From Aliiglaciecola sp. M165 (lineage in GTDB: Bacteria > Pseudomonadota > Gammaproteobacteria > Enterobacterales > Alteromonadaceae), in NCBI RefSeq assembly GCF_007197995.1, contig NZ_VKKH01000009.1, forward strand, positions 1 through 64,000: a stretch of DNA of 64,000 bases. Reading direction: 5' to 3'. Below the pieces are notes generated by a model that was not told where the DNA came from, ran no database searches, and worked only from the letters and a program-made list of their open reading frames with translations. The position numbers and the translations under genes were made by a program. Positions 1 to 64,000 of this stretch are shown here, piece by piece. Position 1 is the first letter of the stretch; each line of letters begins with the position of its first letter.

Positions 1-899
1 GCCCAGACACTGAGCCTGTCGGTTTTACCTGGACAATACTGCAAAACCGCTCGTGCTCCATGGATAAGTAGACTACGTAAATAAGGGCTCCCTCGTTTAC
101 TGATACCCCGTAATACGGTTTTCCCGCCACTAGAATACTGTTTGGGTACCAGTCCGCACCAAGCGGACAAGTGTCGTCCATTGTGAAACTGCTTGGCATC
201 ATTGACGGCGGCATATAAGGCCGCTGCGGTCAGCTTGCCAATCCCAATGATACTTTGTAAGCGAATACACACCGGATTGTCTTTGGTGTGCAACGTTATC
301 TTTTTTTCACATGCTGTAATCTGTTTGTCGAGTAAGCAGTATTCGTCATATAACTCATTGAATACCGACCTGGCTATCAGAGTCAGTCCATTGCTGGCAT
401 CTTCAATGATATCCGGTAACTGATTGGTCAGAGCCGCTTTACCCTGGGCTAGTGTGAGCCCATATTCAGATAACAAACCTCTTATCTGGTTGTTTAGCTT
501 GGTGCGCATGCAAACCTGTCTATCGCGGATACGCAACAACATCTGAATGTCTTGCTGCTCAATGGTCTTGGCTTCAACAAACGTCATATTGTCTCGCTGT
601 GCGGCCTCAGCGATGGCTTGAGCATCATTAAAATCATTTTTGTTCTTACGACGATATGCCACCACATGTTGAGGAGGTATCAGTTTGACCTGATGGCCTA
701 AATGGCTGAGTTGGCGGTGCCAGTGGTTAGCGCTTCCACACGCTTCCATCACCACAGTGCAAGGCGCCAGCCGAGCAAAGAAGGGCAATAACGCCCCTCG
801 CTTTAGTAGTTTTTTCTTCACAAGCTTGCCTGCTCGATTCACACCGTAAAAATGAAAAACAGTTTTTGCAATATCTAACCCAGCTATTGTAATCTTCAT
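1..899 (-). CDS. IS110/IS1111-family transposase, partial (runs off left edge)
   Basis: Reading leftwards from an ATG at 897-899, an uninterrupted frame of 299 codons reaches the window edge without a stop, so the 3' end lies outside. The N-terminal half carries the DEDD-type (RuvC-like) catalytic residues of IS110 transposases: D9 in GLDIAK, E52 in MEACG, and D89 and D92 in KNDFNDAQ. The C-terminal half has the Transposase_20 region (IIGIGKLTAAAL, then SAWCGLVPKQ and SKRGSPYLRSLL). IS110 members catalyse cut-and-paste or circle-type transposition without classical target-site duplications. The visible part is intact; whether the element is functional depends on the missing end. Confidence 0.93.
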   Translation of the reverse strand, partial: MKITIAGLDIAKTVFHFYGVNRAGKLVKKKLLKRGALLPFFARLAPCTVVMEACGSANHWHRQLSHLGHQVKLIPPQHVVAYRRKNKNDFNDAQAIAEAAQRDNMTFVEAKTIEQQDIQMLLRIRDRQVCMRTKLNNQIRGLLSEYGLTLAQGKAALTNQLPDIIEDASNGLTLIARSVFNELYDEYCLLDKQITACEKKITLHTKDNPVCIRLQSIIGIGKLTAAALYAAVNDAKQFHNGRHLSAWCGLVPKQYSSGGKTVLRGISKRGSPYLRSLLIHGARAVLQYCPGKTDRLSVW

Positions 900-902
900 A
901 TC

Positions 903-974
903 GGACCTACCCTTGTTTGATGTTTGTTCAAATTCATCATGGCTCATTGCGAAGCCGTATAAAAGGGTGGGTCC
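903..974. repeat. Inverted repeat upstream of the IS110 transposase
   Basis: GGACCTACCCTT at 903-914 and AAGGGTGGGTCC at 963-974 are inverted copies matching at 11 of 12 positions, about 48 bases apart. They sit just upstream of the transposase start. They may mark the subterminal inverted repeat or promoter-side end of the element, as in IS1111-type ISs. The exact IS end cannot be fixed without a second copy. Confidence 0.5.
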
Positions 975-1034
975 ATTACATTATACCCGCGTGTTTTTGG
1001 CGGGTATCTCCCAATTCAAATGTCGCATTTGAAA

Positions 1035-1152
1035 AGATCCCCGCATTCGCGAGGATGACGAGGAATTAATTCGCGAGGATGAAGTGAATTAAAATCGAGG
1101 TGATGATATGCATTAGAATCGCGAGGATAATTTGGATTCAAATCGAAAGGAA
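1035..1152. repeat. Short tandem array, locus 1 of a dispersed repeat family
   Basis: An imperfect hairpin, GATCCCCGCATTCGCGAGGA (1037-1056), is followed by about four imperfect 24-25 bp units of the type ATTCGCGAGGATGA then a spacer ending in ATTA. The same hairpin-plus-unit architecture recurs at 13.7-14.6 kb and 61.76-61.92 kb. It fills the gap between the IS and the cysS terminator; no gene is seen in it. Confidence 0.6.
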
Positions 1153-1155
1153 CGC

Positions 1156-1195
1156 TAAAAACGCAGAACCAGTGCGCCAGCTGACGCACTGTTCT
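1156..1195 (-). terminator. Rho-independent terminator of cysS
   Basis: Read on the minus strand just after the cysS stop, AGAACAGTGCG and CGCACTGGTTCT form a long stem with one bulge around a short loop. GCG and a run of five T follow. Confidence 0.8.
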
Positions 1196-1209
1196 TGACA
1201 GCGTAAAGG

Positions 1210-2586
1210 CTACCCTTTACGCCAAGTTGTTCCACCAGCGCCATCTTCAAGTACTACGCCAAGTGCAGCCAGTGCATCACGCGCTTGATCGGCGGCAGGC
1301 CAGTCTTTGTTGGCACGAGCGTCGTTACGGGCTTTGATCAAACCTTCGATGTGTGCAACTTCATCATCATCTGAATTGCCACCTTGCAGGTAACTGGTGG
1401 GTTCAAGTTGCAGAATACCCAACACAGCACCCAGTTTTTTCAACACGCCGCCTAGCTCTGCTTTTTCTTGACCAGAGGCTTTGTTCAAATCTTTGGCTAA
1501 ATCGAACAATACTGCAAAGGCTTCCGGCGTATTAAAGTCGTCATCCATAGCTGTTTCAAACCGTTTCAGATAGCTACCTTTAGCCAGGTCTGCATTCATA
1601 TCAGGCTCGGCATCACGTAGTGCCGTGTAAAGACGTTCTAGCGCTGATTTGGCTTGCTTGATGTTGTCTTCTGAATAGCTCAACTGACTACGGTAATGAG
1701 CTGACATCAAAAAATAGCGTAAGGTTTCAGCGTCGTATTCTTTTAGCACGTCACGTAAGGTGAAAAAGTTGCCAAGAGATTTTGACATCTTTTCCTGATC
1801 AACCTGAACCATTCCGGTATGCACCCAGTAGTTGACGTACGGGGTATCAAAGGCACAGCAGGATTGCGCTACTTCATTTTCATGGTGAGGAAAAATCAGA
1901 TCAGAACCACCACCGTGAATATCAAAGTGAGTACCAAGATGTTTGCTGTTCATTGCTGAACATTCAATATGCCAGCCAGGGCGTCCATCTCCCCAAGGCG
2001 ATTCCCAATATGGTTCACCGGGTTTAACCGTTTTCCACAACACAAAATCCAGCGGATCGTTTTTATCCGACGATACCTCAACCCGCTCTCCAGCATTGAG
2101 CTGTTCCAAATCTTGTCGACTTAGCTTGCCATAGGCCTCATAGGTGCTGACATCAAACAACACATCGCCGCTTGGCGCTTGGTAAGCGTGCCCTTTGTCA
2201 ATCAACCGTTGAATAACGTCAATTATCTCTGGCATATGCGTTGTTACACGAGGTTCGATATCGGGTTCCAACAGATTTATTGATGCAAAGTCTTCATGCA
2301 TCATCGCGATGGTGCGAGCCGTAAGCTCGTCTGCCGTTTCGCTGTTTTCATTGGCTCGTTGAATGATTTTGTCATCAACATCGGTGATATTGCGCACGTA
2401 ATTGACGTCAAATCCCTTGTGACGTAGATAACGCACCATAAGATCAAAACTGAGATAGGTTCTGGCGTGTCCCATGTGGCACAGGTCATAAACAGTAATA
2501 CCACACACATATAACCCTACCTTTCCAGCGACTAGCGGCTTAAAGGTCTCTTTTTTGCGAGTAAGGGTATTGTATATCTGTTGCAT
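1210..2586 (-). CDS. cysS: Cysteinyl-tRNA synthetase
   Basis: Class I aminoacyl-tRNA synthetase that activates cysteine and charges tRNA-Cys in the cytoplasm. The 458-residue length is normal for bacterial CysRS. The HIGH motif appears as HMGH (37-40) and the KMSKS loop is exact (266-270). The expected zinc ligands are visible: C28, C209 (HIECS), H234 and E238 (FPHHENE). The DALR-type tRNA-binding region forms the C-terminus, ending in TTWRKG. Monocistronic, with its own terminator, and divergent from ppiB. Confidence 0.98.
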
Positions 2587-2753
2587 TCTGTCGTTTTTCC
2601 AAGTTCAATCAATGTGACGGCGATTCTAGCACCCTCCAGACCCGACATAAACCGGTCTGCTGGGAAAAAATGCACTTACTGAACTAATTTAAAATTTGTT
2701 ATACACTAGCGCGCTTTACAAAATTAAAAAACTTACTTCGACAGGATACCTAG

Positions 2754-3251
2754 ATGGTAAAACTTCACACTAATTATGGCGTTATCACGCTTACACTGTT
2801 TGCTGATAAAGCCCCTAAGACCGTGGAAAACTTTTTAAGTTATGTACGAGATGGCTATTACGACAACACCATTTTCCATCGCGTTATCGACGGTTTTATG
2901 ATCCAAGGCGGCGGCTTTGAACCGGGCATGGAGCAAAAAACGCCAAACGATCCGATTGAAAATGAAGCGAACAATGGCGTGGCGAATAATAAAGGCACAA
3001 TTGCGATGGCCCGCACCAATGAACCTCATTCAGCTACCGCACAGTTTTTTATTAATGTCAGCGACAACAGTTTCCTGAATTTCCGCGGTGAATCAATGGA
3101 CGCTTGGGGATACTGCGCGTTTGGCGAAGTTACCGACGGAATGGACGTGGTTGAGCAAATTAAAGACGTCAAAACCAGTCGACACGGTATGCATCAAGAC
3201 GTGCCAGTCGAAGATGTCGTTATCCAAAAAGTAGAGCTAATTGAAGAATAA
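2754..3251 (+). CDS. ppiB: Peptidyl-prolyl cis-trans isomerase B (cyclophilin)
   Basis: Cytoplasmic cyclophilin that isomerises Xaa-Pro bonds during folding. At 165 residues with no signal peptide it matches PpiB rather than periplasmic PpiA. Conserved active-site segments are visible: [13 protein letters not shown] (41-53), [18 protein letters not shown], and [16 protein letters not shown]. It lies directly before lpxH on the same strand with a 46-base gap, and the two genes may be co-transcribed. The cysS-ppiB divergent order is common in gammaproteobacteria. Confidence 0.97.
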
Positions 3252-3297
3252 TTGCAAATAGGCTGGGTTATCACCAGCCTTTACCTTGAATCGATTT

Positions 3298-4026
3298 ATG
3301 ACAGCGTTCACTTATTTCATTTCTGATTTACATTTAAGTGCTGAAAGGCCAGACATTACCGAATGCCTTGAAGTATTTTTATCCGAGCAAGCTCACCAGG
3401 CAGATGCGTTGTATGTGTTAGGGGATTTGTTTGAATATTGGATAGGTGACGATGATCGCAGTGATTTTAACGAACATATAGCTTCAATATTCAAAGCCCT
3501 GGCGGATAAAGGTGTTCCTATATATTTTATCCATGGGAATCGAGACTTTTTGATCAGGCAAGCCTTTGCAAAGCGTGCCGGCATGACATTGCTGGACGAG
3601 CAACACGTTGTAGATTTATATGGAACTCCTACTCTTATAATGCACGGCGATGAACTCTGCACCTTAGATGTGGTTTATCAAAAATTCCGCAAAAAAGCCC
3701 GTGGTTGGTGGTGGCCGAGAATGGTCCTGGCATTACCGCTGTCTACTCGCAAAAAAATAGCTGAGAACGGGCGAAAAACAAGCCAGAAAAATCAATCAAA
3801 GCTAACCATGGACATTATGGACGTGACGCCAGAGGAAGTTGTAAAAGCTATGCGTGAACACAGGGTTCTGCGCATGATCCATGGCCATACCCATCGTCCG
3901 TTTATTCATCAGCATCAAGTTGACGGGAAGGATGCCCAACGCATTGTATTGGGAGATTGGTATGATCAAGGCAGTGTATTAAAAGTGTCTGCAGACTCCT
4001 TTGAACTGCAAACGTTAATACACTAA
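3298..4026 (+). CDS. lpxH: UDP-2,3-diacylglucosamine diphosphatase
   Basis: Calcineurin-like Mn-dependent hydrolase of lipid A synthesis that converts UDP-2,3-diacylglucosamine to lipid X and UMP at the inner membrane. Metal-binding blocks are in order: DLHL (10-13), GDLFEYWIGDD (42-52), HGNRDFL, HGDELCT and HGHTHRP. An in-frame TTG lies 12 bases upstream (3286). The ATG at 3298 is preferred because it begins MTAFTYFISDLHL, matching the family N-terminus. Length of 242 residues is typical. Confidence 0.96.
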   Translation: MTAFTYFISDLHLSAERPDITECLEVFLSEQAHQADALYVLGDLFEYWIGDDDRSDFNEHIASIFKALADKGVPIYFIHGNRDFLIRQAFAKRAGMTLLDEQHVVDLYGTPTLIMHGDELCTLDVVYQKFRKKARGWWWPRMVLALPLSTRKKIAENGRKTSQKNQSKLTMDIMDVTPEEVVKAMREHRVLRMIHGHTHRPFIHQHQVDGKDAQRIVLGDWYDQGSVLKVSADSFELQTLIH

Positions 4027-4041
4027 GTTTTTATCTACACG

Positions 4042-4071
4042 GTAGCATCGCAGAAGAAACTGCGATGCTAC
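4042..4071. terminator. Perfect 12-bp hairpin between convergent genes
   Basis: GTAGCATCGCAG and CTGCGATGCTAC are exact inverted copies around a six-base loop, between convergent lpxH and the GH16 gene. Neither side has a good T-run, so a bidirectional terminator is inferred from position and stem strength. Confidence 0.55.
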
Positions 4072-4083
4072 GAATTTAGAACA

Positions 4084-4956
4084 TTATTTCACGCGTTTTT
4101 CGTGTTTCACCCAATCCACTTCCATCACCCATTCGCCTGTCATTGGTGAGTCTGTGATCTTGGCGAAATTGAGAATGGCAAATAATGGCTCGGGGTACTT
4201 GTCTCCCTCGCCAACATTTCGGTATACCTCTTTGCCATCAACCCGATAAACGAGGTCACTACCTTCCCATTCAACAGAGTATTCATGATAAGCTGTTAAG
4301 TCGTTTTTGATGTCGGTTCTCAAACTCCACCAGTCTCCCTTGTCACACTCTCCTAAGCTTTTAATAGCACCCGTGGTAAATTTGTCTGCGTCATGATCTC
4401 CATGATGCTCAAAAATATCGATTTCGCCAGATCCTGTCAGCGGCCAACACACATTTTCATCCGCCTCTTGCACCGGTGATTCATTATTTTGAGCACCTAA
4501 CAGCCACCAAGCAGGAAACATACTTTTTTCCCCGCTGCTCCATAGTTTCAGTCGAGCGGTCCACCTGCCTTTAATAAACTCTTTGCGGTTTTTAGACGCA
4601 ATTCTTCCTGCAACATATGGCGTATCGGGATGTTGCTTACCAAACTTGTCGAGGTTGTCACAACTAATTGGATCGCCTATGTTAACGACTTTTAGCTTGA
4701 GTGTGCCATCGCTCACTTCTCGCGTACCGTATTCACCATTGGGAACGTAACACTGCTTTTCGTCGTTCACCCAAATTCGTTGGTCTTGCCAATTGTCTTC
4801 ATTGAAGCTGTCAAAATCATCAAAAAAGTCGACTTGCCATTCGTTGCTGTTTACAACCACTGGATCCGTTGCACTGGCATTTTCTGAAGAGTTGTCTGAC
4901 AACCCGGTGCAGCCAGTTAAAAGTAATGCAGCGAGTGTTATCGTGAGAGTTTTCAT
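4084..4956 (-). CDS. GH16 family glycoside hydrolase lipoprotein (laminarinase-like)
   Basis: Predicted surface or periplasmic endo-beta-glucanase. The start has a strong ribosome site (GGAG). A lipoprotein signal peptide ends in LLLTGC with C16 as the lipidated residue. The GH16 catalytic signature is present as GEIDIFEHHG, giving nucleophile E178, D180 and acid/base E183. Aromatic cleft residues (PAWWLLG) precede it. At 290 residues it is a single-domain GH16 without a binding module. It follows the GH3 gene by 54 bases on the same strand. The pair suggests endo- then exo-cleavage of beta-1,3-glucan; exact substrate (laminarin or mixed-linkage glucan) is inferred. Confidence 0.9.
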   Translation of the reverse strand: MKTLTITLAALLLTGCTGLSDNSSENASATDPVVVNSNEWQVDFFDDFDSFNEDNWQDQRIWVNDEKQCYVPNGEYGTREVSDGTLKLKVVNIGDPISCDNLDKFGKQHPDTPYVAGRIASKNRKEFIKGRWTARLKLWSSGEKSMFPAWWLLGAQNNESPVQEADENVCWPLTGSGEIDIFEHHGDHDADKFTTGAIKSLGECDKGDWWSLRTDIKNDLTAYHEYSVEWEGSDLVYRVDGKEVYRNVGEGDKYPEPLFAILNFAKITDSPMTGEWVMEVDWVKHEKRVK

Positions 4957-5010
4957 GGGTTCTCCAGTTAATATTTAGGTTTGCGCTATCATTTGACTTC
5001 TAGAGCGTGA

Positions 5011-6882
5011 TTAATAATTGGTGAGTCCATATCCAAATTTGAACAATGCATGCTCAGCATCTGCTTCAATGGGAATGTCTTCATACTTTTCCGGCCACGA
5101 AAACGGGGATTTGCCAACTGGTTTAAATCCATCGGCAGCAAACAAGAAGTCAGCAACTCCTGCCCCTTCAGAGCCAGGAAGCCATGCCGCAACAAAAGCA
5201 TCGCTGAGTTCCAGGTCATCTTTGATTAATAGCACCCGTCCGGAAATGAGCACAACGACCACTTTTTTATTCAGAGCTTTGCAACCAGCAATTAACGCTT
5301 TATGTTCGTCTGTTAAGTAGAGTTTATCAGTGTCACCCACGCCTTCGGCATAGGGTTTTTCGCCCACCACAACCACGGCCTTTTGTGCTTCCATTCCCTC
5401 GTAACAGCCATTTTGTGCGTATTCAACTTGATTGGCTACAGCGCTTATTCCGTCTAAAATTGTTGTGGCCCCAAGGTAGCTTTCAGTTTGACCTTGCCAA
5501 TGAATCGACCAGCCTCCACTTTGCAATCCGCTGTTATGACCATGCTCACCAACGACCGCAATGGCTTCATCCGGACTAAGTGGTAAAGCGTTATTGTCAC
5601 TTTTTAGTAATACCAAAGATTCTCTTACCGCTTGTCGTGCGACGGCTCGATGGGATGGCGCTCCGACTTTGACGGCATACTCACTTTTCGCAAAGGGGTC
5701 AGCAAATAGACCCAATTCAAACTTCATTTTTAGAATTCGTCTCACTGCATCATCAATGCGGGTCATGGGAACAATGTTGTCTAAAACTGATGCTTTAAGT
5801 TTGCCCATAAACTCTTCGTGGTTGCCTGGTTGCATGGCAATGTCGACGCCAGCATTTATCACAGTATGAGGTTCACCAAAACGAATACCGCCATTCCAAT
5901 CGGTCAGCACCACGCCATCAAAACCCAGTTCATTTTTTAGCACGTCGGTAACCAGATGCGTATGTTGGTGCATGTTAATGCCATTTACGGAATTAAAGCC
6001 GACCATAATTGACGCGATCCCCTGATTGACCGCCTCTGCGTAAGGAGGAAGGTAACGTTCACGTAGTAATTCATCGGATATGATGGCATTACCACCTTCA
6101 ATTCCGCCTTCGGTTGCCCCGTCACCAATGTAATGCTTTGCAGTGGCCGCAATGGTATGTCGATGCGCCAAACTGCTGCCTTGATGCCCTTGAATTGAAG
6201 CAATCACTGCCGCTGTTGTCAGGTCACGGTCCTCGGTAAAGCCTTCGTAAACCCTGCCCCAATGCTCGTGTTGCGGCATGGCAATACAGGGTGAGAATGT
6301 CCAATTAAAGCCAGTGCCTGCGACTTCAATCGCAGTGATTTGTGCAGCACGTTTGATAAGGTCGAGATTTCGTGTCGCCGCCATACCAATGTTGTGAGGA
6401 AATATGACTGCACCTTCAAAGGTATTTTGCCCATGCACCGCATCTACGGCGATCATCAGCGGTATACCTAAACGGGTTTTTAATGCATGGGATTGGAAGT
6501 TATTAAAATTTGCGATCCAGTCTAGCGCACTGGGGCCGGGCGTTGGACCTTCGGTATGAATAATAGAGCCTATGGCTTTTTGTTGAATAACCTCAGGGGT
6601 GACATTGTTGTGCCACACAGATTGGGTCATCTGACCTATTTTCTCATCCAGAGTCATTTCAGCCAACAGCGCATCGATGCGTTCTTGCTGAGTGTCAAAT
6701 TGACACAAGTCAAATTGCTGCGTCCCCCATTTACAGATCAACTCCGGTTGTTCTTCAGCCTGCTTTACGGGGACATTTGCGCAACTCATTAAAATGCTGA
6801 ATGAACAAAGCAGTCCGAAAGACTTCAATCCAATTGTCAATTTTGATGCACGGTGAGCAGAATCGACTTCAGCCACATTCAT
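5011..6882 (-). CDS. GH3 family beta-glucosidase / exo-glucanase lipoprotein
   Basis: Glycoside hydrolase family 3 enzyme that releases glucose from beta-glucan ends. An in-frame TTG lies 15 bases upstream, but the ATG at 6882 has AAAGGA in position and gives 623 residues. A signal peptide ends with LMSC (C34 lipidated). The substrate-binding KH pair is at 249-250, and the nucleophile is D328 in VVLTDWNGG. The second (alpha/beta sandwich) domain follows from about residue 430, with VLLKSDNNALPLSP and VVVGEKPYAEGVGD. Length fits two-domain GH3 exo-glucanases. It is the first gene of a two-gene operon with the downstream GH16 enzyme. Confidence 0.93.
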   Translation of the reverse strand: MNVAEVDSAHRASKLTIGLKSFGLLCSFSILMSCANVPVKQAEEQPELICKWGTQQFDLCQFDTQQERIDALLAEMTLDEKIGQMTQSVWHNNVTPEVIQQKAIGSIIHTEGPTPGPSALDWIANFNNFQSHALKTRLGIPLMIAVDAVHGQNTFEGAVIFPHNIGMAATRNLDLIKRAAQITAIEVAGTGFNWTFSPCIAMPQHEHWGRVYEGFTEDRDLTTAAVIASIQGHQGSSLAHRHTIAATAKHYIGDGATEGGIEGGNAIISDELLRERYLPPYAEAVNQGIASIMVGFNSVNGINMHQHTHLVTDVLKNELGFDGVVLTDWNGGIRFGEPHTVINAGVDIAMQPGNHEEFMGKLKASVLDNIVPMTRIDDAVRRILKMKFELGLFADPFAKSEYAVKVGAPSHRAVARQAVRESLVLLKSDNNALPLSPDEAIAVVGEHGHNSGLQSGGWSIHWQGQTESYLGATTILDGISAVANQVEYAQNGCYEGMEAQKAVVVVGEKPYAEGVGDTDKLYLTDEHKALIAGCKALNKKVVVVLISGRVLLIKDDLELSDAFVAAWLPGSEGAGVADFLFAADGFKPVGKSPFSWPEKYEDIPIEADAEHALFKFGYGLTNY

Positions 6883-7117
6883 ATCATGTCCTTTCAATGT
6901 TGTTGATGATTCGAATATCAGTTAATCATTCATACTAAGATTATTATTCCAGCATATCGGATGGACTTAGGTTTCACAGCGTTTTGCGATAAAAGGGATT
7001 GGTGGGCACATGAACAGGTAACAATCATGCAACAAATAGCGTGCGTGCAAGAAGTGACTTTTCCTTTTGAAACAATTAAATAATTCGCTGTCAGACAAAG
7101 CACTTTATGTTATGTTT

Positions 7118-7139
7118 TTGTAAATAAAAGCTTTTACAA
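7118..7139. promoter_or_regulatory. Palindrome upstream of glpS (candidate operator)
   Basis: TTGTAAA (7118-7124) and TTTACAA (7133-7139) are perfect inverted arms with an 8-base spacer, ending 15 bases before the glpS start. This is the last part of the 270-base region between the divergent GH3 and glp operons. Position suggests a repressor or activator site; the regulator is unknown. Confidence 0.45.
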
Positions 7140-7154
7140 CATCGGAAACACACT

Positions 7155-8264
7155 TTGGCGCTTCAGCTATTTGACCTAGACCTGCGTATTGATCAGGTTG
7201 ATTACCTGGCAAAAATCAATTTAGAATTTACGCCAGGCGCATTTAATGTGCTGCTGGGAAGAACCCTTGCCGGAAAAACCTCACTTATGCGGGTTATTGC
7301 AGGTTTAGAACAGCCAAGCAACGGAAAAGTGATGCTACATGGAAAGGATATTACTGCCCTGCCAGTGCAAAAACGTAATGTTTCCATGGTGTATCAGCAG
7401 TTTATTAACTACCCCCATATGACCGTTTGGGAAAATATTGCGTCACCTTTAAAGCTTAATCGGGTTAAACCAGATGAAATAAAACGCAGAGTAGAACAAA
7501 CCGCAGAGTTGCTGCAGATTTCCCCCTATTTGCAGCGCTTACCGCTAGAGTTATCCGGTGGTCAGCAACAACGTTGTGCCATGGCCAGAGCGTTGGTCAA
7601 AGACGCACAAATTATTTTATTTGACGAACCCTTGGTGAATCTAGATTACAAATTGCGTGAATCCTTGCGTATAGAGCTAAAGCAAATTACCCAGCAGCGA
7701 GACAGTATTGTCATATATTCAACCACTGAAGCACACGAGGCCCTGGCATTAGGCGGTCAAACAACACTTCTTCATGAAGGTAAAGTGCTTCAAAGCGGCC
7801 CTGCCCTTGAGCAGTTCCATTATCCGGTGGATCTCAATGCGGCTGATTTGTATCACGAACCGCCGCTAAATCGCCTAGCCGTTGGCAAAGCCCTCGTTTG
7901 TGCCGAACATATCAATTTGAGCGGCTTAGCTGGCGATAAATTACTTGCCAATGGCGATAGTATAATTGCCGTGCGGCCGGATCAGGTTTCCTTGCATCCG
8001 CTAGACAAAGAAAGTATGCAAATAGAAGCGGATATTGATTTGGCTGAGATAAGTGCGTCAGAGACATATCTGCATGTGAGTTTTGATTATAGAGAATTTG
8101 GGCGGTTGAACTGGGTTTTGCATTTAAATGGCATTCACACCTTTTCTAATCAGAAAAAGCTGTCTTTGTTTGTTCCCATATCAAAACTCTTTGTATTTGA
8201 CCCACAAGGCAAAGCCTTGCGTGTGCCCAGTCAAGTCAATCATGACATTGAGGGAGTTGTCTGA
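7155..8264 (+). CDS. glpS: Glycerol ABC transporter ATP-binding protein, GlpS-like
   Basis: First of two ATPases of a carbohydrate-type (CUT/UgpC-like) importer. It begins with TTG (MALQLFDLDL); no better in-frame ATG exists nearby. Walker A reads GRTLAGKT (35-42), departing from GxxGxGKS/T in the manner of GlpS proteins. The ABC signature LSGGQ (133-137) and Walker B ILFDEP (154-159) are standard. A TOBE-like regulatory domain follows residue 240. It overlaps glpT by one base (TGATGG). Gene order and the paired divergent ATPases match the glpSTPQUV glycerol importer described in Rhizobium leguminosarum; substrate is inferred from that synteny. Confidence 0.85.
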   Translation: MALQLFDLDLRIDQVDYLAKINLEFTPGAFNVLLGRTLAGKTSLMRVIAGLEQPSNGKVMLHGKDITALPVQKRNVSMVYQQFINYPHMTVWENIASPLKLNRVKPDEIKRRVEQTAELLQISPYLQRLPLELSGGQQQRCAMARALVKDAQIILFDEPLVNLDYKLRESLRIELKQITQQRDSIVIYSTTEAHEALALGGQTTLLHEGKVLQSGPALEQFHYPVDLNAADLYHEPPLNRLAVGKALVCAEHINLSGLAGDKLLANGDSIIAVRPDQVSLHPLDKESMQIEADIDLAEISASETYLHVSFDYREFGRLNWVLHLNGIHTFSNQKKLSLFVPISKLFVFDPQGKALRVPSQVNHDIEGVV

Positions 8265-9373
8265 TGGCCAATATCGAACTTCGCGATCTGGCCCATTCCT
8301 ATGATGGCAAACACTATGCGTTGGAGGCGTTAAATCATACCTGGAAACAAGGCGGGGCCTACGCGTTACTTGGTCCTTCTGGCTGCGGAAAAAGTACCCT
8401 ATTGAATATTATTTCTGGATTGATTTCGCCCTCTCAAGGCGAAGTCTTATTTGACCAGCAACGGGTCAATGAGCATTCGCCACAACAACGCAACATTGCG
8501 CAAGTTTTTCAGTTTCCTGTGGTATATGACGCCATGACAGTACGGGAAAACCTCGCGTTTCCACTTAAAAACATGCAAACAGAAAAAGCGCAGATTGAAC
8601 GTAAAGTTAACGAAATTGCGCAGCTATTGGATCTCAGCGATATTTTGCACAAAAAGGCTAAAAATCTTAGTGCCGATGACAAACAAAAGATCTCCATGGG
8701 TCGAGGATTAGTCCGAGAGGACGTTTCAGCCATTTTATTTGATGAACCCTTAACGGTTATCGATCCACATTTGAAATGGAAGCTTCGTCGCAAGCTCAAA
8801 GAAATCCATGAAAAGCTGGATATCACAATGATTTACGTTACCCACGACCAATTAGAAGCGGCGACCTTTGCTGACGAAATTGCCGTGATGTACGAAGGAA
8901 AAATCGTGCAATTTGGCACACCCCAGTCGCTTTTTGAACAGCCAAATCATACCTTTGTGGGATATTTTATTGGCAGTCCCGGCATGAATTTTTTGTCGGT
9001 AGAAAAACGAAATAACGGCGTAGCGCTTCAAGATACGCTCTTTGATCTAACAGCCGCGCAACTCGATGTAATAACGCAATCATCCAGTTCAAATATCAAA
9101 CTCGGCATTCGCCCTGAATTTATCAATATTGTTGAGCCTGGTGCACCAAACAGCTTCGAGGCAAACATTGAATTTATTGAAGATTTGGGTACGCATAAGA
9201 TTGTCACTGTGAGGTTTTTAGGGACTCGATGGCAGATCCGCGCAGCAGAACATATCCTCATTTCTGGCAATAATCTGCATTTCGAATTGCCCGCAGATCA
9301 CTTGAAGCTTTACATCGACGAGTACTTAGTCGGTGAGGCGCAATCTCCAATCGAGGGAGATTCCTGTGAATAA
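8264..9373 (+). CDS. glpT: Glycerol ABC transporter ATP-binding protein, GlpT-like
   Basis: Second ATPase of the importer, 369 residues. Walker A is canonical, GPSGCGKST (37-45), and Walker B is ILFDEP (157-162). The ABC signature is changed to LSADD (135-139), lacking the GG of LSGGQ. Together with GlpS, which has an altered Walker A but a canonical signature, this implies a heterodimer with one degenerate ATP site. The C-terminal TOBE-like region contains LGIRPEF. This GlpT is an ABC subunit, unrelated to the E. coli glycerol-3-phosphate antiporter of the same name. Confidence 0.85.
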   Translation: MANIELRDLAHSYDGKHYALEALNHTWKQGGAYALLGPSGCGKSTLLNIISGLISPSQGEVLFDQQRVNEHSPQQRNIAQVFQFPVVYDAMTVRENLAFPLKNMQTEKAQIERKVNEIAQLLDLSDILHKKAKNLSADDKQKISMGRGLVREDVSAILFDEPLTVIDPHLKWKLRRKLKEIHEKLDITMIYVTHDQLEAATFADEIAVMYEGKIVQFGTPQSLFEQPNHTFVGYFIGSPGMNFLSVEKRNNGVALQDTLFDLTAAQLDVITQSSSSNIKLGIRPEFINIVEPGAPNSFEANIEFIEDLGTHKIVTVRFLGTRWQIRAAEHILISGNNLHFELPADHLKLYIDEYLVGEAQSPIEGDSCE

Positions 9374-10238
9374 AACCCACAACAATAAAGCATGGTGGTT
9401 AGTGTTGCCAATGTTTGCGTTGGTAGCATTTTCAGCAATCATTCCGTTGATGACGGTGGTAAATTATTCTGTTCAGGATATTTTTGACCAAAATACCGCC
9501 TATTTTGTTGGCGTGGAATGGTACCAAGAAGTACTGCGAAACACGCGACTACATGATTCACTACTACGGCAATTTATCTTTTCATTTTCGGTTTTGGCCA
9601 TTGAGATCCCATTGGGTATTTTAGTGGCGTTATTGATGCCAAAGGAAGCCAATTGGAAAACATCATTAGTATTGATCTTGCTGGCACTGCCGCTTTTGAT
9701 CCCTTGGAACGTGGTGGGTACCATCTGGCAGGTGTTTGCCCGCGGTGATATTGGTTTATTTGGCTGGGCTGTTAATGCGATGGGTTTTGAATACAATTAT
9801 ACCGCAAACGCCTTAGATGCCTGGTTAACGGTATTGTTGATGGATGTCTGGCACTGGACACCCTTAGTTGCCTTGCTGTGTTATTCAGGATTACGCGCCA
9901 TTCCTGAGGCTTACTATCAAGCCGCAATGATTGACCGGGCTTCTCGGTGGGCGATATTCAGATATATTCAATTGCCGCGTTTAAAAGGTGTCTTAGTTAT
10001 CGCTGTGTTGCTTAGGTTCATGGACAGCTTTATGATCTATACCGAACCTTTTGTGTTAACGGGCGGCGGTCCAGGAAATGCCACAACCTTTTTAAGTCAA
10101 TCTCTGACGCAGATGGCAGTGGGTCAATTCGATCTCGGCCCGGCAGCGGCTTTCTCGCTAATTTATTTCATGATAGTTCTGTTGGTGTGTTGGCTGTTTT
10201 TTACCACCATCACGCATATGGATAAGGAGCGTCAATGA
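9366..10238 (+). CDS. glpP: Glycerol ABC transporter permease, GlpP-like
   Basis: Inner-membrane permease of about 290 residues with six hydrophobic segments (LVLPMFALVAFSAIIPL near the N-terminus, CWLFFTTI at the end). The EAA-loop region YYQAAMIDRASRWAIFRYIQLP couples to the ATPases. The GTG at 9366 is chosen because GAGGGAG lies seven bases upstream; it overlaps the end of glpT by eight bases. A frame-open extension to 9333 has no such site. It overlaps glpQ by four bases (ATGA). Confidence 0.88.
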   Translation: MNKTHNNKAWWLVLPMFALVAFSAIIPLMTVVNYSVQDIFDQNTAYFVGVEWYQEVLRNTRLHDSLLRQFIFSFSVLAIEIPLGILVALLMPKEANWKTSLVLILLALPLLIPWNVVGTIWQVFARGDIGLFGWAVNAMGFEYNYTANALDAWLTVLLMDVWHWTPLVALLCYSGLRAIPEAYYQAAMIDRASRWAIFRYIQLPRLKGVLVIAVLLRFMDSFMIYTEPFVLTGGGPGNATTFLSQSLTQMAVGQFDLGPAAAFSLIYFMIVLLVCWLFFTTITHMDKERQ

Positions 10239-11056
10239 TGATCGGTGCCAACGCGTTTTCCGTGCGCAAGTTGCTAGGTTTGTTGCTATACCTTTTGTTT
10301 GTATTGTTGCCAATTTATTGGTTGGTGATGATGTCTTTTAAGACTAACGAAGAAATTCTTGGCCAATTAACCCTATGGCCTGCGCAATTCACCTTTGACA
10401 ACTACGTCACCATATTTACCGATCCCTCTTGGTACATGGGCTATGTTAATTCGATGATTTATGTGGTGATGAATACCCTGATCACATTGGTTGTGGCCTT
10501 GCCAGCTGCCTATGCGTTTAGTCGTTACAAATTTGTCGGAGACAAACATCTGTTTTTCTGGCTTTTGAGCAATCGCATGGCACCTCCGGCAGTTTTTCTA
10601 TTGCCATTTTTTCAGTTGTATTCGTCGGTGGGTCTATTTGATACCCACCTTGCTGTTGCCCTGGCCCATTGTTTGTTCAGTATTCCATTGGCCGTTTGGA
10701 TCCTCGAGGGCTTTATGTCTGGCGTGCCAAAAGAAATTGATGAAACTGCCTATATTGATGGATATAGCTTTGGCCACTTTTTTGTCAAAGTCTTTGTCCC
10801 GATGATCCGCTCAGGTATTGGTGTCACCGCATTTTTTAGTTTTATGTTCTCCTGGGTTGAATTGCTGTTGGCACGAACCTTAACCTCTGTGGATGCAAAG
10901 CCCATTTCGGCGATTATGACGCGCACTGTTGGTGCGGCCGGAATTGATTGGGGATTGTTGGCCGCCGCCGGCGTGCTCACTATCATTCCAGGCATACTGG
11001 TGATCTGGTTTGTGCGTAATCATGTGGCCAAAGGCTTTGCCTTGGGCAGAGTCTAA
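10235..11056 (+). CDS. glpQ: Glycerol ABC transporter permease, GlpQ-like
   Basis: Second inner-membrane permease, 273 residues, MalG-like. Six hydrophobic segments are visible. The EAA loop is ETAYIDGYSFGHFFVKVFVP. AAGGAG precedes the start, which overlaps the glpP stop as ATGATGA, indicating translational coupling. This GlpQ is an ABC permease, not the phosphodiesterase of the same name. Heterodimer with GlpP is expected. Confidence 0.88.
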   Translation: MMIGANAFSVRKLLGLLLYLLFVLLPIYWLVMMSFKTNEEILGQLTLWPAQFTFDNYVTIFTDPSWYMGYVNSMIYVVMNTLITLVVALPAAYAFSRYKFVGDKHLFFWLLSNRMAPPAVFLLPFFQLYSSVGLFDTHLAVALAHCLFSIPLAVWILEGFMSGVPKEIDETAYIDGYSFGHFFVKVFVPMIRSGIGVTAFFSFMFSWVELLLARTLTSVDAKPISAIMTRTVGAAGIDWGLLAAAGVLTIIPGILVIWFVRNHVAKGFALGRV

Positions 11057-11091
11057 TCATCAACAACAACTATGAATAGGAACCCTATGTA

Positions 11092-11382
11092 ATGGAAACT
11101 GTCTCGTTTTTTGGATGGATGGCCTGGACTCAACCTACCGCGCTATTTTTCATCGGAATAGGGTCTATTCTTGTTTGTATGACTATTTGGGAAATCAAGC
11201 GACCTTGCACCGAACGTAAGGGCTTTTTACCCATTGCGACAACTAGAGGCGACCGTTTGTTTATCAGCTTGATCACCAGTGGTTTTATTCACCTTTCAGT
11301 GGTCGGTGCAACAGAATGGAGCATATGGACCGCTTTTGGACTGTCTGTCACCCTGTTATTGGTGACGCTGAAATGGGGTTAA
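11092..11382 (+). CDS. glpU: Small membrane protein, DUF2160 (GlpU-like)
   Basis: 96 residues with two to three hydrophobic helices (WTQPTALFFIGIGSILVCMTIW; LISLITSGFIHLSVVG; FGLSVTLLLVTLKWG). A protein of this size and sequence type sits at this spot, between the permeases and the binding protein, in glycerol ABC operons. Its role is unknown; an accessory subunit is plausible from synteny. Confidence 0.82.
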   Translation: METVSFFGWMAWTQPTALFFIGIGSILVCMTIWEIKRPCTERKGFLPIATTRGDRLFISLITSGFIHLSVVGATEWSIWTAFGLSVTLLLVTLKWG

Positions 11383-11460
11383 ATAGTTATCTCAATTTAC
11401 CCTTTGGATTCAAATAAATTCGAATAACTAGACTTTTTAGATTTGGTAAAAGGATAAAAA

Positions 11461-13185
11461 ATGAAATTAAAAATGCTACTCAATTCTGTCGCACTTGGCG
11501 TTTGCTTAACAAGCGTTAGTGTGTTGCCAGCATTAGCCGATGAACAGGCGGCGAAAAAATGGCTGGAGACAGAATTTAGTGATTCAACCTTAACGCCCGA
11601 GCAACAAATGCAGGAAATGCGCTGGTTTATCGATGCGGCCGAATCATTTAAAGGGATGAAAATATCCGTTGCCTCAGAGACCATTGCGACCCACGAATAT
11701 GAATCCAAAGTGCTTGCCAAAGCCTTTGCTGAGATCACTGGAATTGAAGTCACCCATGACTTGATACAGGAGGGTGATGTTGTCGAAAAGCTGCAAACTC
11801 AAATGCAATCGGGCCGTAATATTTATGATGCCTACATTAACGACTCAGATTTAATTGGCACCCACTTTCGGTACGGAAAAGTGGTGGCAATATCTGACAT
11901 GATAGCGACTGACGGCAAAGATCTCACATTACCCACCCTAGATTTAGACGATTTTATTGGTTTGAGTTTCACCACAGGTCCAGATGGCAAGATATATCAA
12001 TTACCGGATCAGCAATTTGCAAATTTGTATTGGTTTAGAGCGGATTGGTTTGCCCGTGACGACCTAAAAGAACAGTTTAAACAGCGTTATGGTTATGAGT
12101 TGGGTGTACCTGTTAATTGGTCTGCCTACGAAGATATTGCCGAGTTTTTCAGTTTGCACGTGAAAAATATTGATGGGCAACGTGTTTATGGACACATGGA
12201 CTATGGCAAAAAAGATCCCTCTTTGGGCTGGCGCTTTACCGATGCCTGGTTTTCGATGGCAGGCGCGGGAGACAAAGGGATCCCAAATGGGTTACCGGTA
12301 GATGAATGGGGCATTCGTGTTGAAGGTTGTCAACCAGTAGGCTCAAGTGTGGAACGTGGTGGCGCTACCAATGGTCCTGCTGCGGTGTATGCCACGCAAA
12401 AGTACGTGGACTGGTTGCGCAACTACGCCCCTCCACAGGCCCAAGGCATGACCTTCTCTGAAGCGGGACCGGTTCCCGCTCAAGGTAATATCGCCCAACA
12501 AATATTCTGGTATACCGCATTTACCGCCAGTATGAACACTGAAGGATTACCAGTGGTAAATGAAGACGGTACCCCAAAATGGCGCATGGCGCCCTCCCCT
12601 AAAGGGCCCTATTGGGAAGAAGGCATGAAACTGGGATATCAGGATACCGGTGCATGGACGTTTCTTAATTCAACGCCCGCTAAACGTCGCCTTGCTGCCT
12701 GGTTATACGCACAATTTACTGTTTCCAAAACCGTATCTTTGAGAAAAACCTTAGTTGGATTAACACCCATCCGAGAATCAGATATTGACTCTGAGCAAAT
12801 GACCGACGCGGCACCCAAACTCGGTGGATTAGTGGAGTTTTATCGCAGCCCAGCACGAAAACAATGGACACCTACCGGCACTAACGTGCCCGACTACCCC
12901 AAGTTGGCGCAATTGTGGTGGAAATATATTGCTGAGGTCGCCAGTGGCGAAAGCACTGCTCAACAAGCCCTTGACGGTTTAGCCAAAGCACAAGATCGCA
13001 TCTTGCAAAGATTGCAGCGCGCAAATGTTCAAGGTGAATGTGGACCAAAACTTAATCGACCACAAAGCGCAGAGTATTGGTTGAATAAACCGGGCGCCCC
13101 CAAAGCCAAATTGGCTAACGAAAAACCCCAAGGTCAAACCGTCGCTTACGATGAATTGCTCAAAAGTTGGCAATCTGACAAATAA
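11461..13185 (+). CDS. glpV: Glycerol ABC transporter substrate-binding protein, GlpV-like
   Basis: Periplasmic binding protein of 574 residues, larger than ordinary sugar-binding proteins and of the size of GlpV. A cleavable signal peptide ends ALA-DE after residue 26. AAGGA lies before the ATG. The mature protein starts with a helical stretch (QMQEMRWFIDAAESFKGM) and then an extracellular solute-binding type 1 fold (ETIATHEYES, FRADWFARDDL, GAWTFLNSTPAKRRLAAWLYAQ). Last gene of the importer operon. No glpD, glpK, glpF or glpR is in the window. Confidence 0.86.
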   Translation: MKLKMLLNSVALGVCLTSVSVLPALADEQAAKKWLETEFSDSTLTPEQQMQEMRWFIDAAESFKGMKISVASETIATHEYESKVLAKAFAEITGIEVTHDLIQEGDVVEKLQTQMQSGRNIYDAYINDSDLIGTHFRYGKVVAISDMIATDGKDLTLPTLDLDDFIGLSFTTGPDGKIYQLPDQQFANLYWFRADWFARDDLKEQFKQRYGYELGVPVNWSAYEDIAEFFSLHVKNIDGQRVYGHMDYGKKDPSLGWRFTDAWFSMAGAGDKGIPNGLPVDEWGIRVEGCQPVGSSVERGGATNGPAAVYATQKYVDWLRNYAPPQAQGMTFSEAGPVPAQGNIAQQIFWYTAFTASMNTEGLPVVNEDGTPKWRMAPSPKGPYWEEGMKLGYQDTGAWTFLNSTPAKRRLAAWLYAQFTVSKTVSLRKTLVGLTPIRESDIDSEQMTDAAPKLGGLVEFYRSPARKQWTPTGTNVPDYPKLAQLWWKYIAEVASGESTAQQALDGLAKAQDRILQRLQRANVQGECGPKLNRPQSAEYWLNKPGAPKAKLANEKPQGQTVAYDELLKSWQSDK

Positions 13186-13211
13186 GTTTTTTGAAAAATA
13201 ATGTTAGACAG

Positions 13212-13238
13212 TGTCTCCTTTTTTAACGTTGATACGTC
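13212..13238 (+). promoter_or_regulatory. Candidate ECF42-type promoter upstream of the YCII gene
   Basis: TGTCTC (13212-13217), a 17-base spacer and CGTC (13235-13238) resemble the TGTCGA / CGWC promoter reported for ECF42 sigma factors. The match is imperfect (4 of 6 in the -35), and it lies about 70 bases before the gene. Inferred from the presence of an ECF42-like sigma factor gene nearby. Confidence 0.3.
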
Positions 13239-13305
13239 ATTGAAATAGGCAAACAACAAAATCGTTGTTAGCCGTATCAATGAGAACTATTAAGGAAATT
13301 AAAAA

Positions 13306-13662
13306 ATGAATGACTATATGCTGATTTACAAAGGTGGTAACCCTAACTGGATGACCGAAACTTCTCCGGAAGAACTGGCTGCGACCATGGAAAAATGGGG
13401 ACAATGGATGGGTAATTTAGAAGCAAAAGGACAACTCTCTACTGGTGGTTCGCCTTTGCACTACTCTGGCAAAAATCTCACAGGTGACGGCGTTGTGACG
13501 GATGTATCTTTAGCTGAAATTAAAGAACTGGTCACCGGCTTTAGTATAGTGCGCGCAGACAACATGGACGCAGCGATTGCAATTGCCAAGGACTGTCCGA
13601 TATTTCTGTACCCTGACATCACTGTAGAAATCCGCGAAGTCGCTAACCCAGGGGCGGAGTAG
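13306..13662 (+). CDS. YCII/DGPF-related protein
   Basis: A 118-residue cytoplasmic protein beginning MNDYMLIYKGG. It has the fold pattern of YCII-related (DGPF) proteins: MEKWGQWMGNLEAKGQL, GGSPL, and LVTGFSIVRADNMDAAIAIAKDCP. The block that is normally VxDGPFAExKE reads VTDVSLAEIKE, so the DGPF signature is lost. DGPF proteins are the hallmark neighbours and targets of ECF42 sigma factors, and an ECF42-like gene lies 0.9 kb away on the other strand. Biochemical activity is unknown. A good ribosome site (AAGGAA) precedes the ATG. Confidence 0.85.
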   Translation: MNDYMLIYKGGNPNWMTETSPEELAATMEKWGQWMGNLEAKGQLSTGGSPLHYSGKNLTGDGVVTDVSLAEIKELVTGFSIVRADNMDAAIAIAKDCPIFLYPDITVEIREVANPGAE

Positions 13663-13669
13663 TACTGCG

Positions 13670-14590
13670 GCTTCATCTCCGGGCGCGTCCATTACATCAT
13701 CTCGAACGTGCCCACTACGTCATCTCCGAGCGCTCTTATCGGAGATCTCTTCATACCCATAGAGATCCCCGATCAAGAAAGTTTCGGGGACGACGTGCTA
13801 AATTAAACTTCGGGGACGAACTAATTTGCTAGCGTCGTCTCCGAACGTGCCCACTACGTCATCTCCGAGCGCGTCCGTTACGTCATCTCCGAGCGCTCTT
13901 ATCGGAGATCTCTTAATACCCGTAGAGATCCCCGATCAAGAACGTTTCGGGGACGACGTACTACATTAAACTTCGGGGAAGAACTAATTTGCTAGCGTCG
14001 TCTCCGAACGTGCCCACTACGTCATCTCCGAGCGCTCTTATCGGAAATCTCTTAATACCCGTAGAGATCCCCGATCAAGAACGTTTCGGGGACGACGTGC
14101 TAAATTAAACTTCGGGGACGACGTGCTACATTAAACTTCGGGGACGAACTAATTTGCTAGCGTCGTCTCCGAGCGCGTCCATTACGTCATTTCCGAGCGC
14201 GTCCGTTACGTCATCTCCGAGCGCTCTTATCGGAGATCTCTTAATACCCATAGAGATCCCCGATCAAGAACGTTTCGGGGACGACTTGCTAAATTAAACT
14301 TCGGGGAAGAACTAATTTACTAGCGTCGTCTCCGAACGCGTCCATTACTTCATCTCGAACGTGCTCACTACGTCATCACCGAGCGCTCCAATTACGTCAT
14401 CTCCGAGCGCTCTTATCGGAGATCTCTTCATACCCATAGAGATCCCCGATCAAGAACGTTTCGGGGACGACGTGCTACATTAAACTTCGGGAACGATACG
14501 CTAAATTAAACTTTCAAGGATGGCGCACCAGATTATACTTCGGAGACGACGTGCCAAATTATACTTCGGAGAAGACGCACCAGATTATAA
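13670..14590. repeat. Large bidirectional tandem-repeat array, locus 2
   Basis: About 0.9 kb with no gene. A core block starting CGCTCTTATCGGAGATCTCTT recurs five times, at 13731, 13894, 14033 (GGAAAT variant), 14222 and 14408, spacings 139-189 bases. Each core contains a hairpin (TCCCCGA ... TTCGGGGA). To its right are direct units of the type ACTTCGGGGACGACGTG followed by CTAAATTA. To its left are ~24-base units (CGTCATCTCCGAGCG then CGTCCGTTA), which look like the same unit in reverse orientation. Units at the right end (14505-14580) are more degenerate. Confidence 0.9.
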
Positions 14591-14594
14591 CTCC

Positions 14595-15884
14595 CTACCC
14601 CTTCTCACCTATCAACTTATTTATCTGTGACAACATGACTGCATTTTCATGCTTACTTCCGCCTTTTTTAATGGCTTCATCCGCGCATTGATGTGCTGCG
14701 TTTTTATTGCCCTTCATCGCGTACAAATGGGCAAGCGTAGCCAATGGCAGATGAGATTGTATAAAAATCGGCTCAGATTTTAGACGCTCAACGCTTTGTA
14801 TAGCTTGTTCAACTTCGCCGCAATAAGCCTGCGCGACAGCTAGGTTTAATTGAGTAACTGGTGATTTTGTTACGATAAACAATTGCTGATATAGCGCGTA
14901 TATTCGCGGCCAGTTAGTAAGTTCGAAACTCGCAGCAATGCAATGTTGTTGTGCAATACATGCTTCTAGAAAATATCTCCCTGTGCCCAGCTTGTTCATA
15001 TGTGTCGCGTAGTCTAGCAACGCCGAAGCAGAAACAATTTGCTCGCCATCCCATAAACTTCGGTCTTGAGCATCAATAGGTATATTCCTTCCTTGGCTAT
15101 CCACTTTTGATTCCGATCTGGCCATGAGGAACTGCATCAATGCACTCAGGCCAAAAGTGTCTTGATTGGCGATATTTTTTTCACTCATTAACAGTTGAGT
15201 TTGGGCCAGAGCGTCTTTACACAGCATGGTATCGGTACGATGTTTGTCACTCGTACTATGGAAACCCTCGTTAAATAATAAATACAAGGTGGTATGAACC
15301 GAATTCAACGCATAAGGTAAGTGCTGTTCTTCGGGAATACGAAATTGATGTTCCTTTAATTTTTGTTTGGTACGAAGCAAACGTTTTTTAACCGTTGCCT
15401 CGCTAAGCAACAAGGCTTTAGCAATGGCGCTGATGCTCAATCCACATAAGGTTTTAAGCATAAAAGGCAATCGATTTTGGGGAGCAATATCTTCATGGCT
15501 GCACATAAACAACATACGTAGTTGGTCATCTTGGATGCGCTCCTCAGAGAAGCAGGCATCCAATGTGCTGTTGGCTGTCCAGTCACTTTGTAGAACATGA
15601 CTAAACTCTTGTGCATATTTTATCTGGGTACGGGTTTGGCGGATCTTGTCCAGTGCGCGATTTTTTGCCACTTTGAGCAACCACGCTTTTGGGTTATCGG
15701 GCACTCCATCATGTTGCCACTGATCCAGAGCGCTGACCATCGACTCTTGCAACACGTCTTCGGCGAGTTCAAGATTGTGTGCGCCAAAGACTCGCACGAG
15801 CACTGCCAATAATTTCGGAGACTGTTGTTGCTGAATCACCGCTAACAACGAAGACACTTTGTCCGGTCTTTTTTGTACAGTCAT
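14595..15884 (-). CDS. ECF42-type RNA polymerase sigma factor
   Basis: Extracytoplasmic-function sigma factor with a long C-terminal extension, 429 residues in all. Sigma-2 spans about residues 20-80 (LAEDVLQESMVSALDQW, NPKAWLLKVAKNRALDKIR). Sigma-4 spans about 130-190 (LCGLSISAIAKALLLSEATV). The extension contains LYLLFNEGFHSTS and helical, TPR-like repeats (SPVTQLNLAVAQAYCG), as in the ECF42 group, where it replaces a separate anti-sigma factor. It faces the YCII-related gene across the repeat array. Promoter targets are inferred only. Confidence 0.9.
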   Translation of the reverse strand: MTVQKRPDKVSSLLAVIQQQQSPKLLAVLVRVFGAHNLELAEDVLQESMVSALDQWQHDGVPDNPKAWLLKVAKNRALDKIRQTRTQIKYAQEFSHVLQSDWTANSTLDACFSEERIQDDQLRMLFMCSHEDIAPQNRLPFMLKTLCGLSISAIAKALLLSEATVKKRLLRTKQKLKEHQFRIPEEQHLPYALNSVHTTLYLLFNEGFHSTSDKHRTDTMLCKDALAQTQLLMSEKNIANQDTFGLSALMQFLMARSESKVDSQGRNIPIDAQDRSLWDGEQIVSASALLDYATHMNKLGTGRYFLEACIAQQHCIAASFELTNWPRIYALYQQLFIVTKSPVTQLNLAVAQAYCGEVEQAIQSVERLKSEPIFIQSHLPLATLAHLYAMKGNKNAAHQCADEAIKKGGSKHENAVMLSQINKLIGEKG

Positions 15885-16161
15885 ACTCTTCGCGAAGCTT
15901 TCCTAATTATCTTGAAGCAAGTGTATCCTTTAACGGAATTCGCTTCACTGTTCTCACACCCAATCCGAACACTGAATATCACATATACGCCATGTAACTG
16001 CCCGCAAAAAATGCAGGTTTTAACCTAAAAATCTGTCATTTGGTCGCAAAATTCATTAGTTTAGTGAATTAAATTAGAAATGGGCCTGTTGAGAGTGAGC
16101 TTTTCTAAGCACAGTCGCATATAGGAAGACACCATCAAAATAACGACAGTGAAGAGGAAGT

Positions 16162-18237
16162 ATGAAAAAGACCCTACTAGCAGCAAGCGTGGCTTCTGTA
16201 TTTATCCTAGGCGCATGTAGCAAACCCGCAGAGCAAACCCAATCTGAATCGCCAGCACAACAAACTGAACAGGTAACCAATGCCGAACTAGGCAGTTTTG
16301 GTATCGAGCTTGATGCGCGAGATGAATCAGTTAAACCCGGTGACGATTTTTTCAACTATGCCGGTGGAACCTGGTACCGCAATTTCGAAATGCCTAGCGA
16401 CAAAACACGCTATGGCGCTTTTGACAAACTTGCTGAACGAAGCGAAAAACAAATCAAAGCGATTATTGACGAAGTTGCCAGCGCACAGAACTTAAACGCT
16501 GAACAACAAATGATTGCCGATTTCTATGCTTCCTATATGGATACAGAGACAGCGAATGCTAAGGGTATTACGCCCATCGCGCCTGTGCTTGAGCGTATAA
16601 ACAATATCGAAAATAAAACACAATTGACCGAAGCTTTCGGGCGCTCTTGGTTAGATGGCTCGGTCAGTCCCATTGCCGGTGGCATGTGGTTCAATCGCTT
16701 AGATCCTGATCAATACCAAATGTCGATTGGGGTGGCGGGGCTCGGTATGCCAGATCGTTCTTATTATCTTGAAGATACTGAACGCTTTGTAAAAATTCGC
16801 GAAGCTTATGTGGCACACATTGAAGAGATGTTGAATTTTGCCGAGGTCGAAGATGCCGCGCAAAAAGCACAAGACATAATGGCACTGGAAACCAAAATTG
16901 CTGAAGTTCAATGGCCACGTGAGAAACGTCGTAATCGCGACCTGACGCTAAACCAGGTAGACCGGGCAAACTTGAACACCGAATACCCGAATTTTGATTG
17001 GGACACCTATTTTGCACAAACCGGTTACCAAATCCCTCACATCAATGTTTCACAACCGGATCCAATAAAAGACGTAATTGGTGTTGTTAATGCCGAACCT
17101 TTATCGGTTTGGAAAGATTATATGACGTATCACACGCTATCGAATAATGCACGATTCTTGTCAGACGACGTGTTTACTGCAAACTTCAACTTTTATGGAA
17201 AAACACTTAGCGGGCAACAAGAGCCCCGTCCTCGCTGGAAACGCGCTATCGCTGATATGTCTGGCACCCAATCCTTAGGCTTTGCGATTGGCAAAACCTA
17301 TGTTGAAAAACATTTTCCAGCAAGCTCGAAGGAGCAGATGGCTGAGTTGGTAGAAAACCTGCGTAAGGCACTGGGCGAACGTATTGAAAACTTAGACTGG
17401 ATGGGCGACGAAACTAAGGTTAACGCTCAAGCAAAACTTGCAGCATTTCGCCCTAAAATTGGTTACCCAGACCAATGGCAAAACTTTGACGGATTAGAAA
17501 TCAAAGCAGATGATTTGGTTGGTAACATTGTAAGAATGCGCCAGTTTTTCCGTGATGACAGTGCGTCCAAAGAGTTGTTGAAAACCGATCGCGAACGTTG
17601 GGGTATGACACCGCAGCGTGTCAACGCTTATTACAATCCATCATTCAATGAAATTGTTTTCCCTGCCGCTATTTTGCAGCCTCCGTTCTTCGATCCAAAT
17701 GCAGATCCGGCGGTCAATTACGGCGCTATCGGTGCCGTAATTGGTCACGAGATGGGACACGGTTTTGACGATCAAGGCTCTAAATCTGATGCCAACGGTA
17801 TTCAACAAAACTGGTGGAAAGATGAAGATCGCGCAGCGTTTGAAGCAAAAGCTGATATGCTTGCCGCCCAATACAGTGCCTACGAGCCGATAGAAGGAAA
17901 CTTCGTAAATGGCCGTAATAGCCTCGGTGAAAACATTGGTGATGTGGGTGGCCTTGCAATGGCTTATCATGCCTACAAGCTGAGCCTAAACGGCGAAGAA
18001 GCACCTGTCATTGATGGTGTCACAGGCGACCAACGATTCTTCTTGGCATGGGCACAAGTTTGGCGCGAAAAACGCACTGAGCAAAGTATGCTTTCGCAGT
18101 TGAAAGCCGGTACCCACGCGCCAGGCAGATTCAGAGCGCTGGCACCGCGTAATCACGATGCATGGTATGAAGCCTTTAATGTCCAGCCTGAAGATGCTCT
18201 GTACCTTGCACCAGAAGAACGTGTAAGGATTTGGTAG
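16162..18237 (+). CDS. M13 family zinc metallopeptidase lipoprotein (neprilysin/PepO-like)
   Basis: Cell-envelope endopeptidase for small peptides, 691 residues. The lipobox is LGAC with C19. The N-terminal M13 domain begins near GDDFFNYAGGTW. The zinc site HEMGH lies at about residues 528-532 in GHEMGHGFDDQG, with the third ligand in NSLGENIGDVGG. The C-terminus closes with RVRIW, as is usual for M13 enzymes. A strong GAGGAAGT ribosome site precedes the ATG. Monocistronic with a clear terminator. Confidence 0.95.
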   Translation: MKKTLLAASVASVFILGACSKPAEQTQSESPAQQTEQVTNAELGSFGIELDARDESVKPGDDFFNYAGGTWYRNFEMPSDKTRYGAFDKLAERSEKQIKAIIDEVASAQNLNAEQQMIADFYASYMDTETANAKGITPIAPVLERINNIENKTQLTEAFGRSWLDGSVSPIAGGMWFNRLDPDQYQMSIGVAGLGMPDRSYYLEDTERFVKIREAYVAHIEEMLNFAEVEDAAQKAQDIMALETKIAEVQWPREKRRNRDLTLNQVDRANLNTEYPNFDWDTYFAQTGYQIPHINVSQPDPIKDVIGVVNAEPLSVWKDYMTYHTLSNNARFLSDDVFTANFNFYGKTLSGQQEPRPRWKRAIADMSGTQSLGFAIGKTYVEKHFPASSKEQMAELVENLRKALGERIENLDWMGDETKVNAQAKLAAFRPKIGYPDQWQNFDGLEIKADDLVGNIVRMRQFFRDDSASKELLKTDRERWGMTPQRVNAYYNPSFNEIVFPAAILQPPFFDPNADPAVNYGAIGAVIGHEMGHGFDDQGSKSDANGIQQNWWKDEDRAAFEAKADMLAAQYSAYEPIEGNFVNGRNSLGENIGDVGGLAMAYHAYKLSLNGEEAPVIDGVTGDQRFFLAWAQVWREKRTEQSMLSQLKAGTHAPGRFRALAPRNHDAWYEAFNVQPEDALYLAPEERVRIW

Positions 18238-18253
18238 CCATAGCCAACTGATT

Positions 18254-18281
18254 TGGGGCGCTATCTAAGCGCCCTTTTTTA
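18254..18281 (+). terminator. Rho-independent terminator after the M13 peptidase
   Basis: GGGCGCT and AGCGCCC pair around a short loop and are followed by six T. Confidence 0.9.
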
Positions 18282-18396
18282 TGGCCGTTCAATCGAGGAC
18301 AATTGAATTCGGTCAATGCTAGGTTTTCGTGCGACTTTCACATAACATGGATCCTTTTCCTTCAATAAATCGTGAAGAAATCCGAATCAGGCAATC

Positions 18397-21300
18397 ATGA
18401 TCAAAGCTTCTACGTTAAAAAACAGTTTCCCCGAACGCCTTTGGCGACGAGGAACGCATTTAATGAGCCAGGGGCGCATACTTGAGCATTCCGTTGTGTT
18501 TGAGCGGGAAAAACTGCAAGGACAGGTGTTTAGTTCTAATCAAGATGAAGTAGAAGATGTTGTGGTTACATTCAGTCGCAACGGCGTTGATAGCCAGTGT
18601 ACGTGCGAAATAGGCTACCAGTGCGAGCATGCCGCAGCCATAGCGGCACTTTATATCAAACGTGGACGAGGTTATGAAGCAGACAACCAAGGCGTCACTC
18701 AATGGTTAACCGACTTGATTTCGCCGTCAGAGTCGAGCAATGAAGAGCGTGGATCTCATTTTGAGCTTGCCTATCTTTTTGGCCTGGTCCAAACGAAAAA
18801 CAGCAAACAACTAAATGTTGAAATTGTGCGCGTGAAACGGCTTAAAAGTGGCGAGCTAAGCCGAAGCATTTTATTGGTGAAAAACCCAGATGAGATGCTA
18901 AAAAGGTCTTGGTTGTCCAGCAATGAGCGCTATCTTCTTGCCGATGTGATCAATGAGTTGGCTGTGCATGGCGCAATCCGTTCCTATAATCTTGTTGAAC
19001 GACTGATTGTGGCCAAGTGTGCTTATTGGCAATCTTCCCATGAAACGCCACTGAGCAATTCGTCGTCTCACAAAGCGACGTTTGATTGGAACCAAGATGC
19101 TAGCGGGTTATATAAATTGATGCTTAATCTACCGGAGGGTTTTTCATCACAACTCGTGTTACCTACGATTCCTCTGAGCCTTTATGATGCGCAAGGCAAC
19201 AAAATTGTACCTTTGGACATAGACGTTGATGCTGATGTTCAATACAAGTTGTTGGATATGCCTTCATTGAATGTTGAGCAGCGTAGCTGGGTGATGCCAC
19301 AAATAAGTGCTTTATTCCGTAATAGAACCACCCAAGCTCGCAGCAAAGGGAAGTCCTCTGAATGGGTTGATGCGATTATCCAGCCTAGGTGTTTACTGAC
19401 ATTGTGCCAACCTGATGAATTGACCTCTCAGCCCTATGTCACGCTGAATTTCAAGTATCACGATGCAATTGTCGAAGCCAATCTTCCAGGCTTTTACATC
19501 TCGACAGAAAGTTTGGGCAATATTCCTCGCCAACCCGAATTCGAAACTTCGGCTATTACGACACTTGAATCTTTAGGTTTTACCGCACAATTAAAAGAAG
19601 CTTCTGAACAAACGACGCAACACCTTGATAACCGCTTTATGCTGGAAAAAGAGAGCTGGGCCGTATTCATACATTATCATCAACCTCGCTTAAAAAAGTC
19701 AGGTTGGGTGATAAAACGTTCTAAAGGGTTCCCGTTTCAAGTCCATGACTTAGGTGCGATCAAAGCTAAAGTAACCGATCAAAAAAATGGCTATTTCGCG
19801 CTTTCAATGGGAGTCCAAATCAATGGTAAATCGGTACCACTTGCGCCGATACTGCACACGGCTCTCACGCAGCTGCCTGCTGATTTCTGGCGAACTTCAA
19901 CACCTGAGCATAAGTCAACTGAGATTCAAGAACGGCCAATCTACGTGCCTGTCGCCGAAAATGAACATGTTTCTATTCCCGTTGACACGCTGAAACAGCT
20001 GACGCAACAATTTATTGAACTGACGCTACCGGCGAGTGGGAAAAGCGCAAAACGAATCAATATTTCGAAGTTTCAGAGTCATCAACTACTCAAGGCGTTT
20101 GAAGACACACACATTGCAGTCGATGGCATAAAACAGTTACAAACCTTTGCTAAAAAAATTGAAACATTCAATCGAGCAAAAATAGCCAAAATACCGAACA
20201 GCTTTAAAGGACAATTGCGCGACTATCAGCAAGATGGCGTAAACTGGTTTCAATTTCATACTAAAAACGGTTTGTCTGGCATGTTAGCCGATGACATGGG
20301 TTTAGGGAAAACCGTACAAAGCATTGCCCATATTTGCATTGAACAACAAAAAAGGGATCTAACTGACAACCCGTTTCTAATATTGGCACCCACCAGCGTG
20401 GTACATAATTGGTTAGCTGAGATTAAGCATTTTGCCCCGAAAATTAACGTGGTGCTTATCCATGGTAATGAGCGTCAATCAATAGCAAACCTGCCCTTTA
20501 AACCCGAAGTTGTAATCACCAGTTATCCGCTATTAGTAAGAGACATCAATGACTATATATCAATCGACTTTCATACCATTGTAGCCGACGAAGCCCAATA
20601 CATTAAAAACACTAAGACCAGCTTGTACCAGACTATTACCCAGCTTACTGCTCAGCACCGTTTTTGTCTCACCGGAACGCCGATGGAAAATCATTTAGGT
20701 GAATTGTGGGCGCAATTTAATTGGTTGCTGCCAGGTTTATTAGGGAGTCAAAGTCAGTTTAATCGACTCTTCAAAACGCCGATTGAAGGGCATCAAGATC
20801 GCGAGCGACAAAGGGGATTAAACGACAGGCTGCGCCCCTTTATCTTGCGCCGTGACAAAGAATGTATCGCTGATGAGTTGGGTGACAAAACCACTATCAT
20901 TCGCAAGGTGCGATTAGAAGGTAAACAAGCACAAATGTATGAGAGCATTCGCCTTTCTATGGACAAAAAGCTCACAGCATTAATTCAAAACAAAGGCATT
21001 AACCGAAGTCAAATTGATATTCTCAGTGCGATGCTTAAGTTAAGGCAAGTTTGTTGCCATCCAGATTTACTCAACGTCAAACAAAAGCAAGACAACACAT
21101 CTGCCAAACTCGACTTATTATTGGATATGCTAGACGAGTTGTTACTAGACGGACGCAAAATTATTGTCTTTTCACAGTTTACATCCATGCTGGAAATTAT
21201 AGAGCGCGCGTTAAACCAACGAAAAATCACCTATGCTAAATTGACTGGACAGACACGTAACCGGCAACAGCAAATCGTTAAATTTAAACAAAGTGAAATC

Positions 21301-21621
21301 CCTATATTTCTTATTAGCTTAAAAGCAGGCGGCACTGGACTAAATTTAACAGAGGCCGATACTGTCATTCATTGTGATCCCTGGTGGAACCCAGCGGCTG
21401 AAAATCAGGCGACAGATCGTGCTCATCGCATTGGCCAAAATAAACCCGTGTTCGTGTATAAACTGGTGGTTGAGGGGTCGATAGAAGAAAAAATTCTCGA
21501 ACTGCAATCTCAGAAAAGCAATTTGGCCAAAACCTTGTTAAGTGATGCCAGCGAGAGTGATTTAACGCGCTTAACACAGGATCATATCAAGATGCTTATG
21601 CGGCCACTTGAGGCGTTTTAG
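18397..21621 (+). CDS. SWIM zinc-finger SNF2-family helicase/ATPase
   Basis: A 1074-residue Swi2/Snf2-type DNA translocase. A SWIM zinc finger lies at the N-terminus: C68, C70, C76 and H78 (CTCEIGYQCEH). A long middle region (about 150-590) is of the bacterial SNF2-associated type. The ATPase has Q-motif-like LRDYQQDGVNWFQF, Walker A DMGLGKT at about 633-640, DEAQ at about 730, LTGTPMEN, and C-terminal motifs GGTGLNLTEADTV and DRAHRIGQ. Likely remodels protein-DNA or RNA polymerase complexes; the specific role is unknown. No helicase partner or defence genes adjoin it. Confidence 0.93.
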   Translation: MIKASTLKNSFPERLWRRGTHLMSQGRILEHSVVFEREKLQGQVFSSNQDEVEDVVVTFSRNGVDSQCTCEIGYQCEHAAAIAALYIKRGRGYEADNQGVTQWLTDLISPSESSNEERGSHFELAYLFGLVQTKNSKQLNVEIVRVKRLKSGELSRSILLVKNPDEMLKRSWLSSNERYLLADVINELAVHGAIRSYNLVERLIVAKCAYWQSSHETPLSNSSSHKATFDWNQDASGLYKLMLNLPEGFSSQLVLPTIPLSLYDAQGNKIVPLDIDVDADVQYKLLDMPSLNVEQRSWVMPQISALFRNRTTQARSKGKSSEWVDAIIQPRCLLTLCQPDELTSQPYVTLNFKYHDAIVEANLPGFYISTESLGNIPRQPEFETSAITTLESLGFTAQLKEASEQTTQHLDNRFMLEKESWAVFIHYHQPRLKKSGWVIKRSKGFPFQVHDLGAIKAKVTDQKNGYFALSMGVQINGKSVPLAPILHTALTQLPADFWRTSTPEHKSTEIQERPIYVPVAENEHVSIPVDTLKQLTQQFIELTLPASGKSAKRINISKFQSHQLLKAFEDTHIAVDGIKQLQTFAKKIETFNRAKIAKIPNSFKGQLRDYQQDGVNWFQFHTKNGLSGMLADDMGLGKTVQSIAHICIEQQKRDLTDNPFLILAPTSVVHNWLAEIKHFAPKINVVLIHGNERQSIANLPFKPEVVITSYPLLVRDINDYISIDFHTIVADEAQYIKNTKTSLYQTITQLTAQHRFCLTGTPMENHLGELWAQFNWLLPGLLGSQSQFNRLFKTPIEGHQDRERQRGLNDRLRPFILRRDKECIADELGDKTTIIRKVRLEGKQAQMYESIRLSMDKKLTALIQNKGINRSQIDILSAMLKLRQVCCHPDLLNVKQKQDNTSAKLDLLLDMLDELLLDGRKIIVFSQFTSMLEIIERALNQRKITYAKLTGQTRNRQQQIVKFKQSEIPIFLISLKAGGTGLNLTEADTVIHCDPWWNPAAENQATDRAHRIGQNKPVFVYKLVVEGSIEEKILELQSQKSNLAKTLLSDASESDLTRLTQDHIKMLMRPLEAF

Positions 21622-21709
21622 AAAAGGGATTAAATCACGGTTTAACTATTTGCCTTTATGCTGCCGTGAGTCTGAAAACCTTTCTATTTTATAACCAGCC
21701 CAAGTTAAA

Positions 21710-22459
21710 TCAGTATCCGCTGTGAAAACGAAATTCATTGTCATCACTATCGATTAACTGCGCCTCTTCTTTTGCAAAAAAATCGACGCGCTGAGTAATG
21801 TCCTCAACCGAGACTTTTTGCGCTAGGTTTAAATAATCTTGGAAATGCCGCGCTTCAGAACGCAGTAACGAGACGTAAAAAGTGTTGAGCTCTTGATCTA
21901 GGTGCGGAGCCAATTTTGCAAACCGCTCGCAAGACCGGGCTTCAATGTATGCACCACAAATCAAGGTATCTATTAGTTTTGCCGGTTCATGGGTACGCAC
22001 ATGCTTCATCATGCCTCGGGCATAGCGCGATGCAGTCAAATTGTCGTATTCTACACCGCGGCTTTGCATGATCTCCCAAACCTGTTGGAAATGATGCAAT
22101 TCTTCTTTGATCAATAACACCATTTTGCTGATCAGTTCATCACCATGTTCAAAATTAGATTTACTGATGAGTTTTTTAGATAGATTGACATGATCAGAAA
22201 AATCGCCATTGCCGACTTTACGATAAACAAAATCTTCATAGGGCTTTAGCCAAGCCAATAATGCATCACCGCTGTCTTTGTCTACCGCATAACGACGCAA
22301 TAGCAACATCGCAGTTTGCGCTGCCTTTAGCTCGCAATTTGCATGATCGACTAATAGTGTCGGCAAATTTTCGGGTTTAATGGCCTCGTCAATCCAACTT
22401 TGTGGGGTTGGGCATTTAAGGAAATCGCTGATGGGCAAAAGTAACTCAGAAATATTCAA
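21710..22459 (-). CDS. miaE: tRNA-(ms2io6A37) hydroxylase MiaE
   Basis: Non-haem diiron monooxygenase that hydroxylates the isopentenyl group of ms2i6A37 in tRNA. Ferritin-like carboxylate/histidine ligands are visible: VDHANCELKAA, KEELHHFQQV, EARSCERFA and SEARHFQDYL. Length of 249 residues is usual. The start is a TTG (MNISELLLPISDF); no in-frame ATG fits. A diverged copy of its first 46 codons lies upstream at 23187-23327, with a toxin-antitoxin module between. Confidence 0.94.
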   Translation of the reverse strand: MNISELLLPISDFLKCPTPQSWIDEAIKPENLPTLLVDHANCELKAAQTAMLLLRRYAVDKDSGDALLAWLKPYEDFVYRKVGNGDFSDHVNLSKKLISKSNFEHGDELISKMVLLIKEELHHFQQVWEIMQSRGVEYDNLTASRYARGMMKHVRTHEPAKLIDTLICGAYIEARSCERFAKLAPHLDQELNTFYVSLLRSEARHFQDYLNLAQKVSVEDITQRVDFFAKEEAQLIDSDDNEFRFHSGY

Positions 22460-22484
22460 GAAAGCATTCCAGTTTGGTTGAAAT

Positions 22485-22775
22485 TTAAAGGTGAAGACTA
22501 GGCAACATTCGCTGATGTAATATTCTTACAACAGCTACCCCATAGTTAGCAGTTTTAAAATAGATCAGATGTTTACCCTGGCGATAGTATTTGTAACCTA
22601 CTCGAATATGGTCACAGGATATTCCCTGTAAAGATGAAACTTCCAAACCTTCAAAAGCACAAACCATTTCATCAATATAATAGTTAGCTTGGCTGTTACC
22701 CCAATGTTCAAACAAATATTGCCAAATAGCTTGCAGATCCTGCTCAGCCAAAGGAGTAAGGCGGTAATTAGGCAT
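22485..22775 (-). CDS. ParE/RelE-family toxin
   Basis: A 96-residue toxin-like protein. The ParE pattern is visible: YRLTPLAEQDLQAIWQYL at the start, then HIRVGYKYYRQGKHLIYF and VVRILHQRMLP. ParE toxins usually poison gyrase, RelE toxins cleave mRNA; the sequence favours the ParE branch. It overlaps the antitoxin gene by eight bases, so the two are translationally coupled, antitoxin first. Confidence 0.92.
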   Translation of the reverse strand: MPNYRLTPLAEQDLQAIWQYLFEHWGNSQANYYIDEMVCAFEGLEVSSLQGISCDHIRVGYKYYRQGKHLIYFKTANYGVAVVRILHQRMLPSLHL

Positions 22776-23013
22776 TTTTTGCCATCATTTTTGCTTTGAA
22801 ATCGTCCACATCGAATGGCTGCGGCTTTCCACTGGCTTCACCTTCAATTAACGCTTTTCTTATGGCATCATCATGGCTATTTTTTTCCTGATCTTCACGT
22901 AAAAGCGCGCGTATATATTCGCTGTCGTTAGTATAGCGACCAGCAACAATTTGCGCTTTTATCCATTCATCTTGTTGGTCTGTAACAGTAATAGTTTTAC
23001 GAGTTGTTGACAT
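22768..23013 (-). CDS. ParD-like ribbon-helix-helix antitoxin
   Basis: An 81-residue antitoxin. The N-terminal RHH motif is RKTITVTDQQDEWIKAQI, then DSEYIRALLRED. The C-terminal acidic/basic tail (PFDVDDFKAKMMAKN) would wrap the toxin. The ATG at 23013 (GGGGGA upstream) is preferred over an in-frame TTG at 23025. A palindrome directly upstream is the likely autorepression site. Confidence 0.91.
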   Translation of the reverse strand: MSTTRKTITVTDQQDEWIKAQIVAGRYTNDSEYIRALLREDQEKNSHDDAIRKALIEGEASGKPQPFDVDDFKAKMMAKNA

Positions 23014-23027
23014 AAGATCCCCCAAAG

Positions 23028-23044
23028 GTATGAAATATTCATAC
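23028..23044. promoter_or_regulatory. Palindromic operator of the ParD/ParE module
   Basis: GTATGAA and TTCATAC are perfect inverted arms around ATA, 15 bases before the antitoxin ATG. The position is right for an RHH autorepressor. Confidence 0.7.
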
Positions 23045-23186
23045 TATTGATGAGATTATAGTTCTTTTTTAAGAGTGTTACCAAAAGTAAATATGAGATC
23101 GAAAGTTTAGTCTGTTAGGAATTTCTAAAGCATTCTTTAAACCCGATGGGATGATAAAGCCTGGCACTAAAAACACAGTTGCACAC

Positions 23187-23327
23187 TTAGGCCTTTAGCT
23201 TGCAAGTTGCATGTTCGACTAATAATGACGGCGAATATTCGGGTTTAATGACCTGTTCATTCCAGCGTTGCGGGGTTGGACATTTTTGGAAATCGCTGAT
23301 GGGTTTGAGTAAAGTACCTATATTCAA
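23187..23327 (-). pseudogene. Truncated, diverged copy of the miaE 5' end
   Basis: A second miaE start lies upstream of the toxin-antitoxin genes. Positions 23191-23327 align without gaps to 22323-22459 at roughly 80% identity over 137 bases. The frame stays open for 46 codons from the same TTG: LNIGTLLKPISDFQKCPTPQ parallels MNISELLLPISDFLKCPTPQ, and LLVEHATCKLKA parallels LLVDHANCELKA. A TAA follows at once. Protein-level similarity is retained, and the left boundary is at the start codon. This suggests a displaced or xenologous 5' fragment rather than random decay. Confidence 0.85.
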
Positions 23328-23354
23328 ATCTATGTTCACATTCAAATCGACTTT

Positions 23355-24590
23355 TTATTTCTCTAACCAGTTTCTTAATGTGATGTAAACGTCGGGATGA
23401 CTGAGCAATTGCATATGGTTTATATCGCGAGCTATCCATTGATGCCGCACTGGAAAAAGTAATGTGAAAGGCTTACTTTCGTGCTTGCCTAAAGCACTAT
23501 TCACTGACACCAAACCATCACCAACTAATGTCTCAGTCGTTTTATTGGGACTGTCCGAAGCCGTTGTTGCCACGGTAAAGCAGTTGACGTCTTTTGGCAG
23601 TGGTGTAGGCGTTCGTTTGTCTTTATGAAATTCGAACGGTTTGCGTTCTTCAGCGTCAGAAGCAAGTAAATTGCCGTGTCGAAGGTCACGGATCCCAGCG
23701 CTGCGAAACTTTGTTAAGCGTGTTAATGGTGCAGTGTACCCATGGATACCTAACAACATATCTAGCCAACTTCCCGCTTTTTCTAGCGGAGCGCCATGAT
23801 GCGGAGTGCCAAGGAATACAATGTTTTCAATATACTCAGGCCATTTATGTTCAAATGACTGCGCTTGATGCATAGCACTTCTGGCAACTAGCCCGCCCAT
23901 GCTGTGGGCAACGATTGATATCTCCAATTCAATGTCTGGTTCAATTTCAAGGACTTGAGTAATCAGTTTTTCAAGGGTGTGACTAAAAGCCTTGCCATTC
24001 TCATAGACGTGCAGTCCAGTGTTGTAGTGCAGGTAAGCCGTTGTGACATTTAGATCGTTTGACAATGCTTTGCCATGATCATGCCCTCTTTGCTGCCATT
24101 GCAAATGATTCATGCACAAACCATGGACCATAATAAGCAGCTTGCCTTCAGATTGTTTAATCGATTCGGCTAATGCTTCTGAGCTGATTTTATTCCCATC
24201 TTGATAGAGTGCCATGGGGATCGCCAACGGACTTTGTTGCTTGACCAAATGATCCCCCAACACGCCGTTTAATGCAGCAATGAGCGCCTCGCCGCTAGGT
24301 GACCTACCTTTTTTTCCAAGCGCCTCACTAATCATGCCAAGCGGAACGTCGAGCCCCTTGCCTACCAACTCAGTAATATTTTGAATGGTTTGGTAAACCA
24401 TTCGGGTCATGCCGCGTTGATGTTCTTTATTGGGTGTTGAAGAAAACTTGGATAGCGGATTGATGCGATGATGCATAGATTCCACTATATTCGTAATAGC
24501 AATAATCGCATCCACGATTAACTGGTTTGCACTTTGGAGGTCGGATTTGGAAGCGTGGTCGCCCCGTTCATCCTGTTTTGAGGAAGACAA
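23355..24590 (-). CDS. Alpha/beta-hydrolase lipase/esterase (PGAP1/DUF676-like)
   Basis: Serine hydrolase of 411 residues. The oxyanion-side HG is at 156-157 (LIMVHGLCMNHLQW) and the nucleophile is S230 in VAHSMGGLVARS. FLGTPHHGAPLEKAG follows, as in lipases of the PGAP1 type. The D (about VGDGLVSVNSAL) and H (WIARDINHMQLLSH) of the triad are near the C-terminus. No signal peptide. The start is an uncertain TTG; the first 120 residues are helical and less conserved. It probably acts on lipid esters inside the cell. Confidence 0.88.
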   Translation of the reverse strand: MSSSKQDERGDHASKSDLQSANQLIVDAIIAITNIVESMHHRINPLSKFSSTPNKEHQRGMTRMVYQTIQNITELVGKGLDVPLGMISEALGKKGRSPSGEALIAALNGVLGDHLVKQQSPLAIPMALYQDGNKISSEALAESIKQSEGKLLIMVHGLCMNHLQWQQRGHDHGKALSNDLNVTTAYLHYNTGLHVYENGKAFSHTLEKLITQVLEIEPDIELEISIVAHSMGGLVARSAMHQAQSFEHKWPEYIENIVFLGTPHHGAPLEKAGSWLDMLLGIHGYTAPLTRLTKFRSAGIRDLRHGNLLASDAEERKPFEFHKDKRTPTPLPKDVNCFTVATTASDSPNKTTETLVGDGLVSVNSALGKHESKPFTLLFPVRHQWIARDINHMQLLSHPDVYITLRNWLEK

Positions 24591-24689
24591 ATGATCAACT
24601 TATTGAGTTAGACGGCCTCCAGCATAACATTAATTGGTGTTTTTAACTGAACTATCCTAATTATGGCAAACTCAATTGGCGGCCGTATG

Positions 24690-26102
24690 TTACCAGCCGC
24701 CACCTAGAGCCAAGTTTAAGTCAACAAATTGAGAAAGCGACGCGCGTTCAATGGACAAGAGGTTGCTGCGTGCCGAGAAAACCCGCTGCTGAATAGTTAA
24801 CACATCCAATAAACTAATTTCCCCTTCATTATATTGAAGATTGGCAATATTGAGGGCTTTTTCAGATTCAACCAACACGGTAGTAAGCGCTATTTTTCGC
24901 TCGCGCAATACAGTGCCTTGATCCAGGGATTGCTCTACATCAGCAAAGGCGTTGAGTGCAGCTTGTGCGTAACTGGCAACTGCTGCTTCTTGATCAGCAG
25001 TCGCCGCATCGACTTGTGCATCAAGGCGTCCGCCATCAATCAGTGGCGCGGCCAAACTAGCAACCGCCTGCCAGGCTAAATTAGCAGGGTCAAGAATATT
25101 ACTTAGGGAATTGGATGTACCGCCCAATGAGCCGCTTAGTGACAAACTCGGCAGTTTAGCAGCTTTTGCTACATCGACTTGATTAAAGGCTGCGGCGACA
25201 TTTCGCTCTGCTGCAACCAAATCGGGTCTGCGTTCTAGCAGGTCAGACGGAATACCCGCGGGGGGCGTATCAGGCAAATCAGGGAGTTCTTTATCCGTAG
25301 CGAGTTCTGCACTGGGGTATCTGCCTAATAATAGCTCTAAAGCACGCGTGGCATCTCGCTGACCTGCCTTACTTGAAATCAGGCTATCTTGTGCACTGGC
25401 AAGATCTGCTTTTGCTAAAGACACATTTTGTTGGTCAGCCAGGCCGTTGTTGAACTGCACTTGAACAATACGATTGGTTTCAACTACCGTATCAACGCTT
25501 TTTTGTGCTATGTCTAATTGTCGGTTTGCCTCAATTGCTACGAAATATGCTTTAGCAACGTTGGCAGCTAATGAATATTGGGCGAATTTGTACTCTGCTT
25601 CTGCAGCAGCGACGCTTTGTTGCGCGGCAAGATTACCCGAACGAATACGTCCCCAAAGGTCGGCTTCCCAACTGGCTTGAACCCCTACGTTCAGATTGTT
25701 GCTGCCACTGCCTTCAACTGCGCCGGCTGACGAGCTTCCCAGGCTTGCATTTAACTGCGGTGATAACGCAGATGCTGCCTGATTTGATAAAGCTCTGGCG
25801 CTGTCAACACTTGCGGCTATTGCCTGTAAGCTTTGATTGTTTTTTTGTGCCTCTGCGACCAAAGCGTCTAATATCGGATCTTGAAGTTGGGCCAGCCAGT
25901 CTACATCAACGTCGCCGACTTTTTCTTTCATCATAGCCCATTGACTTGGCAGGTCAGGCAAACTTGCTGCGGTTGCCGCTCGAGCATCTTCTACGCGAGA
26001 CAAATCGCCCGTCGCACAACCACTTAAGTAAAATGCTAAGCATACCGCTGTTGCTGATTTCAAATACTTAGTTTTTATAGAGGAACTCATTGGCAAAGGC
26101 AT
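24690..26102 (-). CDS. Outer-membrane efflux lipoprotein (TolC/NodT family)
   Basis: Outer-membrane channel of a tripartite RND pump, 470 residues. The lipobox is YLSGC with C29. Two OEP repeats are recognisable (WLAQLQDPILDALVAEAQ...; PSDLLERRPDLVAAERNVAAAF). Typical coiled-coil segments and a C-terminal FVDLNLALGGGW are present. Its ATG shares one base with the stop of the upstream RND gene (TAATG), showing translational coupling. Third gene of the operon. Confidence 0.95.
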   Translation of the reverse strand: MPLPMSSSIKTKYLKSATAVCLAFYLSGCATGDLSRVEDARAATAASLPDLPSQWAMMKEKVGDVDVDWLAQLQDPILDALVAEAQKNNQSLQAIAASVDSARALSNQAASALSPQLNASLGSSSAGAVEGSGSNNLNVGVQASWEADLWGRIRSGNLAAQQSVAAAEAEYKFAQYSLAANVAKAYFVAIEANRQLDIAQKSVDTVVETNRIVQVQFNNGLADQQNVSLAKADLASAQDSLISSKAGQRDATRALELLLGRYPSAELATDKELPDLPDTPPAGIPSDLLERRPDLVAAERNVAAAFNQVDVAKAAKLPSLSLSGSLGGTSNSLSNILDPANLAWQAVASLAAPLIDGGRLDAQVDAATADQEAAVASYAQAALNAFADVEQSLDQGTVLRERKIALTTVLVESEKALNIANLQYNEGEISLLDVLTIQQRVFSARSNLLSIERASLSQFVDLNLALGGGW

Positions 26103-29100
26103 TACGCCACCTCACTTTCAGTGTTGTTAATTTTGAATACTACAGCGTAAAGCGCAGGCACCACGACTAATGTAAGCAATGTCGCGAAAGTTAAACCGAA
26201 AACCAATACAACTGCCATGGATTTAAAGAAAGCATCGCCAAATAAAGGAATAACGCCTAATACGGTGGTGAGTGCACCCATCATCACGGGACGCACCCTA
26301 CTCGCTGCAGAATCAACCACCGCATCAAATCGCGCCTTACCTTCGGCAATTTCGATGTCCATTTGATCGACCAGAACAATTGCATTTTTAATCAATAAAC
26401 CAGACAGGGAAAGAAGCCCGAGTATGGCCATAAACTCCATAGGCGTGCCCGTTGTCAGTAATCCAAGCACTACCCCAATTAACGAAAGCGGTACTACTAA
26501 CCAGATAACCAGAGGTTGTCGCAAGCCGTTAAACAAAATCACAACGACTAACACCATGGCGAGAAAACCCAATGGTAAAGTACTGGCTAAATCTTCGTTC
26601 GCCTCGCTACTATCACCAGACTCACCTCCCCATTCAAGGGTAACGCCTGGCGGTAGTTCAATCGCTTCAATTTGAGGTAGCAATCGAGCTTGCAAATCGG
26701 AGGCGAGATCGCCCGCCACAGGGTCCGCTTGCGCTTTAATCTTCCACACTCTGTCTTCACGCAACAACAATGAATTGCGCCACACCATATCAATACTATC
26801 AACCACTTCGTTTAACGGCACCGCTGCACCTGTTGCAGGGCTAATGATTTGGATCTGCGCCATGGACTCGGCATCTAAGCGTTCTGATTCAGGAGCCCGA
26901 GCAATTATAGGGATAAGCGTATCGTTTTCTCGATAAACGCCAACCGAGCGACCAGAATAATTTGTGAGTAATGCCTGTGAAAGATCCTGACGTGATATGC
27001 CCAATCGACGCCCTTTATTCGAAGAGTATATAGGCTCTATTATACTGACCGGCTGTCGCCAGTCGTCTTTGATGGAAATAGCACGCCCGTCTGCTGTCAT
27101 GATGGCCTTAGCTTGGTCGGCCAAGTCACGTAATACGGCTGGATCTGGTCCGCTAAATTCAGCTTCGACTTTAGAACCACCGCCGGGTCCTAGCTGGAAG
27201 CGCCATACTTTAGATTGAGCATCGGGATAACCTTCATCCAGATAAGCTTGGATCTTCGGAATTAGGCCGCCAACCGCGTCAAAGTCGTCTGCTTTTAACA
27301 GGAATTGACCATACGCCGAGTTGCCACTTTCTCCACCGTACACCAGCATGTAACGCAATGCGCCTTTGCCAATTAACGTTTGCACATCTGCAATGCCATC
27401 ATAGGTGAGCAGTTCTTCTTCAATCTTCAGCATGTCAGCTTTAGTTTGAGAAATATCTGTGCCTTCCGGTAACCAATAATCAACGACCACTTGTGGCGTT
27501 GTAGAAGCAGGGAAAAAACCTGCTTTTACAAACTGAAATCCCCACACTGACACGGCAAAAAGGGCCACTGTTGCACCAATCGGCACCCAGCGGATTTTAA
27601 GCATAAAGCGCATAAATCCCTTGTAAGAAGATATAAATTTTCCTTCTTTGGGCGGCTCAGCGCCTGCAGGAACTTCATTAAACATCAAGTCAGCAAGAAA
27701 AGGCACAGCTGTAATGGCAAACACCCAACTGTACATAAGAGAAATCATGACTACCCAAAATAAATGTCCGGTGTATTCTGCAGTTGAGCCTGGCGCTAAA
27801 CCAATAGGTGCAAAGGCAATAATACCGACTAAAGTGCCGCCCAACAGCGGCCAAATAGACCGTTCGATAATTTTTTTAACGATATTGAGTTTCTTTTCAC
27901 CACGCTGTGTCCCTACCAGGATCCCTTCGGTCACCACAATGGCATTATCCACTAGCATGCCCAGCGCAATTATCAGCGCCCCCAATGATATTCTGTGCAT
28001 GGGAATATTGATTAAATACATAGTGGCAAGTGTGGCGGCAATAGTGATGATAAGCGTTGCACCGATAATGATGGCCGACTTAATTCCCATGAAGAAAAAC
28101 AAGGTCACCAACACGATGACTAAGGCTGCAGCGACATTTAATACAAAGTTTTCCACTGCTGCATCGGTGATTTTGCCTTGATGATAGTATTCATGCAGTT
28201 CTATCCCTATCGGACGCTGATCTTCAACACTGGCAAGTTTAGCCTCGATTGCATTGCCCATTTTCACCACATTGGCGCCTGTCACATTCGAGATTCCAAA
28301 GCCTATGGCAGGTTGACCGTTATAACGAATTTCGTCAGTGAGAGGAGTCTGATAAGAGCGGGTGACTGTTGCCACATCGCGCAGATAGATAAGCGTACCT
28401 TCATTGTCGGTAGACACCACGAGATCTCTAATCTCTTCAACAGAATCAATCGAGCCAGAAGGTTGAATGACTAACCGACGATTACCAGCTTGAACATTGC
28501 CGGCTGGACTCACCGCATTTTGCTGCTCTAACACCTGATAAATTGTGTTAACTGTTTGCCCCAGTGCGGCGGCTCTGTCGCGAGATATTTCTACGTAGAT
28601 CGCTTCACTTTGTAACCCTGATAAAGAAACTTTTGCGACACCTTCCACGGTCAAAACATCGGTACGCAACTGTTTTGCGTACTCTTCTAATTCTTTATAG
28701 GTAAACCCTTCGCCTGTTAACAAATAATAGACGCCATACACATCACCAAAATCATCGTTTACGATCGATGTGTAAGCGCCAGGAGGCAGCGAACTTTGCG
28801 CATCACTGACTTTGTTACGAAGCTTTGACCAGATCGCCTGAAGTGCTTCTTTAGATGGTGAAAACTCGTATTTGATATCTACATTAATTCTGGAAAGGCC
28901 AGCAGACGAGGTGGATTCTAACGTATCGACTTCCTGCATTTGCTGAATGGCACTTTCTAATGGTTCGGTAATTTCATTGGCAACTTCTGTAGGCGTGGCA
29001 CCTGGATATTGCGTGATCACTACCGCAGTGCGTATGGTGAACTCGGGATCCTCGAAGCGCGACATGTTTTTATAGGCATTCCATCCACCTATGAGCGACG

Positions 29101-29158
29101 CAAGAATAACAATCATTGTTATCAAGCGATTCTTCATCGCGAAAATTCCTGGATTCAT
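26102..29158 (-). CDS. RND-family efflux permease
   Basis: Inner-membrane proton-driven pump of 1018 residues with 12 predicted helices in two halves and two large periplasmic loops. The N-terminus has RFEDPEFTIRTAVV, then YPGATPTEVANEITEPLE. Transmembrane helix 4 has GMLVDNAIVVTEG, with a single D where AcrB has two. SLSGLLIKNAIVLVDQM is present in the second half. The sequence type is HAE-like rather than heavy-metal CusA; the exact drug or lipid substrate cannot be read. Middle gene of the adaptor-pump-channel operon. Confidence 0.95.
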   Translation of the reverse strand: MNPGIFAMKNRLITMIVILASLIGGWNAYKNMSRFEDPEFTIRTAVVITQYPGATPTEVANEITEPLESAIQQMQEVDTLESTSSAGLSRINVDIKYEFSPSKEALQAIWSKLRNKVSDAQSSLPPGAYTSIVNDDFGDVYGVYYLLTGEGFTYKELEEYAKQLRTDVLTVEGVAKVSLSGLQSEAIYVEISRDRAAALGQTVNTIYQVLEQQNAVSPAGNVQAGNRRLVIQPSGSIDSVEEIRDLVVSTDNEGTLIYLRDVATVTRSYQTPLTDEIRYNGQPAIGFGISNVTGANVVKMGNAIEAKLASVEDQRPIGIELHEYYHQGKITDAAVENFVLNVAAALVIVLVTLFFFMGIKSAIIIGATLIITIAATLATMYLINIPMHRISLGALIIALGMLVDNAIVVTEGILVGTQRGEKKLNIVKKIIERSIWPLLGGTLVGIIAFAPIGLAPGSTAEYTGHLFWVVMISLMYSWVFAITAVPFLADLMFNEVPAGAEPPKEGKFISSYKGFMRFMLKIRWVPIGATVALFAVSVWGFQFVKAGFFPASTTPQVVVDYWLPEGTDISQTKADMLKIEEELLTYDGIADVQTLIGKGALRYMLVYGGESGNSAYGQFLLKADDFDAVGGLIPKIQAYLDEGYPDAQSKVWRFQLGPGGGSKVEAEFSGPDPAVLRDLADQAKAIMTADGRAISIKDDWRQPVSIIEPIYSSNKGRRLGISRQDLSQALLTNYSGRSVGVYRENDTLIPIIARAPESERLDAESMAQIQIISPATGAAVPLNEVVDSIDMVWRNSLLLREDRVWKIKAQADPVAGDLASDLQARLLPQIEAIELPPGVTLEWGGESGDSSEANEDLASTLPLGFLAMVLVVVILFNGLRQPLVIWLVVPLSLIGVVLGLLTTGTPMEFMAILGLLSLSGLLIKNAIVLVDQMDIEIAEGKARFDAVVDSAASRVRPVMMGALTTVLGVIPLFGDAFFKSMAVVLVFGLTFATLLTLVVVPALYAVVFKINNTESEVA

Positions 29159-29193
29159 AACATCATTCCTGTTGGGTTAGGCTAAATGGCAGA

Positions 29194-30255
29194 CTAGTTT
29201 TCTAAACGGCGGATTTTCATCCCGTCATGCAGATACGAAGCACCAGCGCCAACAATGGTGTCGCCAGCTACCAAACCCGATTCGATTGCCAGTGCTTCCC
29301 CTACACCTGCGCCAACTTGTACATTTTGCCTCGCCACTGTCATGGTTTCGGAATTGACTTTCCAGACATATTGCCCCTCGCTGTCAGACAATACCGCGCT
29401 TAAAGGTATCGATATTTGCCCTTCTTCTTGCGCATCTGAAGACAACCTAAGGCTCGCTTTAACGACTCCAGTCATTCCAGGCAATATGACCAAATCTTCA
29501 GGAGGGGTAAATCCAAACCGCACTTCAAAGGTTTGCGACCGTTCGTCAGCTTGGGCTAATGCAGCAACAAACTCAGCTTCAATCTCATATTGATTCGCAG
29601 CATCGAGCACAACCACAGTTTCAATTGGTTCGATTTGTTTTGAGCGGGTAACCAGACTAGCTGGAATTTTCACCATGGCTTCTGCCGCACCTTCGGTTTG
29701 CAAAGTGAAAACAGGCTGAGTTGGGCTTACTGTATCCAATTCTTTTGCATGCTTTACCGCAACAACCCCATCAAACGGCGAACGCAACACGGTATCTTCC
29801 ATGGCCTTTTTCGCCGTATCCAGTTGCGCACTCGTGACGTTCAACTGAGTCAAGCGTTGGTCATACACTGTTTGAGCGATGGCGTTTTCTCTGATAAGTC
29901 TCTGCGCACGATCAAAATCCAGTTTAGCGGCATCGTACTGAGTCTGGGCAGTTTGCAATTGATTGTTAAAACTGCGCTGAACCAAAGTTGCGATCACGTC
30001 TCCTTGTTTAACTTCTTGCCCTTCTCTGACATTGAGTTTCTCAATCTGCCCTGAAACCTGAAAGGTCAAATCCTTTGAACTTAACGCTTCCACAACGGCA
30101 GGAAAATTAAAGTGTTTGATATTCGAAGATGCAGTTACTTCGATCAATTTGGCAGGCCGAACAACCTCTACTTTTTCTGGTGCTTGTTCTTGTCCACAAC
30201 CACTAAGGATGCTTAAAGTGGTTGTAATCAGAAGTATATTTTTCTTTGAAATCAT
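29194..30255 (-). CDS. RND efflux periplasmic adaptor (MFP/HlyD-like lipoprotein)
   Basis: Membrane-fusion subunit of the pump, 353 residues from the ATG at 30255 (AAGG upstream); an in-frame GTG at 30282 has weaker support. The lipobox is ILSGC with C20. Barrel-sandwich (lipoyl) halves are at VSGQIEKLNVREGQEVKQGD and LRSPFDGVVAVKHAKELD, separated by a helical hairpin. GMTGVVKASL marks the beta-barrel. First gene of the three-gene operon; no local regulator gene is seen. Confidence 0.94.
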   Translation of the reverse strand: MISKKNILLITTTLSILSGCGQEQAPEKVEVVRPAKLIEVTASSNIKHFNFPAVVEALSSKDLTFQVSGQIEKLNVREGQEVKQGDVIATLVQRSFNNQLQTAQTQYDAAKLDFDRAQRLIRENAIAQTVYDQRLTQLNVTSAQLDTAKKAMEDTVLRSPFDGVVAVKHAKELDTVSPTQPVFTLQTEGAAEAMVKIPASLVTRSKQIEPIETVVVLDAANQYEIEAEFVAALAQADERSQTFEVRFGFTPPEDLVILPGMTGVVKASLRLSSDAQEEGQISIPLSAVLSDSEGQYVWKVNSETMTVARQNVQVGAGVGEALAIESGLVAGDTIVGAGASYLHDGMKIRRLEN

Positions 30256-30318
30256 TGTTCTACCTTGTTTGATTGCTGTCACAATGCAATGAGTAAATAC
30301 GTTTAACCTAAGTTGTAA

Positions 30319-31518
30319 TTAAAAGCTTAGTGCAAATTTAATAATAAAAGAGTTAGATATATCGACAAAAAACGCCCCGACCAAGGGCAGAATGATAAAA
30401 GCCGTTGGCGCTGGTCCATGGGCTTTGGTCACGGCTGTCATGTTAGCAATTGCAGTAGGGGTCGCCCCTAATGCAAAGCCTCCAAACCCTGCACTTAGCA
30501 CAGCAGCCTGGTAATTTTTCCCCATCAACGGGAATAACACGTAGATAATAAACACGACAGCACCTAGGGTCTGCAATCCCAGAATAATCAATAACGGGCC
30601 AGCTAATCCTGCGATGCTCCATAATTGCATACTCATCAATGACATGGTCAGAAAAAGGCTTAAGGAAAAATCCGAAACAATGGCTAGCGACCTTGTGCGA
30701 GCCGGCCAGTGCAGTTTCGGAAATATCCTTGGCACTGTGTTGGACAGAATAATTCCAGTAAGCAAACAAGTGACAAAGAGCGGTAACTTAAATCCGAGTT
30801 CAGTCAACGCGCTATTTGCGATGTAACCCAAAATAATGCATACATGGATAACTAATAAGACAGCCATGAAACTTAGATGATTAAAAGATTCGGTATCGGT
30901 TTTGTGATACTCAATCCCCACAGAGGGCTGCTCAATTGACTCACTTTTAAGCTGATGTCTGGCCAATAAAAATTTGGCTATAGGGCCCCCAACCAGACTG
31001 GCAATGACTAACCCAAGGGTCGCAGCTGCAACGCCAATTTCCAACGCATTGGTAACACCTAACGCGGCAATTTCCGGCGCCCAGGCAATAGCGGTACCAT
31101 GACCACCAATCAATGAAGCGGAACCAGCAAGTACTCCGATGGGAGATTGCACCTCTAGAAATAAAGCGCTGCCAATCCCAATGACATTTTGAATCACAAT
31201 AAATGACAAGGTCAGTGCTAACAGTATCAATAAGGGTTTACCGCCCTCGACCAGATCAGAAAATCTGGCATTTAGCCCAATCGCTGTGAAAAAATATACC
31301 AACAGCCGATCGCGAGTTGAGAGGTCAAAGCCAATTTCGCTGTCGGTTGTCGCATAGACAAGATAAATCACCAGCGCCGCCAACAGCCCTCCTGTAACAG
31401 GCTCTGGGATATTGTAATCTTTAAGAAAATCAATCTTCTTTGTGAGATACACACCAACAAAAAACACCAAAATGCCAATGGTGTAAGACATAAAACTATC
31501 GAAAGACAACTCTGTCAT
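30319..31518 (-). CDS. gltS: Sodium/glutamate symporter GltS
   Basis: Na+-coupled glutamate importer of the inner membrane, 399 residues with about ten to twelve helices. Family landmarks include NIPEPVTGGLLAAL near the N-terminus, GSASLIGGHGTAIAWAP in the first half and AGFGGFALGATPTAIANM in the second. These are the two inverted-repeat reentrant-loop motifs. Its ATG overlaps the stop of the upstream K+ channel gene as ATGA, so translation of the two is coupled. Confidence 0.94.
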   Translation of the reverse strand: MTELSFDSFMSYTIGILVFFVGVYLTKKIDFLKDYNIPEPVTGGLLAALVIYLVYATTDSEIGFDLSTRDRLLVYFFTAIGLNARFSDLVEGGKPLLILLALTLSFIVIQNVIGIGSALFLEVQSPIGVLAGSASLIGGHGTAIAWAPEIAALGVTNALEIGVAAATLGLVIASLVGGPIAKFLLARHQLKSESIEQPSVGIEYHKTDTESFNHLSFMAVLLVIHVCIILGYIANSALTELGFKLPLFVTCLLTGIILSNTVPRIFPKLHWPARTRSLAIVSDFSLSLFLTMSLMSMQLWSIAGLAGPLLIILGLQTLGAVVFIIYVLFPLMGKNYQAAVLSAGFGGFALGATPTAIANMTAVTKAHGPAPTAFIILPLVGAFFVDISNSFIIKFALSF

Positions 31519-31946
31519 CTACTGCTTTCCTGTGCAGAATTAATTCTCGTTAATGCTTCAACCAGAAATGCGGTATTCAACCCAACGATGATAAGCCCAT
31601 TTGCTGCAGTAAAACTTGCCAACAAGCGCCAGTCTTTTTCTAACGTGATATCGCCATACCCCAGCGTGGTGAACGTCACTACGGTAAAATAAAGTGCCGA
31701 TTCAAGGTCAGTAAAAACGTCATTTAACAAAAATACTACTGCCCATAGCCAAGAACTGACCGTCAGTCCCAATACTAACCACAATACCATGACAATCAGA
31801 ACAATGGTTCGTTTTGTCATGATCGGTGGTGATGCAATCCACTGGCCATTTTTTGTCAACCAAAGAGTCAATGTATTGATGAACAATACGTGCAAAACAA
31901 CCGTTCCGCATATCACTAAAGTACCCACTATAATTTGTTCGATCAT
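31515..31946 (-). CDS. Small two-helix potassium channel
   Basis: A 143-residue ion-channel (Ion_trans_2) protein. Hydrophobic helices are near residues 1-30, 46-75 and 104-130. The pore loop has the K+ selectivity filter TTLGYGD (93-99). No RCK/TrkA domain follows, so gating is unknown. It overlaps gltS by four bases. A K+ leak could balance the charge of electrogenic glutamate/Na+ uptake; this is inference. Confidence 0.88.
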   Translation of the reverse strand: MIEQIIVGTLVICGTVVLHVLFINTLTLWLTKNGQWIASPPIMTKRTIVLIVMVLWLVLGLTVSSWLWAVVFLLNDVFTDLESALYFTVVTFTTLGYGDITLEKDWRLLASFTAANGLIIVGLNTAFLVEALTRINSAQESSR

Positions 31947-32287
31947 GGTTTTAGAATCTTAATTTGAATACGGTGAAAAAAATTACGCGCTTTGCGCACG
32001 AATTAATTTAAAACTGAGTTTTGATTCATAGCAAAACCCGTTGTTATTAGAGTGCCTCTTAGAGAATATCACCTCTAATGATGCTTATTGTTCGATAGTC
32101 GCTCGAAATCCGTCACAATAGGACAATCAAATTTCAGTTTTTGACAAATTAAATATGTATTATTTTTTTATGACGCTTCAAGTGTCAAACAGTAACGCCA
32201 ACGATACATTTAATGCTATATTTTTTCGCAGATAATTGCTTCATTTCAATAAAAATCAATCACTAGCGCACTCAACACAGGCCTAAC
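31947..32287. other. Intergenic, AT-rich
   Basis: Divergent promoter region between the K+ channel gene and the patatin lipoprotein gene. I see no ORF, strong hairpin or recognised operator. Confidence 0.6.
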
Positions 32288-33496
32288 ATGACAAAAAAAA
32301 TGCTACAGAAAATGCTCATTGCGTCCCTTATTGGTTATTTAGTGGCTTGTGCAAATCCTGTACGTACGTTGACAAAACAGCAGCTAATCGAAGACAAAGC
32401 TGCGTTTGCACAAGAGTATGAAGATGATTTGAATGTGATGGCCAAAAAAAGCCAAGTTCGCCTGGCCACCGAGTATCATCATCAAGCGCAACAAAGTTAT
32501 GACATTTTGGTGTTATCTGGCGGTGGCGCTTACGGTGCATTTGGTGCTGGGTTTTTAAAAGGTTGGGGAAACGTATCGGATAGCGAATTAGCCCGGCCTG
32601 ATTTTGACAGTGTCAGTGGTATTAGTACTGGCGCTTTGATCGCACCCTTTGCTTTTGTTGGCACTGAAGAATCTTACGAGCAGATCGTAAACCTCTACCG
32701 TAACCCAGATAAAGGTATGGTTGTTCCGCGTTCGATCATTTCATTCCTAACAGGCAGTCAAGCTTATTATGACGCACGAGTTTTACACAAACGGATCAAC
32801 GAAAGCATCACACCCTCTCTGGTCAACACCATTTCTGAAAAAGGCAGCAAGAACAGCACACTGATTGTTGGCGCAACCAATCTCGACTATGGCGTAATGC
32901 GCGTTTGGGATTTGTCTGAAATCGCGAAAACCCAAGATTCTCAGAATGCCAGGAAGGATATTACCCAAAAACTCATTGCTTCCTCAGCCATTCCAAGCGC
33001 ATTTCCACCCGTTACCATTGACGGCCATTTGTACGTGGATGGAGGGGCATCAATGCAGGTGGTCAGCGGAATTGATGATAGAAGTTGGCTGTATGAAGAG
33101 AACAGCACGTCGATGGAGTTTGTTGAAGCTAACAGGCCATTGCGCCTCAGAATATGGATTATCGTAAATAATAAACTTGTTCTTGATCCGGACGTTGTGC
33201 GCAATGCCTGGTCGTCTATTGCCACGCGCAGCTTGGTGTCGTTAATGCGAGGCTCAACCTTGCAAACGATTCAAGACATCGAGACCTTTTCACATATGAT
33301 CAATAAACGCAGTGACTTTGATGTGGAAATGCGCTTTGTCTCGATACCTCAACATTTTGAAATTCGCACCTCAGATGACCTTTTTGATAGCCAAACCATG
33401 CAAGAGCTCGTTGAATTGGGAGAGAAAATGGGAGCTGATCCTAAAAGTTGGAAATCCCGCGCGCTACGGCCGGGTGCGTCTATACTTAAAAATTGA
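32288..33496 (+). CDS. Patatin-like phospholipase lipoprotein
   Basis: Predicted envelope-anchored Ser-Asp dyad lipase of 402 residues. The lipobox is LVAC with C21. The oxyanion loop is SGGGAYGAFGAG (77-88), the nucleophile is S113 in GISTG, and the dyad Asp is in LYVDGGAS. These features fit bacterial patatins; substrate (phospholipid or other acyl ester) is unknown. Monocistronic, convergent with the TonB receptor gene. Confidence 0.92.
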   Translation: MTKKMLQKMLIASLIGYLVACANPVRTLTKQQLIEDKAAFAQEYEDDLNVMAKKSQVRLATEYHHQAQQSYDILVLSGGGAYGAFGAGFLKGWGNVSDSELARPDFDSVSGISTGALIAPFAFVGTEESYEQIVNLYRNPDKGMVVPRSIISFLTGSQAYYDARVLHKRINESITPSLVNTISEKGSKNSTLIVGATNLDYGVMRVWDLSEIAKTQDSQNARKDITQKLIASSAIPSAFPPVTIDGHLYVDGGASMQVVSGIDDRSWLYEENSTSMEFVEANRPLRLRIWIIVNNKLVLDPDVVRNAWSSIATRSLVSLMRGSTLQTIQDIETFSHMINKRSDFDVEMRFVSIPQHFEIRTSDDLFDSQTMQELVELGEKMGADPKSWKSRALRPGASILKN

Positions 33497-33561
33497 TGAT
33501 CGGTTTTGATATAGTCGTTCGATATACTGAACCGATTACAAGGCCTTACGTCGTGAATAAT

Positions 33562-33589
33562 ATAGGTGGCTACGAGAAAAGCCACCTAT
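33562..33589. terminator. Hairpin between convergent genes
   Basis: ATAGGTGGCT and AGCCACCTAT form a perfect 10-bp stem with an eight-base loop, between the patatin and TonB receptor genes. There is no T-run, so terminator function is inferred. Confidence 0.55.
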
Positions 33590-33595
33590 TACAGA

Positions 33596-35770
33596 CTAAA
33601 AATTTGCCGTCCAAGCTAACGACACTTTAGCGTTACGGCCCACCTCAGTCACTCCTTCAAACACCCGTTCGTATTGACGATCGAAAAGGTTATCAACGCC
33701 TAATGTCAGATAAAGCCCATCGACTGATTCCATTTGCCATGATGCATAGATATCAACTACGCCATAACCAGAGCGAGATTCACTCAACACCAAGGAGTCG
33801 GTTTCGCTATCATAGGTATTTCTCTCAAAGGCCTTGGCCAATTGTAATCGCGTTCCAAGCTCGAGTTGTAAGCTCTGCAGTTTATAACGTAAGTCGACAT
33901 TAAGTCGGTCAGGCGTTAAGGTGCCCAAATCGCTGCCGTCACTTAAATTTGTGCCGTCAATGCTGCTGTAAGTCAAATTTATCGCTACATGTTGATTTTC
34001 ATAGCGACTCTCTAATTCAACGCCATCAATGGAAGCGGACTCGACATTTGCGCTGCTAGATGTTCCTGCTGTACAAGGTAAAAAAGGCACACTGAAGCAA
34101 CCGGGATCGAAGGCAAAATCCACTTGTAAATCGATAAGGTCTTCAATATCACTTTTATAGTAGGAGACTTTGTTTTGCCAAATGTCGCCATCAGTAAAAA
34201 TATCATTCAGATCAATAGAAAAACCTACTTCAACAGTGTCTGAGCGCTCGGGTTTTAGATCTGGATTGGCAATGAAATTGTTGTTGATGAACACAAACTG
34301 GCCGTTTTGTGGATCAAAAAGCGTCGGGTGAGGTAAGGAAAAGTGTACACCGTCTAAATACAATTCGTTGACCGATGGCGCTCTAAATGCCTCAGCGTAA
34401 CTGGCAAATACGCGCAACCAATGATTTGGAGCGTAACTTGCGGCAAGCCTCGGAGACATCGCGCTGTCTTCGATATCCTCTACCGACAAATCAAAAGTCT
34501 TAGTTTCAAACCTGTCATAGCGAACGCCGGGAACAACCAGTAGCTCGCCGGGTAATCCCATTGGTTCATTTACATTAAGTTCCAGTTGCGCGAATAACCC
34601 AGTAAAACTTGCCTGAGCATTGGGTACACCGCCTCTCAATCCAGATTGCGTATTGTCGTCTTTGCCTGTCTGTTCATCACGAAACCAGTCAGCCCCAACA
34701 GTAAATTGCACGTCTGATTGTTCAAACGAAAACTGGCTTACATTTCGAACAGAAACACCGTTGGTTTCGATTTTTCTTGTGGTCGTTCTTGGCAGGCTAA
34801 TATCAAACTCCTCAACTTCAGAGTCGGTTTGATAGGTAGTGAGACTTAAGTCAATCCAAGATTGATTGGCAGGTTGATAATGAGCACCAAGACGCACCGT
34901 ATCACTGGAAATGTCTTTTTCTACATTCAGTGTATTGTCGCCATCGGCAATAACGACACCTTGGCCGTTGTTGGGCTCTATGGCGGTATTACTGAAACGC
35001 TGCCATGAACCGTTGAGTGACAATTCATCATTGACACGATAAGTCAGTTTGAATAAACCAGAGTATAAATCGTCATCAGAAGGAAGATCCACATCCGACG
35101 CAAGCGCAATGTCCCCAGACTGCCTAACATTTATGCTGGCTAAAATATCAGCGTTTTCAGTGAGAGTGTAACCCGTAACACTATATACGTGTTCTTGATT
35201 GGCATTTTGATACCCTGCTCTGACCCGAAAACCCATGGTTTCATTTTTATTGAGAAAGTCTTTTGCCTTAATACTTTCGAAGGCTAGAACACCACCTACA
35301 GCGCCTGAACCATATAAGGCTGAAGCTGGCCCTTTCACCACCTCAGCTTTGCGGATCAGCTCTGGATCAACAAAAAATCGACCATCGTGGGCAGAAATAA
35401 ATGATTGTCTGGCACCATCTAATAAAATAAGGACGTTTTCTCCACCTCTGCCTCGTATACTGGGTGTTTCCCCTGTCCGCCTGGGTCCGCCAGAAAACTC
35501 CAGACCTGGCACATCTCGTAGCAGGTCAGAAATACTACTCGGGTTGTGCAACTCAATCTCATCTTTATCTACCACACTCACCTGCCCTGGGTAATCCAAT
35601 ACTGGCAAAGGATTACTGGTACCGTAAACAGTCATTTGCTCCAGGCTTGCCATCGCATCAGGCGTAATTGAAGTGTTGTCTGCGGAAGATAAGTTTTCGG
35701 CAAGTACTGATGGTTGCGCCAAAGCGCTTGAGGCTAGAAGAAGCGCGATGGGTTTAATCGGTTGTTTCAT
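33596..35770 (-). CDS. TonB-dependent receptor (heme/hemoglobin-type)
   Basis: Outer-membrane active importer, 724 residues. Signal peptide to about SVLA, then the TonB box region EQMTVYGTSN. The plug contains ISDLLRDVPGLEFSGG, IRGRGGENVLILLDGARQ and GPASALYGSGAVGGV. The 22-strand barrel ends LGVDNLFDRQYERVFEG and a terminal F. Overall it matches the hemoglobin/transferrin/lactoferrin receptor subfamily, though no heme-specific FRAP/NPNL motif is clear. It has FRAPSVNELYLDG. A perfect Fur box lies directly upstream. Confidence 0.93.
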   Translation of the reverse strand: MKQPIKPIALLLASSALAQPSVLAENLSSADNTSITPDAMASLEQMTVYGTSNPLPVLDYPGQVSVVDKDEIELHNPSSISDLLRDVPGLEFSGGPRRTGETPSIRGRGGENVLILLDGARQSFISAHDGRFFVDPELIRKAEVVKGPASALYGSGAVGGVLAFESIKAKDFLNKNETMGFRVRAGYQNANQEHVYSVTGYTLTENADILASINVRQSGDIALASDVDLPSDDDLYSGLFKLTYRVNDELSLNGSWQRFSNTAIEPNNGQGVVIADGDNTLNVEKDISSDTVRLGAHYQPANQSWIDLSLTTYQTDSEVEEFDISLPRTTTRKIETNGVSVRNVSQFSFEQSDVQFTVGADWFRDEQTGKDDNTQSGLRGGVPNAQASFTGLFAQLELNVNEPMGLPGELLVVPGVRYDRFETKTFDLSVEDIEDSAMSPRLAASYAPNHWLRVFASYAEAFRAPSVNELYLDGVHFSLPHPTLFDPQNGQFVFINNNFIANPDLKPERSDTVEVGFSIDLNDIFTDGDIWQNKVSYYKSDIEDLIDLQVDFAFDPGCFSVPFLPCTAGTSSSANVESASIDGVELESRYENQHVAINLTYSSIDGTNLSDGSDLGTLTPDRLNVDLRYKLQSLQLELGTRLQLAKAFERNTYDSETDSLVLSESRSGYGVVDIYASWQMESVDGLYLTLGVDNLFDRQYERVFEGVTEVGRNAKVSLAWTANF

Positions 35771-35786
35771 TGTGTTTCATTTCTCC

Positions 35787-35807
35787 AAATGATAATAATT
35801 ATCATTT
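35787..35807. promoter_or_regulatory. Fur box upstream of the TonB receptor gene
   Basis: The arms AAATGATAAT and ATTATCATTT are perfectly inverted around a single A. This contains the Fur 7-1-7 core TGATAAT-A-ATTATCA exactly and lies 17 bases from the receptor start. Confidence 0.88.
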
Positions 35808-35839
35808 AAATAATGCATGAACAATTATCTTGTTGCAAA

Positions 35840-35858
35840 CGATAATCATTCTTATTAA
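35840..35858. promoter_or_regulatory. Second, weaker Fur-like site
   Basis: GATAATCATTCTTATTAAG resembles half of a Fur box with a degraded partner half. It lies about 33 bases before the lipoprotein gene at 35891, so Fur may control both divergent units. Confidence 0.5.
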
Positions 35859-35890
35859 GATTTAAAAACAAAATCTAACTAGGAATACTA

Positions 35891-36904
35891 ATGAAAAAAA
35901 TCATTTCACCTTTTGCAGCACTGCTTTACGCATCAATTTTTATTGGCATAGCCGGCTGTTCATCAACACTATCCAATCAATCAACTCAAGTGCTGCCAGA
36001 CGAAAAAGATCGACAAGCCATTCTTGCTATGGCTGGAAACTACGAAGTTACTTTTGATTTCACTGAAACAGTTAGCTTTGCAGCGGACTATGAGAAAAAG
36101 GAACCCTATGTAACAGGTGCCCATGAAGTGGTTAGAGTCATTGCCGATCAACCTGGTTTTATTAGCTTACAACACATACTCATTGTCGGTAAGGACAAGC
36201 CTTTTCCCATCAAGCACTGGCGTCAGGATTGGATATATCAGCCTACCTCAGTGCATGAGTTTGTTGGGTTCAATTCCTGGCAGAAAAGAACATTGGTAGA
36301 CAATGAACGTATTGGAAAATGGGCGCAGGTTGTTTATCAAGTGGATGATAGTCCCCGTTATGCAGGCATCGCCGCTTGGCACCATGAAAATGGCATATCC
36401 CAATGGACCTCAGAAGCCAGCCTGCGTCCCCTACCACGTCGCGATATGACTAAAAGAGACGATTATCACGCCATTTTAGCAAGCAATCGCCACGCCATCA
36501 CACCAACGGGCTGGGTGCACGAGCAGGATAATTCAAAGCTAATTTTGCGCCCACAGGGCCCAGAGTTATTGGTCCGAGAAATTGGTGTTAATCGTTATGT
36601 GCATAACGATGACTTTGCATTTAACGTTGCAGATGATTATTGGCAGGCCACCGAAGCCTACTGGCAAGGCGTTAGAGACAAATGGTCCCAGCTCGACGAG
36701 CAACACGCACAATATGAGTTGACCGTACAGGGTGAACCGACACCTTTATACATGCCCTTGCTAGAGTACGCGGGGTATGTCAAAGAAGGCAAGATGCCAC
36801 TGAACGAGGCCATTGAGAACGCTTTGCAAACCATAGAGCAATTTACCACGAATGAATTGAGCGACTTTCCTCGCGTTGACTATTCAACAATGGTCAACTA
36901 TTAA
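35891..36904 (+). CDS. DUF6607-like lipoprotein
   Basis: A 337-residue lipoprotein with lipobox IAGC. The mature part has AGNYEVTFDFTETV, EVVRVIADQPGFISLQHILIV and KHWRQDWIYQPT, the pattern of DUF6607 proteins. Function unknown. The divergent Fur-controlled receptor and shared Fur-like sites point to iron or heme acquisition. Its TAA shares a base with the ATG of the next gene. Confidence 0.8.
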   Translation: MKKIISPFAALLYASIFIGIAGCSSTLSNQSTQVLPDEKDRQAILAMAGNYEVTFDFTETVSFAADYEKKEPYVTGAHEVVRVIADQPGFISLQHILIVGKDKPFPIKHWRQDWIYQPTSVHEFVGFNSWQKRTLVDNERIGKWAQVVYQVDDSPRYAGIAAWHHENGISQWTSEASLRPLPRRDMTKRDDYHAILASNRHAITPTGWVHEQDNSKLILRPQGPELLVREIGVNRYVHNDDFAFNVADDYWQATEAYWQGVRDKWSQLDEQHAQYELTVQGEPTPLYMPLLEYAGYVKEGKMPLNEAIENALQTIEQFTTNELSDFPRVDYSTMVNY

Positions 36905-37374
36905 TGACCGAAAAAGTTATCAATACGCTGATTTGGATAGCCATTTTAATGGCTATCCTTTGGGTGTTTTGGACAGGGAGCATTATTCACAAACAACCTG
37001 ACAGAACGCAGCTGATCGCAGCCATTTGGGATCATGTGGGTTTTGCCGTGGTGTGGTTACTACCCGTTTTAACCTATGTAATGTTCCTAAAGACCCGTCA
37101 ATCAAAGGGAAATCTCTCTCAGGTTGTCAAGGTATTAGACAATCTGTTTTGGCTAACGTTAGGTGTTTTGTTCGTCACGGGATTCTTTACCGTTTGGGCA
37201 AGAGGGTCTGACATTAAAGTTTTTGACTGGTTTATCATCCCAACTCCAGTAGAACGCATGCAAACCTTGTACGAAACCCTTGAAGCCAGTCACGGAGCCA
37301 TTAGCCAGTTCTTCATTGCGATAGGGCTAGCTTGGCTAGGTTCAAAGGTCTACCACTTTTTCAGTCAACGATGA
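36904..37374 (+). CDS. Integral membrane protein of the Fur-linked operon
   Basis: 156 residues with four hydrophobic helices (NTLIWIAILMAILWVFWTG; VGFAVVWLLPVLTYVMFL; NLFWLTLGVLFVTGFFTVW; FFIAIGLAWLGSKVYHFF). The start overlaps the upstream stop (TAATG), so it is coupled to the DUF6607-like lipoprotein. Family not recognised; a membrane partner of that lipoprotein is the simplest inference. Confidence 0.75.
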   Translation: MTEKVINTLIWIAILMAILWVFWTGSIIHKQPDRTQLIAAIWDHVGFAVVWLLPVLTYVMFLKTRQSKGNLSQVVKVLDNLFWLTLGVLFVTGFFTVWARGSDIKVFDWFIIPTPVERMQTLYETLEASHGAISQFFIAIGLAWLGSKVYHFFSQR

Positions 37375-37411
37375 TCCCTTGGCTCAATAACGAAGATGCA
37401 GACACCGACAA

Positions 37412-38245
37412 TTAAACAACTAACGGAACTGGCTGCGCTTGAAGCCAGTTGTGTTCATCATATTTTGTCTTTCCTGAGGTAATATGCAAGGTGAACGCAT
37501 GGCGTGACTTGTCTGAACGATTAGCTTCACTAAAATGCGGTAGATTACCGTTGAAAATCACCAAAGAGCCAGCCTTGACTTCGAGTGGTACCGCTTGATC
37601 ATTTGCCGGCCAGCCAACATCGGTTAAAGAAACTAATTCGGTAGTATCGTCAATATAGCGCTTGAATTGCTCCTTTATAGGAAAATTTGCGCCATTTTTA
37701 TCTACCTGCAAACAGCCATTGAGTAGCGTAGCATCTTCGATTGCAAACCAAAATGTCACCACTGACGTGGGTTGTGTCATAAAATAAGAAACGTCTTGGT
37801 GCCAGCGGATCACGCCACCAATTTTCGGCTGCTTAAAAATGTACATGGATTGGCGAATTTCGGGGCTTTTCACGCCAAGATCTGTTGCGATCTTGGCAAT
37901 GTCTTTTGATTGACTAAATTCTGCAAAGACCGGCGATAACACATGCAGTGCATGGCCTATTTTATTGATACTCAGATGTTTTGGCTGCTGTAGCTGGCCT
38001 TGTTCATCAAACGCATCTTCTTCAAAGAAGCATCTAACTTTGTCACCAGAATCTAGAAAATAATCGTCTCTATTGGTATCAGATGTTTTTGTTGAAAAAA
38101 CCGAGCGAGTGGAATTTGGATCAAAATCATCAACGATTTTAAGGGCTGCTGATTTAAGCGCATTCATTTGTTCAACAGTAAAAAATTCAGAAAGGACAAG
38201 ATATCCATTCTGTTCAAAAGCATCGATTTTTGTGCGATTTAACAT
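37412..38245 (-). CDS. Phytanoyl-CoA dioxygenase (PhyH) family protein
   Basis: Fe(II)/2-oxoglutarate-dependent oxygenase of 277 residues. The metal-binding H149-x-D151 is in RWHQDVSYF and the distal H is in NGNLPHFSEANRSDKSRHAF, with the R for 2-oxoglutarate close by. Bacterial PhyH proteins hydroxylate varied substrates, so phytanoyl-CoA is not assured. It stands alone; the 38246-38508 gap shows nothing beyond AT-rich promoter-like DNA. Confidence 0.9.
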   Translation of the reverse strand: MLNRTKIDAFEQNGYLVLSEFFTVEQMNALKSAALKIVDDFDPNSTRSVFSTKTSDTNRDDYFLDSGDKVRCFFEEDAFDEQGQLQQPKHLSINKIGHALHVLSPVFAEFSQSKDIAKIATDLGVKSPEIRQSMYIFKQPKIGGVIRWHQDVSYFMTQPTSVVTFWFAIEDATLLNGCLQVDKNGANFPIKEQFKRYIDDTTELVSLTDVGWPANDQAVPLEVKAGSLVIFNGNLPHFSEANRSDKSRHAFTLHITSGKTKYDEHNWLQAQPVPLVV

Positions 38246-38508
38246 TTAACTTCCAACGACTATTTTTGCACTATAGTTTGAATGAGACTGGGGATGAAGG
38301 GCAAGTTTTTTAATTTGGATTGGCGTTAAATGAAAAACGCCTCGTCTATTATTACCCGATGCTTTTGGAAGCCCTTTGTCAGCTTTTTTAACAATAAACG
38401 TTTGCCAATTATATCTAGAACTTCCAAACCGCTGATTTAACAGAGATATTTATTCATGGCACCGTTAATGCTTAAAATTTGAGCACTTGTATACCGAAGG
38501 AAACAAGA

Positions 38509-39117
38509 ATGAAAAAGATACTGTTTGTATTCGCTCTAAGCTTATTGAGTAGTCAAGCTTTTGCTGTGTTAATAAATTTCGATGTTGATGCCAATGGTGA
38601 CGCCATTAGTGCAAATACTCCTATCACCGATCAGTACCAGGCTTGGGGAGTGACTTTCTTGGGCTTGGAGGATGGAAATGCGGTAGATATAAATGCTGCG
38701 CCAGAGCCAGACGGAAATGCAGCTCCTAGTGCTCCTAACGTCCTTACCAACTGCAGCGACGCGAGTCCAGGTTGTCCTGGTGGTCGAGCAGACAGTATTG
38801 AAATATTTTTTGCTTCCGCTGCTTCGAACATTTCCTTTATGCTAGATACCCTTGGAAGTTTGGAAGTAACTTTTAATTTGTTCGATTCCAATGATGTTCT
38901 CTTGGAAACGCAATCTGTAACATCTAATGGTTCGTTATTTGTTCCCGTCAGTTTCGCAGCTGCTGGTGTTTCTAGAATTCAAGGACTGCAACCCAACAAC
39001 GACTGGGCTTGGGCAATGGATGACTTAGAATTTGATGCGGTTAGCGTACCTGAGCCCGGCAGCTTAGCGCTATTGGCTTTCACGGTACTTGGGCTAGGTT
39101 TTTGCCGTAGAAAATAA
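38509..39117 (+). CDS. PEP-CTERM sorting-domain exported protein
   Basis: Exported protein of 202 residues. The ATG at 38509 has AAGGAA upstream and gives a clean signal peptide (LFVFALSLLSSQAFA). The C-terminus is a textbook PEP-CTERM tail: VPEPGSLALLAFTVLGLGF then CRRK. The middle (INFDVDANGDAI ... MDDLEFDAV) resembles beta-sandwich, carbohydrate- or matrix-type proteins. The exosortase that would process it is outside the window. Probably surface or exopolysaccharide-associated. Confidence 0.9.
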   Translation: MKKILFVFALSLLSSQAFAVLINFDVDANGDAISANTPITDQYQAWGVTFLGLEDGNAVDINAAPEPDGNAAPSAPNVLTNCSDASPGCPGGRADSIEIFFASAASNISFMLDTLGSLEVTFNLFDSNDVLLETQSVTSNGSLFVPVSFAAAGVSRIQGLQPNNDWAWAMDDLEFDAVSVPEPGSLALLAFTVLGLGFCRRK

Positions 39118-39323
39118 AATAAATGAGTAATGTAGGGCTAACCACCGGTGGATAGTCTTACATTATGTTTTTCTAACGTTTCGACTTTTCTGTCCTTTCC
39201 CCGTTAATAATTTGCCAGCACGTTCAAATTTCAGTGACGTAGGTGTATTCCCCCTCAAAACAAAGTAACCTAAATTTTAGGGCAATTCTGTATCTGAAAA
39301 ATTTCAAATGTAAGGTAAATACT

Positions 39324-40316
39324 ATGTTTTTACGAAAATCTTGGCTTTTGGCATCGCTTTGGGTTTTAACCACGGCTTTTTCCTTTGCTCAAGACGCTAG
39401 CCTTGAAGGCACTATCGTCGTCGTGAACAAATTGGGAGATGATGTGACCTTTGTCGATATTCAAAGCCGCTCGATTATCAAGAACCTACCTACCGGCAAA
39501 GGCCCACATGAATTAGCGATGAGCAAAAACGGGAAATGGGCGGTTAGCACAGATTATGTAGGCGGAAATAGTCTGACTGTATTTGACGTTGAAAACGCCA
39601 AGGTCAGCCGAACAATTTCATTAAAAGACTACCCTCGCCCCCATGGTATCCTCTTTTTTAATGACCAAGCACATGTTGCCGTTTCATCAGAAGGTTCAGA
39701 TACTGCCGTTGTGGTAAACATACATACCGGTGACATTGTAAACGCTATTGATACCGCACAAAAAGGCTCGCATATGGTGGCGGTGCCTGAAGCATCGGAC
39801 GTGATATACACCACCAATATGCAGAACGATACAGTATCTGTGTTAGATGTTGCTACCGCAAGACGTATTAAGAATATTCCTATGCCAACAACCCCTGAGG
39901 CTGTGACCGTTAGCCAAGATGGAAAAGAGTTGTGGGTGGGAAGCAATAAAAATGGTTTAGTGACGTTGTTTGAGACTGAGAGCTTTTCGCAGGTAAAGCA
40001 GTGGTCAGGGTACACATTTCCGTACCGGATACTACTCACGCCAAATCAAAAATATGCGGTGGTGCCCGATTATCGGCAGGACACCCTGGACATCTTCGAT
40101 GTTAAAAGAAGAGCCAAAATAAAACGTGTTCAATTTGAAACAGGCACTGGTCCCAAGGGCGTGATTTTCCATCCAAATAATACAACACTATTTTTATCCC
40201 TATATTCACAAGATAAAATTTTGGCCATCGATATCCCATCGGGAAAAACGCTGTTTGAATTACCTGCCGGTGATGGACCTGACGGCATTGGCTTTTCGCC
40301 TTTTGTACATAAATAA
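39324..40316 (+). CDS. YVTN-type beta-propeller periplasmic protein
   Basis: 330 residues with a cleavable signal peptide (LTTAFSFAQ). Repeats of the YVTN/SMP30-like type follow: VVVNKLGDDVTFVDIQSR, TTNMQNDTVSVLDVATAR, and GSNKNGLVTLFETES. A seven-bladed propeller is likely. The ATG at 39324 (AAGG upstream) is preferred; an open extension to 39243 lacks a start context. Function unknown, perhaps a scaffold or redox/methylamine-dehydrogenase-like domain. Confidence 0.82.
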   Translation: MFLRKSWLLASLWVLTTAFSFAQDASLEGTIVVVNKLGDDVTFVDIQSRSIIKNLPTGKGPHELAMSKNGKWAVSTDYVGGNSLTVFDVENAKVSRTISLKDYPRPHGILFFNDQAHVAVSSEGSDTAVVVNIHTGDIVNAIDTAQKGSHMVAVPEASDVIYTTNMQNDTVSVLDVATARRIKNIPMPTTPEAVTVSQDGKELWVGSNKNGLVTLFETESFSQVKQWSGYTFPYRILLTPNQKYAVVPDYRQDTLDIFDVKRRAKIKRVQFETGTGPKGVIFHPNNTTLFLSLYSQDKILAIDIPSGKTLFELPAGDGPDGIGFSPFVHK

Positions 40317-40469
40317 CAACAAATTAGATTGAAAATTACACAAATTGGTTGACCTGATTGGCGTAGTGAAAGACACTGTTGTTAACAAACTGTAATCAGA
40401 GGGTTACTTTTTATTTAACCAGTGTTCACTAAACGAACAATCCGATAAAGCCATCCAAGGAGTTGTACT

Positions 40470-41069
40470 GTGATATTGAATCACCTATGGGGAATCTACA
40501 CCCATCCAAAAGAAGAGTGGCACGCAATAGATGAACGACATGAGAGCTATATTTATAGCTTGAGTCATATCTGTATTATTGCCCTTATACCTGCATTATT
40601 GAGTTACTATTCTTCCTACCATTTGGGTTGGAGTATAGGCGTTGGCGAAGCTATTAAACTCGATCAAGGTTCAGCCGTTTCTCTTGGCATCGGAATGTAC
40701 TTCGGCCTTATGGCCGGCGTTGTTGCGTTGGCAATTATTATTCATGAATTAGCCAAAGTGTTTGATTCAGAACCCACCTACACACAATCCCTTGAATTAG
40801 CCGCATACACGGCAACTCCTTTATTTATGTGTGGGTTTGCAGCCTTCTATCCGGCATTGTGGTTTGTGATGATGGTTGCCTTTGTGGGTGTCTCCTACTC
40901 GATTTATTTGTTGTATTCCGGCGTGCCCATTATGCTGCACATTCCTGAAGACAAAGGCTTCATTTATTCAAGCTCAGTGGTAACTGCTGGACTCATATTG
41001 TTAGTGGTATTGATGGTCGGGTCAGTGTTGATGTGGAGCGTCATAGGCGACCCGGTCTTCACCCATTAA
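40470..41069 (+). CDS. Yip1-family membrane protein
   Basis: 199 residues, five to six transmembrane helices. The start WGIYTHPKEEWHAID matches Yip1-domain (former DUF1282) bacterial proteins, followed by hydrophobic segments ending VLMVGSVLMWSVIG. The start is GTG with AAGGAG nine bases upstream. Its function is not established. Confidence 0.83.
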   Translation: MILNHLWGIYTHPKEEWHAIDERHESYIYSLSHICIIALIPALLSYYSSYHLGWSIGVGEAIKLDQGSAVSLGIGMYFGLMAGVVALAIIIHELAKVFDSEPTYTQSLELAAYTATPLFMCGFAAFYPALWFVMMVAFVGVSYSIYLLYSGVPIMLHIPEDKGFIYSSSVVTAGLILLVVLMVGSVLMWSVIGDPVFTH

Positions 41070-41092
41070 CAGCGCTCTTATTTCGTTAGACA

Positions 41093-41125
41093 TAAAAAAA
41101 CCGCTTCATTGAAGCGGTTTTTTTT
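41093..41125. terminator. Bidirectional rho-independent terminator
   Basis: AAACCGCTTC and GAAGCGGTTT form a strong stem, with seven A on one side and eight or more T on the other. It serves the convergent Yip1 and peroxiredoxin genes. Confidence 0.92.
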
Positions 41126-41143
41126 AAATCTAATATGAGCTTG

Positions 41144-41749
41144 TTAAAGCCCTTCAGCATTCTCTGAAAGATACTTAGCTACGCCTTCCGGGCTTGCATC
41201 CATACCTTTGCTACCTTCTTGCCAGCCAGCAGGACAAACTTCGCCGTGCTCTTCATGAAAGTTCAACGCATCAACCATGCGTAGCATTTCGTCGACGTTA
41301 CGACCTAGCGGTAGATCGTTAACAACTTGGTGACGCACGTTACCTTCTGCATCAATTAGGAATGAGCCACGGAACGCAACACCATCAGCCGGATGCTCAA
41401 CGTCGTAGGCTTGACAGATTTCATGTTTTACGTCTGCAACTAGGGTGTATTTTACCGGACCAATACCGCCTTGATTTACAGGCGTGTTACGCCATGCGTT
41501 GTGGCTAAATTGAGAGTCGATTGACACGCCAATCACTTCAACGCCGCGTTTTTTGAATTCATCGAAACGTTTATCAAATGCTATTAGCTCAGAAGGACAA
41601 ACAAAAGTGAAATCCAGCGGATAGAAAAACAATACGGCTTTTTTGCCTTTAATATTTTCGCTCAACGTAAAGCTGTCAACGATTTCACCACTACCAAGTA
41701 CTGCTGCTGCAGTAAAATCAGGCGCTGGACGACCGACTAATACACTCAT
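41144..41749 (-). CDS. Typical 2-Cys peroxiredoxin (AhpC/TSA)
   Basis: Thiol peroxidase of 201 residues. The peroxidatic cysteine is C51 in FTFVCPSE and the resolving one is C172 in EVCPAGW. T48 and R126 (AFRGSF) complete the active site. ATG at 41749 has GGAG at the right distance; a TTG-led extension of four codons is less likely. It starts an oxidative-stress/iron stretch with bfd, grxD and sodB. Confidence 0.95.
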   Translation of the reverse strand: MSVLVGRPAPDFTAAAVLGSGEIVDSFTLSENIKGKKAVLFFYPLDFTFVCPSELIAFDKRFDEFKKRGVEVIGVSIDSQFSHNAWRNTPVNQGGIGPVKYTLVADVKHEICQAYDVEHPADGVAFRGSFLIDAEGNVRHQVVNDLPLGRNVDEMLRMVDALNFHEEHGEVCPAGWQEGSKGMDASPEGVAKYLSENAEGL

Positions 41750-41960
41750 TTTATTCTCCAATTAGACATTAAACTTAGTTTCGAGATAAGGCATCACCAA
41801 ATTTGATGATGAATTTTGTAATACGTACGAGATATAAGACCTGATCAATAAAATCCAAGGCATTTTTAGTGTTTTTGCCTAAAAAAATTGTAGATATGAC
41901 ATAGAGTTAGATTTTGCACTTATTCAGAGTAAATATTGAACGAAAAAAACCTTGATAAAG

Positions 41961-41988
41961 ATGCAAATAACAACTATTATCATTTGCA
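41961..41988. promoter_or_regulatory. Fur-like palindrome upstream of bfd
   Basis: ATGCAAAT and ATTTGCAT are perfect 8-bp arms. Between them lies AACAACTATTATC, whose right half ATTATCA matches a Fur half-site. It ends 19 bases before the bfd start. Iron control of bfd is common. Confidence 0.55.
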
Positions 41989-42007
41989 TAAAGATTGAGG
42001 GCTATTT

Positions 42008-42202
42008 ATGTACGTATGTTTGTGCCATGGCATAACTGACAAAGCAATTAAACAAGCAGTGCTGGAAGACGGCGTGGGCACCACCCGTGAGTTGCGCAGC
42101 AGGCTTGGCGTTGGTAGTCAATGTGGACGCTGCATTCAAATGGCGCAGGAAATAATCGATACCACCATTATTGATGAATCGCTGTTTAAAGAAGTCTGTT
42201 AA
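42008..42202 (+). CDS. bfd: Bacterioferritin-associated ferredoxin
   Basis: A 64-residue [2Fe-2S] protein that reduces bacterioferritin to release iron. The ligands C4, C6, C39 and C42 are visible (MYVCLCHGITD; GSQCGRCIQMA). Length matches Bfd. Short monocistronic unit with a Fur-like site upstream and a strong terminator downstream; no bacterioferritin gene is adjacent. Confidence 0.94.
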   Translation: MYVCLCHGITDKAIKQAVLEDGVGTTRELRSRLGVGSQCGRCIQMAQEIIDTTIIDESLFKEVC

Positions 42203-42224
42203 CGATTATTGTAAATAACTCACA

Positions 42225-42251
42225 AAAAAAGGAGCTCAAGCTCCTTTTTTG
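42225..42251 (+). terminator. Rho-independent terminator after bfd
   Basis: AAGGAGC and GCTCCTT pair around TCAA, followed by TTTT. Confidence 0.9.
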
Positions 42252-42320
42252 TTATCTATGCCACGTCTTAAATAACCTTGACACCTATTTCAGGATTAAT
42301 CACTGTTACCGCGACCTAGT

Positions 42321-42656
42321 CTACTCAGCGTTTTCATTATTTTTTGCGGCAGTTTCTTTGATTAGTGGCTGAAGCTCACCCTGCTGAAACATTTCCATGA
42401 TAATGTCACATCCACCAACCAATTCACCATCTACCCACAACTGAGGAAAGGTTGGCCAGTCGGCATATTTAGGTAATTCAGCTCGAATATCTGGGTTTTG
42501 CAGGATATCAACGTAAGCAAACTGCTCTCCACATGACATCAATGCTTGCGAGGCCTGTGAAGAGAATCCACAGCTAGGGAGCTTAGGTGAACCTTTCATG
42601 TACAAAAGGATGGGGTTTTCAGCAATTTGCTGTTTAATTTTATCTACAGTATCCAT
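42321..42656 (-). CDS. grxD: Monothiol glutaredoxin (Grx4 type)
   Basis: A 111-residue monothiol glutaredoxin that transfers [2Fe-2S] clusters. The CGFS active site starts at C29 in LPSCGFSSQ. WPTFPQLWVDGELVGGCDII is the glutathione-binding region. It lies divergent from sodB. Confidence 0.96.
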   Translation of the reverse strand: MDTVDKIKQQIAENPILLYMKGSPKLPSCGFSSQASQALMSCGEQFAYVDILQNPDIRAELPKYADWPTFPQLWVDGELVGGCDIIMEMFQQGELQPLIKETAAKNNENAE

Positions 42657-42949
42657 TTAACCACTCTCAACGTTTAATTACCGATAATATAAGTACGAGT
42701 TTACCTGTTTCAAGACCAACTAGATAAATGTTTAGTTGCTATAGGATAATAAAGTGATCTAAAGGTGTTAGCATTAGTAAAACTTATTTGTGGGTTGAAC
42801 TTAGAAAAAGTACCCCCATTACACTGGAAATCGAAAGTGTTGTTTGAATCAGTTATGCATATTAGTTGCTTTACTTTATGACGATTCAAGCTAGCATTTA
42901 GCGGCACAAGCATTAAATACAGTTATTGCTCAATCAATGGAGACCTAAC

Positions 42950-43531
42950 ATGGCATTTGAACTACCCCCGTTACCGTACGAAAAGAACGCACTAGAGCCT
43001 CATATCTCAGCCGAGACGCTAGAGTTCCACCATGGCAAACACCATGCAACTTACGTCACTAAGCTAAATGGCTTGGTTGAAGGCACGCCAATGGCAGATA
43101 TGAGCCTTGAAGACGTGGTAAAACAATCTGACGGCGGCGTATTCAACAATGCTGCACAGATTTGGAACCATACGTTTTACTGGAACAGCTTAAGCCCTAA
43201 CGGCGGCGGTGCACCGACTGGCGCATTGGCAGACGCGATCAACGCAAAATGGGGCTCATTTGATGAGTTCAAAGCGGCATTCAACGACAAAGCGGTCAAC
43301 AACTTTGGTTCTAGCTGGACATGGTTAGTAAAAACTGCTGATGGCGGTTTAGATATCGTTAATACTAGCAACGCTGGTACACCGATTACTGAAGAAGGTT
43401 TGACACCACTTATCACTGTGGATTTGTGGGAACACGCTTACTACATTGACTACCGTAATGTTCGTCCTAATTATCTAGGTGGCTTTTGGTCACTGGTAAA
43501 CTGGGATTTTGCGGCGGCAAACTTCGCTTAA
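42950..43531 (+). CDS. sodB: Iron superoxide dismutase
   Basis: Cytoplasmic Fe-SOD that dismutes superoxide. Metal ligands are H27, H74, D158 and H162. Q70 in NNAAQIWNH and GSSWTW point to iron rather than manganese use. Start at 42950 gives the standard [10 protein letters not shown]; an upstream-open frame from 42926 is not used. 193 residues. Confidence 0.97.
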
Positions 43532-43543
43532 ACCATTACGTGT

Positions 43544-43577
43544 ACAAAAAAACCAGTTCAAATGAACTGGTTTTTTT
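43544..43577 (+). terminator. Rho-independent terminator after sodB
   Basis: AAACCAGTTCA and TGAACTGGTTT form a stem with A- and T-runs on either side, so it can act for both strands. Confidence 0.92.
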
Positions 43578-43638
43578 ATGCGCACATTATCTCGTTTAAC
43601 TAAACATACAACGCAAAGTTTGCGGATAAATCTAAATC

Positions 43639-44601
43639 CTAAACTGATGCCTTCGCTTTGCGGCGTCTAACCAGAGCGAATGAAGACAAACCCAAAACTA
43701 ACAACAAGCTTGTTGCAGGTGCGGGAACTTGAACGCTTGTTCTTTCGAATTCAATCTCTAAGAAGCCATTACCTGTTCGTATGCCACCGAGCATCGAGAC
43801 ATCGTATAGCAGTCCCGCATAAGAAGAACCACCAGCACCCGATTGCCCTGTCCAGTTCACACCGTATTGGCCAGAACCTCCGACTAAAGCACCGCCTGCA
43901 CCACCTTGCGATGCCGTGCCGCTGCCCGCTTGATTGGAAGTGACTTCATTGCCACCATTGCCACCAAATCCCAAAGCACCTTGGCTTCCATTGTTATTCC
44001 CAGCCGAGGTATAAGTAGAAGTACCACCAGTACCGCCTTGGCTTTGTGTACCACCAGTAGCCAGTGTCTGTGATGCGAATGGCCATGCAGCACCGCCACC
44101 ACCGCCATAGTAGCCAGCGCCACCGCCTCCACCAGTGCCGCGACCTTGTCCTCGAACACGATTACCGCCCGCTCCACCGCCGCCTGCAGCCACGACTACA
44201 CGGTCAAAAAGATCTGCTCCGCCAATGCGAATGTCAGTAGCACCGCCACCTCCACCGCCAAATGCATTAGTAGCACCAATTAATCCTGCATTTCCACCAC
44301 CATTAAAACCACCAAAAGCAGATACTTCGCCGCCGCCACCAACAAAGATATTCAGCACGTCGCCAGCATTGACATCTAAGGTTCCAGAAACAAAAGCACC
44401 CAATCCGCCGATGACATTAAGCGCATTTGATTGGCCTTGCGCGCCCCACGCTCTCACGGTGATTGACGATACATTGTCTGGTGTGACCCACTGTTGCATT
44501 GCACCTGTGTAGTCAAATTGAATTAATTCGGCGTGAGCCGAAGAGATTGGAAGTAGAATTGCTGCAGCTAAAGCACATTTAATATTCGTAAATGCTTTCA
44601 T
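43639..44601 (-). CDS. Glycine-rich exported protein with PEP-CTERM-like tail
   Basis: 320 residues with a signal peptide (LAAAILLPISSAHA). The body is strongly glycine-rich (GGGGGATDIRIGG; GGGGAGYYGGGGGA), resembling the Gly_rich domain, and rich in N/Q/S/T, which suggests a surface or matrix structure. The tail reads VPAPATSLLLVLGLSSFAL then RRRK, a PEP-CTERM-like signal with PAP instead of PEP. The strong GC skew makes long antisense ORFs here, which I reject. Confidence 0.85.
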   Translation of the reverse strand: MKAFTNIKCALAAAILLPISSAHAELIQFDYTGAMQQWVTPDNVSSITVRAWGAQGQSNALNVIGGLGAFVSGTLDVNAGDVLNIFVGGGGEVSAFGGFNGGGNAGLIGATNAFGGGGGGATDIRIGGADLFDRVVVAAGGGGAGGNRVRGQGRGTGGGGGAGYYGGGGGAAWPFASQTLATGGTQSQGGTGGTSTYTSAGNNNGSQGALGFGGNGGNEVTSNQAGSGTASQGGAGGALVGGSGQYGVNWTGQSGAGGSSYAGLLYDVSMLGGIRTGNGFLEIEFERTSVQVPAPATSLLLVLGLSSFALVRRRKAKASV

Positions 44602-44885
44602 GTGTACCTCGTTAATTAATCACAAGAAAATCGAATGATATGTTAAAGAGTACAATGCAGAATTCAGACCAATTCTCATGCCATTGATTTTTATAAATTT
44701 TTTCAAGATAAAAGACGGGGGTGTAAAATTAATCGACATAAACTGTGCATTTATTAATCACCCATTGAACCCTATTAAAGAATGTCGCAAGTCAGGTTTA
44801 TTACTTATGCTGGTGACTACTTTGGGTGAAAATCCCGCAGCTGGTGCGCTTTGCACACCCAGCTAAACGGGAATAGGAGAATTGG

Positions 44886-47865
<2,980 letters not shown>

Positions 47866-47951
47866 GACTTATCAACAACGACAGTTTAGTTGATTTATGG
47901 AGTGCAATAAGCAAGATGAATTGCCCGTTAGTCATCACTTTACACAATCTA

Positions 47952-48004
47952 GACATTGTCAAGATGAAGCTAAAGATACGAGCTTATGTTGACGCTGTCA
48001 AGAT
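47952..48004. promoter_or_regulatory. Candidate operator pair of the TetR regulator
   Basis: GACATTGTC (47952-47960) and TTGACGCTGTCAA (47989-48001) are small palindromes. The direct repeat TGTCAAGAT occurs at 47957 and 47996, 39 bases apart. They lie between the divergent isomerase and TetR genes. Confidence 0.45.
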
Positions 48005-48060
48005 CTGTGATAAGGTTCAGAAAATAGCGACAACAATTATAAATAGCCAACATCTTTTTA

Positions 48061-48695
48061 TGCGTAAACCCAAATTAACTGCAACGTCGAAAACAACTTA
48101 TCACCATGGCGATTTGCGTAAAAGCCTGCTTGATACTGCAACTAAGATGTTAAAAGATGGAGGCGTTGAAGGTTTATCACTGCGTAAGCTGGCCGATAAG
48201 GTTGGCGTATCACGAACCGCTCCTTACCATCATTTTAAAGATAAAAACGAGTTACTGTGTGCTATTGCTGAGCAAGGTTTTGCCCACTGGAAGCAACAAG
48301 CTAAGCAGATTTTTAACCAAGTCGATGTCAGTAACAAAGAAAAATACCGACGCTTTATTCATGGTTACATCAATTACGCTGCTGATAACCCAGAACTCTA
48401 TGATCTTATGTTTGGTCGCACCATTTGGAAAAATCAGGCGGCTACTGATTCACTGAAAGCTGTTGCTTACCCGAGTTTTCAGTATCAAGTTGAGATGACC
48501 CGAACCTGGCAAGAACAGGGCGTTATGCCAAAACATGCCGATACACTGCGTCTAGCTCAGGTAACCTGGGGGACGATGCACGGCATCGCTCGATTATTAA
48601 TAGATGGCATCTATGCAGATGCCAGCCATATTGATGAAATGTGTGAAACTGCAGTAGAGTTGTTTGTTACCACATCAACGCAAAGCGCTAATTAA
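48061..48695 (+). CDS. TetR/AcrR-family transcriptional regulator
   Basis: About 210 residues from the ATG at 48061. The HTH is GVEGLSLRKLADKVGVSRTAPYHHFKDK. The C-terminal ligand domain is typical of acyl-CoA- or fatty-acid-type TetR proteins, but the ligand is unknown. The frame remains open to 47916, which would add 48 residues unlike other TetR proteins and would cover the candidate operators. The divergent fad genes are the likely targets. The ATG at 48061 lacks a strong ribosome site, so the start is uncertain. Confidence 0.87.
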
Positions 48696-48711
48696 CCCCA
48701 ATTGGGGTTAA
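48692..48711. terminator. Palindrome between convergent genes
   Basis: TTAACCCCAATTGGGGTTAA is perfectly self-complementary and covers the TetR stop and the last bases of the GMC gene. Likely a bidirectional terminator, without a long T-run. Confidence 0.55.
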
Positions 48712-50327
48712 ATATTATGTTCCTGTTTGAGCATATCAGCGGCACGCTCAGCGATCATAATCGTTGGTGCGTTAGTGTTACCACCAATCAAACTGGGCAT
48801 CACCGACGCGTCAACCACTCTCAATCCTTTCACCCCTTTCACTTTTAATTCCGTATCCACTACAGTCATTTCATCGTCAACCTGGCCCATCTTGCAGGTG
48901 CCAATGGGATGATAAATGGTTTCGGAGCGTTTGCGGATAAAGGCTAAAATCTCTTCATCAGATTGGGCTTCAGGTCCTGGGCCAATTTCCCAGGACCCGT
49001 ATTGCTGAAACTCTTCTGCGGCAAGGATTTCGCGGGCTTTTCTCACACCATCAATCATCACAGCTACATCATCTTCATGGGTAAGATACTTGGGATCAAT
49101 AATTGCCGGAGCAAGAGGATCATTTGAACGTAAGCGGATCTCGCCTCGACTTTTTGGATACAAACAACAGACGTGCACACCATAACCATATCCAAACGCG
49201 GTGCTGCGACCATGATTTAACAAGATTGCCGGTAAGAAATGGTACTGAATGTCCGGTCTGTCAGTTGCATGTTTGGTTTTTGCAAAGCCGCCCGCTTCGG
49301 CAATATTTGACGATAAAACGCCCTTACGACCGAACATATATTGAAATGCCGCCTTGATATACATAGGAATCGAGCCAAACGCCACTGCGTAGCCTTCTTT
49401 GGCCTGACAGCGATGCTGCACAATAGCATCTAGGTGATCTTGCAAGTTCTGGCCTACGCCAGGCAAATCAACCAAGGTTTCGATACCATGCTCTGCCAAA
49501 TGTTCCTTCGGGCCAATGCCAGAAAGCATCAGCACCTGTGGGCTGTTAATCGCGCCACCGGAGACAATCACTTCTTTGCTGGCTTGCAATTGAACAGGCT
49601 TGCCTTTTAAGGTTAAAGAAACGCCCGTTGCACGTTTTTGCTCAAAGACGATTCGTTCTACTTGAGCGTGAGTCAACACGGTCAAATTAGTCCGCTCCAG
49701 CGCGGGCTTAAGATAACCTTTAGCGGTTGAACAACGCTGACCGTTAGCCTGCGTCACTTGATAGAACCCCAACCCTTCCCGTTCTGAGCCATTAAAATCC
49801 TGTAAGGTCTTCATCCCAACTTCAGCTGAGCTTTTCACAAAGGATTCAGACAACGGATTGTGGTGGCGTAAGTCGTTTACACTCAATAACCCTTGGTCAC
49901 CGTGATCGTCGCTTGCACCATGTTGCTGCTTCTCGGACTTTAAAAAATAAGGTTTAACCGACTGCCAGTCCCAGCCCGTCGCTCCCTGTTCATGCCAGTC
50001 ATCATAGTCTTTTTGATCACCACGGATATAACACATGGCGTTAATTGAACTTGATCCGCCTAACGTTTTACCACGCGGCCAATACAACTCACGATTGTCC
50101 AACTCTGTTTGCTCCGCCGTATCATACTTCCAACCCACACCGTCAATACGAGCAAGTAAAGACAGGCCAAAAGGAATATGGATAAGTGGATTGGAATCTT
50201 TGCCCCCGGCTTCAAGCAAACATACGCTTACCTTTGGATTTTCAGTCAATCGGGATGCTAAGGCAGCGCCAGCGGAACCGGCTCCGACAATAATAAAATC
50301 GAATTGAGTCTGCGTTAAATCGTGCAT
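48708..50327 (-). CDS. GMC-family FAD oxidoreductase (choline/alcohol dehydrogenase-like)
   Basis: 539 residues. FAD-binding GAGSAGAALASRL lies at the N-terminus. GMC signatures 1 (GGSSSINAMCYIRG) and 2 (SGGAINSPQVLMLSGIG) are complete. The catalytic H/N pair is in YHPIGTCKMG and NTNAPTIM. The sequence type is shared by BetA and the membrane-associated alcohol dehydrogenase AlkJ. Neighbouring fatty-acid genes favour an alcohol substrate, but betaine genes are absent, so the substrate is open. Confidence 0.92.
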   Translation of the reverse strand: MHDLTQTQFDFIIVGAGSAGAALASRLTENPKVSVCLLEAGGKDSNPLIHIPFGLSLLARIDGVGWKYDTAEQTELDNRELYWPRGKTLGGSSSINAMCYIRGDQKDYDDWHEQGATGWDWQSVKPYFLKSEKQQHGASDDHGDQGLLSVNDLRHHNPLSESFVKSSAEVGMKTLQDFNGSEREGLGFYQVTQANGQRCSTAKGYLKPALERTNLTVLTHAQVERIVFEQKRATGVSLTLKGKPVQLQASKEVIVSGGAINSPQVLMLSGIGPKEHLAEHGIETLVDLPGVGQNLQDHLDAIVQHRCQAKEGYAVAFGSIPMYIKAAFQYMFGRKGVLSSNIAEAGGFAKTKHATDRPDIQYHFLPAILLNHGRSTAFGYGYGVHVCCLYPKSRGEIRLRSNDPLAPAIIDPKYLTHEDDVAVMIDGVRKAREILAAEEFQQYGSWEIGPGPEAQSDEEILAFIRKRSETIYHPIGTCKMGQVDDEMTVVDTELKVKGVKGLRVVDASVMPSLIGGNTNAPTIMIAERAADMLKQEHNI

Positions 50328-50628
50328 TTATTCTCTTTACTACTACTATGGAAAATCTAAGTCACTGAAAACGATAAAAAATTCTATTACCAGTAAAAAT
50401 TACTCAGCAACTGCTCTGATGTCATACCAGTGAGTGTATCAAAAAAGTCAAATGGGTGTTACTGAAATGTAATGGTATTCAAATCTAGACTATTATTATG
50501 CTCCAGCAATGCTGTCGCCGGGTGATGAGCTGCTCCAGTGCGCTGCACGTTCATTACCTTAAGACTTACGGAGACCAGAATTACCGTCTTAGGTTTTAAC
50601 TCATTGGATTGTTAAGTTTACGGAAGTT
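50328..50628. other. Intergenic with one imperfect inverted repeat
   Basis: No gene is seen. ACCTTAAGAC (about 50556) and GTCTTA-GGT (about 50586) form an imperfect inverted repeat followed by TTTT, a possible weak hairpin or terminator on the plus strand. Confidence 0.5.
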
Positions 50629-51585
50629 TCAATTATCTATATCCAAATAGTCAATCAATCCAGATATATCATTGTTTTTTATCAGCTCGGTGACTTCATC
50701 ACTACGTCGTCTTATCTGTTGAGCATCAATATATTTCTCGACGTATTCGACATAGGCCATAATAACATCTTGATTGCACCAATCTCTAATATTGCACAAA
50801 GCAACGTCAATGACTGGTTGTAATTCTGAACTGAGTTCGTGATTGTGAGCAATGTAAGTTTTTAGTGCATCGTATGCATTAATGTCATCTTGCCCTCTTA
50901 CTTTTAGTGCCGATACGATAATATCCAACGCTTCGTCAGGTTCAAACCTTTCGGGGTGTATTGAATAGACAAATGCACTTGCATGCGAATTACCACGTTT
51001 GTGGCTTTTAAGCATCCATTCGTAGTGTGTTTCATTCGAGCTAAGCTTTTCAATAGAGACGGTTTCAATAAGGTCTTGGCAATAAATATAATGCGCCTTT
51101 TACTGTCCGATAAGATCATAGTATTCATTTTCAACTTCTAGTCTATCAATAGTCGCTTTACTAGAGACGCCGACACATTCGCGCAACGCTAAAGCAACTC
51201 TATATTGTGCAGCATCATCGCCAGCCAATGCCTTGTCGATATTCTCTTTGTATATCTTGAAGGGTGAAGAAGGATAAATACTGAATAATCCAGTCGCTGA
51301 AATTGCTTCTGGATAAGGGCTAATTTCAAAATTCTTGATTTCTTGGATGGAAAAGTTTTTAGAAACATAAGGTTCATCTTTAGCGCTTGAATAAACAGGT
51401 TCCTTAGGACCTAGTTTGGCGTCACCTTCTAATGCTGAGCTTTCAGCATAGTGCGAGATAGTATTTTCGCGCCCCGATGTTGTTTGTTTGGCTTTATCCT
51501 GAAATTCAATAAATATATAGAACCCGATCAAACACAACAATGCTGAGGACAACACTAAAACAATCTGCGTTTTTTTCTTTACCAC
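50629..51585 (-). pseudogene. Hypothetical membrane-anchored protein broken by one in-frame stop
   Basis: Two open frames, 51585-51100 (161 codons) and 51015-50629 (128 codons from its first ATG), lie in the same reading frame. Only a TAA at 51102-51100 separates them. After that stop, 28 open codons (KAHYIYCQDLIETVSIEKLS then SNETHYEW) join the second part, so the intact gene would encode about 318 residues. The N-terminus has one transmembrane helix (IVLVLSSALLCLIGFYIFIEF). The middle (KALAGDDAAQYRVALALRECVG) is SEL1/TPR-like. A CAA or CAG to TAA change would explain the stop. Function unknown. Confidence 0.85.
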
Positions 51586-51622
51586 TATTGCTCCATACTC
51601 TACAACACGATATCAAAGATGA

Positions 51623-53101
51623 TTATTTGAGTGTGATCGTAAATGCCTTTTTAAAATCTTTTGCAGGGAGTCGATTTTTGTCTGGTTGCCGAATTCTCCA
51701 GGCCTGCACGGTCATGCCGATATCATCAGTATTTTTATGAAAGCCAATGGTCATAAAGTGCTCGCGGGTGCGTTCACGCCAATATGCTGAAAACGGGTAG
51801 CCGCGCTTGGTTTTCACATTAAATGCTTTATCGTATTCCACTGTTTTTGGTTCAACGCCTTTCACTTCAACCATATCAGGATCAGGGAATAGCTTGGGCG
51901 AATTGCTAGCTTTTGCTGAGGCAAAACTGTTTAAACCGGTTAAATTGGACATCGGCGAGGAAACCACTTCAATCAACCTGGCTCCCTTATCACCGATTTT
52001 TACTTTTGCAATGCGCCCAAAGTGCACGTCACCTGACATGACCACAATATCGTGCCCTGAGATTGCCATAGCCTCAATCAGTTTCGAATACTGAGGCTGA
52101 AAGCTTAGCAAATTTCGTTCGAGTTTATTTTTGTTGGCAAGCAATACTTGAGGGATAACTAACACACCAGGTTTGGTTAATCCTTTTGCCCAATTTACAA
52201 GTTTGTCAAAACCGGCATTATCAATAAATTGGGTTTTACTGCGATATGAGCGCAAATCAGCCACGCAAAAAGACAGATCATTGCCAATATCAAACACTTC
52301 TATCTTACTGGTTTGCTGCACATTCATTACCCCGTCTCGCGAAGCGGCTTTCCATGCATGACGCACTTTCTTTACTTTGAGCATAAAGAGTGTGGGCAAT
52401 AAACTGTCGTAAAACGGATAATCGTTCCAATATTCGTGGTCATCGGGCAGCATCCAAGTGCCTCCTCGGGTTAGCATGCTGCCCAACGCTTGCCAATGCT
52501 TTGCATAGTCATCTGCAACCCGTTGACGTACTTCGTTAGTCAGAGGAGACAATGAATCTAGACCAATGTCTAAATACACCTGATCTCCCACCATAAACTT
52601 AACATCAGGTTTAAATGCCGTGTCACCTCGTTCATACAACCCTTTAAATGCTTGCGCGGCTCGGCCTGAATCTCGGTGTTCGTAAAAACAACTACTCAAA
52701 GCGACGGTGAACGCTTTGTTCTTATCGCTTGGAAGCGAGTCTGGGAGGGTCGAAAAGGTGCCACGCCGTAGTAACTGCCATTGGTCGTTACCTTCAAATT
52801 CATCACTCTCTAAACGCTGATAAAAATTTACCGAATATTCAGTCCCCGCCGTTAAATTTGAAATGCGTGCTGTATGGTAAAATCGTTGACTGAGTTTGTT
52901 AAAAGGTCGTTGCCAACTATGTTGGAGTATTTCGATTCTCTGCACTTCGTTACCATTAGCATAAATAATTAACCTGGCTAATTTGGGCTTTCGCAAAGTG
53001 GGGAACAAGGTTCCGGCCCAAAGTACGGCAGAAGTTTGTGTCACTTTATGAAACACCAAGCTCCACTGAGAAGTGTTGGTAGGGAAATCGACGATATTCA
53101 T
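51623..53101 (-). CDS. Alkaline phosphatase D (PhoD)-like phosphodiesterase/phosphatase
   Basis: 492 residues. Metal-site motifs of PhoD-like metallophosphatases are present: LSSCFYEHRDSG, FMVGDQVYLDIGLDS, WMLPDDHEYWNDYP, and VMSGDVHFGRIAK. A fibronectin-like N-terminal domain spans about 1-120. No Tat signal peptide is visible, unlike classical secreted PhoD. The substrate (phosphomonoester or diester, or lipid) is unresolved. Confidence 0.9.
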   Translation of the reverse strand: MNIVDFPTNTSQWSLVFHKVTQTSAVLWAGTLFPTLRKPKLARLIIYANGNEVQRIEILQHSWQRPFNKLSQRFYHTARISNLTAGTEYSVNFYQRLESDEFEGNDQWQLLRRGTFSTLPDSLPSDKNKAFTVALSSCFYEHRDSGRAAQAFKGLYERGDTAFKPDVKFMVGDQVYLDIGLDSLSPLTNEVRQRVADDYAKHWQALGSMLTRGGTWMLPDDHEYWNDYPFYDSLLPTLFMLKVKKVRHAWKAASRDGVMNVQQTSKIEVFDIGNDLSFCVADLRSYRSKTQFIDNAGFDKLVNWAKGLTKPGVLVIPQVLLANKNKLERNLLSFQPQYSKLIEAMAISGHDIVVMSGDVHFGRIAKVKIGDKGARLIEVVSSPMSNLTGLNSFASAKASNSPKLFPDPDMVEVKGVEPKTVEYDKAFNVKTKRGYPFSAYWRERTREHFMTIGFHKNTDDIGMTVQAWRIRQPDKNRLPAKDFKKAFTITLK

Positions 53102-53240
53102 TGGCGTGTCCTTATTTCGCAGTCATCTGTAAGCTTAGATGGAAATGGACATAGTGCTATTAACTCACCGTTAATTTGGTAGAATTTTCACCTTTAATCA
53201 ACGATTCAACCACACATTTGGGGATGACTGAAGTCTAGAT

Positions 53241-54080
53241 GTGCCCCATATAGAGCAGGTGTATTGGTTAACAGAAACCATGCAAAGCTTGACATATCTT
53301 GTCCGAGGAATTCACACTAGTGAGTATCTGCATACTTGCTTAATGAAAGTAACATTGTCTCAACCTTGGCTACAGTCTCTTATCACACGCTATGAGCCCT
53401 TGATCGCTAAATGGATGATCAAGTTAGGTAAACTGACGCATGTGGATTACACAATAGAAGAACTAAACGATTTGGCCAAGCCGCTCTTTCCGCAGACCTT
53501 TAAAGTCGATGTGCCAGTAGGGAAAGGGGTGTTTACAATTTTAGAGGGTGAAATTGATATTCCCCGCCGTGAAAACAACGTGCATGTGCAGCTTCTTAGC
53601 AGTTTAGATATAGACGCAGTGGGCAATCCTTTGTACCGAGCCCATGTGTTAATCGTGATACACATTGCACCCCAATACGATGTCGAGCATAAAACCGTAT
53701 TCATCAAAGACATGACTTTAGAATCCATTCGATTGATTCAAGACGAATATTCTTTGCTCAACGATTCTAGGCAGTTACTTGATTTAGTGTTGCCCCGAGG
53801 TGTTCAAAACCTGATCACCGGCACCTTCAAATCCGCGTTAGGTATAGTTACGGCAGGCAGTTCAGATTTAGCTTCTGACTATTTGCATATTTATTTGTCT
53901 GGTAGCAAACAAAAAGTGTTGGATTATCACAAGCCGCAACTCACAAAATTAATTGAAGAGTTAAAACAAGATCCAGAACTGATCTATGAAATGGATGAAT
54001 CTGACTGGCAAGAAAAGCTATTTCGGCAATACGGCAAGCAAGTCGTTGTTGAAGAGGGGTGTGTGAGGTTTAAGTTTTAA
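53241..54080 (+). CDS. Conserved hypothetical protein (DUF1439/YceB-like features)
   Basis: Up to 279 residues from a GTG at 53241; ATGs at 53280 and 53344 are alternatives. No clear signal peptide. The central part (VPVGKGVFTILEGEIDIPRR; VHVQLLSSLDIDAVGNPLYRAHVLIVI) resembles the lipid-binding-like fold of DUF1439/YceB, but I cannot confirm it. The C-terminus (LFRQYGKQVVVEEGCVRFKF) is unrecognised. Single gene between the PhoD-like gene and the DUF4231-like gene. Confidence 0.6.
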   Translation: MPHIEQVYWLTETMQSLTYLVRGIHTSEYLHTCLMKVTLSQPWLQSLITRYEPLIAKWMIKLGKLTHVDYTIEELNDLAKPLFPQTFKVDVPVGKGVFTILEGEIDIPRRENNVHVQLLSSLDIDAVGNPLYRAHVLIVIHIAPQYDVEHKTVFIKDMTLESIRLIQDEYSLLNDSRQLLDLVLPRGVQNLITGTFKSALGIVTAGSSDLASDYLHIYLSGSKQKVLDYHKPQLTKLIEELKQDPELIYEMDESDWQEKLFRQYGKQVVVEEGCVRFKF

Positions 54081-54116
54081 CACTCATCCCAAGTCGTGTT
54101 TTTTCTCAGAAAACTG

Positions 54117-54587
54117 TTATTGAGGATTTACATCTTTTGCAGGACTTAACGTAGTAAAATAGGTGCTGGTTTCTGCTGTTTCTATTTCTTCAAACTCAGC
54201 GTAAAAATTCTGCAGTAATTTATTTATTTCATTTTCATCTGTGCTTTTCTGAGCATTCAGACGACGAAAATGAAAAACAGTCATATCGCGCAAACGCCTC
54301 AACGCAAATTCAGAACGTCGATAATTTTGCCAAAGCATATGATAGTTGCCGATTTGCAGCATGAATGAACAGAAGGCAACTAACACACTTAGCCCGGCAA
54401 CGATGTAGTTTTTTTGTCCCATGTCAGTAAAAAGAGCAAACAGAGGCAATGAGGTAGACGACAACCCGAGCAAAACAGAAAACACCCAAAACAACCGCAT
54501 ACACGCATTGGCACGAGTCTCGAACCACGTTATTTTGTCATTGGCGATTCGGGTAATTTCTGTAATTTCAATGTCTTTGGCTTCCAT
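54117..54587 (-). CDS. Two-helix membrane protein, DUF4231/SLATT-like
   Basis: 156 residues. Two adjacent hydrophobic helices (LFWVFSVLLGLSSTSLPLFAL; YIVAGLSVLVAFCSFMLQI) are followed by YRRSEFALRRLRDM and a cytoplasmic coiled region. This is the DUF4231/SLATT layout. SLATT proteins are often effector membranes in nucleotide-signalling systems, but no such partner is next to it. It lies 15 bases after the WS/DGAT gene. Confidence 0.68.
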   Translation of the reverse strand: MEAKDIEITEITRIANDKITWFETRANACMRLFWVFSVLLGLSSTSLPLFALFTDMGQKNYIVAGLSVLVAFCSFMLQIGNYHMLWQNYRRSEFALRRLRDMTVFHFRRLNAQKSTDENEINKLLQNFYAEFEEIETAETSTYFTTLSPAKDVNPQ

Positions 54588-54602
54588 GGCGGCTTCCCTA
54601 CA

Positions 54603-56099
54603 TCAATCTCGCACAGATTCAGACACAATTTTGTCATCTTCAGGCAAATTCTCTTCGTGATGCACCTCTTCTTCAACTATCGACAAGTGATCATCGCGAA
54701 CCTTTTCACCGATATCATCAATATTCAGAGAAGGGTCATCGATACACTTCTCAAGCATATCGAATGCTTCGGTGAAATACTGAGCCAATGGTTCTAGCGA
54801 CTTAATGTTTTTGTCACAGCAGACCATCCCCACGTTTGCTACGCCATTGTAAGTGATAAGCGTAATGTTCACACCACCACCTGGGGTCATGGTTGAGATA
54901 GGATAACAAGCCAATAATTTACTGTCTTTCAAATAACGTAAATCTGAAGGACCAGGAACATTGGATATTAAAATATTTGCAATAGGACGCACAAAGTCAG
55001 ACAGTCGTATCATTTCGAACAACAGTGCGTAAGACTGAATCAACAGGGTGTAATAACTAAAGGCAGCAGGCCGTGAACGTTTAGCCGCCCGTTTAACAAT
55101 ACGATGATTTTCGATGATCTGACGCAATCGCAAATAGGGGTCATTTTTACCATGAGCTAGCCTTACTGGCACAATAGCAATTTTATTCCCTGCAGTCTGT
55201 TCTCCGGGTTTTCGCAGGTTAATTGGCATATTGGTATACAACGCTTTATCAAACGAATGCCCGTAGCCTTTCAAAAACTGATGAACGCCAATGTCAAAAC
55301 AACACAATAAAATTTCATTGGCAGACGCCCTCGCCCTTTTGCTTAGCGCCTTCACTCGGGAAAAGTCCATATCAACCGTGGATACAACCCGGCCCTTTTT
55401 AACCTGTCCGGTCAACAGGGTTTTAGTCCCGGAAAAAGGAATAGGCATATAGGTGGGGTTGACGTAGGTGATTTTCATTAATAAGCGTAGGAATATATAA
55501 AGCAGATCGAACAGCACCATAACAAATTCGAACAAACCGACAAAAATCGATTTGAAAATATTTTGCTTACGTTTAGCCCGCGACTTACGTTTGGTAGCCC
55601 AAACTGGAACAAACTTGTCGGTGTTTTTTTCTGGTAAATACCCCGCCTGAAACCATCGAATCAAGGTCGCTCCATCACCATACATGTGGTGAACTTTAGC
55701 GTAAATAGCAAACTGATTACTTTTGCCATCTTTAATAAAATGGTTTTGCCACAAGGGTTTATCTCGATCCAACCAAGTTTCATGTAGTTTGGCGATAAGT
55801 ACATGAAGACTTTCACGGTCATTCAAATCGTCCACTTCGTGAAGCTGAACGTGATAATTCATATCTAATTTTTCAACGGGCTGAAGACTAGTAGGAAAAC
55901 CCAAAAAGCTTTTCACTTTGCCATTAAATGGACTGCTGGCCTCGTCGAATTGACGAACCTCTTCACAGAGATTGTCGACATAATCAGCGGGTGCATCTTC
56001 TGGCATTTCCAACAATTGCAAACTAGCAACGTGTTTGGGATTATCTTCAGATTCAGTAATCCAAAAAGTTTTATCAAGAAACGTGATTTTCTTACTCAA
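54603..56099 (-). CDS. Wax ester synthase / diacylglycerol acyltransferase (WS/DGAT)
   Basis: Bifunctional acyltransferase that forms wax esters or triacylglycerol from acyl-CoA. The catalytic HHxxxDG motif is HHMYGDG (137-143). The conserved NVPGPSDLRY and TPGGGVNITLITYNG blocks are present. 498 residues. TTG start with GAAGGA upstream. A hydrophobic segment (FVMVLFDLLYIFLRLLM) may attach it to membrane or droplets. The TetR gene directly upstream (34 bases) is likely its regulator. Confidence 0.94.
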   Translation of the reverse strand: MSKKITFLDKTFWITESEDNPKHVASLQLLEMPEDAPADYVDNLCEEVRQFDEASSPFNGKVKSFLGFPTSLQPVEKLDMNYHVQLHEVDDLNDRESLHVLIAKLHETWLDRDKPLWQNHFIKDGKSNQFAIYAKVHHMYGDGATLIRWFQAGYLPEKNTDKFVPVWATKRKSRAKRKQNIFKSIFVGLFEFVMVLFDLLYIFLRLLMKITYVNPTYMPIPFSGTKTLLTGQVKKGRVVSTVDMDFSRVKALSKRARASANEILLCCFDIGVHQFLKGYGHSFDKALYTNMPINLRKPGEQTAGNKIAIVPVRLAHGKNDPYLRLRQIIENHRIVKRAAKRSRPAAFSYYTLLIQSYALLFEMIRLSDFVRPIANILISNVPGPSDLRYLKDSKLLACYPISTMTPGGGVNITLITYNGVANVGMVCCDKNIKSLEPLAQYFTEAFDMLEKCIDDPSLNIDDIGEKVRDDHLSIVEEEVHHEENLPEDDKIVSESVRD

Positions 56100-56132
56100 T
56101 CTTGTATTCCTTCAAAGTCCAATTAAAACCTA

Positions 56133-56780
56133 TTATTCCACCAATTCACTCACAAGAGAATGTGTTGCAATCGCTTCTTGCAGTTGATGCAGCTCGCCTT
56201 GTGGGATATTAATGTAGGGCAATACGGCAAACATTATCATTGCTAGTCCCTTGTACAAATGGGTTTCGTCGCTGATATCCTGCCCCTTTAAAGCATAGTA
56301 ATTAGCTGACTGCGTAAACACCAGTCCAATGAGTTCAACAATTTGCAGGCTTTGGACTTGGCTGGCTTTTATACTGCCGTTTTGAATAAAATCGTTGAGT
56401 AACTTCTCGATACATTTTTCCTGCGAAGCCAGATTTTTCTTGAACGATTTGGCTACAGCTGGGTGATTTTCGGCCAAATTAGCTTGATTGTGATAAAGAA
56501 ATTGAAACAGATGGCCTTTTTCTAGAACTAAATACAAAAAGTAGAAAAAATCTTCAATACTCAGAGACTTGTGTAGCGCGGAGTTGATTACTCTGTCCAT
56601 TTGCTCTCGATACAAGTCAAACAAGGCAGCGACAATAATTTCTTTGCCCTTAAAATGGTAATAGAGATTTCCCGGGCTAATATCGAGTTCAAGGGCTATA
56701 TCGACGCTGCTGACGTTACTTTCTCCCCTTTGATTGAATAAATCGAGTGAGGTGACAAGGATTTTTTCAGCTGTTTTCAT
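56133..56780 (-). CDS. TetR-family regulator of the WS/DGAT unit
   Basis: 215 residues. The HTH is SSVDIALELDISPGNLYYHFKGKE. The C-terminal domain (about 80-200) is of the TetR-like acyl-ligand type. It lies upstream of the acyltransferase gene on the same strand, and likely autoregulates the operon. Confidence 0.9.
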   Translation of the reverse strand: MKTAEKILVTSLDLFNQRGESNVSSVDIALELDISPGNLYYHFKGKEIIVAALFDLYREQMDRVINSALHKSLSIEDFFYFLYLVLEKGHLFQFLYHNQANLAENHPAVAKSFKKNLASQEKCIEKLLNDFIQNGSIKASQVQSLQIVELIGLVFTQSANYYALKGQDISDETHLYKGLAMIMFAVLPYINIPQGELHQLQEAIATHSLVSELVE

Positions 56781-56867
56781 AAATAAAGACCAAGTTGTCG
56801 ATTACTGTCGTAATATTGCTTATCATTTCACATTGCGAAAACTTTGTACAAATTAAAGGAAAATACC

Positions 56868-57632
56868 GTGATAAGAGTCTTGTTCAATAAAAAAGGTGGT
56901 GTTGGGAAGTCTAGCCTTTCGGTAAACTTGGCAGCTATCGCGGCGCATCGGGGCCTCAAGACATTAATTGTCGATTTAGATACCCAATGCAACAGCACTG
57001 CCTATTTGGACGCGCAAAAAGAACAAGATAAAAACACCATTGCTGATCTATTTGAACAAACCATTACCTTTCACTTACATCGCCGACATGCCAAGGAGTT
57101 TTGCCAGACCACAGATGTGAAGAATCTTGACATTATCGCAGGCTCGCCCCGCTTAGCTGAATTGGAAAGTGAATTGGATAGCCGACATAAAATTTACAAG
57201 TTGAAAGAAGCATTAACTTCATTGAGTGAAGACTATGATCGGATATTTATTGATACTGCTCCAGCTTTGAATTTTTACAGTATGTCGGCGTTGATTGCGG
57301 CCAAACGCTGCCTGATACCCATCGACTGCGATGACTTTGCCCGCCAAGGCTTGTACAGCCTTCAGCAAAAAATCGCAGAGATCCGCGAAGATCATAATGA
57401 TGAATTGGAAGTTGAAGGGATCATTGCCAATCAATATATGAGCAATGCTAATCTGCCAAAACAAATTGTTGAGGAATTAATCGCCGAAAACTACCCGGTG
57501 CTGCCACAATACATTTCTCAATCGGTCAAAATGCGCGAGTCTCATCAAGCTAAAAAGCCTCTGATAAAATTAGCTCCCAATCATAAGTTGACTCAGTCTT
57601 TAGTGGGCATCTTTGATATTCTTGAGCAATAG
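56868..57632 (+). CDS. ParA-family P-loop ATPase (orphan)
   Basis: 254 residues from the GTG at 56868 (AAAGGA upstream); an open extension to a TTG at 56844 is less likely. The deviant Walker A KKGGVGKSS (8-16) and LIVDLDTQCNSTAYLD show a ParA/Soj-type ATPase. IFIDTAPAL and ANQYMSNANLPKQIVEEL follow. No parB lies nearby. The gene abuts the ankyrin gene with no gap, so the two are co-translated. Confidence 0.92.
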   Translation: MIRVLFNKKGGVGKSSLSVNLAAIAAHRGLKTLIVDLDTQCNSTAYLDAQKEQDKNTIADLFEQTITFHLHRRHAKEFCQTTDVKNLDIIAGSPRLAELESELDSRHKIYKLKEALTSLSEDYDRIFIDTAPALNFYSMSALIAAKRCLIPIDCDDFARQGLYSLQQKIAEIREDHNDELEVEGIIANQYMSNANLPKQIVEELIAENYPVLPQYISQSVKMRESHQAKKPLIKLAPNHKLTQSLVGIFDILEQ

Positions 57633-58661
57633 ATGGCCAAAACTGTTTTAAGCCTTAAAAAATTAGTTTTATTTGCCACCTTTAGCGCGATCTCAGGATT
57701 GGTTAGCTTTATTTTTTTTCTTGCTGCCGAGGCTGGTAGTGGTGACACTTCTACTTTTTATGGCTTTGTATCAATCGTATGCTTCCTATTCATTTGTCTG
57801 CCACTGCTTTTTGTTAGCACCATCGCAATAAGTAATGCAAAGTCCTCCAACGCTATTTTGTACATGTTCGTGATTGTCAATTTGTTGGGTCACGGTGCCC
57901 TCGCCTTCCAGCTTGGATTTTTTGATAAGCTTATCGACAACATTGATGAAAAAGCTTCATACCAAAGTGCGCCTCAACTTTCAGAACTGAGAAAGGAATT
58001 TTCACGCGGGCCTCGAGTCAACCATGAAGTGATAGCTGAACTGCTATCAAAAGGAGCAGATCCTAACGGCAGTATTCACGGCACGGTAAAGATTCCATTT
58101 ATTGTCGTCGCTGCAAGTTATGGAGATCTGGCCGCCATGGAACTGCTGTTATATGCAGGCGCCGATGCGAATGCAAGAGCGGAGGTCGAGTTTGATGGCA
58201 TTCAGCAGCCATCGGCGCTCGATGTACTGGTGTTTTCGGCCGCGACTCATAAAGAGGTGTCTCAGGCAATAAAGGCCATGGTGGCAAAAGGTGCACACGC
58301 GCAACAAACACTTTTAGCATTAGGCAGTTGTTCTAGAGGAGACATGGCGCTTTTGGTCAATGTAACGGAAGTAGCAGAGCAACGGCAACGCGATGATAAA
58401 AACAACAATTGTTTACATTTAGCCGCACAACAGCATAAATTTGATTTTATCGATGAGTTGTTGCAGCACAGCGAATTTAGTGCGAATGCGAGAAGAGCAC
58501 TTAATCAAGCCAATGAATTAGGTCAGTTTCCGCTTGATATAGCGAGTTTACAACCAGATATCAGAACCGTAGAGGTTATTCAGCACTTTGGTGGGACCGC
58601 GAATAAAAAGCAAACATCAAAACGCATAGCAGCTCTTAAACAGCGATCATCAAACCCTTAA
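57633..58661 (+). CDS. Ankyrin-repeat membrane protein
   Basis: 342 residues. Three N-terminal transmembrane helices (FATFSAISGLVSFIFFLAAEAG; FVSIVCFLFICLPLLFV; ILYMFVIVNLLGHGALAFQL) are followed by ankyrin-like repeats from about residue 125 (VIAELLSKGADPNGS; AMELLLYAGADANAR; CLHLAAQQHKFDFIDELL). The ATG follows the ParA stop immediately. It overlaps the DUF445 gene (4 bases, convergent). Probably a membrane-bound partner of the ParA. Confidence 0.85.
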   Translation: MAKTVLSLKKLVLFATFSAISGLVSFIFFLAAEAGSGDTSTFYGFVSIVCFLFICLPLLFVSTIAISNAKSSNAILYMFVIVNLLGHGALAFQLGFFDKLIDNIDEKASYQSAPQLSELRKEFSRGPRVNHEVIAELLSKGADPNGSIHGTVKIPFIVVAASYGDLAAMELLLYAGADANARAEVEFDGIQQPSALDVLVFSAATHKEVSQAIKAMVAKGAHAQQTLLALGSCSRGDMALLVNVTEVAEQRQRDDKNNNCLHLAAQQHKFDFIDELLQHSEFSANARRALNQANELGQFPLDIASLQPDIRTVEVIQHFGGTANKKQTSKRIAALKQRSSNP

Positions 58662-59860
58662 ACAATGTATAGCTGCATAAAACCAGCGAGCATGCCCAGT
58701 ACTGCACCCACGACAATGAGCTTCCATTCATCAGCCTGGTAAGCAGGACGCAAAACACCCTCAAATTCCTCGGGCGAGAGTTCCTGCATTCTAGCGCACA
58801 AATCGTCGCCCACTTTTAACGCGCCATCGGCATATTCGTGGGCGTATTGGAGGTATTTGTCTGAGCTATCAAAAATCTGCTGAACGGCTAACTCTTTCAT
58901 TCGATAGTATTTTTCAGAACCAACACCTAGGGCAAAATACGGCTGGGCCATGGCGACATAACGCTCAATAGCATCATTCACATGAAGCTCAATGAGTTCA
59001 AGCAACTGTTCAGAGCCGGAGCCATTTAATACGATGTCGGTGATGTTCTTAGCATTAATCAGTTTCTTTTCGATGATGTCGGAATACACCTCTGACACTT
59101 CTTTTTGGCGTTTTAAGAACATGCCTTGAATTGTCAAACCTAAAAACTTAATCGGTTGCTTGGGTTCAAAGATAATTTTTATTGCGATCCAGTTGGTAGC
59201 GTATCCCACCACTAAACCACCGGCAGGTAACACCCACCAGATTGGATTAAAATACCAAATCGCCATGGTCGCCAAGCCAAAAAGGAAACCAAAGTACAAG
59301 CCTGACTTTTCGATGAAAGGAAATTCCTTTTCGCCGGCTTTTAAGAAAATTTCGTTAATTAACTCGGGTTCATCAACCAGATGACCGACAACCAGTTCTT
59401 TAATGTCAATGATTTCATCCACATTGTGTTTGAAATCTTCAACCATTTTATGCACAACATTGGGGATATCCGCTTCTACTCGTTTGTAAACCAAATTCTT
59501 GGCTTGCACCGGCATGCTGGCCCATAACTGCGGCGCAGATTCTTGCATAACTTGATTGACAATCTTTCTTAATACTTGCTTGAGGCGACGATCGATGGAT
59601 TGGGTAAGCATATGCGGATCGAGGCGATCTGTCAGTTCTTGCACACTGAGCAACTTACCCAGTACTAGCTCGACTTCTATCTCAGCCATTTCCCGACGCT
59701 TCATCGGGATCAAACCTTGCCAACCAAAGATAGGACGAATACCAATAAATTCTATTGGATAAAACATCATTTTGACCGCAAGGTAATTTGTCGCATAACC
59801 GACTAATGCACTGGTGAATGGGATCAACAGAAGTACATAGTTATCAAAAATCCATTGCAT
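58658..59860 (-). CDS. DUF445 family membrane protein
   Basis: 400 residues, with a hydrophobic N-terminal helix (LLLIPFTSALVGYATNYLAV), a repeated glycine-rich membrane segment (WVLPAGGLVVGYATNWIAIKII), and a C-terminal helix (LIVVGAVLGMLAGFMQLYIV). The duplicated GYATN-K-F-P pattern is typical of DUF445. Between them are amphipathic regions. Function not established. Confidence 0.88.
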   Translation of the reverse strand: MQWIFDNYVLLLIPFTSALVGYATNYLAVKMMFYPIEFIGIRPIFGWQGLIPMKRREMAEIEVELVLGKLLSVQELTDRLDPHMLTQSIDRRLKQVLRKIVNQVMQESAPQLWASMPVQAKNLVYKRVEADIPNVVHKMVEDFKHNVDEIIDIKELVVGHLVDEPELINEIFLKAGEKEFPFIEKSGLYFGFLFGLATMAIWYFNPIWWVLPAGGLVVGYATNWIAIKIIFEPKQPIKFLGLTIQGMFLKRQKEVSEVYSDIIEKKLINAKNITDIVLNGSGSEQLLELIELHVNDAIERYVAMAQPYFALGVGSEKYYRMKELAVQQIFDSSDKYLQYAHEYADGALKVGDDLCARMQELSPEEFEGVLRPAYQADEWKLIVVGAVLGMLAGFMQLYIV

Positions 59861-60132
59861 AAGCAGCTAGGCGGCCTTTATTAGTGTGATTGTCTGGCTC
59901 ATGTTGTCAGGCTAAACTTTGCAATTAGAATGGTCAATCTAATTTGCGCAAATAAGCTTCAATTCAGCCTTTACAGTAGAAAATTAAATTTCATTTGATA
60001 ACAAAGTGTTAACATAGATTGCCAAATATTTGCGAGGCGAATGTTGCAAATACCCGGCGATTTGGTAGCGTTTTCTAACTTTTTACATTATTAACTCATA
60101 ATAGACGTTGTAAAAGAGACAGAGTAAATCCT

Positions 60133-61611
60133 ATGACAAAGCTTGCCGATCTAGATGCTGCCATTAAACATGCAGCAGATTACGAAGAATACAAGGAAGC
60201 CTGTGAAGCACATGATGAGCTCTCTGGTGCAGATGACTGGAAAGCCAAGGATGCCTGTAAAGAATATGATTACCGACTAATCCGCAAACGTGTGCAGCGT
60301 ATCAAACTCGCACGCTCACGCGGAGACGCATTAGGTTTAATGTCGATTCTGCACGAGGGGATCCACGGAAACCTGGGCAACATCGCTAACCCTGCATTGA
60401 AAAACAGTAGCAAGATAGGTACAAAACTACTTATTCAGGAGTTTATTGACCAAGTATGCGAATCCCTGGACTTCATTTATCAAGCAGATGAAACCGAAGT
60501 CGATTTTTACGAAAAACTATCATTTTTCGATGAAACTGCACACGCCTTTGGACGTTCATGTTTGATGCTAAGTGGTGGAGCTGGTTTGGGCTTTTTCCAC
60601 GGAGGAGTGGTGAAATCACTCTCTGAACATGACGTTTTACCTGATGTTGTGTCAGGTGCCAGCGCAGGTTCGATCATTGCGAGTTTGATTGCAACTCGCA
60701 CTAACGAAGAGTTGTGCGAGGCTTTAGAGCCTGAAAACATTCATGAGAAATTTAGTCAATGGCGTTTATGGCAAGGGTTTGGCCGCAATAGTCTGTTAGA
60801 CAGCACCAACCTAGAAAATGCACTGATCGAACTGTTCGATATCACGACCTTTGAAGAAGCCTACAAAAAGACTGGTCGTCATGTGACCGTCACAGTCTCT
60901 CCTTCAGATCTGCATCAGTTTTCTCGACTGCTTAACGCCAAAACATCACCCAACGCGATCATCACTCAGGCAGTGCGAGCCTCATGCGCTATTCCCTTGG
61001 TATTTAGCCCAGTGCAACTCAAGGCAAAGAATCAGGCCGGCGATGTGGTTCCCTACATTCCAAACCGCCGTTTCGCAGATGGATCACTGATGGCAGATAT
61101 GCCATTTAAACAACTTGCGAGATTGTATGGCGTCAACCACAGTATTGTTAGTCAAACCAACCCCATAGCTGTGCCATTTTTATCGCGTGACAAGAAAGAC
61201 ACTCATGGACTGATGGCGTTGACTTGGCGACACATGGCTAACCTTACTAAGTTAAATAGCATCTATGCGTTCGACGTGCTTGAGGGAGCAATTTCCAATA
61301 AGGCTGCCAAGTTAGGTATTCACAAAGTTCGCTCGATCATTGATCAGCAATATGTGGGAGATATTAATATATTGCCGGAGCATGGGTTTAGCAGCTTGAA
61401 ACATATTTTTGCCAACCCCTCTTTGACGAGCATTGAAAAGCTTATTCATAGTGCTGAGCGCGCAACCTGGTCTCAATTGGACAGGATCAAGCGTGATACC
61501 AAAATAAGTAAAACCTTCCGCACACATTTAAAAGCACTTAAAGCAAGAGAAGAACGCGTGCTTACACAACACAATGGATTGCGTTTGGTTGATGGGCAAA
61601 AAAGTGCATAA
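60133..61611 (+). CDS. DUF3336 patatin-like triacylglycerol lipase
   Basis: 492 residues. The N-terminal DUF3336 region spans about 17-125 (DDWKAKDACKEYDYRLIRKR). The patatin domain follows: SGGAGLGFFHGG (147-158), nucleophile S177 in SGASAGSII, and the dyad Asp in FADGSLMADMP. This architecture is shared with the yeast Tgl3/4/5 triacylglycerol lipases. With WS/DGAT and phasins in the same 10 kb it suggests turnover of stored neutral lipid. No signal peptide. Confidence 0.92.
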   Translation: MTKLADLDAAIKHAADYEEYKEACEAHDELSGADDWKAKDACKEYDYRLIRKRVQRIKLARSRGDALGLMSILHEGIHGNLGNIANPALKNSSKIGTKLLIQEFIDQVCESLDFIYQADETEVDFYEKLSFFDETAHAFGRSCLMLSGGAGLGFFHGGVVKSLSEHDVLPDVVSGASAGSIIASLIATRTNEELCEALEPENIHEKFSQWRLWQGFGRNSLLDSTNLENALIELFDITTFEEAYKKTGRHVTVTVSPSDLHQFSRLLNAKTSPNAIITQAVRASCAIPLVFSPVQLKAKNQAGDVVPYIPNRRFADGSLMADMPFKQLARLYGVNHSIVSQTNPIAVPFLSRDKKDTHGLMALTWRHMANLTKLNSIYAFDVLEGAISNKAAKLGIHKVRSIIDQQYVGDINILPEHGFSSLKHIFANPSLTSIEKLIHSAERATWSQLDRIKRDTKISKTFRTHLKALKAREERVLTQHNGLRLVDGQKSA

Positions 61612-61754
61612 TTGATCAGCGGTTTTGCCTGTTCTGTGCGCTGTTTGCGCCGCAAAGAACCCTAAGGTGACCTATTGGGCTAGAGGAGGCGGCGTGAATA
61701 TACGTCAAATCTGCACACTCTTAACGGGTATCTCGTAACAGCAACCGATGGTTT

Positions 61755-61920
61755 AAAAGATCCCCTCCTTCGAGGGGAAGACGCTTTATTTTTAACTTCT
61801 CTCGATAACGTGGGAGTTTAGACTTCTCCGGATAACGTGGAGTTTTTGACCACATGGATGACTTGGTGTTTTTTTACTTCGCGGATGATGTGGTAATTAT
61901 AACTGCAGCGAAGACTGCAT
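61755..61920. repeat. Short tandem array, locus 3 of the dispersed repeat family
   Basis: A hairpin GATCCCCTCCTTCGAGGGGA (61760-61779) is followed by three to four ~26-bp units (ACTTCTCCGGATAACGTGG; ACTTCGCGGATGATGTGG). It matches the architecture at 1.04 and 13.7 kb. No gene in it; a small open frame across it is not credible. Confidence 0.6.
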
Positions 61921-61949
61921 ATGTTTCTAGTCATGCATCAAACCGCAGA

Positions 61950-61976
61950 AAACAAAAAAGCGCCTATTGGCGCTTA
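61950..61976 (-). terminator. Probable terminator of the phasin genes
   Basis: On the minus strand, AAGCGCC and GGCGCTT pair around AATA and are followed by TTTTTTG. It lies about 140 bases beyond the PhaF-like stop. Confidence 0.75.
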
Positions 61977-62039
61977 TCAAATTTATTTTCCCTTAAAGAA
62001 AACAACTTCCCGGCATCCTGCTCGTATTTCTTATACCTC

Positions 62040-62119
62040 ACTCCAGTACAACTTAAACCAGAGGTAGAGCTGGACTACTTAACTCAGTGTCTAACCTCTG
62101 TACAACTTAAATCTGGAGT
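62040..62119. repeat. Nested inverted and direct repeats after the PhaF-like gene
   Basis: Outer inverted arms ACTCCAG (62040) and CTGGAGT (62113). Inner inverted arms CAGAGGT (62059) and ACCTCTG (62094). The 12-mer GTACAACTTAAA occurs directly at 62046 and 62100. Role unknown; may be a degenerate duplication of about 54 bases. Confidence 0.65.
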
Positions 62120-62682
62120 TATTCTTTACCTGCAGCTGGCTTTTTAGCAACAGTTTTACGCGTGCGAGGTTTAGCTGGCGCTTTGGCTGCCGCTGGTTTT
62201 TTCGCTGCTGGTTTTGTTTTTGCAGTTGTTGAAGCTGGCTTAGCCGCAGCTTTAGGTGCTGCCTTAGCCTTAGGCGCTGCTGCTTTTTTAGCAGGAGTCG
62301 CTTTAGCAGCTGGTTTGGCAGCAGGCTTTGCGGCAGCTTTTTGCTGAGCTAACTTAGCAACGACTTCAATAAGGTTGTCGACTTTTGCTGACAATTTTTC
62401 AAGTTGAATATCGCGACTATCGCTTTGCATACCTAATTTGGCTTTGAGCATTGCTATTTTGTCTTCTAACATCACTTTCCCCTTAAATTTTTCGTTGAAC
62501 TTTGCTTTTAGCTCTGCTTCAACAGTTTCGCCTCGCACAATAAGGTCTTGTACAAAAGCATTACCGTCAACGTATAATTTGTCCAGTTTATCGGTAGATT
62601 TTTCAACACCTTCGCTGTAAACGCCGACGCTTGCTAACCAAGACTTACGTCCGGCTTGCTCGACAGTCTTAACTGCTTTCAT
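62119..62682 (-). CDS. Phasin with Lys/Ala/Pro-rich histone-like tail (PhaF-like)
   Basis: 187 residues. The phasin domain (1-115) has SWLASVGVYSEGVEKSTDKL and DKIAMLKAKLGM. The tail (from about 116) is a repeat of AKPAAK/KAAAPKAKA type, rich in K, A and P, like PhaF, which binds DNA non-specifically and helps distribute PHA granules. It follows the small phasin gene on the same strand (63 bases). AAGGGG ribosome site precedes the ATG. Confidence 0.91.
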   Translation of the reverse strand: MKAVKTVEQAGRKSWLASVGVYSEGVEKSTDKLDKLYVDGNAFVQDLIVRGETVEAELKAKFNEKFKGKVMLEDKIAMLKAKLGMQSDSRDIQLEKLSAKVDNLIEVVAKLAQQKAAAKPAAKPAAKATPAKKAAAPKAKAAPKAAAKPASTTAKTKPAAKKPAAAKAPAKPRTRKTVAKKPAAGKE

Positions 62683-62719
62683 TGTTATCCCCTTAAATAT
62701 TTGTGAGATGGCAATAAGA

Positions 62720-62738
62720 CGCCCGTGTTAAACGGGCG
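62720..62738 (-). terminator. Hairpin between the two phasin genes
   Basis: CGCCCG and CGGGCG form a 6-bp stem with a 7-base loop. There is little T-run, so it may be a partial terminator or mRNA-stabilising stem that sets the ratio of the two phasins. Confidence 0.45.
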
Positions 62739-62745
62739 GCTCAAT

Positions 62746-63099
62746 TTATTTTGCAGCTAGTTTTGCTACCGCGTCAGTTAGCGCGTCGATTTTTGCAGAA
62801 AGTTCTTCAACTTTGTCTTCTGAAGAAGCTTTGTCCAAACCAAGTTTCTGACGTACTTCAGCTACTCGCTCTTCAACGTTAGTTTTTGATTTGATTTTAG
62901 CTTTAGCTTCAGTCTCAAGAACTTCACCTTTAGCAACTAGGTCTTCGAAAACCTTACCTGCTTCTGCAGTCAATTTTTCGTATTGGCCTTGAGCTTCGTC
63001 GAAACTCTTACCGTAAGCACCTAAACCTGCTAACCAGATTTTACGTGCGAAATCTTCTGCTTCAGATACTTTACCTTTGATTGCGTCTAATTTAGTCAT
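62746..63099 (-). CDS. Phasin family protein (PhaI-like)
   Basis: 117 residues. The ATG at 63099 has AGGA upstream; the frame opens earlier (63159) but without a start context. The phasin domain is complete: ARKIWLAGLGAYGKSFDEAQ, and the C-terminal coiled coil VEELSAKIDALTDAVAKLAA. No basic tail, unlike its neighbour. Coats PHA or other storage granules; the PHA synthase is outside the window. Confidence 0.92.
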   Translation of the reverse strand: MTKLDAIKGKVSEAEDFARKIWLAGLGAYGKSFDEAQGQYEKLTAEAGKVFEDLVAKGEVLETEAKAKIKSKTNVEERVAEVRQKLGLDKASSEDKVEELSAKIDALTDAVAKLAAK

Positions 63100-63230
63100 G
63101 ATTAATTCCTCGCTGTGTTGACTGTGGAGAAGATTAACGATGTAAATTAGAAACCGCATACTAAACGTACGATTTATTGAAAATAAATTGGAATGAAATT
63201 TTAACCCTTTGATTTTATGGGAAATTTAAT

Positions 63231-63260
63231 TCAGCCAAAAATTGAGGAGTTTTTGGCTGA
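63231..63260. terminator. Perfect hairpin after fadR
   Basis: TCAGCCAAAAA and TTTTTGGCTGA form an 11-bp stem around an eight-base loop. It lies just beyond the fadR stop; U-tracts are inside the stem. Likely terminator. Confidence 0.6.
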
Positions 63261-63275
63261 ATAATTGGAAATAAA

Positions 63276-63986
63276 TCAGTCTACGATGTCTTTGGGCATC
63301 TCAGCACGAATTTCCTGCCAAATTTTACCCGATTCGATACCGTATTCACGGATAACTCCGGCTACACCCACAAAATCTTCTTTTTCGGCTAGTTCCATCA
63401 ATTTTTGATAATAATTGCGCGAGAGATCCCGAGATTTTTGATAAGAGAAGTAAAATCCTCCTATTCTTGAATAAAGTCCTTTAAAACCATTCATCATCAA
63501 TACATACACTTTGTTGCCCGATGCGAACGCCATATCGTGATTGATTTGATAATCGAATAATGCAAACGCAGCTCCATCTTCTGGGATGTCTTTGTAGCCT
63601 TTGAGGATCTCTTTCACGCGCTCTGCATTGTTCTTGATCGCACCGCGAATAAATACAGCACTAAGGTTAGTGCGAGCCGCCAACAAATGGTCAACAAGTT
63701 CTGAAATTCCATCTTGGTCTAAGCGCGCAAGAGTTTCCAAAATATTTAGACCTGAAGTTTCCCAAAAATTGTTTACTTTGGTTGGCTTGCCATGTTGGAT
63801 AGTCAACCATCCATCTCTGGCTAAACGCTGTAAAACTTCTCGTAGCGTTGTCCGTGTTACACCAATTAGTTCCGACAGTTCACGCTCGGCTGGCAAAATA
63901 GTGCCTGGGGGAAACCTGCCACTCCAAATTGACTCAACGATATACTCTTCAGCAAACCCTGCGGGGCTTTGTGCCTTGTAAATCAT
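63276..63986 (-). CDS. fadR: Fatty acid metabolism regulator FadR
   Basis: GntR-family regulator that senses long-chain acyl-CoA, represses fad genes and activates unsaturated fatty acid synthesis. The winged HTH is at about 10-75 ([31 protein letters not shown]). The acyl-CoA-binding domain follows ([33 protein letters not shown]). 236 residues fits FadR. Gene is complete; the start is 14 bases from the right edge. fadH and the dienoyl-CoA isomerase genes in this window are plausible regulon members. Confidence 0.95.
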
Positions 63987-64000
63987 GCAACGGCTCTCTT

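What the first reader, a model, noticed from the sequence alone, without database searches (positions are those of the whole stretch)
21710..23327. Duplicated miaE 5' end flanking a ParDE-like toxin-antitoxin module
The first 46 codons of miaE exist twice: intact gene at 22459 and a fragment at 23327, with the toxin-antitoxin pair between. The fragment is about 80% identical over 137 ungapped bases, keeps an open frame with mainly conservative changes, begins at the same TTG and stops abruptly. This is what a gene-regenerating insertion or recombination with a foreign miaE allele plus TA module would leave.
Basis: seen in the sequence. Interest (0 to 1): 0.65.

Follow-up and report, generated by a model that had tools for sequence, protein, structure and literature searches.

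The report
Toxin-antitoxin cassettes landing inside miaE
The start of a tRNA-modification gene (miaE) is a landing site for mobile DNA in Alteromonas-like bacteria, and here it holds a toxin-antitoxin cassette that brought its own replacement gene start and left the old start behind as a scar.

Summary
In detail: the first ~46 codons of miaE occur twice (137 nt, 80% identity) with an intact parDE pair between. The cause is a landing site. A subfamily of large serine recombinases occurs in 11 of 395 family genomes, 11 of 11 beside pieces of miaE. Full elements split miaE near codon 43, carry a complete miaE copy, and leave a left scar: the old codons 1-43 followed by a half-site with TGTGCA. 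The window's fragment ends in that scar (23176-23201). The window's genome lacks this recombinase, as do 15 of 21 scar-bearing genomes; their scars enclose other cargo. In the window's genus and one other, 9 of 13 such units are toxin-antitoxin pairs of four families, sometimes stacked. The window's ParE lineage was seen in six genomes, each time beside miaE. The leader and first ~10-15 codons of miaE follow the toxin-antitoxin type; the gene body does not. How recombinase-free units insert is unresolved. My paper searches found no description of this site.

The parts
21710..22459 (-). intact miaE (249 codons, TTG start); body does not follow the TA type
22415..22484 (-). 25-nt leader plus about the first 15 codons of miaE, which came with the ParDE cassette (right edge approximate)
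22331..22333 (-). codon 43 (GAG) of the intact gene: inferred crossover point of the landing site
22485..22775 (-). ParE-family toxin; stop 25 nt before the miaE start
22768..23010 (-). ParD-family antitoxin
23055..23084 (-). promoter-like site upstream of parD (10 of 12 matches; the region has no more such sites than its shuffles)
23176..23201 (-). right part of the scar: core dinucleotide (AA here, GA in most scars) and the incoming half-site, TGTGCA at 23180-23185
23191..23327 (-). miaE 5' fragment, the previous start of the gene, left as scar

Best explanation
miaE codon 43 is the chromosomal attachment site of a family of mobile elements that encode a large serine recombinase. Recombination there splits the gene and leaves the old codons 1-43 joined to the element's half-site (the left scar). 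To keep the host's MiaE, incoming DNA supplies a new gene or gene start, read from upstream genes of its own. The window carries the scar and, between it and miaE, a recombinase-free unit: parD-parE and a new miaE leader and start, so parD, parE and miaE are now one likely operon. The TA pair is probably kept because recombination between the two miaE starts would otherwise delete the unit cleanly. Shown: scar structure, recurrence, recombinase at the same site, linkage of TA type with the gene start. Inferred: recombinase activity, the operon, the addiction role, and the route by which the recombinase-free unit came in, which I leave open (rivals 1 to 3 are routes and overlap with this statement).
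For: Recombinase subfamily: 11 of 395 genomes at E <= 4e-113, 11 of 11 beside miaE pieces; resolvase, recombinase and zinc-ribbon domains. Joined half-sites of 10 elements: 8 have their best symmetry centre on the GA of codon 43, 14-19 of 24 pairs. Fragments without recombinase carry the same half-site: TGTGCA exact in 16 of 18 such rows of alignment A2 (A2 leaves out seven fragments, see Tried and rejected). Scar model: 21 of 325 genomes have a full-length match of 28 bits or more (17 of them gave rows to the model, 4 are new); nearly all other listed matches, at intact genes, stop at position 28-30. ParE lineage: 6 of 6 at miaE, next homologue 71 bits. ParDE DNA is 80.2-86.5% identical among G000, G005, G006 and G283 (two genera), whose miaE DNA is 68.5-74.5% identical. 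Codons 1-10 of 11 starts: 83% within TA type, 51% between, permutation p 2e-4; codons 61-248 of 9 genes: p 0.17. Gap to miaE codon 1: ParDE 21-27 nt, CcdAB 8-16, recombinase 1-17.
Against: No recombinase of this kind in the window's genus (0 of 9) and no 3' remnant of miaE here. The right boundary is not at codon 43: of 10 gene pairs scanned for one break, six break best at codons 8 to 39 (two with very wide support), two at codons 194 and 234, two have no real support. Codons 21-43 are closest to the same genome's gene in 12 of 18 recombinase-free scars (one tied), so copying between repeats or homologous recombination has happened. Two of ten joined sites are not centred as predicted (G025, G171); G171 improves from 8 to 12 of 24 with its rightmost scar. 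I had cut the pieces so that the predicted centre lies in the middle. In six stacked arrays the rightmost scar scores best in four. The fragment of G007 lacks the half-site, and G008 and G347 have a TA before miaE but no scar in the stretch held.
Confidence: 0.72

Rival explanations
1. Route 1: the TA units spread without any recombinase. Donor DNA carrying fragment, TA and miaE start has miaE homology on both sides, so ordinary homologous recombination after DNA uptake inserts it into any miaE and duplicates the start again; the half-site is a passive relic of an old founding event.
For: 15 of 21 scar genomes lack the recombinase at miaE; right boundaries vary; the G283 and G294 starts agree closely for ~13 codons only.
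Against: Scar and gene share near-identical codons 21-43 in G006 (second scar) and G005 (second scar), 94-97%, so that stretch of the scar looks host-like and the left junction sits at the core; the half-site stays recognisable in most scars.
Confidence: 0.4
2. Route 2: the window is a collapsed full element. A recombinase element with a complete rescue miaE landed, then recombination with an uninserted or remnant miaE removed everything but the TA next to the rescue start.
For: Several full elements have the same order with the recombinase in the TA's place (G348, G105, G342, G318); G295 has scar, recombinase, miaE and no 3' remnant in the stretch held.
Against: Gene bodies next to TA do not follow TA type, and G003 and G006 have close bodies under different starts; collapse onto a 3' remnant that begins near codon 42 cannot restore host codons before it. 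No locus with both a TA of the four families and the recombinase was seen among those compared.
Confidence: 0.25
3. Route 3: recombinase-free units are mobilised in trans by recombinases of co-resident elements, as cis-mobilisable elements are.
For: Shared half-site and locus; stacked units.
Against: Needs recombination of a scar-type site with the intact site, which serine recombinases are not known to favour (recalled); no circular form shown.
Confidence: 0.25
4. Simple local tandem duplication of the miaE start followed by TA insertion.
For: One direct repeat.
Against: Fragments end at one codon plus a conserved motif that is not miaE, with many cargoes, in nine genera.
Confidence: 0.02

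Closest known systems
Integrative and mobilisable elements with a serine recombinase (review PMC5704250, passages seen)
   Same: Serine recombinase; Mob_Pre/MobV relaxase in G342 and G105; insertion inside a conserved gene; restriction-modification cargo in G342 and G074
   Different: The review's passages speak of insertions that disrupt dispensable genes; here the element carries a full copy of the gene that it splits
Cis-mobilisable elements and tandem accretion (same review, passages seen)
   Same: Recombinase-free units stacked at one attachment site, with left scars
   Different: No right site retained in the TA units; a new gene start is supplied
Chromosomal integron cassette arrays rich in TA pairs (recalled)
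   Same: Several TA cassettes in a row at one site
   Different: The scar is a piece of a protein gene; I did not search for attC sites or an integron integrase
ParDE, CcdAB, Phd-PIN and RelE/HTH toxin-antitoxin pairs
   Same: Family domains (CcdB below the Pfam cut-off)
   Different: Their position as upstream partners of miaE

Membership tests
ParDE toxin-antitoxin | ParD-family antitoxin followed by an overlapping ParE-family toxin gene | tested here: met
   NCBIfam has a ParD model for the antitoxin, none for the toxin
ParDE toxin-antitoxin | toxicity and neutralisation | not testable with these tools
   needs an experiment
Large serine recombinase element (the related full elements) | resolvase, recombinase and zinc-ribbon domains in one long protein | tested here: met
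   3 of 6 proteins with all three at E <= 1e-3; the other 3 lack one, and one zinc ribbon is below its cut-off
Large serine recombinase element (the related full elements) | near-palindromic donor site with a central dinucleotide shared with the target | tested here: met
   8 of 10, pieces cut by hand around the predicted centre
Large serine recombinase element (the window itself) | own recombinase gene | tested here: not met
   none in G000 at E <= 1e-60
Cis-mobilisable element (the window itself) | both attachment sites kept, recombination genes lost | tested here: not met
   left scar present; no 3' remnant found
Integrative and mobilisable element (related full elements) | relaxase | tested here: inconclusive
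   Mob_Pre in G342 and G105; none at E <= 1e-3 in three candidate ORFs of G348, G318, G074

The most novel reading that the evidence does not exclude
miaE hosts an integron-like array system without an integron: small TA cassettes, each ending in a replacement leader and start for miaE, move between species into one codon of this gene, stack in order, take over its transcription, and hold themselves by addiction against deletion through the very repeat that they create.
Probability: 0.35. Interest if true: 0.8.

Novelty: new variant of a known kind. Interest (0 to 1): 0.62.

Why it matters
It turns an odd duplicate into a testable insertion system: a tRNA-modification gene whose start is replaced repeatedly by mobile DNA, elements that carry a whole spare copy of the gene they break, and TA pairs placed directly upstream of that gene. 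It also gives a set of recombinases with predicted 48-bp donor sites and one conserved target, and a setting in which to ask why chromosomal TA pairs persist.

Tried and rejected
Tyrosine recombinases: a narrow motif scan of ORFs in the fetched loci printed nothing; the ORF lists then showed serine recombinases. Phages and plasmids as source: only distant recombinase hits, at most 33% identity in the listed rows, in 16 plasmid and 19 phage records; no relative in the viral contigs. Decay gradient along arrays: holds in four of six, so not used as proof. Right boundary exactly at codon 43: not borne out. Scars between the older TA remnants of G283: none scored by the profile; one faint look-alike by eye in the stretch printed. 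Family-wide junction pattern: 9 places in 8 of 395 genomes, one of them (G121) with no miaE in the 12 kb read, and one control match in G082. Paper searches gave no paper on this site: searches returned 0, one and four, unrelated by their titles (listings only); in PMC10083194 the word miaE occurs 0 times.

Rows to discount or dropped: G348 is out of register by one codon, and G006_f1, G294_f and G305_f2 have indels that disturb their codons 1-32. Alignment A2 leaves out the fragments of G007, G328, G227, G259, G025 and G342 and the middle one of G171. In one search I listed 12 loci as scar-free; G150 has a miaE fragment on another contig, so I count 11. Seven of the eight named loci are the same contigs, by length, as unnamed ones already in hand; only L073 is new.

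Full report
What is there. In the window miaE (21710-22459, minus strand) is preceded by parE (22485-22775), parD (22768-23010) and a second copy of the miaE start (23191-23327), 80% identical over 137 nt. The fragment's frame meets TAA right after codon 46, followed by GTGTGCAAC.

It recurs. Of 9 genomes of the genus, 8 have miaE and 5 have further partial miaE matches upstream of the full gene (G000, G003, G005, G006, G007). The fragments stop near the same codon, and in all but G007 a shared motif that is not miaE follows, while the DNA between fragment and gene differs: ParDE in G000, G003, G005, G006; CcdAB in G006; a PAS/MCP gene in G005; a regulator and a desaturase-like ORF in G007 (the desaturase name is from reading only). 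G008 has CcdAB before miaE and no scar found. G002 has a divergent full miaE, 8 kb, then a second miaE, and no scar. A typed pattern made from these junctions, with up to 3 mismatches, found 5 places in 4 of 9 genomes, all at these loci, and no control match.

The recombinase. Eleven genomes gave both a 5' fragment and a 3' remnant beginning near codon 42 (G018, G025, G074, G105, G171, G227, G318, G328, G342, G348, G392). In eight the serine recombinase (545-566 aa in the seven aligned) lies directly beside the fragment; G328 has a more distant one there; G025 has it at the other end; in G171 none was found. Each also carries a complete miaE: next to the recombinase (G348, G318, G342, G392, G105), in the middle (G018), or at the far end (G074, G227). 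In G182 and G315 a complete copy lies inverted beside a 3' remnant (in G315 only codons ~198-242), with no recombinase seen in the stretch read. Relaxase and restriction genes were confirmed in some. In G182, G018, G074 and G002 the complete or first copy is more distant from the window's gene than the remnant or second copy. The recombinase subfamily is found in 14 of 395 genomes at E <= 1e-60; the 11 at E <= 4e-113 all lie by miaE pieces; the three weaker ones (E ~1e-62) show none in the ~1.5 kb flanks held.

The site. Reading left and right junctions together, the crossover falls on GA of the GAG codon 43. Joined donor sites of 10 elements were tested for symmetry about that point: 8 of 10 have their best centre there (14 to 19 of 24 pairs, shuffle p 0.001 or less); G025 has 12 of 24 (p 0.0075) with a better-scoring centre elsewhere; G171 has 8 of 24 (p 0.17). 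I had cut the pieces so that this point is central, so the scan is not blind to it. For G171, which has three scars, the rightmost gives 12 of 24 against 8 and 4, as expected if the newest element is rightmost. That Glu43 binds iron in MiaE is recalled and was not tested.

The window carries the left scar. A profile of 25 left scars matches window 23169-23325 through into the half-site (105 bits), while intact genes stop at profile position ~137-138, a few at 149-152; the forward sequences give 93 matches (intact genes included), the reversed ones 0. The window is one of the 25 rows, but its fragment was found by miaE similarity. With a 44-position model, 21 of 325 family genomes have a full-length match of 28 bits or more, in nine genera; 17 of the 21 gave rows to the model, and G025, G082, G124 and G315 are new to it; G125 and G055 have weaker or partial matches. 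Of the 21, 6 have the recombinase at miaE (G018, G025, G074, G105, G295, G318) and 15 do not; G305 has a weaker kind on another contig. TGTGCA is exact in 16 of 18 recombinase-free rows and 6 of 7 recombinase rows.

TA cassettes. Four TA families occur between scar and miaE: ParDE, CcdAB (CcdB below the Pfam cut-off), Phd-PIN and a RelE/HTH pair. In the window's genus and genus g5, of 13 units bounded by a fragment on the left (G000, G003, G005 two, G006 two, G007, G283, G294, G305 three, G315), 9 hold a TA. In G283 four pairs follow each other: Phd-PIN, a cut CcdAB, a broken ParDE, a scar, then RelE/HTH with a broken toxin frame, then miaE. ParE homologues at E <= 1e-12 occur in 93 of 395 genomes, but the window's lineage (105 bits or more, 58-100% identity) in six, all beside miaE; the next is 71 bits, 41%; where the weaker ones lie I did not examine. 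ParDE DNA is 80.2-86.5% identical among G000, G005, G006 and G283, whose miaE DNA is 68.5-74.5% identical; ParDE of G003 is more distant (66-69%) than its miaE (70-79%). So ParDE of the first four has most likely moved between species at this locus.

What came with the TA. Eleven miaE starts abutting a TA were compared. Leader (24 nt): 60% identity within TA type, 25% between; codons 1-10: 83 against 51; codons 1-15: 79 against 58; each p 2e-4 by label permutation. Codons 21-43 of the 11: 74 against 73, p 0.22. For the 9 intact genes: codons 1-15 p 0.001, codons 21-43 p 0.018, codons 61-248 73 against 71, p 0.17. TA type partly follows genus, but the gene bodies show no such difference. G006 and G283 show the succession: the scar to the right of their ParDE bears the ParDE-type start, and the gene after the next TA bears another. 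The window's start thus belongs to the cassette, and the fragment is the previous start. The right edge is not at codon 43: of 10 pairs scanned for one break, the best is codon 8 (G000/G003), 13 (G283/G294), 29 (G006/G002), 34 and 23 with very wide support (G003/G006, G003/G002), 39 (G000/G005); G294/G324 and G283/G305 break at 194 and 234, and G000/G006 and G005/G283 have no real support. In 12 of 18 recombinase-free scars codons 21-43 are closest to the gene of the same genome (one tied), in recombinase loci in 1 of 8 (one out of register). A host stretch of about codons 11-43 therefore seems to exist twice. Site-specific insertion plus later copying, or homologous recombination with the miaE pieces as arms, would both give this; I cannot separate them.

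Why TA and why adjacent. The old promoter presumably stays with the fragment, so the gene needs a new one. miaE codon 1 lies 21-27 nt after parE (4 genomes), 8-16 after ccdB (2), 1-17 after the recombinase gene (6) and 75-154 after the RelE/HTH pair (3); codon 1 is the alignment register, not always the real start. In 11 loci without any fragment the nearest same-strand ORF of 60 aa ends 62-883 nt away (8) or is missing within 900 nt (3), and none has a TA of the four families at E <= 1e-6. An operon is inferred. A promoter-like site before parD exists, but the region has no more such sites than its shuffles. Recombination between the two starts would remove the unit and restore miaE; a TA would punish that. 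This is inference; that a TA pair stabilises an island is in print (PMC8978831, title and start of abstract seen).

Known or new. Serine-recombinase elements in conserved genes and accretion of decayed elements are known (PMC5704250, passages). I found no description of miaE as such a site and none of elements with a full spare copy of their target (one search, 0 papers); the library lacks most subscription papers.

Noticed in passing
L048 (G283), 4265-7291: Four toxin-antitoxin pairs in a row before miaE, three of them damaged, with only one scar recognised by the profile.
   Followed up: partly
L023 (G002), 6139-15825: Divergent full miaE whose first ~20 codons resemble the second copy's, then 8 kb with a very long PAS/GGDEF-like protein and a transposase-like ORF (named by reading only), then a miaE whose first codons are replaced by short repeats; no scar half-site.
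   Followed up: partly
L041 (G182), L050 (G315): Complete miaE copy inverted relative to the 3' remnant, so direct-repeat recombination cannot collapse the element.
   Followed up: no
L033 (G328), 1802-15162: A more distant serine recombinase at miaE with two different 3' remnants, suggesting two successive elements.
   Followed up: no
L089 (G305 contig 12): A weaker-scoring serine recombinase with no miaE in the short flanks held; its own target was not sought.
   Followed up: no
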